The notes below the pieces were generated by a model, which searched no databases, was not told where the DNA came from, and saw only the letters and a list, made by a program, of their open reading frames with translations. A stretch of DNA of 32,345 bases, taken from IMG/VR virus record IMGVR_UViG_3300045921_000092, positions 1 to 32,345 of that record. The stretch is one strand, 5' to 3'. A program made the position numbers and the translations under genes. Of the stretch, positions 1-32,345 are shown piece by piece. Source of the stretch: a virus. Position 1 is the stretch's first letter. Every line of letters starts with the position of its first letter.

Positions 1-1
1 C

Positions 2-256
2 GCCGCCGCCCACGGCGCCGCCGTCGAGGCCCGCGAGCTCCTCGGCCTCGTCACGAACGAGCTGCGAGGCATCCACGGCTACCCGACGACGGCAGCCGAC
101 TGGCAGCGGCTCGCCGAGCTCGCCTACCGAGCGAGTCAATGGGCCCGCCGGTGCGAGCACACCGCTCTAATCGCCGCCCGGCAGCTCGACGACGAGCTCG
201 AAAACCCCACCACCACCACCACCACCACCACCACCACCGAGGAGAACACCCCATGA
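2..256 (+). CDS. Hypothetical protein, 3' part, Thr-rich C-terminus
   Basis: The gene enters the window from the left, so its start is missing; 84 residues are visible. The body looks like a small alpha-helical protein rich in Ala, Glu, Leu and Arg, with two Trp and one Cys. It ends in ten consecutive threonines from a pure (ACC)10 tract, then a short acidic tail. Codon choice (GCC, GAG, CTC, GTC) matches the neighbours. Its TGA overlaps the ATG of the next gene in an ATGA junction, which fits translational coupling. No family is recognised. The run could act as a flexible or disordered tail. Confidence 0.72.
   Translation, partial: AAAHGAAVEARELLGLVTNELRGIHGYPTTAADWQRLAELAYRASQWARRCEHTALIAARQLDDELENPTTTTTTTTTTEENTP
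209..238. repeat. (ACC)10 microsatellite
   Basis: Ten perfect copies of ACC encode Thr10 in the gene ending at 256. Triplet slippage would only change the length of the threonine run, so the tract could vary between isolates without breaking the frame. The other frames read as poly-His on this strand and poly-Trp on the opposite strand, which creates false open frames. Confidence 0.9.
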
Positions 257-669
257 CCGCTACCGGCATCCGCCTACGTGCCAAGCTTCCCGAAGGCCGC
301 GACAACGGCCTCGCCGTTCCCGAGCTCACCGAGCTACGAAACGACCCGCACGTCGTCTACGTCGTCGCCATGCTGGAGCCCGTCGTGTTCACCGAGAACC
401 TCGAGAACGACGTCGCCGCTATCACGCTCGGCGTCTCCGCCGTCGAGGTCCTCGACGCCGAGGCCGGCCGCCGGCTCCTCTCCGCCCGGTTCCAAAACCG
501 CACCGGCATGGTCGAGCTCGACCTCGACGGCCCGCCGGCCGGCGTCGACCCCGACACCGGCGAGCTCATCGGCGACCCCTTCCTCCTCGACACCGTCGCC
601 GAGGCGGCCGCCGAGGCGGCCACCGAGGCCGGCCTCGACGTATCAGTCCGCAAGGCCGGCAGCCGATGA
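253..669 (+). CDS. Hypothetical protein, 138 aa
   Basis: The ATG at 253 is chosen because it forms an ATGA overlap with the upstream stop and follows GAGGAG, a good ribosome binding site. An earlier in-frame ATG at 139 would add a poly-His segment that is only the wrong-frame reading of the upstream Thr tract. The protein is acidic with mixed alpha/beta character and has a Pro/Gly-rich loop (DPDTGELIGDP, about residues 95-105) before an Ala/Glu-rich helix near the C-terminus. No family is recognised. It belongs to the coupled early block, and its stop overlaps the start of the next gene. Confidence 0.72.
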   Translation: MTATGIRLRAKLPEGRDNGLAVPELTELRNDPHVVYVVAMLEPVVFTENLENDVAAITLGVSAVEVLDAEAGRRLLSARFQNRTGMVELDLDGPPAGVDPDTGELIGDPFLLDTVAEAAAEAATEAGLDVSVRKAGSR

Positions 670-833
670 CCCCCTCGACGTCATCACCGGCCCGGCCGGC
701 AACGTGCCCGCATTGTCGCCGCGACGCCCGCCCCCACCACTACCGCGACGCCGGCAACATCACTCCCGCCGCCGCCGACGCCCTCGGCTACTGCCCTGTC
801 CTCGCCGCCGCCCGCCGAGGAGCTTCACGATGA
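666..833 (+). CDS. Small Cys-containing protein, 55 aa
   Basis: This short frame is supported by ATGA junctions at both ends, joining the genes at 253 and 830. It encodes a Ser/Pro-rich N-terminus, a CPHC pair (C14, C17), a His/Tyr-rich stretch (HHY near residue 25) and a third Cys at 43. The CxxC plus histidines suggests a small zinc-binding knuckle, but this is inference from four or five residues. A longer overlapping frame (278-1159) runs through this stretch but reads as low-complexity Arg/Ser/Pro there. Confidence 0.55.
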   Translation: MTPSTSSPARPATCPHCRRDARPHHYRDAGNITPAAADALGYCPVLAAARRGASR

Positions 834-1159
834 CCACCACCACCGGAGACAGACTCCGCCGGCTCGCCGCCGCCGCCGACAAACTCGAAACCGAACCCGG
901 TATCGGCCCGGCAGCCGCGCTACTCACCGCCGCCGGCGCCGTGCCCGACCTCGTCGCCGAGCTCGGCCGGCTCCGCGCCGTCGCCGCCGTCGAGCTCCGC
1001 CGGCACGGCGTACGCGTCTCCCGCATCGCCGAGCTAGCCGGCGTCTCGTCGTCAGCCATCTCGCAGCTCATCGGCTCGGCCGCCGCCGAGCTCGACGCCG
1101 ACCTCGACGACGCCCTCGACGCCGCCCTCGACGCCGCGCTCGAGGAGGTAACCCGATGA
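830..1159 (+). CDS. Helix-turn-helix DNA-binding protein, 109 aa
   Basis: Residues 64-82 (RIAELAGVSSSAISQLIG) read as a classical helix-turn-helix: a helix, a Gly-containing turn and a recognition helix with SSSAISQL. The N-terminal 55 residues form Leu/Ala-rich helices, and the C-terminus is a strongly acidic run built on the repeated tetrad DAAL. The start is the ATG in the ATGA overlap at 830, preceded by GAGGAG. A DNA-binding regulator role is inferred from the motif; target and sign are unknown. It could equally be a small accessory DNA-binding protein rather than a transcription factor. Confidence 0.75.
   Translation: MTTTTGDRLRRLAAAADKLETEPGIGPAAALLTAAGAVPDLVAELGRLRAVAAVELRRHGVRVSRIAELAGVSSSAISQLIGSAAAELDADLDDALDAALDAALEEVTR
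1106..1141. repeat. Three tandem 12-bp units in the acidic tail
   Basis: Three near-identical 12-bp units of the form GACGCCGCCCTC encode (D-D/A-A-L)3 at the C-terminus of the helix-turn-helix protein. The first unit differs in its second codon and the third by one base. Confidence 0.7.
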
Positions 1160-1452
1160 GCTCCCGCACCCGCGGCGTAGTAGTCGCCGCCGCCACCGTG
1201 GCCGTCGGCACCATCGCCGCCGGCCCCGCGTGGCTCTCCGTCCCGGCCGCCGCCGCCGGCGCCGCCGTTATCTGGCAGGCCGGCCGCGCCTACATGCGCG
1301 AACCCCAACTACGCGCCGAGCTGGACCTCGCCCGCAAGCACAAAAGCAACGCGATCACCCGCTACCAAGCACTCAACATCTACACCCGCACACTCGAAAG
1401 CCGGCTCGACGCGTTCCACCAGCACCCGAGCACCACCACCGAGGAGGACTAA
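1156..1452 (+). CDS. Small membrane protein, 98 aa
   Basis: Residues 7-43 are almost entirely Ala, Val, Gly, Ile, Leu and Trp, long enough for one or two membrane-spanning helices. They follow a short basic N-terminus (SSRTRG). The remaining 55 residues are hydrophilic and helical (Arg, Leu, Glu) and probably cytoplasmic, ending in a Thr/Glu tail. The ATG sits in an ATGA junction after GAGGAGGTAA, a strong ribosome binding site. Position among DNA-metabolism genes gives no role; superinfection exclusion and membrane anchoring are possible, but nothing in the sequence decides. Confidence 0.68.
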   Translation: MSSRTRGVVVAAATVAVGTIAAGPAWLSVPAAAAGAAVIWQAGRAYMREPQLRAELDLARKHKSNAITRYQALNIYTRTLESRLDAFHQHPSTTTEED

Positions 1453-1456
1453 CACC

Positions 1457-2194
1457 ATGAGCGCCGACCCCGCCGCCGAGGACCCGCCGCCGACCCTGTT
1501 CATCGAGGACACCCTCGGCAAGTTCCGCCCGGCCGACCCCTGGACCTCGAAAGCGGCCGCCCGTACCGTCAAGGTCCGTACCGGCACCCACCGCTACCGC
1601 ATCCTCGCCGAGCTCGCCGCCGCCCCCCGCTACGACCTCTACCCCGGCGCACCCGGCTATACGGCGTTCGAGCTCGCCGGCCGGCTCGACATGCTCGTCC
1701 ACGTCGCCGGCGTCCGACTCCTCGAGCTCGAGAAGCTCGGCCTCGTCGCCCGCACCAACTACAAGCGGCCGACCGACACCGGCCGGCTAGCGATGGCATG
1801 GGTAAGTACCGACGCCGGCGAGGCCGCGCTCGCCGCCGCAATCGCCGCCGGCGCCGCCACCCGGCAAGCCGACGCACCGCGCCCGTCGAGTCAGAGGCCG
1901 CCCGGCCGGCCGAGGTTCGGCTCGGCGCCACCGTCAAGGTTCCGCCGCATCATCGACCGCGTCCTAGAGGACCTTGTCGCCGCCGGCGCCGCCGGCCGGA
2001 CCGACGTCGAGGTCGCCTACCGGCTCGGCATCCTCCGCACGACCGCCGGCTCGACCCGCAAGCAACTCGAGGAGGCCGGCTACGTCCGGCGCACCACCCG
2101 CACCCGCCCCACCGACCGAGGACAGCCCGCCGGCGTCTACGAGGTCACGGAGGCCGGCGTCGAGAGGCTCGCCGAGCTCCTCGGCCTCATGTAG
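1457..2194 (+). CDS. Tandem winged-helix protein, 245 aa
   Basis: Two similar winged-helix units can be seen. The first (about residues 45-130) has a helix starting HRYRILAELAAA, a Gly/Tyr linker, a recognition-like helix and a hairpin containing TNYKRPTDTGR. The second (about 158-245) has RRIIDRVLEDLVAAG, a helix ending YRLGILRTTAGSTR, and a matching hairpin containing TRTRPTDRGQPA. The RPTDxG segment in both hairpins suggests an internal duplication. A Pro/Arg-rich linker (about 135-155) separates them. The ATG at 1457 follows GAGGAGGACTAACACC. The fold implies DNA binding, perhaps as transcriptional regulator or replication accessory. It ends in TAGTG, coupled to the next gene. Confidence 0.72.
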   Translation: MSADPAAEDPPPTLFIEDTLGKFRPADPWTSKAAARTVKVRTGTHRYRILAELAAAPRYDLYPGAPGYTAFELAGRLDMLVHVAGVRLLELEKLGLVARTNYKRPTDTGRLAMAWVSTDAGEAALAAAIAAGAATRQADAPRPSSQRPPGRPRFGSAPPSRFRRIIDRVLEDLVAAGAAGRTDVEVAYRLGILRTTAGSTRKQLEEAGYVRRTTRTRPTDRGQPAGVYEVTEAGVERLAELLGLM

Positions 2195-2406
2195 TGCCAC
2201 GCCGCCGGCCCCCGCCGCCCGGCCCGTACCGCGTCGGCCAGCTCGTCTCGCTTGACCTCGCCGACTGGCACTCGCCCGACGTCGAGCTCGAGGTCCTCGA
2301 GGTCCTCGACGACGGCCGGCTCCTCCTCCGGTTCCCGTCAGGCGGCACCCTGTACGTCTCGAGCTCGTCGAGCTCGCTCTCCAGCTACCGAAAGGCCACA
2401 CCGTGA
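2194..2406 (+). CDS. Hypothetical protein, 70 aa
   Basis: GTG at 2194 overlaps the previous stop (TAGTG), and the stop overlaps the next GTG start. After a basic, Pro-rich N-terminus (RRRPPPP), residues 12-55 look like a small beta-barrel with alternating hydrophobic strands (VSLDLADW, VELEVLEVL, RLLLRFPSG), perhaps SH3- or KOW-like. A Ser-rich segment with about nine serines follows near the C-terminus. No family is recognised; a nucleic-acid-binding barrel is a guess from strand pattern and context. Confidence 0.6.
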   Translation: MPRRRPPPPGPYRVGQLVSLDLADWHSPDVELEVLEVLDDGRLLLRFPSGGTLYVSSSSSSLSSYRKATP

Positions 2407-2657
2407 CCACCGACCACCGCGACAACGTCACACCGATACGCCGACCCGACGCCGAGCGCGTCTGGCATGAAGCCGACGTCGACGCCCTCGGCTCGCAGCT
2501 CCTCACGCTTGTCGACCTCGGTCGCGCCATCGCCGCCCGCGCGTCGCTCATGCTTGTAGCCGACCCCGAGCTCGTCCTCGCCGGCCAACGTGTCGAGCAC
2601 ATCGCCGGCCGCATCTTCGAGCGCATCTTCGACGCTCCCGTAGGAGCTCCGCAATGA
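2403..2657 (+). CDS. Hypothetical protein, 84 aa
   Basis: A GTG start at 2403 forms a GTGA overlap with the upstream stop, and the end overlaps the next ATG. The N-terminal 20 residues are hydrophilic. The rest is helical, including a moderately hydrophobic helix (DLGRAIAARASLMLVA) and a C-terminal amphipathic helix (HIAGRIFERIF). No motif is recognised. The gene directly precedes two DNA methyltransferase genes and is coupled to them. Confidence 0.62.
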   Translation: MTTDHRDNVTPIRRPDAERVWHEADVDALGSQLLTLVDLGRAIAARASLMLVADPELVLAGQRVEHIAGRIFERIFDAPVGAPQ

Positions 2658-3376
2658 GCGAGCTCGCCGAGCTCGACTCCGCCGTCGAGCGCATCGCTCA
2701 CCGGCCGATCATGGCCGCGTACGCGTGGCCTACGAACGCGGAGCTCGTCGCCGCCGTCGCCCGGCTCTACCTGTCGCCGGCAATGCTCGCCGTCGACGTC
2801 ACCTACGGCCGCGGCAAATGGTGGGACCTCTGGCGACCCGACCGGCTTGTCGCTCACGGCCTCGCGCTCGGCCACGACGGCCACTACGACGACGGCGTCG
2901 ACTTCACAGCACTACCGGAGGCCGACAACGTCTACGACCTCGGAGCGTTCGACCCGCCCTACGTCTCGACCGGCGGCCGCGTCACGCACGGCGCCGCCGG
3001 CGACAGCATGGCGCAGGCCTACGGAATGAGGTCCTCGGCGACCTCGCCCGCCCATAATCAACAGCTCATCGACGCCGGCCTCGCCGAGCTCTACCGCGTC
3101 CTCCGGCCTCGGCGGCGCCGCCGAGGCCGGCTCGTCTCCGGCGTCGCTCTCGTCAAGTGCGCGAACTACATCTCGTCAGGTCGCCGACAACACGGCGTCT
3201 ACTGGACGACCCGAGCGGCGCTCGAGCTCGGTTTCACTGTCCTCGACGAGTTCGTCTACGTCACGTCCGGCGGCCCTCAGCCGACCCGCAACCGCGACGG
3301 AACCCTCCGGCGCCAGGTCCACGCCCGAAACAACTACTCGACGCTCCTCGTCCTCGAAAAAGGTCCGACACGATGA
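2654..3376 (+). CDS. Phage DNA methyltransferase-like protein with DPPY motif
   Basis: The protein carries FDPPY (D100-Y103), the catalytic motif of amino-group DNA methyltransferases acting on adenine N6 or cytosine N4. Upstream is an SAM-site-like strand and loop (VDVTYGRGKWW, residues 47-57). Downstream is a segment typical of phage methylases (VKCANYISSGRRQ, then HARNNYSTLLVL). Family members normally read something like LRPGG(V/L) before VKC; here LRP is followed by five arginines and GRLVS before GVALVKC. These extra residues come from a 28-bp perfect palindrome. Activity is therefore uncertain, although the main motifs remain. Likely roles are modifying phage DNA against host restriction or marking DNA. 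Confidence 0.78.
   Translation: MSELAELDSAVERIAHRPIMAAYAWPTNAELVAAVARLYLSPAMLAVDVTYGRGKWWDLWRPDRLVAHGLALGHDGHYDDGVDFTALPEADNVYDLGAFDPPYVSTGGRVTHGAAGDSMAQAYGMRSSATSPAHNQQLIDAGLAELYRVLRPRRRRRGRLVSGVALVKCANYISSGRRQHGVYWTTRAALELGFTVLDEFVYVTSGGPQPTRNRDGTLRRQVHARNNYSTLLVLEKGPTR
3103..3130. repeat. 28-bp perfect palindrome inside methyltransferase gene
   Basis: The arm CCGGCCTCGGCGGC (3103-3116) is followed without spacer by its exact reverse complement (3117-3130). The palindrome encodes most of the extra Arg-rich residues between LRP and GVALVKC in the methyltransferase. It could extrude as a cruciform or be an insertion of a small palindromic element. Confidence 0.9.
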
Positions 3377-4092
3377 ACCCCTACTACAGCCATCCCACCG
3401 CCGAGCTCTACCTCGGCCACGCCCTCGACGTTCTCGCCGAACTACCGACGGAGTCGGTCGACCTCGTCATAACGGACCCGCCCTACGGCGTCGAATGGCA
3501 AAGCAACCGGCGCGCCGAGAGGTTCGGCCAGCTATTCGCCGACACCACGAACGACCGCGACGGGATACGCGCAGTCATGGCCGAGGCGGTCCGCATCGTC
3601 GGCCAAAACCGGCACCTGTACGCGTTCGGTCCGGCCGACGTCCTCGAAGGCCTCAAGGTCGCCGAGGTAGTCGAGCTCGTCTGGAACAAAAACCGGCCCG
3701 GCATGGGCGATCTAACCGCACCGTGGGCGCCAGCGCATGAGCGCATCAGCTTCACGACGTCCAAACACCGGCACGCCGGCGAAGCCGGCAAACCGAACCT
3801 CCCGGCCAGGCTGCGAAAAGGCTCGGTCCTGACGTTCTCGCCGCCGACCGGCCGCAAGGTACGGCACCCGTCAGAGAAACCCGTCGCGCTCCTCAGAGAA
3901 CTAATCGAGTCAAGCTCGCGAGCTGGCGACCTCGTCCTCGACCCGTTCGCCGGCTCAGGTTCTACAGGCGTCGCCGCCGTGCTCTCCGGCCGGCGCGCCA
4001 TCCTTGTCGAAACAGACGAGCACTACGCCGAGCTCGCCGCCGACCGGCTGGCCGCCGCCGCCGGCATCGCCGCCGAGGCGGCCCTCCTGTGA
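3373..4092 (+). CDS. DNA (N6-adenine or N4-cytosine) methyltransferase, beta-type order
   Basis: Catalytic motif IV appears early (TDPPYGVEW, DPPY at 35-38) and the SAM-binding motif I late (DPFAGSGST, 190-198), preceded by HPSEKP (165-170). This is the order of beta-class DNA methyltransferases. Its 239 residues fit a compact single-domain enzyme. The start at 3373 makes an ATGA overlap with the first methyltransferase. No restriction endonuclease is adjacent, so it is probably an orphan phage enzyme that protects phage DNA or modifies host DNA. The recognition sequence cannot be read from the protein. Confidence 0.9.
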   Translation: MNPYYSHPTAELYLGHALDVLAELPTESVDLVITDPPYGVEWQSNRRAERFGQLFADTTNDRDGIRAVMAEAVRIVGQNRHLYAFGPADVLEGLKVAEVVELVWNKNRPGMGDLTAPWAPAHERISFTTSKHRHAGEAGKPNLPARLRKGSVLTFSPPTGRKVRHPSEKPVALLRELIESSSRAGDLVLDPFAGSGSTGVAAVLSGRRAILVETDEHYAELAADRLAAAAGIAAEAALL

Positions 4093-4493
4093 GCGAGCTC
4101 GACGACCTCCTCGACGCCGGCGCCGAGCTTGTCGAGACGGCCGCCACCATCGTCGACGGCGCCGCCATCGGCTACGGCCTCGACGAGCTCCTCCTCGCCC
4201 TCGAGGCAGCCCGCGACCTCGGCCTCGACCGGCTAGAGCTCGAGCTCCCCGTCGGCGCCCGGCTCTCGGCCTCATGGGCGCCGCCGCACCCGCCAGAGCG
4301 GCCCGCTCCGGCACCTGTGCGGCCCGTAGACAGGCGCGAGCGCCTCGCGTGGACCATGTACGCCCCCGAGCTCCGCGAGGCTCTCAAGGCGCTCGCCGCT
4401 ACCTATCCGCCCGAGCTCGTCGCCGACGCCGCCGCCGAGCTCGAGCTCCTCGTAGCTCTGCACGGCCGGCCGGCACCGAGGCCGCCACGATGA
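4089..4493 (+). CDS. Hypothetical acidic helical protein, 134 aa
   Basis: GTG at 4089 overlaps the methyltransferase stop (GTGA). The N-terminal 55 residues are acidic helices rich in Leu, Glu, Asp and Ala. A Pro-rich linker (PPHPPERPAPAPVRPV, about 65-80) leads into a second helical part starting RRERLAWTMYAPELREAL and ending PRPPR. No enzymatic motif is visible. It sits between the second methyltransferase and the RusA-like gene and is coupled to both. A protein-protein adaptor role would fit but is not shown. Confidence 0.62.
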   Translation: MSELDDLLDAGAELVETAATIVDGAAIGYGLDELLLALEAARDLGLDRLELELPVGARLSASWAPPHPPERPAPAPVRPVDRRERLAWTMYAPELREALKALAATYPPELVADAAAELELLVALHGRPAPRPPR

Positions 4494-4885
4494 GCGCGTT
4501 AGAGGTGACGTTTTTCGCCCCCGGCCGGCTCCTCTCGGCGAACGACCGCTCGCACTACCGCGTACGCGCTCGCGACGTCCGCGAATGGCGCACCGCCGCC
4601 TACTTTGCCGCTGTCGCAGCGTTCCCCGGCCAGGGCCCGGAGGCGCGCTCAGTCGGTCCCCGCGTCGTCGAGCTGGAGCTCCCCGTCGCAGGCTCCCGCC
4701 GCCGCGACCCGCACAACTACGCCCCGACGCTCAAGGCGGTAGTAGACGGCCTTGTCGACGCCGGCCTCTGGCCCGATGACACCCCCGAGCATGTCCGTAC
4801 TCTCGAGCCCAAGCTTGTGCAAGCCTCCGGCACCAGTTACCGCACCGTCCTAGTCCGTCTGCACCCCTTCGAGGTCCCTACATGA
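4490..4885 (+). CDS. rusA: RusA-like Holliday-junction resolvase
   Basis: The signature of RusA-family endonucleases is present: RRDPHNYAPTLKAVVDGLVD followed by WPDD, with D73, N76, K82, D86 and D96/D97 as expected metal-binding or catalytic positions. The N-terminus (LEVTFFAPGRLLSAND) matches the usual opening strand and the asparagine-bearing loop. At 131 residues it is near the usual family size. In phages such enzymes cut branched intermediates in recombination or before packaging. The ATG at 4490 is in an ATGA junction, and the stop overlaps the next start. Confidence 0.9.
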   Translation: MSALEVTFFAPGRLLSANDRSHYRVRARDVREWRTAAYFAAVAAFPGQGPEARSVGPRVVELELPVAGSRRRDPHNYAPTLKAVVDGLVDAGLWPDDTPEHVRTLEPKLVQASGTSYRTVLVRLHPFEVPT

Positions 4886-5184
4886 TCCGCCGCCACGCCC
4901 GCCCACGGCCGGAACCCGTCGAGCAGCTCCGCCCGACGTCAACACGCGAACCCGGTCCCCGCCCCGAGCTCCGGTACTCGAACCTCGAGCTTCTCCCGGC
5001 TCTGTGCCTATGCGAGTCGCACGTCGTCCACGTCACACGCGAGGCCGTCAAGGCCGGCGCCGTCTACTGCCACAAGTGCGACCCGGCGCCTATCTGTCCG
5101 CTCTGCGCGTCGCCACACCACCCCATGACCTGCCGATTCTCGCGAGGCCTCCGCCGTCGCCGTTCTTCCAGCGGCTGCGCCTAA
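4882..5184 (+). CDS. Cys-rich, probably zinc-binding protein, 100 aa
   Basis: After a basic, Pro-rich N-terminus the protein has a cysteine cluster: C42 and C44, C63 and C66 (YCHKC), C72 and C75 (ICPLC), H79, H80 and C84. This spacing allows one or two zinc ribbons. The C-terminus is very basic (RGLRRRRSSS). Together these suggest nucleic-acid binding, but no named family is recognised. The start ATG overlaps the RusA stop, and the stop forms TAATG with the next gene, so the cluster is expressed with the recombination and HNH genes. Confidence 0.68.
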   Translation: MIRRHARPRPEPVEQLRPTSTREPGPRPELRYSNLELLPALCLCESHVVHVTREAVKAGAVYCHKCDPAPICPLCASPHHPMTCRFSRGLRRRRSSSGCA

Positions 5185-6062
5185 TGGGCGCATGGCTCAA
5201 AACTCACCCCGACCACCGCGGCCCGCTCGCCGAGGTCAGCTTCGAGGCCGAGGCCGTCTGGCACATCGTCCGGCTCTACTGCGCCGATGTTGGTAACGAC
5301 GGCAAGCTCGCCCGCCGACTCCTCCCCGTAGCAGTCGCCCGCAAGATCAGCGAAACGAAGGCCCGCCGGCTTGCCGCCGAGCTCGTCGCCGCCGGCCTCT
5401 GGCGCGAGGTCGACGACGGCTACGAGCTTGTCGGCTGGCTCGACGAGCAACCGGCGGCCGACGTCTGGCAGGACAACGTCAAACGCGAACGATGGGCCCG
5501 AGCGAAAGCTCTGCACCGCGACCGCTCACTCTGTCGCCGCATACAAGAACGCGACGCGAACCTCTGCCGATATTGCGGCGTGCGAGTCGACTGGACCGAC
5601 CGCCGCGGCAAGGCCGGCGGAACCTACGACCACGTCGACCCGGACGGGCCGAACACGCTCGAGAACGTCGTCGTGGCGTGCCGAGCTTGCAACGGCCGCA
5701 AGAAAGACAGGACACCCGCGCAAGCTGGTCTACGGCTCCTCTCCGTAGCCGAGCTCCGTCTCCGGCTCGAGGCCATACCACCCGTCGACGACGAGCCCGT
5801 TCGGCCGCCCGACCTAGCCCGATCCAGCTCGCGCGACCAAGTCGCGACTAGATCGCGACTAGGTTCCCGGCCAGATTCCCTCGCGCACGCGTGCGAGGCC
5901 GGAACGAACCAGGACGGGACCAGGACGGAACCAAGTCGGCCCGGCTCTCCGCCAGGCTCTCCGCCGCCCGCCGCAGAGCACGACCTCGACGTCGACCTCC
6001 TCGACGACGACCCTCCCCCACGCGACTACCTCGTCGACCCCGAGCTCGAGGAGGACGGCTAG
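5184..6062 (+). CDS. Winged-helix/HNH endonuclease fusion, 292 aa
   Basis: The N-terminal ~105 residues resemble the helical/winged-helix domain found in phage replication-initiation-like proteins (SETKARRLAAELVAAGLW, then LVGWLDEQPAADVW). Residues 113-180 form an HNH nuclease: CRYC (C128, C131), DH (149-150), and NVVVACRACNGRKKDRTP with C166, C169 and N170, so zinc ligands and metal-binding residues are intact. The C-terminal ~90 residues are disordered-looking (Ser, Pro, Arg, Asp) and end in an acidic tail. ATG at 5184 is chosen by the TAATG junction; the frame is open further upstream but overlaps the Cys-rich gene. It is probably a DNA-binding nuclease in replication or recombination. Confidence 0.82.
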   Translation: MGAWLKTHPDHRGPLAEVSFEAEAVWHIVRLYCADVGNDGKLARRLLPVAVARKISETKARRLAAELVAAGLWREVDDGYELVGWLDEQPAADVWQDNVKRERWARAKALHRDRSLCRRIQERDANLCRYCGVRVDWTDRRGKAGGTYDHVDPDGPNTLENVVVACRACNGRKKDRTPAQAGLRLLSVAELRLRLEAIPPVDDEPVRPPDLARSSSRDQVATRSRLGSRPDSLAHACEAGTNQDGTRTEPSRPGSPPGSPPPAAEHDLDVDLLDDDPPPRDYLVDPELEEDG

Positions 6063-6071
6063 CGTGACGTC

Positions 6072-6416
6072 ATGCCGTACAAGCCGGCGTCGCCGTGCCC
6101 CGCTCCACGATGCCCAAACCTCCGGCCCTGTCCCGATCATCCCGTCGTTCCCTGGTCCGGCCGTCGAGGTTCGTCGTCGCGTACGTCCCTCTCCGGTTCG
6201 GCCGAGCAGGCCCGAGCTCGTCGCGTCATCGCTCGCGACCGCGGCATCTGCTACGTCTGCGGCTACGGCGGCGCCGACCAAGCCGACCACGTTCTCGCCA
6301 TCGCGGAAGGAGGCGTCGACGATGAGAGCAACATGCGAGCGATTCACTCCCGACCCTGCCACCAAAGAAAGACCTCCGAGGAGGCCCGCCGAGGTCGCAC
6401 CCCCCGGAAGAAATGA
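6072..6416 (+). CDS. Small HNH endonuclease near terminase
   Basis: The catalytic part contains CYVCG (C60, C63), ADHVLAIAEGG (D72, H73), N87 in DDESNMRAIH, and the closing CHQRK (C96, H97), a complete zinc-supported HNH site. Two N-terminal cysteine pairs (CPAPRC, CPNLRPC) may bind a second zinc. In HK97-like and many actinobacterial phages a small HNH protein is encoded beside cos and terminase and assists terminase cleavage; that role is inferred from position. The ATG at 6072 lies nine bases after the previous stop. The stop is followed directly by the C-rich non-coding stretch. Confidence 0.9.
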   Translation: MPYKPASPCPAPRCPNLRPCPDHPVVPWSGRRGSSSRTSLSGSAEQARARRVIARDRGICYVCGYGGADQADHVLAIAEGGVDDESNMRAIHSRPCHQRKTSEEARRGRTPRKK

Positions 6417-6684
6417 CCCGTCCCCCCCCCTCCCCCCTCATGCCCGCCGGCTCCCGGCGGCCGTCGCCGGCCGGCGTCGCCGTTCGCAGTGGTCGAGCTC
6501 GGCGCCGGAGCTTGACGGGCCCGGCCGCCGCCGCCGGCCGGCGAGCTCGCGTTCGAGAATGTTCCCCCGCCCCCCCTCCCCCCCCCGGCCCGCCCCGGCC
6601 GGCCGGCTCGCCGCCGAGCTCGGCGAGGGGTGGGGTAGCACCGTAAGCCGACACGCCCGCGGGGTCGGTGGGGGCTGCGCTCGC
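6417..6684. other. Non-coding C/G-run region, candidate cos site
   Basis: No frame here has the codon choice of the surrounding genes. The stretch holds C-runs at 6422-6430 (9), 6432-6437 (6), 6564-6568 (5), 6570-6576 (7) and 6578-6586 (9), then G-runs at 6627-6630, 6632-6635, 6661-6664 and 6670-6674. It lies between the small HNH nuclease and the terminase genes, where cohesive-end phages of this type have cos. The exact cut position cannot be read. Confidence 0.45.
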
Positions 6685-6930
6685 GTGCGCGGACAGGTTT
6701 GCCCAAAATGGTGCGACGGCGTCGTTCGCGAACAGGAACGCGCGCCGAACCGCGTCCCGGCGTCAACCGCGAACGGCGCGGATGCGACGCGCGCCACCCG
6801 GCGAGTCGGGCCCGTTCGGCGGCTACGCGCACGGTTCTCGGAGGCCGCTGCGAGGCTCCTCGCCGAGCTCTCCGAGGCTCTCGACGCCGCCGGCGCCGAG
6901 CTGGAGGCCGAGCTGGAGGTCGACGAATGA
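6685..6930 (+). CDS. Hypothetical protein upstream of terminase, 81 aa
   Basis: The C-terminal half (FSEAAARLLAELSEALDAAG and onward) has the codon bias and acidic-helix character of the neighbours, and its TGA makes an ATGA junction with the next gene, so a gene certainly ends here. The start is uncertain. GTG at 6685 is used, giving a short N-terminus with a CPKWC pair; an ATG at 6559 would extend the protein through C-run DNA of non-coding character. No family is recognised. Confidence 0.5.
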   Translation: MRGQVCPKWCDGVVREQERAPNRVPASTANGADATRATRRVGPVRRLRARFSEAAARLLAELSEALDAAGAELEAELEVDE

Positions 6931-7196
6931 GGGACCGTCGGCCGGAGGGCTACCTCGCCGCGCTTGCCAAGGCTCGCGCCGAACGCGATGCCGTCTACGC
7001 GCCCGTCGTGCCACCGCCGGACGAGCGCGCCGCCGTCGAGGCGTTGCTCGCCCGTCGGCCGCCGTCGCCGTCGGTCGGCTGGCCGCCGCCGCCGCTATCC
7101 GAGGAGGAGCGCGAGCTCGGCCGGCGCGAGCTCGCCCGTATTCGGGCCCAGCTCGACGAGCAGCGCCGCCGCCGCGAGGAGCGCGACGATGGGTAA
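6927..7196 (+). CDS. Hypothetical protein preceding TerS, 89 aa
   Basis: ATG at 6927 is set by the ATGA junction. The protein has an N-terminal helix (GYLAALAKARAERDAVY), a Pro-rich middle (VVPPPDE, PPSPSVGWPPPP) and a long charged C-terminal helix (EEERELGRRELARIRAQLDE and onward) that could form a coiled coil. Its end overlaps the TerS start by eight bases. No family is recognised. Position suggests co-expression with the packaging genes. Confidence 0.65.
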   Translation: MRDRRPEGYLAALAKARAERDAVYAPVVPPPDERAAVEALLARRPPSPSVGWPPPPLSEEERELGRRELARIRAQLDEQRRRREERDDG

Positions 7197-7638
7197 GCGC
7201 GGCCCAGCTAAGACGCCGCCGGCGCTCGCCGTCGCTCGCGGTGAGACGAGGCCGTCGAGAGTCAACCTCAACGCGCCCGACCCGCCGGCTGGCTCTGTAT
7301 CGCCACCGGAGTACCTCGACCTCGACGCGCTCGGCGTCTGGCGTCGGCTTGCTCCGTCGCTCGAGGTTCGCGGCATCCTGACGCGATGGGACGTCGACGC
7401 GTTCGCCGCCTACTGCACGGCTGTCGTCCACCACCGGCGCGCCGTCGACGCTGTGAACCGCGCCGGCATCATCGTCGGCCGAGGAGCTCAGGCACATAAG
7501 CACCCGGCTCTACAGGTGGTGCGCGATCAGGCTGCGCTACTGGTAACGCTCGGCGGCCGGTTCGGCCTCACCCCGTCGGACCGTTCGAGTATCAAGCTTC
7601 CCGAGGCGCCCCAAGATGGCGACGACCTCCTCGACTGA
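7189..7638 (+). CDS. terS: Terminase small subunit, P27 family
   Basis: The protein opens MGKRGPAKTP, as P27-type small terminases often do. The helical core includes LGVWRRLAPSLEVRGILTRW, followed by DVDAFAAYCTAVVHHRRA, and the C-terminus contains FGLTPSDRSSIKLPE, a characteristic end of this family. At 149 residues the length is normal. TerS recognises the packaging site and recruits TerL. The gene lies immediately upstream of TerL, overlapping its assigned start by 23 bases, and just downstream of the candidate cos region. Confidence 0.88.
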   Translation: MGKRGPAKTPPALAVARGETRPSRVNLNAPDPPAGSVSPPEYLDLDALGVWRRLAPSLEVRGILTRWDVDAFAAYCTAVVHHRRAVDAVNRAGIIVGRGAQAHKHPALQVVRDQAALLVTLGGRFGLTPSDRSSIKLPEAPQDGDDLLD

Positions 7639-9484
7639 CCGCGGCTCGGCGTCGAGGACCAGCTCGTCGACGAAGGCCAGCTCGTCGACGAAGGCCAGCT
7701 CGTCGACGAAGGCTGCCGCGGCCCATCAAGGTCGCCGGCCGCCGCCGCCCAGGAGCTCGGCCGCTATGGACCGGCTCATCGCGCGCCACGTCGCCGAATG
7801 GGTCGCCGAAGGCCTCGTCGAGTCGACCGGCTGGACCGGCTTGCCGCTCCTCCGTACACCGCTCCCGCACGGCGCCGGCGTCACGTTCGACCCCGAGCGT
7901 GTTCGTAAGGTCCTCCGGTTCTTTCTTCTCCTCCGGCAGCTCATCGGCCGGCACGCCGGCCGTCGGTTCGTTCTCCTCGACTGGCAGGTCCGCTACCTCA
8001 TCGCGCCAGTGTTCGGCCTCGTCAGCACGTCGACCGGGCGGCGCATCATCCGTACCGTCTGGCTCGAGATACCTCGCAAGAACGGCAAAAGCACGCTATG
8101 CAGCGGCCTCGCGTTGTACCTGTTCACCGGCGACGGCGAGCCCGGCGCGCAGGTCTACGCGGCGGCCGGCGACCGCGGACAAGCAAGCATCGTTTTCGGA
8201 CCCTGTCGAGATATGGCGCTCGGCTCGCCGCCGCTCGTCCGTCGTCTCGGCGCCGGCATCCGCCGGCACTACCTCGAAAACCCTCACTCCGGCGGCATCC
8301 TCCGAGCTCTATCCAGCGACGGCGCCCGGCAGCACGGCCTAAACGTTCACGCCGCCATAATCGACGAGGTTCACGTCCACAAGAACCCCGACCTAGTCGA
8401 CGCTCTCGAAACCGGAGTCGGGTCCCGAGAGCAGCCGCTCGTTACGTTCATCACGACCGCCGACGAAGGCCGCGACGGCTCTATCTACGCGACGAAACGC
8501 GAGTACCTCGAAGGCGTTGTCGCCGGCACCATCGTCGACCGCACCTTCTACGGTTGCGTTTTCGGCGCCGACGCCGCCGCTCCCGACTTTGACCCGTTCG
8601 CGCTCGAGACGTTGCGCGCAGCGAACCCCGGCCTCGGCTACACCGTCCTCGAGGAGTACCTCGTCGCGAAAGCCGAGGAAGCCCGGCAGTCTCCCTCGCA
8701 GCTCAACCGCTACCTACGGTTGCATCTCAACATCAGGACGAAACAGTCCGTCCGATGGCTACCGCTCGACCGATGGGACGCCGGCGCCGGCGTCTCCCCC
8801 GCCGAGCTCGAGGCGATGTTTGCCGGCCGGCCCGCCTACGGCGGCCTCGACCTCTCGAGTACGACCGACTTCACGGCGTTCGCGTTCATCACGCAGCTCG
8901 TCGACGACGCCGGCACCCCGACCGAAGGGTACGCCGCTCACGTCCTCACATGGATACCGGAGGAGCGCGCCGACGAGCTCGAACGTCGGACCGGCGTCCC
9001 GCTCGGCGTCTGGCGCGAGGCCGGTTGGCTCCGGTTCACCGAAGGTAACGTCGTCGACTACGAACAGGTCCGCGCCGACATACGCGCCGAGGAGGAGCGG
9101 CTCGGCTGCACGCTCGTCGAGGTCGGATACGACCCCTGGAACGCGGCCGAGACAGTGAACGAGCTACAGAACGAAGGCCGGACGATGGTCCCGCTCCGGC
9201 AAGGGTACGCGTCGCTCTCATCTCCGTCGAAAGAGCTCGAGCGGCTCGTCATGGGCTCGACGCGTGAGGCTCCGCTCATCGTTCACGCCGGTAACCCCGT
9301 CCTCCGATGGATGGCCGACTCTGTCGAGGTCACACAAGACCCGGCCGGCAACATCAAACCGAGCAAACCGGACCGACGTAAGAGCGCGAAACGTATCGAC
9401 GGTATAGCGGCGCTCGTCAACGCGCTCGCCCGCGCCATGCTCCGGCCGCCGCCGAAACGCGCTCGACGCGTCGCCGGCTTCTAA
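7616..9484 (+). CDS. terL: Terminase large subunit
   Basis: This is the ATP-driven DNA-packaging motor and nuclease. Walker A is at 153-160 (PRKNGKST) and Walker B at 246-252 (AAIIDEVH). An ATPase coupling segment follows (FITTADEG). The RNase H-like nuclease domain begins near 409 (GGLDLSSTTDF, D412), with further acidic residues in GYDPWN (D507) and RIDGIAALVNAL (D599 region). The first 50 residues are Ser/Thr/Lys/Ala-rich and encoded by 18-bp repeats, unlike the rest. ATG at 7616 follows GAGG, but ATG at 7766 (MDRLIARHVAEW) follows AGGAG and could be the true start. Length 622 aa, or 572 from the later start. Confidence 0.95.
   Translation: MATTSSTDRGSASRTSSSTKASSSTKASSSTKAAAAHQGRRPPPPRSSAAMDRLIARHVAEWVAEGLVESTGWTGLPLLRTPLPHGAGVTFDPERVRKVLRFFLLLRQLIGRHAGRRFVLLDWQVRYLIAPVFGLVSTSTGRRIIRTVWLEIPRKNGKSTLCSGLALYLFTGDGEPGAQVYAAAGDRGQASIVFGPCRDMALGSPPLVRRLGAGIRRHYLENPHSGGILRALSSDGARQHGLNVHAAIIDEVHVHKNPDLVDALETGVGSREQPLVTFITTADEGRDGSIYATKREYLEGVVAGTIVDRTFYGCVFGADAAAPDFDPFALETLRAANPGLGYTVLEEYLVAKAEEARQSPSQLNRYLRLHLNIRTKQSVRWLPLDRWDAGAGVSPAELEAMFAGRPAYGGLDLSSTTDFTAFAFITQLVDDAGTPTEGYAAHVLTWIPEERADELERRTGVPLGVWREAGWLRFTEGNVVDYEQVRADIRAEEERLGCTLVEVGYDPWNAAETVNELQNEGRTMVPLRQGYASLSSPSKELERLVMGSTREAPLIVHAGNPVLRWMADSVEVTQDPAGNIKPSKPDRRKSAKRIDGIAALVNALARAMLRPPPKRARRVAGF
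7661..7714. repeat. Three tandem 18-bp repeats near TerL start
   Basis: Three copies of AGCTCGTCGACGAAGGCC lie head to tail; the third differs only in its last base. In frame they encode (SSSTKA)3 in the low-complexity N-terminus assigned to TerL. If TerL really starts at 7766 they lie in a 127-base gap after TerS and could be DNA sites rather than coding. Confidence 0.88.
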
Positions 9485-9521
9485 CCTGCCCACCGACCAC
9501 CACGACACTCGAAGGACGCTC

Positions 9522-9791
9522 ATGCCCACCGACCAGCACCACGCCGCCGCCGTTGCGGCGCTCGCCGCCAAGTTCCGCGCCGCCGGCCTCCACGTCACCG
9601 ACGGGACGCCGTCGCTCGGCAAGCTCCTCTATCTCGCCGGCCTCGTCGGCGACGACGAGCTCGTCCCGCTCGCACTCTGTTCGAGCCGAGCGGCCGCCGA
9701 GCTTGTGGCGAGCTCGCACCCCGACGGAACCGTCATCACCGTCGAGCTCGACGTCATCGACGGCGACGCCGTCGACTGGCTCGCACAATGA
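9522..9791 (+). CDS. Hypothetical protein, 89 aa, first gene after terminase
   Basis: ATG at 9522 follows CGAAGGACG, a fair ribosome binding site, 37 bases after TerL. The sequence begins with a hydrophilic helix (HHAAAVAALAAKFRAAG), has a strand/helix middle and ends in an acidic strand pattern (VITVELDVIDGDAVDWLA). No family is recognised. Its TGA overlaps the ATG of the first glycosyltransferase (ATGA), so it may belong to the sugar cassette or simply precede it. Confidence 0.65.
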   Translation: MPTDQHHAAAVAALAAKFRAAGLHVTDGTPSLGKLLYLAGLVGDDELVPLALCSSRAAAELVASSHPDGTVITVELDVIDGDAVDWLAQ

Positions 9792-10927
9792 AGGTCCAGC
9801 TTCACGCCGCCGACCTCGGCGGCTGCGGGCACTACCGGCTCATCTGGCCCGGTTCGGCCGCCTACTACGCCGGCGAGGACGTCGACGTCGTCACACCGGA
9901 GGACCCGCGCAGCGTATTCGACGTCGAGGTCGACCCGTTCGCGCCGACACCGGACGGCCGGCCGCACATGATCGCCATCAAGAACCCGCCGGAGGCCGAC
10001 GTCGTCGTCCTACAACGGCCGCTAACCCGCGAGCTCCTCGAGGTCCTCCGGCTCCTCCAGAGCTCCGGCTACGCCGTCGTCGTCGAGGTCGACGACGACT
10101 TCGAGAGCATCGACCCGGCGAACGTCGCCTACCGCACCGTTCACCCGACCTACTCGCCGAACCGGAACTACCGCTACCTCGCGCAAGCCTGCCGCGAGGC
10201 CGACCTCGTCACCGTCACGACGCCGGCGCTCGCCGCACGCTACGGCCGGCATGGGCGCGTACGCATCATCCCGAACATGGTGCCGAGCTCGTATCTTCAC
10301 GTCCTGCCTAACACGCACGAAGGCATCCGCGTCGGCTGGAGCGGCACTATCGACACTCACCCCCGCGACCTACAGGTAACCCGCGGCGCCGTCGCTCGAG
10401 CTCTCCGCCGGCATGGTCTGACGTTCCATCTCATCGGCTCCGGCAGAGTACGCCGGCCGATGCCCGACGGCACGGAGGAGGAGGTAACCGACGTCCGCAT
10501 CCTCCGTAACCTCAACATTGGCGACGGCGAGACGTTCGCGCACACCGGAGGATGGCTCCCGCTCGAAAAATATCCGATGGCAATGGCCGAGCTCGACGTC
10601 GGCCTCGTCCCGCTCGAGCTCTCCGCGTTCAATCAGGCCAAGAGCTACCTAAAAGGCCTCGAGTTCGCCGCCGTCGGCCGGCCGTTCATCGCGTCGCCGA
10701 CCGACCCGTACCTCGAGCTCGCCGGCCTCGGCGCCGGCCTCATCGCCCGCAAACCTCGCGATTGGGAGCTCCTCCTCGACCGGCTCATCGTCGACGAGGA
10801 CTACCGGCTCGAGCTCGGCGCCCACGGCAGGCGACTGGTCGCCGCCGGCCACGTCATCGAAAACAACCTCGACCGCTGGCTCGACGCGTGGAGCGCATCG
10901 CTCGAGCTCGCCGCGCGCCGCCGCTAA
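9788..10927 (+). CDS. Glycosyltransferase, GT-B fold (GT4-like)
   Basis: The 379-residue protein has two Rossmann-like halves. The N-terminal half ends with VVEVDDDF (98-105), EADLVTVTTPALAARYG (137-153) and IIPNMVP (160-166), the usual bridge in group-1 transferases. The C-terminal half begins RVGWSGTIDTHPRDL (181-195) and contains MAELDVGLVPLE (266-277) and KSYLKGLEFAAVGRPFIAS (285-303), where donor-binding acidic residues sit in this family. It should move a sugar from a nucleotide-sugar donor to an unknown acceptor. No signal peptide or membrane segment is seen. It is the first enzyme of the cassette and coupled to the upstream gene by ATGA. Confidence 0.83.
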   Translation: MKVQLHAADLGGCGHYRLIWPGSAAYYAGEDVDVVTPEDPRSVFDVEVDPFAPTPDGRPHMIAIKNPPEADVVVLQRPLTRELLEVLRLLQSSGYAVVVEVDDDFESIDPANVAYRTVHPTYSPNRNYRYLAQACREADLVTVTTPALAARYGRHGRVRIIPNMVPSSYLHVLPNTHEGIRVGWSGTIDTHPRDLQVTRGAVARALRRHGLTFHLIGSGRVRRPMPDGTEEEVTDVRILRNLNIGDGETFAHTGGWLPLEKYPMAMAELDVGLVPLELSAFNQAKSYLKGLEFAAVGRPFIASPTDPYLELAGLGAGLIARKPRDWELLLDRLIVDEDYRLELGAHGRRLVAAGHVIENNLDRWLDAWSASLELAARRR

Positions 10928-10930
10928 GGT
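10925..10930 (+). promoter_or_regulatory. Weak -10-like TAAGGT seven bases before an ATG
   Basis: TAAGGT fits the actinobacterial TANNNT -10 pattern and is followed by exactly seven bases and then the ATG at 10938, so transcription from it would give a leaderless or nearly leaderless message. No -35 is visible. The same bases include AAGG, which could instead be a weak ribosome binding site. Confidence 0.25.
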
Positions 10931-10937
10931 CGCCGAC

Positions 10938-11648
10938 ATGACCACCACGAACACGCCGCGCGTTGTCTACCTTGTCCCGACCAGAGGCCGCCCGGCCCGC
11001 ACCGTCGAGCTCCTCGACGCGTGGGAAACGACCCGCGCCGGCGTCGCCGACCTCGTCCTCCTCGTCGACCAAGACGACCCGACACTCGACCAGTACCGGG
11101 AGGTCGAGCTCCCCGAATGGGCCGAGCTCGTCGTCGGCGAGCGGCTCCGGCTCGGCGGCACCCTCAACACCTACGCGCCCGTCTACGCCCGGCTCTACGC
11201 CGGCGTCGGTTTCATGGGAGACGACCACCGGCCTCGCTCGCTCCGATGGGATGAGCAGCTCGCCGCCGAGCTCGCGCTCGGCGGTCCGGCCGCCGTCGTC
11301 TACGGAAACGACCTAATCCACGGCGGTAACCTTCCGACGGCCGTACTCCTCGGTTCGCTTGTCGTCGACGAGCTCGGCTACTTCGTTCCGCCCGGCATGG
11401 TCCATCTGTGGCTAGATAACTACTGGCTCGAGCTCGGCCGCCGGCTCGGCACGCTGCGCTACCGCGCCGACGTCGTCATCGAGCATCAGCACCCGATAAC
11501 CGGACGCGTCGCGTGCGACGACGGCTACCGAGAGGTAAACGACTCCAGCGTCTACAAGGCCGACGAGGCCCGGTTCCGCGACTACGTCCGGCTTGACCTC
11601 GACGTCGCCGTCGACCGGCTCCGGGCCCGACTCGAGGAGGTCCGCTAG
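10938..11648 (+). CDS. Glycosyltransferase-like protein, GT-A fold
   Basis: The N-terminus (VVYLVPTRGRPARTVELLDAW, strand-loop-helix) is the nucleotide-binding opening of GT-A enzymes. LLVDQDD (41-47) and GFMGDDH (91-97) follow; the latter is in the position of the metal/UDP-binding DxD-type motif. Later, WLDNYWLELGRRLG (about 155-168) resembles the acceptor-side region of related phage proteins. At 236 residues it is a compact soluble enzyme. The gene starts 10 bases after the first transferase and ends in TAGTG with the methyltransferase. Donor and acceptor are unknown. Confidence 0.72.
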   Translation: MTTTNTPRVVYLVPTRGRPARTVELLDAWETTRAGVADLVLLVDQDDPTLDQYREVELPEWAELVVGERLRLGGTLNTYAPVYARLYAGVGFMGDDHRPRSLRWDEQLAAELALGGPAAVVYGNDLIHGGNLPTAVLLGSLVVDELGYFVPPGMVHLWLDNYWLELGRRLGTLRYRADVVIEHQHPITGRVACDDGYREVNDSSVYKADEARFRDYVRLDLDVAVDRLRARLEEVR

Positions 11649-12253
11649 TGGAATGGCAGCTCTACCCCGCCGGCACCGTGCCAGAGTTCACCCAACCCGA
11701 GTTCTTCGTTCGGCATGACTGGATACCGCCAGCGTTGCAGCTAGGCCACGCCGAACGACTCGAGCTCGTCGCGACGATGGTCGCCGAGCTTGCCCCCGCG
11801 ACCGTTGTCGACCTCGGCGCCGGAGACGGCTCGCTTCTCGGCCGGCTAGCCGAGCTCGGCATCAGCGGCCACGGATACGACCTCGGCGCCGCGAACCGCG
11901 ACCGCGCCACCCGCGCCGGCCGAGACGTCAGAGCGGCCAACATCGTCGACGACCTCGAGAAGCTTGACCTCGCCGACCTCATCGTCTGCACCGAGGTAGT
12001 CGAACATCTACTCGACCCGCACGGCTGGCTACGCCGTCTCGCCGCCGCCGCCGGCGACCGGCTCGTCGTTCTCTCAAGCCCAAGCTCCGAAACCGACGTC
12101 GACCACTACGAACACCACGCGTACGCGTGGGACTGTGACGGCTACCGGGAGCTTGTCGAGGCGGCCGGGTTTGTCGTGCTCGAACATCGCACCGTCTCCG
12201 CCGGCCGGCTCGAGTTTCAGGCCGTCGTCATCCGCGCCGAGGAGGTCCGCTAG
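11648..12253 (+). CDS. Class I SAM-dependent methyltransferase
   Basis: GTG at 11648 overlaps the preceding stop (TAGTG). Motif I, VVDLGAGDGSLL (53-64), binds SAM. GHGYDLG (75-80) supplies the acidic residue after strand 2, and LIVCTEVVEHLLDP (111-124) is the post-II/III region seen in small-molecule and sugar methyltransferases of the Methyltransf_11/23 type. The DPPY motif of DNA methylases is absent. Its position between glycosyltransferases and an epimerase suggests it methylates a sugar or glycan. The 201-residue length is normal. The next ATG follows immediately after its stop. Confidence 0.85.
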   Translation: MEWQLYPAGTVPEFTQPEFFVRHDWIPPALQLGHAERLELVATMVAELAPATVVDLGAGDGSLLGRLAELGISGHGYDLGAANRDRATRAGRDVRAANIVDDLEKLDLADLIVCTEVVEHLLDPHGWLRRLAAAAGDRLVVLSSPSSETDVDHYEHHAYAWDCDGYRELVEAAGFVVLEHRTVSAGRLEFQAVVIRAEEVR

Positions 12254-13186
12254 ATGCGTGCCCGCTCTGCTCTCGTCACCGGCTCCGCCGGTTTCATCGG
12301 CCGGCACGTCGTTACCGAGCTCATTCGCCGCGGCTACACCGTCACCGGCGTCGACGTCACTATCGGGACGCCGCCGCTTGTCGCGCGCGACGTCCTCGGA
12401 GACGCGTTGCATCTGTTCCGCACCGAAGGTTGGCGCTACGACCTCATCGTCCACGCGGCCGCCGTCGTGGGCGGCCGTACCATGATCGACGGCCGCCCGT
12501 TCGAGCTCGCCGGCGTCGACCTCGAGCTCGACGCCGCTCTCTGGCGATACGCGCACCGCACCCGCCCCGGCCGCGTGTTGTACCTGTCAAGCTCGGCCGC
12601 CTACCCCGTCGTCTATCAAGCCGAGCACCTACGCCGGCCGCTCTCCGAGGACCTCATCGACCTTGACCGCTCCGCCCGGTTCCTCGGCCGGCCCGACGGT
12701 ACCTACGGCCTCGTCAAGCTCGTCGGCGAGCTCCTCGCCGTCGAGGCCCGAGCGGAGGGCATCCCCGTTACCGTCGTCCGGCCGTTCTCCGGCTACGGCG
12801 AGGACCAGGCCGTCGACTATCCATTCCCCGCGTTCGTCGCGCGAGCTCTCCGCCGCGAGGACCCGTTCGAGGTATGGGGACCCGGTACTCAGGTCCGCGA
12901 CTTCGTTCACGTCGACGACGTTGTCCGTATCGCCGTCGACCTCGCCGAGCTCGGCGTGAACGACGCCGTGAACATCGGCACCGGCCGGCCGACGTCGTTC
13001 CTCGAGCTCGCCGAGCTCGTCACCGACGCCGCCGGCTACCGGCCGGCCATCGTCACACGACCCGACGCGCCCGTCGGCGTCGACTACCGCGTCGCAGACA
13101 CCGACCGCGCCTACCGCTACGGCGCCGTCGCCGAGCTCCGGCTCGAGGACGGCGTCGCCCGAGCTATCCGAGCGGCGGCAACGTGA
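12254..13186 (+). CDS. NAD-dependent sugar epimerase/dehydratase (extended SDR)
   Basis: The Rossmann motif TGSAGFIG (9-16, GxxGxxG) binds NAD(P). VHAAAVVGG (66-74) and LYLSSSAAYP (109-118) match the nucleotide-sugar epimerase core, and the catalytic Y151-x3-K155 is in GTYGLVKLVGE. VVRPFSGYG and the later GPGTQVRDFVHVDD with NIGTG are standard for the UDP/GDP-sugar epimerase-dehydratase branch. It would convert one nucleotide sugar into another, feeding the neighbouring transferases. At 310 residues it is full length. The substrate cannot be deduced. Its stop overlaps the next GTG start. Confidence 0.92.
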   Translation: MRARSALVTGSAGFIGRHVVTELIRRGYTVTGVDVTIGTPPLVARDVLGDALHLFRTEGWRYDLIVHAAAVVGGRTMIDGRPFELAGVDLELDAALWRYAHRTRPGRVLYLSSSAAYPVVYQAEHLRRPLSEDLIDLDRSARFLGRPDGTYGLVKLVGELLAVEARAEGIPVTVVRPFSGYGEDQAVDYPFPAFVARALRREDPFEVWGPGTQVRDFVHVDDVVRIAVDLAELGVNDAVNIGTGRPTSFLELAELVTDAAGYRPAIVTRPDAPVGVDYRVADTDRAYRYGAVAELRLEDGVARAIRAAAT

Positions 13187-13779
13187 GAGACGTAACCGTC
13201 GTCATCCCGACTATTCCACCGCGGGCCCGGCTCCTCGCCCGAGCTCTCGGCTCCGTCTCGAAACAGGAGCACCCGGCCGACGCCGTCGTCATCGCTCAAG
13301 ACGTCGACGGTCGCGGCGCGTGGGACACGCGTAACCGCGGAGTGCTTCACGTCCGCACAACATGGACGGCGTTCCTCGACGACGACGACGAGCTCCTCCC
13401 GCACCATCTCCGCCGGCTCCTCGAGCTCGCCGAGGAAAGCTCCGCCGGTTTGGTATGGGGATGGTTCGAGGTCATCGGCGGCCGCGACCCGTTCCCGCAG
13501 CACCGAGGACGCACCTACAACCCGGCAGCTCCCCATATCGTGCCGATCACCTACCTAGTCCGCACCGAGCTCCTCCTCGCCGCAATGCTCGAGGTAGGAG
13601 GCTTCCGACCCGACCACGCTGGCGCGTGGGACGAGCAGGACGAGCCCATATTTTCGGCGATGGCCCGGCTAGGTGGCACGGCGAACACGTCCGAGGTCAC
13701 ATGGCTATGGTCCCATCACGGAGCGAACACGTCCGGCCTCCCCGAACGATGGCACCCCTCCCCGGCGCGCGCGACGTAG
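13183..13779 (+). CDS. Glycosyltransferase family 2-like protein, 198 aa
   Basis: The GTG at 13183 forms a GTGA overlap with the epimerase stop. The N-terminus VTVVIPTIPPRARLLARALG is typical of GT2 enzymes. VVIAQDVDGRGAWDTRNRG (35-53) is the donor-binding stretch, and FLDDDDELLP (64-73) carries the DxD metal-binding motif. GAWDEQDEPIFSAMARLG (147-164) corresponds to the ED/acceptor region. It is somewhat short for GT2, lacking C-terminal extensions. It closes the sugar cassette; the portal gene starts 25 bases later behind its own strong ribosome binding site. Confidence 0.8.
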   Translation: MRDVTVVIPTIPPRARLLARALGSVSKQEHPADAVVIAQDVDGRGAWDTRNRGVLHVRTTWTAFLDDDDELLPHHLRRLLELAEESSAGLVWGWFEVIGGRDPFPQHRGRTYNPAAPHIVPITYLVRTELLLAAMLEVGGFRPDHAGAWDEQDEPIFSAMARLGGTANTSEVTWLWSHHGANTSGLPERWHPSPARAT

Positions 13780-13804
13780 GCTCTCTGGCGGAGGAGGTCC
13801 CCGT

Positions 13805-15226
13805 ATGGCTCAGACCGTCGAGCAGCTCCGCGACAGGCTTATCGAGCAGCTCGTCGCGCAGGGCGCACGCTGGCGCAGGTTCGACGCGTACTACCGCGGC
13901 GACCATCCGCTCCCCGACGCGCCGGTCGGCGCCCGGCTCGAGTATCTCCGGCTCATGCGGCTGGCCCGTTCCAACTGGTGCGAGCTCATCGTCGACGCCG
14001 TAGCCGAGCGGCTTGTCGTCGACGGCGTCCGGTTTGGTAATCAGAACACGGCCGACGCCGACCTCTGGCTCTGGCTCTGGCAGGCGAACGACCTCGACGC
14101 CGAGCATGGCTCCGTACACACGGAGGCGCTCGTCGGCGGCACGGCGGCGGTTCTCGTCTGGCCCGACGTCGAGCGCGGCGTCGAGGGCCCGCCCACCGCG
14201 ACGGCCGAACACCCGACGGAGGTCTACGTCGACCTCTACCCTGGCGGCCGCCGCCGGCGGCGCGCCGCCGTCAAGTTGTACCGTGACGGCGGCTCCGAGT
14301 TCGTCACCGTCTGGACCGACCGAGACGTCGATACGCCGGCGATGGTCTACAAATGGGCCCGCGACGACGGCGAGACGGCTTGGCGCCCCTACGCCGACGT
14401 CGGCGACTCCGGGCCCGCGTTCCCGAACGAGCTCGGCGAGGTTCCCGTCGTCCCGTTCTACAACAAGCGGCGCATGATCGGCGCCGGCGTCTCCGAGCTC
14501 GACGGCGGCATCGTCGACATTCAGGACCGCATCAACGAGACGATTTTCGGTCGGCTCACCGCTGCCCGGTTCTCGGCGTTCCGTCAGCGATGGGTAACCG
14601 GCCTCGACATTCCCGTCGACCCCGATACGGGCCGCTCTGTCGAACCGTTCCGCGCCGCCGTCGATCGCTTGTGGATGGCCGAGGACGCCGGCGTCAAGTT
14701 CGGCGAGTTCGGCGCAACCGACCTCCGGCCCTACATCGACTCCGTGGAGTCAGACATTCAGCATCTCGCCGCCATCTCCCGCACCCCGCCCCACTACTTG
14801 CTAGGTCAATCGGGCGCGTTCCCGTCCGGCGAGTCGCTCAAGGCCACCGAAACCGGCCTCGTCGCGAAGGTGCGCGCCCGTATGCTCGCGTTCGGCGAAG
14901 CATGGGAGGACGTCATACGGCTAGGCCTCGCCGCCCGGCAGGACGCCCGCGCCGCCGACGACTCGCTCGAGGTCATCTGGCGCGACCCCGAGAGTAAGAA
15001 TGTCGGCGAGCTAGTTGACGCTCTCGTCAAGCTCGGCACGCTCGGCGTCCCGAATGAGGCTCTGTGGGAGCGTTACGGCGCATCTCAGCAGGAGATAAAC
15101 CGATGGCGAGGGCAGGCCGCTCGAGCGCAGCTCGCCGCCGCCGCCGCGGCTCGCCAGGCCGCCCCGTCGGCGCCGACGATGCCGACCCCATCGGCGCCGG
15201 CGGAGGCCGTCGGCGCCACCCCGTAG
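13805..15226 (+). CDS. Portal protein, SPP1 gp6-like
   Basis: The ATG at 13805 follows GGAGGAGG, one of the strongest ribosome binding sites in the window. The 473-residue protein has the features of actinophage portals: RRFDAYYRGDHPLP near the N-terminus, ARSNWCELIVDAVAERLVV, a beta-rich wing, EVPVVPFYNKRR, then DIQDRINETIFGRLTAARFS and the stem/crown region with ISRTPPHYLLGQSGAFPSGE. The last ~40 residues are Ala/Pro/Thr-rich. Twelve copies normally form the ring at the packaging vertex, docking TerL and the connectors. Confidence 0.93.
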   Translation: MAQTVEQLRDRLIEQLVAQGARWRRFDAYYRGDHPLPDAPVGARLEYLRLMRLARSNWCELIVDAVAERLVVDGVRFGNQNTADADLWLWLWQANDLDAEHGSVHTEALVGGTAAVLVWPDVERGVEGPPTATAEHPTEVYVDLYPGGRRRRRAAVKLYRDGGSEFVTVWTDRDVDTPAMVYKWARDDGETAWRPYADVGDSGPAFPNELGEVPVVPFYNKRRMIGAGVSELDGGIVDIQDRINETIFGRLTAARFSAFRQRWVTGLDIPVDPDTGRSVEPFRAAVDRLWMAEDAGVKFGEFGATDLRPYIDSVESDIQHLAAISRTPPHYLLGQSGAFPSGESLKATETGLVAKVRARMLAFGEAWEDVIRLGLAARQDARAADDSLEVIWRDPESKNVGELVDALVKLGTLGVPNEALWERYGASQQEINRWRGQAARAQLAAAAAARQAAPSAPTMPTPSAPAEAVGATP

Positions 15227-15241
15227 CCGGTACCGGCCGGC

Positions 15242-17353
15242 ATGGCGCTCGACGACCTCATCGCCGCCTATGGGGAGCAGTACGACCAGCTCCGCATCTT
15301 GACAGGCGACGCCGTCGAGCAGCTCTGGCTAGAGCTCGGCGGGCCCGACGACCGGCGAGCTGTCGAGGCTGCCGAGGCGATGCTGGAGCTCGTCAACACG
15401 GCCGCCGCCGAGACGGCGGAGCTCGTCGACGGCTACGTCGCCGACTACGTCTCCACCGTGACGCGCCGCCCGCCGCGGTCCGTCTCCCCGCTTGACCTCG
15501 CCGACTACGTCGTCGACCAGCTCCGCAACGGCACACCCGGCCGCACCGTCTACCAGCGGCCCGCCGTCGAGCTCCGCCGACTCCTCTCAGAAGGACGACC
15601 CTACGACGAGGCGCTCGCGCAAGCTGGCCGCCGCGCCGCCGGCATGGCAGAGGCCGACGTCGCCCTCGCTCACCGCCGCGCCGCCGCCGACCGCATGAGC
15701 TCAACCCCCGGCGTCGACGGCTACCAGAGGGTCCTAACCGGCGCGTCATGCCTCCTCTGCGCCGTTGCCTCGACGCAGCGTTACAAGACCTCGGAGCTCA
15801 TGCCGATACATACGCGATGCGACTGTCGTGTCGCTCCTATCGTCGACGGCGACAACTACGGCCGCATCGTGAACCGGGAGCTCTACGCCGAGCTCAAAAG
15901 CTCCGGCGCTCTCGACAAGCTCAACAGAAGCAACGCCGGCCGCAGCGGCCAGGCTCGAGCTCGAGCGGCCAGCGTCAACCGTGCGCGACAGCAGCAGCTA
16001 GCCAACGTGGGCCGCGGCGTGCAAGACGAGCTCAATCTTCCCCGTCCGCCGTCGGCTGGCACCCTCGCCGACGACCTCTCCGCCGGCGCCACGCGCCGTA
16101 CGGCACCCGTCTCGGCGGCCGTCGCGCAGCATGGCGAACTAGGTCCGGTCCTTGTCAGCGACCGGCACACGTTCACGCAAGGCCGCCCATCACGCTCAGG
16201 CGCGCACCGACTCGACGAGCTTCCGCCGGCTCGGCCGCCGGCCGGGCCCGTCGACGTCGACCTCCCGCCGCGACCGCCGGCAGCTCCGCCGGCCCGCTAC
16301 TCCGTCGACTCGCCCGAGGTTCTCCGCGCCGCCGCCCGCCGCAACGTCGCCCCGCAGAAGGTCGCCGACGAGCTCAACAGGAAACACGCCCGCCGGCTCG
16401 CCGACGCCGCCGACGCCCGCGCCTATCGGCGCTCGCTCTCCGTCGACCATCCCGACGTGATCGAGGCCGCCGCGAAAGCCGACGTCTCGCCCGAGGAGGT
16501 CATGGTCGCGCTCGAGGAGGTCGGCGAGGCCCGCCGCTCTATCGCCGAGCTAGCAGCTCAGGTACAGGCCGAGGCCTACGGCGACCTCTACGCGTGGGAC
16601 GCGCTCAAGATCGCAGCGCCGCCGCCGGCGACGGCCCGTAACGCGTTCGGCCGCAAGCTCCGAGGAGGCGAGTACGACTGGCTCGAGCAGCTCGACGACA
16701 GAGAAAAAGCGAGGCTCTCGCGTAGGTGGTACGACCAGCACCCGGCCAGGACGTACACGCCAGACCAGATCGCCGAGAACATCAGCAACGCGAGAGGTAT
16801 CGACGTCGACGTCGACGAGGCCGTCGAGATATTCCTCGACCGCACCCGCCGTTACGAAGCGGCCGGCGCCGTTCGCCGCGGTCGGCTCCCGTCGGCCCGC
16901 GCCTATTCCGACGCCATTGACGTCGACCAGCTCATCTCGCACCCGCTCTACCTTCCGTCGCGGATAGTCGGCGTCGACGACCTACAGGCGGCGGCGCACA
17001 TTGCGCGCCGGCAGCGCGAGCTCATCTCCGAGGAGGCGTTCGAGTACCTCGAGGCCGCCGCTAACCCGCGTCATGGGCCGAGCCCGTACCGGATGAGCTA
17101 TCAGACGTGGGAGGACGAGGTTCGACAGCTCGAATACGCGCTAGGCACCGACGAGCGCGTGATCGACATTCAGCTCGGCGACGAGCTTGTCTCGTTCTCC
17201 CGCCGCGACGCCGAGGAGCGGCTCCGTGAGCTCGTCCCCCGGTTCCTCGACGAGCCCGGCGCATCGTTCGAGGAGGTCTACGCCCGCATCATTCACACGG
17301 CCAGACAGGCCGGCGAGGAGGTCCCCAGCTATGCCCGCATCCCCTGGTCCTAA
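15242..17353 (+). CDS. MuF-like minor capsid protein with long C-terminal extension
   Basis: Residues 1-230 look like an SPP1 gp7/MuF-type head protein: helical start, then the Cys/His cluster GASCLLC (C170, C173), H190 and RCDCRVAPI (C193, C195), a probable zinc knuckle. The protein then continues to 703 residues, far longer than a plain MuF protein. After a Pro-rich linker (about 325-352) a motif is duplicated: SVDSPEVLRAAARRNVAP (354-371) and SVDHPDVIEAAAKADVSP (400-417). The remaining ~280 residues are charged and mostly helical, with no recognised catalytic motif. MuF proteins can carry enzymatic or toxin domains; none is identified here. ATG at 15242 follows the portal by 15 bases. Confidence 0.82.
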   Translation: MALDDLIAAYGEQYDQLRILTGDAVEQLWLELGGPDDRRAVEAAEAMLELVNTAAAETAELVDGYVADYVSTVTRRPPRSVSPLDLADYVVDQLRNGTPGRTVYQRPAVELRRLLSEGRPYDEALAQAGRRAAGMAEADVALAHRRAAADRMSSTPGVDGYQRVLTGASCLLCAVASTQRYKTSELMPIHTRCDCRVAPIVDGDNYGRIVNRELYAELKSSGALDKLNRSNAGRSGQARARAASVNRARQQQLANVGRGVQDELNLPRPPSAGTLADDLSAGATRRTAPVSAAVAQHGELGPVLVSDRHTFTQGRPSRSGAHRLDELPPARPPAGPVDVDLPPRPPAAPPARYSVDSPEVLRAAARRNVAPQKVADELNRKHARRLADAADARAYRRSLSVDHPDVIEAAAKADVSPEEVMVALEEVGEARRSIAELAAQVQAEAYGDLYAWDALKIAAPPPATARNAFGRKLRGGEYDWLEQLDDREKARLSRRWYDQHPARTYTPDQIAENISNARGIDVDVDEAVEIFLDRTRRYEAAGAVRRGRLPSARAYSDAIDVDQLISHPLYLPSRIVGVDDLQAAAHIARRQRELISEEAFEYLEAAANPRHGPSPYRMSYQTWEDEVRQLEYALGTDERVIDIQLGDELVSFSRRDAEERLRELVPRFLDEPGASFEEVYARIIHTARQAGEEVPSYARIPWS

Positions 17354-17573
17354 GCGCATTGGGCAAGGCCGGCCGAACCGGCCCGCAACCTTCGAGGACC
17401 TTTCCGACTGGAAGCTCCGAGCGTTTCCCGCGCTCGCCGCCGGCCGCCGTCCACCACCCGGCCAACTCGAGCTAGACGACGTCCTCCCCGAGCTCGACGA
17501 GGCGCTCGACGACCCCGAGCTCGCCGCCGTCACTATCGCCGAGGAGCTCGCCGTCGCCGCCGCCGGCGGCTAA
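17331..17573 (+). CDS. Hypothetical protein, 80 aa
   Basis: The ATG at 17331 lies within the last 23 bases of the MuF-like gene, behind GGCGAGGAGG. The N-terminus is basic and Pro-rich (PASPGPKRIGQGRPNRP), followed by an amphipathic segment (FEDLSDWKLRAFPALAAG) and an acidic C-terminus. Small proteins of this kind between MuF and scaffold genes are common in actinophages. No function is recognised. A hairpin and probable regulatory gap follow it. Confidence 0.62.
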   Translation: MPASPGPKRIGQGRPNRPATFEDLSDWKLRAFPALAAGRRPPPGQLELDDVLPELDEALDDPELAAVTIAEELAVAAAGG

Positions 17574-17607
17574 CGTCCTACCCGTCGCGGTGGTCAACCC
17601 GGCAGCC

Positions 17608-17637
17608 TGAGGCCTCCGTCCGCCGGCGGAGGCCTCA
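17608..17637 (+). terminator. Hairpin between MuF region and scaffold
   Basis: The arm TGAGGCCTCCG (17608-17618) pairs perfectly with CGGAGGCCTCA (17627-17637) around an 8-base loop. It lies in the 169-base gap before the scaffold gene. No T-tract follows, which is common for high-GC terminators; an RNA-processing or attenuation hairpin is an alternative. Downstream, CGTCGCG and CGCGACG form a second, more widely spaced dyad, and the gap may hold a promoter for the capsid genes, though no convincing -35/-10 pair was found. Confidence 0.55.
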
Positions 17638-17742
17638 AGCGCGTGTAGAGGGTCCACCATCTGGCGCGCACCCGTCGCGTAACCTACGCGCAGGCCGTAG
17701 CGCGACGCTCCGGCCGACCCGAGGAGAAAGAGAGAGGGCGCG

Positions 17743-18390
17743 ATGCCCGACGACACCGAACCCGACCCGAAGGACTCCACGACTTCCCCGGCCCCCGCCC
17801 CCCCGGCCGAACCGAGCCCCGCCCCCACCGGCGAGCTCGGCGACGCCGGTAAAGCGGCGCTCGAAAGCGAACGCAAGGCTCGGCGCGAGGCCGAGCGCGC
17901 AGCCCGAGAGGCGCAAGCCGAGCTCGAGAAGGTCCGCATCGCAAGCCTTTCAGACCATGAGAAAGAGGTAGCTGCCGCTCGCCGCGAAGGTGAGCGCGCC
18001 GGCCTCCGCCGCATCGTCGAGGCCGAGCTCCGTGCGGCCGCCGCCGGCAAGATGGCAAACCCGCATCTTGCCGCCCGGCTACTCGACGTCGAGGAGCTCA
18101 TCCCGAAGGACGGCGACGAGGTCGACGGCGAGCGAGTCGCCGAGGCCATCGAGAGGCTCCTCGAGGCCGAGCCCTACTTGCGAGTATCCGTTCCCGGCGC
18201 AACGTCTCCGGCGACCGAACCGGCTCCGGCCGGCCGGCCGGCAGGCACCGCACCGGCCGGAGCTCGCACCACCGGCTCGAGCACCGCTGGAACATTCTCG
18301 AGGTCACAGCTCCGCGACCGGACGTTTTTCGAGGCGAACCGAGAGGCCATCCTCAAAGCGACGGCCGAGGGGCGCATCACAAACGACTAG
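17743..18390 (+). CDS. Capsid scaffolding protein
   Basis: The 215-residue protein is acidic at the start with a Pro/Ala/Ser-rich segment. A long charged coiled-coil follows (from about 40 to 85, KAALESERKARREAERAARE onward), then an Ala/Pro/Gly-rich linker (about 148-180) and a conserved-looking end containing SRSQLRDRTFFEANREAIL. This architecture, directly upstream of the major capsid gene, is that of phage scaffolding proteins, which direct shell assembly and then leave. The ATG at 17743 follows GAGGAGAAAGAGAGAGG, a purine-rich ribosome binding site fitting high expression. Confidence 0.85.
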   Translation: MPDDTEPDPKDSTTSPAPAPPAEPSPAPTGELGDAGKAALESERKARREAERAAREAQAELEKVRIASLSDHEKEVAAARREGERAGLRRIVEAELRAAAAGKMANPHLAARLLDVEELIPKDGDEVDGERVAEAIERLLEAEPYLRVSVPGATSPATEPAPAGRPAGTAPAGARTTGSSTAGTFSRSQLRDRTFFEANREAILKATAEGRITND

Positions 18391-18417
18391 CCCCCTCCCG
18401 AAAGGAAACCCGCCGTC

Positions 18418-19332
18418 ATGGCAAACACACTCAACACCGGCACCGGCGCCGGCAGCCTCGCGAACTTCATCCCCGAGGTATGGGCGAACAGCGCGCTCGA
18501 CGTCCTCCGTTCGCAGATCGTGCTCGCCCGCGTCATCACGAAGGACAGCGACGTCGCCACGTTCACGCAGGGCGACGTCCTGACCGTCTCGGTTCCCGGC
18601 ACGTTCGCCGCTCAGGACAAGGCCGCCGGCACCGCCGTCACCTTGCAGAACCCGAGCGCGAACAAGGTCACAGTGACGCTCAACAAGCACAAAGAGGTTT
18701 CGTTCATCGTCGAGGACCCCGTTCGCGCTCAGGCCAATCAGGACACCGTCATGCGGCACGTCCGACAGGCTGCGGTCGCTCTCGCCGAACAGATCGAGGC
18801 CGACGTCGCCGGCCTCTACGCCGGCCTCTCCGGCGTCGTCGGCGGGCCCGGCACCCCGGCGTCGCGTGCATCGCTCCTCACCATCCGGCAGACGCTCAAC
18901 GACAACAAGGCGCCCACCGCCGGCCGGTTCGTCGTCGTCGGCCCGGCCGGCGAGGTCGACCTCCTCGGCGACAACGACCTCAAGGGGTACTTCGAGAACG
19001 CACGGCCCGAGGCCGTCTCGGAAGGTTCCCTCGGCCGCGTGTTCGGCATGGACGTCTACATGTCGCAGCTCGTCCCGACCTCCGGCGCCGGTGCAACCGG
19101 CATCGCAGGTACGCCCGAGTTCGGCATCCTCGCCATGCGTTCGCTCCCGACGACCGGCGCCCCCGGCGTCGAGCAGATCGCGATGCGCGACGCGCAGAGC
19201 GGCCTCGTCATCCGCCAGACGGCGAGCTACGACACGGACCTCCTCGGCATCAAGGTCACGCTCGACGTCCTCTACGGCGTCGCCGAGATGCGCGACGAGT
19301 GCGGGGTCGCGTTCGCTCACGCCAAGAGCTAA
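18418..19332 (+). CDS. Major capsid protein, HK97-type fold
   Basis: The start MANTLNT at 18418 follows AAAGGA. Features of actinophage capsid proteins are clear: NFIPEVWANSALDVLRSQIV near the N-terminus, FTQGDVLTVSVPG, a helix with TVMRHVRQAAVALAEQIEAD (spine-like), FVVVGPAGEVDLLGD, and C-terminal TLDVLYGVAEMRDECGVAF. The 304-residue length is typical for a protein with a separate scaffold. It forms the icosahedral shell. Flanking signals (strong binding site, large downstream hairpin) suit a very highly expressed gene. Confidence 0.93.
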   Translation: MANTLNTGTGAGSLANFIPEVWANSALDVLRSQIVLARVITKDSDVATFTQGDVLTVSVPGTFAAQDKAAGTAVTLQNPSANKVTVTLNKHKEVSFIVEDPVRAQANQDTVMRHVRQAAVALAEQIEADVAGLYAGLSGVVGGPGTPASRASLLTIRQTLNDNKAPTAGRFVVVGPAGEVDLLGDNDLKGYFENARPEAVSEGSLGRVFGMDVYMSQLVPTSGAGATGIAGTPEFGILAMRSLPTTGAPGVEQIAMRDAQSGLVIRQTASYDTDLLGIKVTLDVLYGVAEMRDECGVAFAHAKS

Positions 19333-19351
19333 CAGCTCCCCCCCGGCGGTC

Positions 19352-19393
19352 GCCGGCCGAGGCCGAGCGCCCACCCGCTCGGCCTCGGCCGGC
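19352..19393 (+). terminator. 18-bp hairpin after the major capsid gene
   Basis: GCCGGCCGAGGCCGAGCG (19352-19369) pairs perfectly with 19376-19393 around the 6-base loop CCCACC. This is the longest hairpin noted between genes and begins 20 bases after the capsid stop. It probably ends or tapers transcription, so capsid protein exceeds connector proteins; it may also stabilise the 3' end of the capsid message. No T-run follows. Confidence 0.7.
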
Positions 19394-19427
19394 CGCCGTC
19401 GCTACACCCCGCTCGAGGAGCGAACCG

Positions 19428-20045
19428 ATGCCTTCCGCAGCGACCCCGACCGACGTAGCAGACCTCCTCGGCCTCGACGCCGGCATCCCGGCCGATGCTG
19501 TCGACCGCGTCGAACGGCTCCTCGAGCGAGCCGAGCAGCTCATCGCCGCCGACCTCCCCGGCTTCACGTTCGGCGAGACGTCCGGCACCGTCGAGGTCTA
19601 CGGCGACGGAGACGACTACCTCCTCCTCCCGTACTACCCGGCCCGCAACGTCACCGCGTGCACCATCGGCGGCACAACCGTCGACGTCGACGAGCTCGTC
19701 GTCGACTCGCTCGGCCGGCTCCGCCGGCTCTCGTCCGGCGACGCGCACGTCGGGACGGCCGGCCGTTACCGCTGGCCCGACGACGGCGTCGCCGTCGTCG
19801 TCACCTACGACTACGGCGTCGGCGTCTCGTCATGCCCGCCGGAGGTCGCCGCCGTCGCCGCCGAGCTTGTCGCCGAGCGTTACGGGAACCCCGACGGCGT
19901 CGTGCAAGAGACGCTCGGCGACCGTTCCCGCATGTTCTCGCAGAGCTCGCAGCGCGGCGTGACCCTCGAGCTCTCCGCCGGCCACCGGCACCGGCTCCGT
20001 CACTGGCGCCGTAACCGTTTCGCGGCGGCGAAGGTACGCGCGTGA
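19428..20045 (+). CDS. Head-to-tail adaptor (connector)
   Basis: The ATG at 19428 follows CGAGGAGCG. The N-terminal helices (DVADLLGLDAG, DRVERLLERAEQLIAADLPG) and the beta part with DYLLLPYYPARNV, RWPDDGVAVVVTYDYG and helix PPEVAAVAAELVAERYGNP match the HK97 gp6/SPP1 gp15-type connectors of actinophages. Its place right after the capsid gene supports this. It should form the ring below the portal. Its stop overlaps the next GTG. Confidence 0.82.
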   Translation: MPSAATPTDVADLLGLDAGIPADAVDRVERLLERAEQLIAADLPGFTFGETSGTVEVYGDGDDYLLLPYYPARNVTACTIGGTTVDVDELVVDSLGRLRRLSSGDAHVGTAGRYRWPDDGVAVVVTYDYGVGVSSCPPEVAAVAAELVAERYGNPDGVVQETLGDRSRMFSQSSQRGVTLELSAGHRHRLRHWRRNRFAAAKVRA

Positions 20046-20368
20046 GCTCGTTCGCGTTTCCGCTTGTCGTCACCATCTCGACCGCCGGAGTCGGCGTCGA
20101 CGAGTACGGTAACCCGGTCCCGTCCGGCTGGACCTCGGCCACCGCTCGAGGAGATGTTCAGCCCGTCCGCACCGACGAGCAAGACACCGGCACGTCCGAC
20201 GTCGACGTCGACGAGGTCCGGTTCTACCTTGCCGCCGGCACCGTCGTCGGCTCCGGCGACCGGCTCGCCGCCGCCGGCGTCACCTACGAAGCAATCGGAC
20301 CGCCAGACTCGCGGAGCTACGGCGGCCGGCTCGACTACGTCCGCATCCGAGCGAGGCGCAGCGCATGA
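20042..20368 (+). CDS. Head-to-tail stopper
   Basis: GTG at 20042 is set by the GTGA overlap. This 108-residue, mostly beta protein has VDEYGNPVPSG near the start and a barrel-like region (EVRFYLAAGTVVGSGDRLAA, then VTYEAIGPPDSRS), typical of SPP1 gp16-type stopper proteins that plug the connector after packaging. Identification rests on fold pattern and position second in the connector block. ATGA coupling links it to the next gene. Confidence 0.75.
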   Translation: MSSFAFPLVVTISTAGVGVDEYGNPVPSGWTSATARGDVQPVRTDEQDTGTSDVDVDEVRFYLAAGTVVGSGDRLAAAGVTYEAIGPPDSRSYGGRLDYVRIRARRSA

Positions 20369-20691
20369 CGTCCCGCGTCCGCTACCGGAAAGAATGGGAG
20401 CGCGAGTTTCCTCGAACCGCGCTCGGCCGGGCCCGGTTCGGTGCCATCGCCGACCGGCTCCGGTCGGCCACCGCATCCGAGCTACGCCGCACCGGCCTCA
20501 TCGACGACCCGCCGGCCCGCGAGTACCTCGCCGAGCTCGACACCGCTCCGACCGACCGAGGCGCCCGAGTGTTCACGACCGCTAGCCGCGCTCACTTCGT
20601 CGAATGGGGCACCGCGCACCGTTCACCAGACGCGCCGATGCGAACCGCAGCGTCCCGGTTCGGCCGGTTCACCGAAGGCCGCGGCCGATGA
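20365..20691 (+). CDS. HK97 gp10-like tail-joining protein
   Basis: The signature is in the C-terminal half: HFVEWGTAHRSPDAPMRTAA corresponds to the (E/Y)xGT...P..PMRPA pattern of the HK97 gp10-like family. The N-terminus is basic and helical (RVRYRKEWEREF). At 108 residues it is close to the usual size. It is expected at the neck, helping complete or join the tail. It sits third of four ATGA-linked connector genes. Confidence 0.78.
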   Translation: MTSRVRYRKEWEREFPRTALGRARFGAIADRLRSATASELRRTGLIDDPPAREYLAELDTAPTDRGARVFTTASRAHFVEWGTAHRSPDAPMRTAASRFGRFTEGRGR

Positions 20692-21110
20692 CGAGCACCA
20701 CCCCGCTACCGGCCGACGTCGAGCTCGTCGTCGTCACTTACCTACGCCGCACAGGTTCCCGCGTCGAGGAGCTCGTCGACGACCGCGTCTACACGACCAT
20801 CCCGAAGGATGCGACCTATCCCCTCCTCCGGGTGGTGCGCGTCGCCGGCGGCCCGGTCCGTTCGGTTCCGCTACACCTGGAGGCCGCTGTCCTCCAGCTC
20901 GACGCCTACGGCGGCTCGAAGGCCGACGCCCGCCGGCTCATCGACACGGCCCGAGCCGAGCTCGCCGACGTTCACCTAGAGGCGCACGCCGACGCCGTCG
21001 TCTCCGGCGTCACGTTCGGCGCCGTCCGCTACTTCCCCGAGCCCGACTTCACACCGCCGAAACCGCGCTACTCCGGCGACGTGACCGTCTACCTACACCC
21101 GGCGCCGTAG
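20688..21110 (+). CDS. Tail terminator protein
   Basis: ATG at 20688 overlaps the upstream stop. The 140-residue alpha/beta protein has an N-terminal helix (ADVELVVVTYLRRTGS), strands (YPLLRVVRVAGGPV, AAVLQLDAYGG), a helix (KADARRLIDTARAEL) and C-terminal strands ending FTPPKPRYSGDVTVYLHP. This pattern and its place just before the major tail protein fit lambda gpU/SPP1 gp17-type terminators, which cap the tail tube. The assignment relies on position more than on a unique motif. Confidence 0.75.
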   Translation: MTSTTPLPADVELVVVTYLRRTGSRVEELVDDRVYTTIPKDATYPLLRVVRVAGGPVRSVPLHLEAAVLQLDAYGGSKADARRLIDTARAELADVHLEAHADAVVSGVTFGAVRYFPEPDFTPPKPRYSGDVTVYLHPAP

Positions 21111-21122
21111 GGCATCCCCCAC

Positions 21123-21138
21123 CCGGTCGGCCGACCGG
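21123..21138. repeat. 16-bp palindrome upstream of major tail protein
   Basis: CCGGTCGGCCGACCGG is a perfect palindrome 12 bases after the tail terminator stop, in the 93-base gap before the major tail gene. It could fold into a short hairpin as a terminator or processing site, or bind a dimeric protein. GATACT at 21142, just downstream, is a possible -10, but no -35 is seen. Confidence 0.5.
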
Positions 21139-21203
21139 CGCGATACTGACCGAAACGGCCGGCGGCCACCCCGCCCGGCTCCGCCGAGAAAGGACACCCC
21201 ACA

Positions 21204-21758
21204 ATGGCGAAAGACTCAGGACAGACGCGAGTCGCCGGCACCGGCTCCGTCTACATCGCACCGTATGGCGCCGCTCTGCCGAGCGCGTACAACGCGCCGC
21301 TACCGTCCGCGTACGTCGAGCTCGGCTACACGACGGAGGAGGGCGTCACGTTCACAGACGAGCCGACCATCGACCGTAAAGGCTCATGGCAGTCTTTCTA
21401 CCCAACTCGCATCCTCGAAACGGCCCGCATGGCAAAAGTCGCGTTCGACCTCGAACAGTGGAACACCGACACGCTCACGGTCGCCGCCGGCGGCGGCACC
21501 GTCTCCGCCGCCGGCTCCGGCATCAAGTTCACGCCGCACGCCGCCGGCTCCGTCTCCGAATGGACCGTCGTCGTCGACGTCACCGACGGCACCATCTCAG
21601 ACCGATGGGTACTCCCGCGGGCGCTCGTCGTGTCGGCGCTGGAAACGCAGCTCAACCGTGCCGACCTCGCCGTCATGCCCGTCGAGCTCGAGGCCATTGG
21701 GGAGGACGGCGTCAACCCCTGGGAGTTCTACAGCAGCGATACGACGTCGTTCGCGTAA
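21204..21758 (+). CDS. Major tail tube protein
   Basis: The start at 21204 follows GAAAGGACACC, a good ribosome binding site. The N-terminus (VAGTGSVYIAPYGAALPSAY) and VELGYTTEEGVTFTDEPTID are typical of actinophage major tail proteins, followed by a beta-sandwich with a Gly-rich turn (TVAAGGGTVSAAGSG) and C-terminal DGVNPWEFYSSD. The 184-residue size is normal. It stacks as hexameric rings to form a flexible, non-contractile tail tube; no sheath gene is present. Confidence 0.9.
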   Translation: MAKDSGQTRVAGTGSVYIAPYGAALPSAYNAPLPSAYVELGYTTEEGVTFTDEPTIDRKGSWQSFYPTRILETARMAKVAFDLEQWNTDTLTVAAGGGTVSAAGSGIKFTPHAAGSVSEWTVVVDVTDGTISDRWVLPRALVVSALETQLNRADLAVMPVELEAIGEDGVNPWEFYSSDTTSFA

Positions 21759-21767
21759 GGGCCGACC

Positions 21768-22046
21768 ATGCAACGCGTCAAGGTCACTCTCGTCTATCGC
21801 GACGACACGAAACCGGCCGACGAGGTCATTCTCCGCCCGCTCGCTCTCGTCGCCGCCGAGCGGCATTTTCGCGGTGCCATTCCAGGCGCCGAAGGCACGC
21901 TCTACGCCGCATGGCATCAGCTCGGCCAGCCCGGCACGTTCGCCGACTTCCTCGACTCGCTCGAGCACGCGGAGGACACCGCAGTCCCCCCTACGTCGGC
22001 GACGTCGAGCGAACCGTCGCCGAGCTCGCCGTCGCCGGAGGTCTAG
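21768..22046 (+). CDS. Tail assembly chaperone, zero-frame product
   Basis: This 92-residue protein starts at ATG 21768, nine bases after the tail tube stop. It is a small alpha/beta domain (QRVKVTLVYRDDTKPADEV, LVAAERHFRG) with helices (TLYAAWHQLGQPGTFADFL), ending in a Ser/Pro/Thr tail read after the slip site. Its place between tube and tape measure is that of lambda gpG-type chaperones, which hold the tape measure during tail assembly and are absent from the virion. Confidence 0.82.
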   Translation: MQRVKVTLVYRDDTKPADEVILRPLALVAAERHFRGAIPGAEGTLYAAWHQLGQPGTFADFLDSLEHAEDTAVPPTSATSSEPSPSSPSPEV

Positions 22047-22351
22047 CACCGCGTGACCTCGAGGACCTCGACCCCGAGGCGTTCACTGCGTACGCGGCGG
22101 CGGTCCGAGCGCGCGACGAGGCCGTCTCATGGTCACAGGACACCGAGCTCCTCGCCGGCATCCTCGAGACGTTGCACGCTCTCGTCCGTGTCACGCTCAA
22201 GGCGAACGGAGCGAAGGACCGCGACGTTCCCCGCCCGCTACAAGTTCGCCGACCGGCTCACGTTCTCCGGCGAGCTCATCGACCCGACCCCATTCCGGCC
22301 GCGTCTCGCGAGGAGATAGCGGCACGGTTCGCACGCTCGAGAGGAGGGTAA
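21768..22351 (+). CDS. Tail assembly chaperone, -1 frameshift product (gpGT-like)
   Basis: Ribosomes slipping -1 at CCCCCCT (21986-21992) would leave the first frame after 75 residues and continue for 119 more (YVGDVERTVAELAVAGGLA, LEDLDPEAFTAYAAAVRARD and onward) to the TAA at 22349-22351, giving 194 residues. The downstream frame has the neighbours' codon bias but no start codon of its own at the junction. Programmed -1 shifting of tail chaperones is well established for lambda-like tails. The gene lies immediately before the tape measure, whose GTG is three bases after this stop. Confidence 0.8.
21986..21992 (+). promoter_or_regulatory. -1 frameshift slippery heptamer CCCCCCT
   Basis: Read in the first chaperone frame the site is C-CCC-CCT, matching the X-XXY-YYZ pattern with both codons able to re-pair after a one-base backward slip (CCC, CCC). 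It precedes the point where coding character moves from the first to the -1 frame. No downstream pseudoknot was worked out. Confidence 0.75.
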
Positions 22352-22354
22352 ACC

Positions 22355-23857
22355 GTGAGTCTGTTCGGTAGCGGAGGAGGTTCCGCCGGCACCGTCGAGG
22401 TCGACGTCGAGGGCGATTTCTCCAAGTTCGAGCGCGACCTCAAGGGTAAAGGCGCAGCGGCCGGCGGCCGGTTCGGTACGTCGTTCGGCCAGAGTTTCGG
22501 CTCGAAGATCGCAGCGATAGGCGGCGCCTACCTCGGAGCGCAGTTCCTCAAAAACACCATTTCGCAGGCATCCGACCTCGCCGAAGCTACGAACGTGACC
22601 GGCCTCGCGTTCGGCGAGGCTCGAGCTCAAGCCGACGCGTTCGCTAAGAGCTCAGACACCGCTATCGGCATGAGCGAGTCGGCGACCCGAGCTCTGCAAG
22701 CACAGCTCGGCAACGTCATCGTAGGTTTCGGCGCCGCGCAGAGCGAAGCCGTCAGCGCATCCGAGGACCTCATCAGACGCGCCGCCGATATTGGCTCCGC
22801 GTGGAACGCAGGCACCGACGAGGTATCTCAGGCGATCATCTCTGCGTTCACCACGTCGACCGAGCCCATCCGTAAGTTCGGCGTGATTATCGACCAAGCG
22901 GCCATCAAGGCTCGAGCTCTGGAGCTCGGCCTCATCGGCGCCGGCGACGAGCTCGACAACAACAGTAAGCGGCTCGCCGTTACGTCGCTCATCATGGAAC
23001 AGACGAACAACGTCGCCGGCGACTTCCTCAACACGCAGGACGGCGTAGCGAACAGCTCGAAACAAGTAACGGCAATGTGGGAGAACATGCAAGCGCAGCT
23101 AGGGCAGGCGCTCCTACCGCTGCTCTCGCAGCTCCTCGGCATGATGAAAACGCTCGGTCCCGACGGCATGAAACTCGTCATCATGGGCGCCGCTCTGACG
23201 TTAGCGTTCGTCAAGATCACGCAAGCCGGCCAGGCTCTCTCAGGCGTGTTTTCGCTCCTCGCCGCGAACCCGTGGGTACTTGCAGGCCTCGCCGTCGTCG
23301 CCGTCGGCGTCGCCATCTATAAGAACTGGGACGAGGTCAAGGCGGCCGGCGGCCGGCTCGTCGACTGGTTCCGCTCCGCCGCCGGCACCGTCCGTAGCGT
23401 GTTCTCCGGTATCGCCGACGCCGTCTCTGGCCCGTTCCGCGCCGCGTTCAACGCGATAGCTACAGCGTGGAACGCGACAGTCGGCAAGCTGGCGTTTTCG
23501 GTCCCGTCATGGGTCCCGCTCCTCGGCGGCAAGGGCTGGGACGTCCCCGACATTCCGACGCTCGCGTCCGGTGCTGTCCTCACGAAACCGACGCTCAACA
23601 TTGCCGGCGAGTACGCCGGCGCCCGAGCGAACCCCGAGGTAGTTTCGCCCGTCTCGCTCATGCGGCGCACCTTCCTCGAGGCGCTCGACGGCGCCGGCGC
23701 GTCGTCGTCGGCGCCTATCTCCGTCGAGCTTCACGTTCACGGCGGCATCTACGACGTCAAGCAGCTCGAGCGGTACGCCGAGCCGATGGCGAGAGCTATC
23801 GAACGTGAACGGCTCCGAGCAGCCCGCTCAACCGGCCGGCCAGAGGTACGAGGATGA
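22355..23857 (+). CDS. Tape measure protein (short)
   Basis: GTG at 22355 follows GAGGAGG. The 500-residue protein has a Gly/Ser-rich start, long Ala/Ser/Gln helices (AQADAFAKSSD, QSEAVSASEDLIRRAADIG), NNVAGDFLNTQDGVANSSKQ typical of tape measures, hydrophobic segments near 268-285 and 305-322 (VLAGLAVVAVGVAIY), and FNAIATAWNATVGKLAF. No lytic transglycosylase or peptidase motif is seen. With about 0.15 nm of tail per residue (general rule), the tail would be roughly 75 nm, short for an actinophage siphovirus. Its stop overlaps the next ATG. Confidence 0.9.
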   Translation: MSLFGSGGGSAGTVEVDVEGDFSKFERDLKGKGAAAGGRFGTSFGQSFGSKIAAIGGAYLGAQFLKNTISQASDLAEATNVTGLAFGEARAQADAFAKSSDTAIGMSESATRALQAQLGNVIVGFGAAQSEAVSASEDLIRRAADIGSAWNAGTDEVSQAIISAFTTSTEPIRKFGVIIDQAAIKARALELGLIGAGDELDNNSKRLAVTSLIMEQTNNVAGDFLNTQDGVANSSKQVTAMWENMQAQLGQALLPLLSQLLGMMKTLGPDGMKLVIMGAALTLAFVKITQAGQALSGVFSLLAANPWVLAGLAVVAVGVAIYKNWDEVKAAGGRLVDWFRSAAGTVRSVFSGIADAVSGPFRAAFNAIATAWNATVGKLAFSVPSWVPLLGGKGWDVPDIPTLASGAVLTKPTLNIAGEYAGARANPEVVSPVSLMRRTFLEALDGAGASSSAPISVELHVHGGIYDVKQLERYAEPMARAIERERLRAARSTGRPEVRG

Positions 23858-24654
23858 GCACAAACGTTACGCTTGACGGCGTCTCCCTCGCCGTAGCAGT
23901 CCCGACGGCGAAAGTGCTACGCGTCCGACGTCAGCTCGTCGGCGCCCGCCGCGAAACGTTCGTAGACGTCCCCGGCCGCGCCGGCGCGTGGGTTTTTCCG
24001 AGCGAGCCCGGCGACCGGAGTATCCGGCTCGACGTCGACATAGCGGCGGCCTCGTTCGCTCTCCGACGGCAAGCAGTCCGCAAGCTCGCCGAATGGGCCG
24101 ACACGCTCGACGGCCGCGTCCGGCTCATCGTGGACGACGAACCCGACCGCTACCACGCCGCCGTTCTCGCGTCAGCTCCCGACGTCGACGAATGGCTCCT
24201 CTCCGGCGAGGCCTCCCTCGAGTACCGTGCGGACCCCTACGCCTACGCCGTGTCGACGAGCTCGACGTCCGTGACGGCGTCGGCCGGTACCGCATCCGGC
24301 GCGTTCGCAGGCTCCGGCGACGTCGCCGCCTACCCCGTCATCGAGATAACACCGCTCAACGGCACGCTCACAGCGTTCACGGTGCAGCTCAACGGCGACA
24401 CGCTCTCATGGTCCGACAACCCGGTCCCCTCCGGCGCAACCGTCACCGTCTCGAGCATCTCCTACACGATCACGACCGGCGTCTCGTCCGATACCAACCT
24501 CTCCGGCGTCTACATCGAGAACGACGTAGTGATGCAAACCGTCACCGGCCGGTTCCCTGTCATCGTCGCCGGCACCAATACCTACAACTTCACGACGACC
24601 GGCACCGCAACCGCGGTGCGGTTCCGTATCACATGGAGGGCGCGTTACCGATGA
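23854..24654 (+). CDS. Distal tail protein (Dit-like)
   Basis: ATG at 23854 overlaps the tape measure stop. The N-terminal part has beta strands and FVDVPGRAGAWVFPSEPGDRS, a helix (SFALRRQAVRKLAEWADTLD), then VRLIVDDEPDRYHAAVLASA and ASLEYRADPYAYA; this combination is the Dit/minor tail signature in actinophages. The C-terminal ~110 residues are Thr/Ser/Val-rich beta structure (YPVIEITPLNG, LSWSDNP), probably a galectin- or carbohydrate-binding-like domain. It should form the hub joining the tube to the tip. Confidence 0.85.
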   Translation: MSTNVTLDGVSLAVAVPTAKVLRVRRQLVGARRETFVDVPGRAGAWVFPSEPGDRSIRLDVDIAAASFALRRQAVRKLAEWADTLDGRVRLIVDDEPDRYHAAVLASAPDVDEWLLSGEASLEYRADPYAYAVSTSSTSVTASAGTASGAFAGSGDVAAYPVIEITPLNGTLTAFTVQLNGDTLSWSDNPVPSGATVTVSSISYTITTGVSSDTNLSGVYIENDVVMQTVTGRFPVIVAGTNTYNFTTTGTATAVRFRITWRARYR

Positions 24655-25580
24655 CCGCACAACCGGCCGCACTACACACAGACACGAACGCACGCGAGAC
24701 GAGCTCAAGCTACGCCGACCGAGGCGACGGAACGAACGACTGGCACATCTACGTCAAGGTTCGCGACGCCGCCGCGGCCGGCATCCTCAAGCTCGAGGAC
24801 GCCCCGCACGTCTCCGGCGACGCCGGCGTCATGGCGCTCGCCGTCCGGCAGGACACGCTCGCCGCGCTCGCCGGCACCACCGGCGACTACATTCCGCTCA
24901 CCACCGACGCGTTCGGCCGACTCCGCATCGTCGGGTCCCATCTCGAGGACGCCCCGCACGTCTCCGGCGACGCCGGCGTCATGGCGCTCGCCGTCCGGCA
25001 GGACACGCTCGCCGCGCTCGCCGGCACCGACGGCGACTACTCGCCGCTCTCCGTCGACTCGCTCGGCCGACTCCGCATCGTCGGGTCCCATCTCGAGGAC
25101 GCCCCGCACGTCTCCGGCGACGCCGGCGTCATGGCGCTCGCCGTCCGGCAGGACACGCTCGCCGCGCTCGCCGGCACCACCGGCGACTACATTCCGCTCA
25201 CCACCGACGCGTTCGGCCGGCTCTCCACCGTCGCCCGGCCGAGCTCGTCAGACACCGCAGGATGGACGAGAGTCGCGTCGGCCGGCGCTCTCGCGACGTC
25301 GCTCGTCGTCAAGGCTTCCGCTGGCCGACTCCGGCTCGTCCGCGTCACGTCGACGCTCGGCGCCGTGCAGTACCTACAGCTCCACAACGCGACAAGCCTC
25401 CCGGCGAACGGCGCGACGCCGGCACATGTTGTCGCCATCCCGGCCAACAGCTCCGCCGAGCTCGACCTCGGCGAGCTCGGCGACTATTTCGCTACCGGCA
25501 TCGTCGCCGCCGTCTCGACGACCGCCGCGACGCTCACCGTCGGCGCCGCCGACTCCGTATTCTCCGCCCTATTCGTCTAG
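24651..25580 (+). CDS. Fibre/decoration protein with three 50-residue repeats
   Basis: After 47 N-terminal residues the protein contains three tandem repeats starting LEDAPHVSGDAGVMALAVRQ, each with a GDY(I/S)PL segment and an FGRL/LGRL close. The GVMALAVRQDT...GDYxPL pattern recurs in virion fibre and decoration proteins of many phages. The last ~110 residues are a beta-rich Ala/Ser/Thr/Val domain (SLVVKASAGRLRLVRV, YLQLHNATSLP, AVSTTAATLTVGAAD), probably the distal or assembly domain. ATG at 24651 is ATGA-coupled to the distal tail gene. A receptor-binding or virion-surface role is inferred. Confidence 0.75.
   Translation: MTAQPAALHTDTNARETSSSYADRGDGTNDWHIYVKVRDAAAAGILKLEDAPHVSGDAGVMALAVRQDTLAALAGTTGDYIPLTTDAFGRLRIVGSHLEDAPHVSGDAGVMALAVRQDTLAALAGTDGDYSPLSVDSLGRLRIVGSHLEDAPHVSGDAGVMALAVRQDTLAALAGTTGDYIPLTTDAFGRLSTVARPSSSDTAGWTRVASAGALATSLVVKASAGRLRLVRVTSTLGAVQYLQLHNATSLPANGATPAHVVAIPANSSAELDLGELGDYFATGIVAAVSTTAATLTVGAADSVFSALFV
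24792..25220. repeat. Three tandem 150-bp repeats
   Basis: Units begin at 24792, 24942 and 25092. By eye, units 1 and 3 are identical over 128 bp (to 24919 and 25219), while unit 2 is identical for about the first 87 bp and then carries a different GDYSPLSVDSLGR block. Units 1 and 2 share the closing linker encoding LRIVGSH. Such near-identity points to recent duplication or gene conversion and makes copy-number change by recombination likely. Confidence 0.95.
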
Positions 25581-25592
25581 GAGGTTCTCGCT

Positions 25593-25976
25593 ATGTCAGC
25601 CCCCACCATCTACGCCGCGAACGCGCTACTCGACGGTACCGCCCTACCGCAGACGCTCTACATCAAGGCTCACACCGGCAACCCCGGCGCGAACGCGACA
25701 GCGAACGCAGCGAACGAAACGGACCGAGCGGCGCTCACATGGGGAGCGGCCACCGGCGGCGCCGCGTCGAACGACGCCGTCGTCGAATGGGTAGGCGTCA
25801 GCTTCGACGAGACGTGGACACACTGGTCCGCGTGGGATGCAGCGACAGGCGGTAACCCCTGGCTCGTCGGCGTCGTAAAACAGTCCGGCGTCGCGAACCC
25901 GCTTGTCGTCGAGGTAGGGAACACCGTCCGTATCGGTATTGGCGACTTCGACCTCTCCGTCCCCACCTGGACCTAA
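25593..25976 (+). CDS. Phage tail fibre-like protein, 127 aa
   Basis: ATG at 25593 follows TAGGAGG. The protein contains LYIKAHTGNPGANATANAAN, AALTWGAATGGAASND, WTHWSAWDAATGGNPWLVG and GNTVRIGIGDFDLSV. This is the compact beta domain with the HTGNPG...WDAATGG pattern that recurs in actinophage and other tail fibre proteins. It is probably a head-binding or tip-attached fibre module. It lies between the repeat-bearing fibre and a larger minor tail protein. Confidence 0.78.
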   Translation: MSAPTIYAANALLDGTALPQTLYIKAHTGNPGANATANAANETDRAALTWGAATGGAASNDAVVEWVGVSFDETWTHWSAWDAATGGNPWLVGVVKQSGVANPLVVEVGNTVRIGIGDFDLSVPTWT

Positions 25977-25980
25977 GCCG

Positions 25981-27612
25981 ATGGCCGAGCCCCTCAAGTT
26001 ATGCCCGTCGTTCGTTCGGCCTACTACGTCGCTCGTCGCGAGCGTGAACCTGGAAGGCTCAGGCGCGACCATCGTCTCCGGCGCCACCGAAACACCGCTG
26101 CTCCGCGACGGCCTGGAGTACCGCGTGTTTTGCGCCGTGTCGAGCTCGACGACCCCTATGAACATCGGCGCCGGCTGGACCGACCTCGGCAGCTACAACG
26201 GCGCCGGCGGCGGCCGCATGACCCTTGCCGTCTCCGGCGTCGCCGACGCCATCACCGGCACCCCGGCCGGCAACATCACAACCGGCTCAACATGGGGCAC
26301 CGCCGGCGGCCTCCGTAAAACGCTCCAGGTCGCCGGCTCCGATGCCCGCGCCGCATGTTCGGCGACCACCGGCTCCGGCTCAGGTACCACGATGACCGCG
26401 CCGTCGGCGGCGGCACCGTCGCGGCCGGTCCGTGTGCTCCGGTTCCTCATCGCGTCCGGTACATCGGCGCCGACACCCGGCGCGCCGAGCTCCTACGGTG
26501 GTGAGAACTACGCCGTCGGCTCGTCGACCCTCGGCACCGACTATTCGTGGTGCATCGTCGACGACGGCGTCTATCTTCCCGGTGCAGCTATCCCGGCGAT
26601 CACGTCGTCGCTCTCAAGCTCGAGAGCATGGCTAGCCGCGACCGTCCTCGTCCCTCTGTGGCCCGTCGTCAAGCCCGTAGCTATCGCGTCGGCGTCGACC
26701 ACGACGACGTTCGCGTCGGCGGGCTCGTTCACCGGCAACCCGTACACCATCTGCGGTATGACGTCCGGCGCCGTCACACCAGGCGATGGCGCTGTCGGCC
26801 GAGCCCAAGCCGATGACGTCATGCTCCTCATGTTGTGTGAGAACAACGGCGGCAACTTCTCCGCGTCTCCGCCGACTCAGCACACCATCCTCGCAGGACC
26901 CTGGACCGGAGGCGACCGCGCCAACGCGGGGCAAGGCATCGTCTACCTTCACACGGCAACCGGCCCGACATGGACCGGCGGCACGATCACCTATTCGGCG
27001 AACGGCACGAACTACACCATGAACCGGACCGGCGTCGCGTTCCGCGGGGTCGACAGTGTCAGCGTTACGAGCTACGGCCCGACGCAAGCGCCCGTCTCCG
27101 GTACCGACATGGTCGCTCCCGATGGAACCGTCGACCGCGCCGGTTCTATTGGCATCTACTACGCCGTGCAGGGCGGCGTCCTACAAGATACGTTCCCGTC
27201 GTTCTCCGGTTCGCAGCTCGTTCGGCGCGAGCTCAACGGCCTCGCCTGGACGAACTCCGGCGACTCGAGGATGCGGTTCCAGGTTGTCTACGCGACCGAG
27301 CTCCCGGCCGGCACATGGTCGCCGCCGTTCGTCGTGCAGACGGCGAACAACCCACGCAACTACGCCGCAGCGACCATCGTCCTGAACGTCGTCCCTGTCC
27401 TCGTCACGTTCGAGGCGGTCGCCGAGCTCGACGTCGACGCGTCGGCCGACAACTGGCTCGCCGAAAGCGGTACAGCGTTCGAGGCGGTCGCCGAGCTCTA
27501 CGTCGACGCGTCGGCGTCGTTCGCAGTCGACCGGCGGCGTCGCAAGCCCAAGCGCGAGTTCGTCTACATCTACGACGCGCACGGAAGGCAGCAAGGTGTC
27601 ATCGTCAACTAG
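25981..27612 (+). CDS. Minor tail protein / fibre, 543 aa
   Basis: ATG at 25981 is chosen because it lies just after the upstream stop; an in-frame ATG at 25939 would overlap that gene. The protein is Ser/Thr/Gly/Ala-rich and beta in character throughout, with about seven cysteines. Two related halves seem present: the first contains SRAWLAATVLVPLWP, the second AQADDVMLLMLCENNGG and YTMNRTGVAFRGVDS. Near the end two copies of FEAVAEL(D/Y)VDASA precede a basic stretch (RRRRKPKR) and YIYDAHGRQ. Many Ser/Thr residues make it a possible glycosylation target. The next GTG overlaps its end by 17 bases. Confidence 0.75.
   Translation: MAEPLKLCPSFVRPTTSLVASVNLEGSGATIVSGATETPLLRDGLEYRVFCAVSSSTTPMNIGAGWTDLGSYNGAGGGRMTLAVSGVADAITGTPAGNITTGSTWGTAGGLRKTLQVAGSDARAACSATTGSGSGTTMTAPSAAAPSRPVRVLRFLIASGTSAPTPGAPSSYGGENYAVGSSTLGTDYSWCIVDDGVYLPGAAIPAITSSLSSSRAWLAATVLVPLWPVVKPVAIASASTTTTFASAGSFTGNPYTICGMTSGAVTPGDGAVGRAQADDVMLLMLCENNGGNFSASPPTQHTILAGPWTGGDRANAGQGIVYLHTATGPTWTGGTITYSANGTNYTMNRTGVAFRGVDSVSVTSYGPTQAPVSGTDMVAPDGTVDRAGSIGIYYAVQGGVLQDTFPSFSGSQLVRRELNGLAWTNSGDSRMRFQVVYATELPAGTWSPPFVVQTANNPRNYAAATIVLNVVPVLVTFEAVAELDVDASADNWLAESGTAFEAVAELYVDASASFAVDRRRRKPKREFVYIYDAHGRQQGVIVN
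27407..27520. repeat. Two-copy 69-bp repeat in minor tail gene
   Basis: Copies begin at 27407 and 27476 with the shared core CGTTCGAGGCGGTCGCCGAG, followed by GTCGACGCGTCGGC in both. They encode the 23-residue units FEAVAELDVDASADNW and FEAVAELYVDASASF. The second copy is truncated. Confidence 0.85.
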
Positions 27613-29833
27613 CGGCCTCGTCGAGCTTCACTACGACGCCCGTCTCGACTCGACGGAGGTCCTCTACTTCACGGTCCGCGCCGACTCGCCGAAAGCCTCG
27701 CTCGTCGCCGAGGACGTCGAGCTCCGCTGGCGTGGCCGCATGTTCTACGTCGGCGAGGTCAGCCGACGTCGCGACGAGTCCGGCGCCGGCCTCGTCGACG
27801 TCATCGCTCCGGCTCTGTGGAACCGGCTCGCCGACCGGCGCGTCGTCGGTTCGCTCGTCCTGTTCGGCGTCACCACGTCGGCCGGCGCCGAGGCGATCAT
27901 CTCGGCGACCGACTGGACCGTTCTCCCCGTCGACGATGACGTCGACAACGCGACGACGTTCTACCTCGAGGCTCAGGACGTCACCGTCCTCGCCGCTCTC
28001 CGACAATGGGCGAAGATCACCGGCACCGAGCTCGAGTTCGACACGATGGCGCGTACCGTCCGGTTCCGTTCCTCCGTCGGCACGACGCGAGGCGTCCCGT
28101 TCCGGTACGGCCGCAACGTGCGCGGCATCATCCGGCGCAGCTCCCCACCGCGCGCCACCAGGCTCTACGCGTTCGGCCGCAACGGCCTCACCATCACCGG
28201 CCAAACCGGCGGCTTCCCCTACGTCGAGGACTACACCTACTACACGTCGACGCTCGGCCTGACGCTCTCACAGGCCAAAGCCCGCTATCGCCGCGACCTC
28301 GTCTACGTCGATAACAGCTTCACGGCGGCGGACGATCTTCACGCCGCCGCGCTCGCCCGTCTAGCCGAGCTCGCACAACCGACCGTCTCCTACGAGCTCG
28401 ACGTCGTCGACCTCTCCGAGCTCACCCGACTCGACGAGGACGAGTTCGACGTCGGCGACTACGTCCGCGTCGAGGACACCGAGCTCGGTTTCGACGTGTC
28501 GGCCCGCATCACCCGAATAGACCGCTACCCGCTCGAACCTCACCGCGGCACCGTCGAGCTCGAATACGGCTGGAAACCCTACGACTCGAACGTCTCCGAC
28601 GGTCGCGACGCGTCCACGATGGAATGGGTGCTCCTCGAGAACCGCAACGAGAACACCGAGCGGCGCGTCCGTAACGGCGTCACCATCCTCAACCGGCTCG
28701 ACGTAACGACCATCCCGTCGGCGGAATGGGTGGTCGGCTACTCGCTCGTCGGCGTCGGAGTCGGCACCGGCTCCGTCTCGATATCCGCCGTCGACACGCG
28801 AACCGGCGAGCTTGTCCACCCGACCGCAACCGTTCCCGTCGTCGCCGGCCAGCATTTCGCGTACGGCTTCACGCTCGGCGACAGGTCGCTCGACGCCCGA
28901 GAGCGTTCCGTCGTCATCCGCGCCGCGTCGACCGGCTCCTCCGTCGGCGTCGACATTTCCGCCGGCGGCTCAAACCTGTGGGTGCTGGCGCGTGGCGCCG
29001 TCGAGCGCGCCGTCCTCCTCGCACGTTCGCAACAGTGGAACGGCGGCCTCGGCGGAGGCGACGCAGCTCTAGCCGGCGGCATCCCGTTCACCGTGCCCGC
29101 CGACGTCTACACGCTCCGCATCACGGCCGTCGGCGGCGCCGGCGGCGCAGCGTTCGGGTCCTTCCGAGGCGGCTACCCCGGCCTCGTTCGTGCATCGTTC
29201 GCCGTCACTCCCGGCGAGACGCTCTACGTCTACCCGGCGTCGAGAGGGCACGGTTTCGGCGACTCGCCGACAAGCTCGCAGGGCGGCTACCCGCTCGGCG
29301 GTACCGGCGGTATCTACACCACGCGAGGCGGTGGCGGCGGCGGCGTCTCGTTCGTCACCCGCGTCAACGTCTCGCTTGCGAACGCGATCATTGCGGCGGC
29401 CGGTGGCGGCGGCTCCGGTGCCCGCTCCGGCGTGGGCACCGTGACCACCGGCGGAGACGGAGGCTTCTACGCAGGGCTCGCCGGTACTGACGGCTCGTTC
29501 GGCACCGGCGGCGGCGGCGCAACACAGACGGCGCCAGGCGCCGGCGGCACCGGCGGCTCCGGTAACGGCGAGGATGGCGACACCGACGGCCTCGGCGCCG
29601 GCGGAGATTGTGTCGCTCCCGGCGAAACGGTGCTCGGCGTAGGCGCCGGCGGCGGCGGCGCCGGCTGGCACGGCGGCGGCGGCGGAGGAGGACAGCAGGC
29701 GGCCGGCGGCGGCGGCTCCGGCTACGTCGACGCGTCGACGTCGTGGGACCTCTACACCGAGGACGCTGTCGCGTCGCGAGCGAACCTCCCCGGCTACGTC
29801 CTCATCGAATGGGACGACCCGACACCGTTGTAG
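27596..29833 (+). CDS. Tail-tip protein with C-terminal glycine-rich domain, 745 aa
   Basis: GTG at 27596 overlaps the upstream gene. The first ~340 residues look like the tail hub/Tal-type region: FTVRADSPKASLVAEDVELRW, FYVGEVSRRRDESG, TFYLEAQDVTVLAALRQWAK, ELEYGWKPYDSN. A middle beta segment follows (about 380-480). From about residue 498 (FTVPADVYTLRITAVGGAGG) to the end the protein is a glycine-rich sheet with many GGGGG runs, VTPGETLYVYPASRG and IIAAAGGGGSGA, resembling Gly_rich/ALK-type receptor-binding domains. It ends PGYVLIEWDD. Probable role: tip protein and host receptor binder. Confidence 0.8.
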   Translation: MSSSTSGLVELHYDARLDSTEVLYFTVRADSPKASLVAEDVELRWRGRMFYVGEVSRRRDESGAGLVDVIAPALWNRLADRRVVGSLVLFGVTTSAGAEAIISATDWTVLPVDDDVDNATTFYLEAQDVTVLAALRQWAKITGTELEFDTMARTVRFRSSVGTTRGVPFRYGRNVRGIIRRSSPPRATRLYAFGRNGLTITGQTGGFPYVEDYTYYTSTLGLTLSQAKARYRRDLVYVDNSFTAADDLHAAALARLAELAQPTVSYELDVVDLSELTRLDEDEFDVGDYVRVEDTELGFDVSARITRIDRYPLEPHRGTVELEYGWKPYDSNVSDGRDASTMEWVLLENRNENTERRVRNGVTILNRLDVTTIPSAEWVVGYSLVGVGVGTGSVSISAVDTRTGELVHPTATVPVVAGQHFAYGFTLGDRSLDARERSVVIRAASTGSSVGVDISAGGSNLWVLARGAVERAVLLARSQQWNGGLGGGDAALAGGIPFTVPADVYTLRITAVGGAGGAAFGSFRGGYPGLVRASFAVTPGETLYVYPASRGHGFGDSPTSSQGGYPLGGTGGIYTTRGGGGGGVSFVTRVNVSLANAIIAAAGGGGSGARSGVGTVTTGGDGGFYAGLAGTDGSFGTGGGGATQTAPGAGGTGGSGNGEDGDTDGLGAGGDCVAPGETVLGVGAGGGGAGWHGGGGGGGQQAAGGGGSGYVDASTSWDLYTEDAVASRANLPGYVLIEWDDPTPL

Positions 29834-29859
29834 TCCCCGCAGGCCGGTCGGCTCGACTG

Positions 29860-29865
29860 TAGGCT
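29860..29865 (+). promoter_or_regulatory. -10-like TAGGCT seven bases before endolysin ATG
   Basis: TAGGCT fits TANNNT and is separated by seven bases from the ATG at 29873, so transcription would begin at or near the start codon. No clear Shine-Dalgarno lies upstream of that ATG, and no -35 is seen. The 39-base gap between tail and lysis genes is a reasonable promoter place, but this is a weak call. Confidence 0.3.
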
Positions 29866-29872
29866 GCACCCG

Positions 29873-30775
29873 ATGGCAACGCTCCCGAAACCAACCCTCG
29901 TTCGGCCGAGCGTTCTAGCCGGCCACCGTAACGGCCTCCTCCCTGCCGAGCTGCTCCGGCCGACCAAGTTCGGCGGCGCCCGCACCCTCGAGGTAGCACG
30001 ACGTTCGTTCGACGCGTTCGCCGCCGTCGAGCTCGAACCCCGCGGGCTCGTCCCTCGCAACGTCGGCGGCTACCGCGACCTCCGCGGGCAACTCTCGCTA
30101 TTTCTCGGCCGATACGAGCCCGTTCCGGCCGCCGTCTACTGGCTCACGCCGGCCGCCCGCCGCAAGACATGGTCGGCCGCCGACCGCGCAGCGACCGCGG
30201 CGGCGCTCGGCGTCACCATCCCCGACGCGACCTACTGGTGCAAGCGTCAGAACCGCGACGGCTCCTATCCGGCGACGGCCGCCGTCCCCGGCTACTCGAA
30301 CCACGGCCTCGGCCTCGCTATCGACGTCGCCGAGGAGCGCAACGGCGACCCGTTCCCCGAACCGCTCTCGCCAGACTTCCTCGGCCTCCTCATCGCTCGA
30401 GGTCATCTGTACGGCCTCGGCGCCGAGCTCGACTCCGAACCGTGGCATTGGCGGCTCTACACCGGCGACGCCATCCCGGCCGCCGTCCTCGCGTACGAAG
30501 CCGGCGCCATCCCACCGCCGACACTGGCGCCACCGGCGCCCGTCATCCGGCTCGGCTCCTCCGGCGACAACGTCCGCCGGCTACAACAGCTAGTGAACCG
30601 GCAGCCCGTCGAGCTCGGCCTCGGCCGGCTCGCCGTCGACGGCCAGGCGGGCCCGCTCACCATCGCCGCTCTCCGCCGGCTACAGAACGTCGTCGGCGTC
30701 AAGGCCGACGGTATATACGGTCCGATCACAGCGGCCGCGACGACGACCGCTCTCGCTCTCGGCCGGCTCCGATGA
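29873..30775 (+). CDS. Endolysin: M15-type peptidase plus peptidoglycan-binding domain
   Basis: The peptidase signature is complete: YSNHGLGLAIDV (H144, D151) and SEPWHW (E189, H192) are the zinc ligands and catalytic Glu of M15/VanY-type DD- or LD-peptidases. The N-terminal 110 residues are atypical, with VGGYRDLRGQLSLFLGRYEP resembling the substrate-side region. Residues 225-297 form a PG_binding_1-like module (VIRLGSSGDNVRRLQQLVN, LAVDGQAGPLTIAALRRLQ, GVKADGIYGP). No signal peptide is seen, so release should depend on a holin. It cleaves peptide stems of the host wall. Confidence 0.92.
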   Translation: MATLPKPTLVRPSVLAGHRNGLLPAELLRPTKFGGARTLEVARRSFDAFAAVELEPRGLVPRNVGGYRDLRGQLSLFLGRYEPVPAAVYWLTPAARRKTWSAADRAATAAALGVTIPDATYWCKRQNRDGSYPATAAVPGYSNHGLGLAIDVAEERNGDPFPEPLSPDFLGLLIARGHLYGLGAELDSEPWHWRLYTGDAIPAAVLAYEAGAIPPPTLAPPAPVIRLGSSGDNVRRLQQLVNRQPVELGLGRLAVDGQAGPLTIAALRRLQNVVGVKADGIYGPITAAATTTALALGRLR

Positions 30776-31206
30776 CACGTTCCACCCCGGCCGCCGTCTA
30801 CGTCGCCGTCTCATCGCAGCTACTCCACCCGCGCGCCATCCTCGGAACCGTCGCCGCGCTCTACGTCGTCACCGGCTGGCAGACCACCCGGTACACGCCA
30901 GCATGGCTCGCGTGGGCGCCCCTATGGGCCGCTCTTGCTCTTGTCGCCGGCACCGTCGCCGCGGCGGCCGTCGTCTACCCGGCCAGGCTCGCCGTCGTCG
31001 TCTCCGGCTCGGCCGGCGTCGTCGCCGCAATGGCGCGCACGCTAGCTATCACTCGCGAGGTCATCGTCGACCCGCCGCCCACGACAGACGCTCTAGCGTC
31101 GTTCGTCATCGCCGGCGCGTGCTGGCTCGCAGTCGCCGTACTGCTCTGGACCGCGTACACCGCCGTCCTTGTCCCCTGGTCATCTGTGCGTCACGCGCAC
31201 AGGTAA
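30772..31206 (+). CDS. Membrane protein, candidate holin, 144 aa
   Basis: The protein is mostly hydrophobic, with about four membrane spans: AILGTVAALYVVTGW (22-36), WLAWAPLWAALALVAG (45-60) continuing into VAAAAVVYP, LAVVVSGSAGVVAAMA (73-88), and SFVIAGACWLAVAVLLWTAY (109-128). The termini are hydrophilic and the C-terminus is basic. ATG at 30772 overlaps the endolysin stop, so it is co-translated with the lysin, which favours a role in lysis. It could also be an accessory membrane protein. Confidence 0.7.
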   Translation: MTRSTPAAVYVAVSSQLLHPRAILGTVAALYVVTGWQTTRYTPAWLAWAPLWAALALVAGTVAAAAVVYPARLAVVVSGSAGVVAAMARTLAITREVIVDPPPTTDALASFVIAGACWLAVAVLLWTAYTAVLVPWSSVRHAHR

Positions 31207-31221
31207 AAGGACCTCGTCACC

Positions 31222-31650
31222 GTGGGAGGCGCAGACCTCGGAAACTGGTCCGGCCTCGGCGCCGGCGCCGTCCTACTCGTCCTCATCTTCCGCACCCTCT
31301 GGAAGCTGTCGACCGACTCGAGCGAGCTCGCCCGCAACTACGACGCTGCACTCGACCGAGCACAGCACGACGCCGCCGAGGCCCGAACCGACGCCGCTCA
31401 AGCTCGACTCGACGCGGCGAAAGCGGCCGGCGCTGTCGTCGTAGCTGAGCGTAAGGTCCTCGACGAGCAACGGCGCGCCGTAGAGCTCGAGGCCACCCTC
31501 CGCCGAGAACGGCTCGAGCTGGAGATAGACCTACGCCGGCAGCTCGCCGAGCTCGAGGTCGAGGTCGCCCGGCTCCGCGTTCTAGTGGTCCGCGATTCGA
31601 CGGCACAAACCCGCGAAACTGACACGAACCGGCCGCCGGCCGACAGCTAA
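31222..31650 (+). CDS. Membrane-anchored coiled-coil protein, 142 aa
   Basis: GTG at 31222 follows AAAAGGACC. One short membrane span lies near the N-terminus (GAGAVLLVLIFRTLW, 13-27), followed by a long charged helix (ARNYDAALDRAQHDAAEART and onward to ~125, rich in Ala, Glu, Arg, Leu) with coiled-coil spacing. The C-terminus is a short Thr/Asp/Pro tail. A single span plus long coiled coil in a lysis cassette resembles spanin-like or holin-accessory proteins, but no lipobox is present. The role stays open. Confidence 0.65.
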   Translation: MGGADLGNWSGLGAGAVLLVLIFRTLWKLSTDSSELARNYDAALDRAQHDAAEARTDAAQARLDAAKAAGAVVVAERKVLDEQRRAVELEATLRRERLELEIDLRRQLAELEVEVARLRVLVVRDSTAQTRETDTNRPPADS

Positions 31651-31666
31651 CCCGAGGAGCTCGCCG

Positions 31667-31957
31667 ATGGACAAGGTCCGCACCGTTCTAACCTCCGCCG
31701 TCACCTACCTCGTCGCTCTCGGCGCCGGCCTCGCCGTCGTCATCTCCGAGCTCGAGACGGCCGGCGCACCGACCGAGGTCCTCCGCTACCTCGCCGTCGC
31801 CGTCTCCGTTATCGGCACGGCCGTCGCGATCATTCGCCGCGTCACGCCGGTACTGCCCGAGGCGCGTTCGATTGTCGACACGTCCGGCCAACCCGTAACA
31901 GCCCGCGAGGCGCAGCTCGCCGCCGAGCTCGACAAGCTACGCCGCGAGTTCCCCTAG
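31667..31957 (+). CDS. Candidate holin, two membrane spans, 96 aa
   Basis: ATG at 31667 follows CGAGGAGCTC. Two spans are visible: VTYLVALGAGLAVVISEL (12-29) and YLAVAVSVIGTAVAIIRRV (41-59), separated by a short acidic loop, with a hydrophilic C-terminus (REAQLAAELDKLRREF). Small two-span proteins with a charged tail downstream of endolysin are frequent actinophage holins. The coding-like frame continues past the TAG for 61 codons, noted separately. Confidence 0.72.
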   Translation: MDKVRTVLTSAVTYLVALGAGLAVVISELETAGAPTEVLRYLAVAVSVIGTAVAIIRRVTPVLPEARSIVDTSGQPVTAREAQLAAELDKLRREFP

Positions 31958-31965
31958 CTCGCCAC

Positions 31966-31985
31966 GCAGAGGCCCGCAGAGGCCC
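31966..31985. repeat. Tandem 10-bp direct repeat GCAGAGGCCC
   Basis: Two perfect head-to-tail copies of GCAGAGGCCC lie just after the candidate holin gene, followed by a partial third (GCA). No function is known. Confidence 0.85.
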
Positions 31986-32099
31986 GCACGGCACCCGCTC
32001 CGGCCGCCGGCGATCATCTCGCACACTACGACGACCTCCGCCGACTCCTCGGCGTCGGAGGCTGGCTAGAGCTCGAGCTCGCCGGCGGCCGGGCCCGTC

Positions 32100-32116
32100 A
32101 ATCTTCCGTCAAGATT
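32100..32116. repeat. Inverted repeat AATCTT-5-AAGATT upstream of promoter
   Basis: AATCTT (32100-32105) and AAGATT (32111-32116) are inverted around CCGTC, inside a locally AT-richer patch beginning about 30 bases before the -35 element. CCGTCAA occurs twice here (overlapping the two arms), so this may be a second regulator site. Confidence 0.55.
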
Positions 32117-32129
32117 CACGGTTGCACCC

Positions 32130-32158
32130 TTGACAGACGTTAGCACGCTAACGAGACT
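32130..32158 (+). promoter_or_regulatory. Promoter TTGACA-17-GAGACT
   Basis: A perfect -35 TTGACA (32130-32135) is followed after 17 bases by GAGACT (32153-32158), an acceptable -10 (A at position 2, T at 6). Six bases later comes the ATG at 32165, so transcription would begin at or next to the start codon. It is the only consensus -35 with a convincing setting found in the window, in one of its few AT-richer stretches. Confidence 0.72.
32138..32153. promoter_or_regulatory. Operator-like palindrome in the promoter spacer
   Basis: CGTTAGC-AC-GCTAACG is a perfect 7+7 dyad lying exactly between the -35 and -10 elements. A dimeric repressor bound here would block RNA polymerase. This is the usual arrangement for phage lysogeny or early-gene control. 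The protein that binds is not visible in the window. Confidence 0.7.
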
Positions 32159-32164
32159 CACGGC

Positions 32165-32345
32165 ATGACCACCGCAAGCCGCACCCGCAAGGCTCCCACC
32201 GAGGCGCAGCTCTCGGCCTCCCGCAAGGCTCGCCGCATCCTCTCGGCCGCCGTTCCCTGCACCGTCGTCGAGAACCGCTGGAGCTCGCCCCGCCGTTTCG
32301 AGCACGTCACCGGCGTCATCTCGCTCGAGGAGGCCGCCGCCGCCG
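32165..32345 (+). CDS. Partial gene start, basic N-terminus, probably leaderless
   Basis: The ATG at 32165 lies six bases after a -10 element and has no Shine-Dalgarno, so the message is probably leaderless. Sixty residues are visible before the window ends: a basic, Ser/Ala-rich N-terminus (TTASRTRKAPTEAQLSASRK, then ARRIL), one Cys, a WSSPRRFEH stretch and a strand-like VTGVISLEEAAAA. Codon bias matches the phage genes. The function is unknown. As the first gene behind an operator it is a candidate early or lysogeny-module gene. Confidence 0.68.
   Translation, partial: MTTASRTRKAPTEAQLSASRKARRILSAAVPCTVVENRWSSPRRFEHVTGVISLEEAAAA

Follow-up and report, generated by a model that had tools for sequence, protein, structure and literature searches.

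What does a phage gain from five genes for sugar-modifying enzymes, placed between its terminase and portal genes? The window, i.e. the whole stretch of 32,345 nucleotides of viral DNA that was analysed, from an uncultured phage of actinobacteria, carries such a block on the + strand at 9788-13779, with terL on one side and an SPP1-type portal gene on the other (Table 1). An earlier note on this DNA had proposed that it makes a virion-protein or cell-surface glycan. I consider it rather probable that the five genes form an operon whose product is a short methylated glycan on the phage's own virion proteins.

Results

The five open reading frames, of 379, 236, 201 (GTG start), 310 and 198 amino acids (GTG start), follow one another with a 10 bp gap, a 1-base overlap (TAGTG), a direct abutment and a 4-base overlap (GTGA), in gene order. 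Block, placement, frames and junctions are all as the earlier note had given them; the start of the last gene is the GTG at 13183, not the first ATG of that frame. GC, GC3 and codon adaptation match those of the structural genes, in line with the note's remark that codon use resembles that of the neighbours and that the block is not freshly acquired. A scan for promoters and terminators found nothing above chance. The 89-residue frame between terL and the block is identical in two other metagenome assemblies (L009 and L010), and BLAST among the other members of the lineage found no match to it.

Table 1. Genes of the cassette, its flanks and possible acceptor proteins in the window
Feature	Position	Strand	Matches	Remark
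Terminase large subunit TerL	7766..9484 (ORF open from 7616)	+	PF20441, PF03354; phrog_9 E 1e-139	left flank
89-aa ORF	9522..9791	+	no known family	between terL and cassette; ATGA overlap with GT1_B
GT1_B, GT-B fold glycosyltransferase, GT4 type	9788..10927	+	PF13524 E 2.7e-6; phrog_7162 E 5e-37	
GT2_A, GT-A fold glycosyltransferase	10938..11648	+	no Pfam family; phrog_14945 E 9e-51	
MT, class I SAM methyltransferase	11648..12253	+	PF13489 E 5e-16	
EPI, extended-SDR nucleotide-sugar epimerase	12254..13186	+	PF01370 E 4e-37	
GT5, small GT2-family (GT-A) glycosyltransferase	13183..13779	+	PF00535 E 2e-11; phrog_14775 E 5e-34	
Portal protein, SPP1 gp6 type	13805..15226	+	PF05133 E 1e-32; phrog_104 E 1e-120	right flank
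Major head protein	18418..19332	+	phrog_283 E 1e-43	possible acceptor
Major tail protein	21204..21758	+	phrog_117 E 3e-25	possible acceptor
Gp80-type fibre protein	25593..25976	+	PF23140 E 1e-17	possible acceptor neighbourhood
Putative fibre/tail protein, Ser/Thr-rich (20%)	26158..27612	+	composition, no family	possible acceptor

All three phage-encoded glycosyltransferases have intact active-site residues. In GT1_B, K285, S286 and E292 are invariant; the GT4 C-terminal domain is recognised by PF13524 above its cut-off, and the family profile matches MshA (3c4q, E 2e-9) and BshA (2jjm). The AF2 model of GT2_A (pLDDT 96.7, pTM 0.93) leads Foldseek to GT-A enzymes with E 5e-8 and prob 1.00, but with a TM of just 0.5-0.63. 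Its invariant residues are G94-D95-D96-H97, D125, H156, D160, H183, H185, D194 and D209, among them the Dx(D/H) metal motif (D95-D96-H97) and the downstream metal-binding histidines (H183/H185) of the GT-A core. In GT5, D66, D68 and D69 are invariant. The enzyme assignments of the note stand, and the confident model of GT2_A confirms its GT-A fold.

The methyltransferase carries a metal-site signature of the Hen1/UbiG kind, E116-x2-E119-H120...H157, which is invariant in 48 homologues, and its profile matches UbiG (3e-10) and Hen1 (4xcx, E 8e-10). The top Foldseek matches of its AF2 model (pLDDT 96.3) are the dTDP-sugar C-methyltransferases KijD1, TcaB9 and MtmC, and I regard it as a putative sugar O-methyltransferase. 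As a Hen1 equivalog in RNA repair it fails, with 20.3 bits against a curated NCBIfam cut-off of 340.

The nearest solved structures to EPI are the UDP-glucose 4-epimerase MoeE5, the epimerase 6zl6 and GDP-fucose synthase, and Y151 and K155 are invariant. By its residues, the note's "epimerase/dehydratase" is narrowed to the epimerase type; a dTDP-glucose 4,6-dehydratase was rejected, with SSSAAYP in the place of the TDE motif and 50.4 bits against a curated 365. GDP-L-fucose synthase was rejected likewise (82.5 bits against 500, and alanine instead of the cysteine of the SSC motif).

The stretch from TerL through the cassette to the portal is 100% identical in L009 and L010, and five to six further, different contigs from this phage's lineage have the block in synteny, at 35-75% protein identity. 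Wherever the portal reaches 66% identity or more, the contig carries it at the same place; among distant portal relatives (36-42%) no cassette was seen. The note had suggested a survey of other phages for the block, and there its relatives indeed recur, with varying sets of partners. For GT2_A, some 80 additional relatives occur in viral contigs, and another nine in genomes of actinomycetes. In 78 related viral loci, with frames clustered from codon-based gene calls, a methyltransferase lies within 8 genes of GT2_A in 53, an epimerase in 52, GT5 in 34 and GT1_B in 21; in 34 the methyltransferase gene comes directly after GT2_A, and in 4 the two are fused. On sequence evidence, GT2_A is the hallmark gene of a recurring module and belongs to an unnamed GT-A family. 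The slot beside it is filled by three methyltransferase families, namely the Methyltransf_23 type, the Rhamnosyl O-methyltransferase/CmcI type (PF04989) and Methyltransf_24 (PF13578), so that methylation seems to be retained across loci rather than any single enzyme.

The site of the cassette varies by phage: between TerL and portal, between major capsid and connector, after the tail genes, or beside portal and head-morphogenesis genes. It is largely constant within clades, with at least five changes of site between them. A recognised virion or packaging gene lies at most 5 kb away in only 36 of the 70 non-redundant loci, a raw count without a background rate, which was weighed against the virion-glycan model.

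Which virion protein could accept the glycan? The C-terminus of the major tail protein, SSDTTSFA, contains serine and threonine and is conserved in an alignment with two relatives, and the Gp80-type fibre family adjoins the cassette in four related loci (L037, L045, L056 and L064). A Ser/Thr-rich C-terminal tail on the capsid or major tail protein was considered as the acceptor and given up, as it is absent in four lineage members for the capsid and in three for the tail. The note's proposal of nearby Ser/Thr-rich tail proteins has no statistical backing overall, as such proteins are not enriched near cassettes (7.0% vs. 7.1%, p = 1); this and the missing tail were both counted against the virion-glycan model. 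Nevertheless, the three most Ser/Thr-rich proteins of the related loci lie 3-4 genes from a cassette.

Discussion

In the proposed pathway, a short methylated glycan would be synthesised late in infection, in the cytoplasm, and linked to virion proteins of the phage. EPI would epimerise a host nucleotide sugar, a UDP- or GDP-hexose; the phage brings no sugar-nucleotide synthase of its own, and a phage-encoded nucleotidyltransferase (PF00483) was sought in the lineage and none was found. GT2_A or GT5 would then transfer the first sugar to a protein of the head, tail or fibre, the remaining GT-A enzyme and the GT-B enzyme would lengthen the glycan, and MT would methylate one sugar hydroxyl, probably of a vicinal pair held at the metal site. 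With this glycan the phage would protect its particle or adjust its adsorption. I infer the acceptor, the sugar, the attachment, the order of the steps and the benefit alike.

This pathway is best read as a variant form of the glycosylation that is reported for mycobacteriophage virions. Glycosylation of phage virions has only recently become known, and has been tied to the immune recognition of mycobacteriophages, in which Freeman et al. reportedly described it in 2023 (doi 10.1016/j.chom.2023.05.028). According to two papers, mycobacteriophage glycans sit on the C-termini of capsid and tail-tube subunits (PMC12619734, PMC13313380), and a methyltransferase is named there as a sign of virion glycosylation (PMC13313380). 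Both systems have glycosyltransferases encoded by actinobacteriophages and a methyltransferase in their signature; the window differs in its five-gene block with an epimerase of its own and in the site between terL and portal. The cassette may work like the mycobacteriophage system, whereas descent of the enzymes from the same family is not supported by tblastn, in which no Mycobacterium phage matched GT1_B or GT2_A at E 1e-5, or GT5 at 1e-3. This absence from the very phages in which virion glycosylation is known was counted against the virion-glycan model.

Alternatively, the cassette could alter a glycan or glycolipid in the cell wall of its actinobacterial host, for instance by masking a receptor against superinfection in a manner resembling seroconversion, which I hold to be unlikely. 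Sets of glycosyltransferase, epimerase and methyltransferase are typical of surface glycan loci, and the gene set here resembles these. Streptomyces, Actinomadura, Spongiactinospora and Micromonospora, too, have cassettes in what appear to be prophages, so that expression in lysogens is possible, and a tyrosine integrase occurs in 8 of the 50 cassette-bearing records and a large serine recombinase in one. However, the five enzymes are without a membrane segment (the highest 19-residue hydropathy is 1.5), and the GtrA flippase, which together with a membrane-bound glycosyltransferase marks gtr-type serotype conversion, is found in none of the 50; the cassette has neither. The window, a linear and perhaps incomplete record, has neither a tyrosine integrase nor a large serine recombinase, and the genes lie within the late structural operon, in its direction, and not near an immunity region. 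Of the two glycans in the note, the surface option is thereby weakened.

It is quite unlikely, in my view, that the product is a diffusible glycoside or a modified host molecule, i.e. a small molecule, lipid or RNA, with a role in e.g. counter-defence or signalling. MshA and BshA, the nearest to GT1_B, glycosylate small acceptors, and the substrate site of Hen1, whose residues MT resembles, is the 3' terminal ribose of RNA. Yet the cassette is repeatedly embedded among virion genes, the methyltransferase can be fused to a glycosyltransferase, and it can be replaced by the rhamnosyl O-methyltransferase type, which together argue for sugar decoration; the glycosyltransferases and the epimerase, moreover, match no defence family.

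Glycosylation of hydroxymethylated bases in the phage DNA, of the T4 type or as TET-associated hypermodification, appears improbable. In other phages, glycosyltransferases of this broad sort reportedly act on the DNA and modify it (Pyle et al. 2024), and a TET-associated glycosyltransferase is among the weak fold matches of GT2_A (TM 0.63). As in TET/JBP systems the phage glycosyltransferases are clustered, and 5 of the 50 records with a cassette contain Tet_JBP, of which four belong to the FtsK-type lineage; this presence of Tet_JBP, too, was counted against the virion-glycan model. The TET genes that do occur, however, are tens of kb away from the cassette, and MT bears the Hen1/UbiG metal signature instead of DNA-methylase motifs. 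Moreover, Tet_JBP, a thymidylate-synthase-like hydroxymethylase and a C5-methylase above the cut-off are all absent from the window and the sampled lineage with the TerL|portal site; no gene for the supply of hydroxylated bases exceeds the cut-off in the window, L013-L015 or L091, records that may be fragments. The note had likewise judged DNA glucosylation the less likely.

That the block is a chimeric assembly, one of the refutations which the note had envisaged, or a decayed non-functional insertion can practically be dismissed, as it is identical in two other assemblies and syntenic in at least five further contigs, with intact frames and invariant catalytic residues.

Returning to the virion glycan, it is possible, though doubtful, that this is a widespread mobile cassette of actinobacterial phages, centred on the unnamed GT-A family, that entered at least five virion-gene contexts and swapped its methyltransferases, so that related phages would differ in the methylated glycans they display, as a phage 'serotype', with an adjacent mucin-like Ser/Thr-rich fibre as the acceptor in some lineages. 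If the virion-glycan model is right, a separate, recurring multi-enzyme version of virion glycosylation, with epimerisation and O-methylation, would exist across many actinobacterial phages and have GT2_A as its recognisable marker gene. Cultured relatives in which virion glycans could be tested directly are phiAsp2, Atuin, Zuko and Annadreamy.

Among such cultured phages, Streptomyces phages Annadreamy, Beuffert and Samisti12 and Arthrobacter phages Atuin and Mimi carry relatives of GT2_A at 35-44% identity, and the last two relatives of GT5 and GT1_B as well. Their partner is cytidylyltransferase-like (PF01467), unlike the epimerase and methyltransferase of the window, and the glycosyltransferase pair is located among DNA-metabolism or tRNA genes. 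In the Beuffert lineage it is found among replication and other DNA-metabolism genes, an observation in favour of a DNA substrate and counted against the virion-glycan model. Actinoplanes phage phiAsp2 shows a likeness in its cluster pas33-pas34-pas35, downstream of the tail genes: Pas34 opens with a GT2_A domain (E 4e-76), behind which lies a methyltransferase domain, and is flanked by two further glycosyltransferases. It differs in that the methyltransferase is fused and of the Methyltransf_24 family, no epimerase is annotated, and the site is not between terL and portal. If the virion-glycan model is right, the public label 'DNA methyltransferase' for Pas34 and PHROG 2675 would seem misleading.

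Results and discussion

The five-gene glycan cassette is real and conserved, and it is old at the TerL/portal site. Two other assemblies (L009, L010; L-numbers denote other records with related loci) are 100% identical to the window over the cassette region, and the same five-gene block occupies this site in five to six further distinct contigs (L011/L012, L013, L014, L015, L091 and L092-L094). In this lineage, identities to the window are 58-74% for TerL and 66-76% for the portal protein in the flanks, and 50-63% for GT1_B, 55-60% for GT2_A, 50-64% for EPI and 64-74% for GT5 in the cassette; MT, at only 35-43%, has diverged furthest of the five. In the GT-A tree, a supported branch (SH-aLRT 96-98) has all lineage members on the same side; among portal relatives at 36-42% identity, no cassette match was seen. 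The ORFs, order, junctions and flanks described in the earlier note all match the re-analysed sequence, and its view that the cassette is not freshly acquired holds, as the cassette matches the structural genes in G+C and codon use.

The window comprises an entire IMG/VR virus record, which is linear (32,345 bases, about 70% G+C) and bears nearly all genes on the + strand; after the portal follow MuF/protease-like, scaffold-like, major head, connector, major tail, tape measure, tail/fibre and endolysin genes. The 89-aa ORF ahead of the cassette has identical copies solely in L009 and L010, and some relatives carry a different small ORF in its slot. The GT-A/MT (11634-11649) and MT/EPI (12239-12254) junctions share GAGGAGGTCCGCTAG, and the similar GGAGGAGGTCC precedes the portal gene; such repeats are possibly mere ribosome-binding sites within a stop-codon overlap. 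For GGAGGTCC, 6 copies in the window compare with 2.3 expected.

Coordinates of the cassette and of related features
Feature	Record	Position	Remark
Weakly methylase-like gene	window	2654-3376	immediately upstream of next gene
Orphan N6/N4 DNA methyltransferase	window	3373-4092	PF01555, E 9e-24
TerS	window	7189-7638	
TerL	window	ends 9484	upstream of cassette
89-aa ORF	window	9522-9791	between TerL and cassette; family without assignment
GT1_B, GT-B glycosyltransferase	window	9788-10927	
GT2_A, GT-A glycosyltransferase	window	10938-11648	
MT, SAM methyltransferase	window	11648-12253	
EPI, nucleotide-sugar epimerase	window	12254-13186	
GT5, small GT2-family transferase	window	13183-13779	
Portal, SPP1-type	window	13805-15226	downstream of cassette
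Major head protein	window	18418-19332	
Putative fibre protein	window	24651-25580	three near-identical repeats (HVSGDAGVMALAVRQDTLAALAGT...)
Gp80-type fibre protein (PF23140)	window	25593-25976	
20% Ser/Thr protein	window	26158-27612	
Putative phage metallopeptidase (PF18894)	L014	6460-7002	in cassette, between GT2_A and methyltransferases
Protein of same cluster	L015	6504-7049	same slot
Ser/Thr/Ala-rich repeat proteins	L045	12120-13610	between capsid-side cassette and head-tail connector
	L061	12952-14514	likewise
	L064	12592-13929	likewise
Pas34	L118 (Actinoplanes phage phiAsp2)	14937-16727	GT2_A domain fused to Methyltransf_24 domain
TET/JBP dioxygenase	L039, L043, L046, L049, L051		cassette-bearing records

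GT1_B has a GT4 C-terminal domain, and its family profile matches the MshA and BshA structures. For GT2_A neither a Pfam family nor a PDB match by sequence was found; its confident model (pLDDT 96.7, pTM 0.93) resembles the GT-A enzymes PcManGT, WrtF fucosyltransferase, AvpGT and polypeptide GalNAc-transferase 2. The TM-scores of 0.5-0.63 make the fold class certain but do not settle the donor. Its invariant residues, including D95-D96-H97, D160, H183 and H185, are consistent with a DxH metal-binding motif and a distal histidine. EPI, an extended SDR (Y151/K155 invariant), has MoeE5, 4-epimerases and GDP-fucose synthase as its closest matches, and judged from its sequence is likeliest an epimerase. 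GT5 belongs to the GT2 family; it is compact, and its DDD-type motif is invariant. Two other identities for EPI were rejected, dehydratase (TDE motif absent) and GDP-fucose synthase (catalytic cysteine absent), both scoring far under the curated cut-offs.

MT carries E116-x2-E119-H120 and H157, invariant across 48 homologues, and the best PDB matches of its profile are UbiG and Hen1. Enzymes of this kind hold a metal by residues like these and transfer the methyl group to one of two vicinal hydroxyls. Among the structural neighbours of MT, the dTDP-sugar C-methyltransferases KijD1, TcaB9 and MtmC come first, although class I methyltransferases resemble one another widely.

One GT2_A scan gave 85 viral relatives, of which 80 were retained; neighbourhoods of 78 loci, from codon-based gene calls and clustering, covered eight genes around GT2_A. 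An MT-family methyltransferase is present in 53, EPI in 52, GT5 in 34 and GT1_B in 21, and MT lies directly next to GT2_A in 34 and is fused to it in 4. Two other families occur in the same slot next to GT2_A as the Methyltransf_23 type, namely rhamnosyl O-methyltransferase/CmcI proteins (PF04989; L081/L084/L085) and Methyltransf_24 proteins (Pas34, fused, and L091 of the window's own lineage), and some members have two or three consecutive methyltransferases. Methylation thus seems to be a retained function of the module, and this variety and the divergence of MT fit a glycan whose methylation pattern differs among relatives, although variation alone is no proof of an exposed, selected structure. 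The label 'DNA methyltransferase' on Pas34 (RefSeq, PHROG 2675) looks wrong; the record's own note reads putative O-methyltransferase.

The position of the module varies by lineage. Besides TerL/portal, about 25 loci have it flanked by a phrog_10 major capsid gene and a phrog_442 connector, frequently together with a further glycosyltransferase. Elsewhere it follows tape-measure/tail genes or portal and head-morphogenesis genes (L062, L069), has a 660-aa FtsK-like gene as its neighbour in phages of roughly 80 kb, or lies beside endolysin-like and terminase genes. Six site classes require 8 changes on the tree (least possible 5) vs a mean of 28.7 for shuffled labels; the module was therefore fixed within lineages and moved between them. 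The hosts are likely actinobacteria, as all nine bacterial-genome relatives of GT2_A are in Actinomycetota and most adjoin phage genes (portal, capsid, terminase or FtsK-like set).

Most likely, and I hold this with moderate confidence, the cassette glycosylates the virion with an epimerised, O-methylated sugar, acceptor and sugar being candidates only. The repeated siting among head and tail genes, the soluble enzymes and the lack of a GtrA flippase in 50 cassette-bearing records point to virion proteins, by analogy with the glycans on mycobacteriophage capsid and tail-tube subunits (PMC12619734, PMC13313380). Against this, or at least open, stands that only 36 of 70 non-redundant loci have a recognised virion or packaging gene within 5 kb, a count without a background rate.

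Alternatively, some cassette glycosyltransferases may glycosylate DNA in phages bearing Tet_JBP. Of 50 cassette-bearing records 5 have this gene, and four of these belong to the FtsK-type lineage. However, it lies tens of kb from the cassette in such records, and none was found in the window and its lineage; the window also has no base-hydroxylation genes. In L039, two genes named by eye lie close to the TET gene, one ParB-like and the other a kinase-like P-loop gene.

Two further points that count against virion glycosylation, or leave it open, concern its acceptors: no signature was seen in the capsid and major tail proteins, and Ser/Thr-rich proteins show no general enrichment near cassettes. 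The repeat proteins of L045, L061 and L064 (445-520 aa, 3-4 genes downstream of the cassette) are the most Ser/Thr-rich of all 285 compared (26-29%), which is suggestive of mucin-like glycosylation candidates. A Gp80-type fibre protein adjoins those of L045 and L064, and the same pairing recurs in the tail region of the window.
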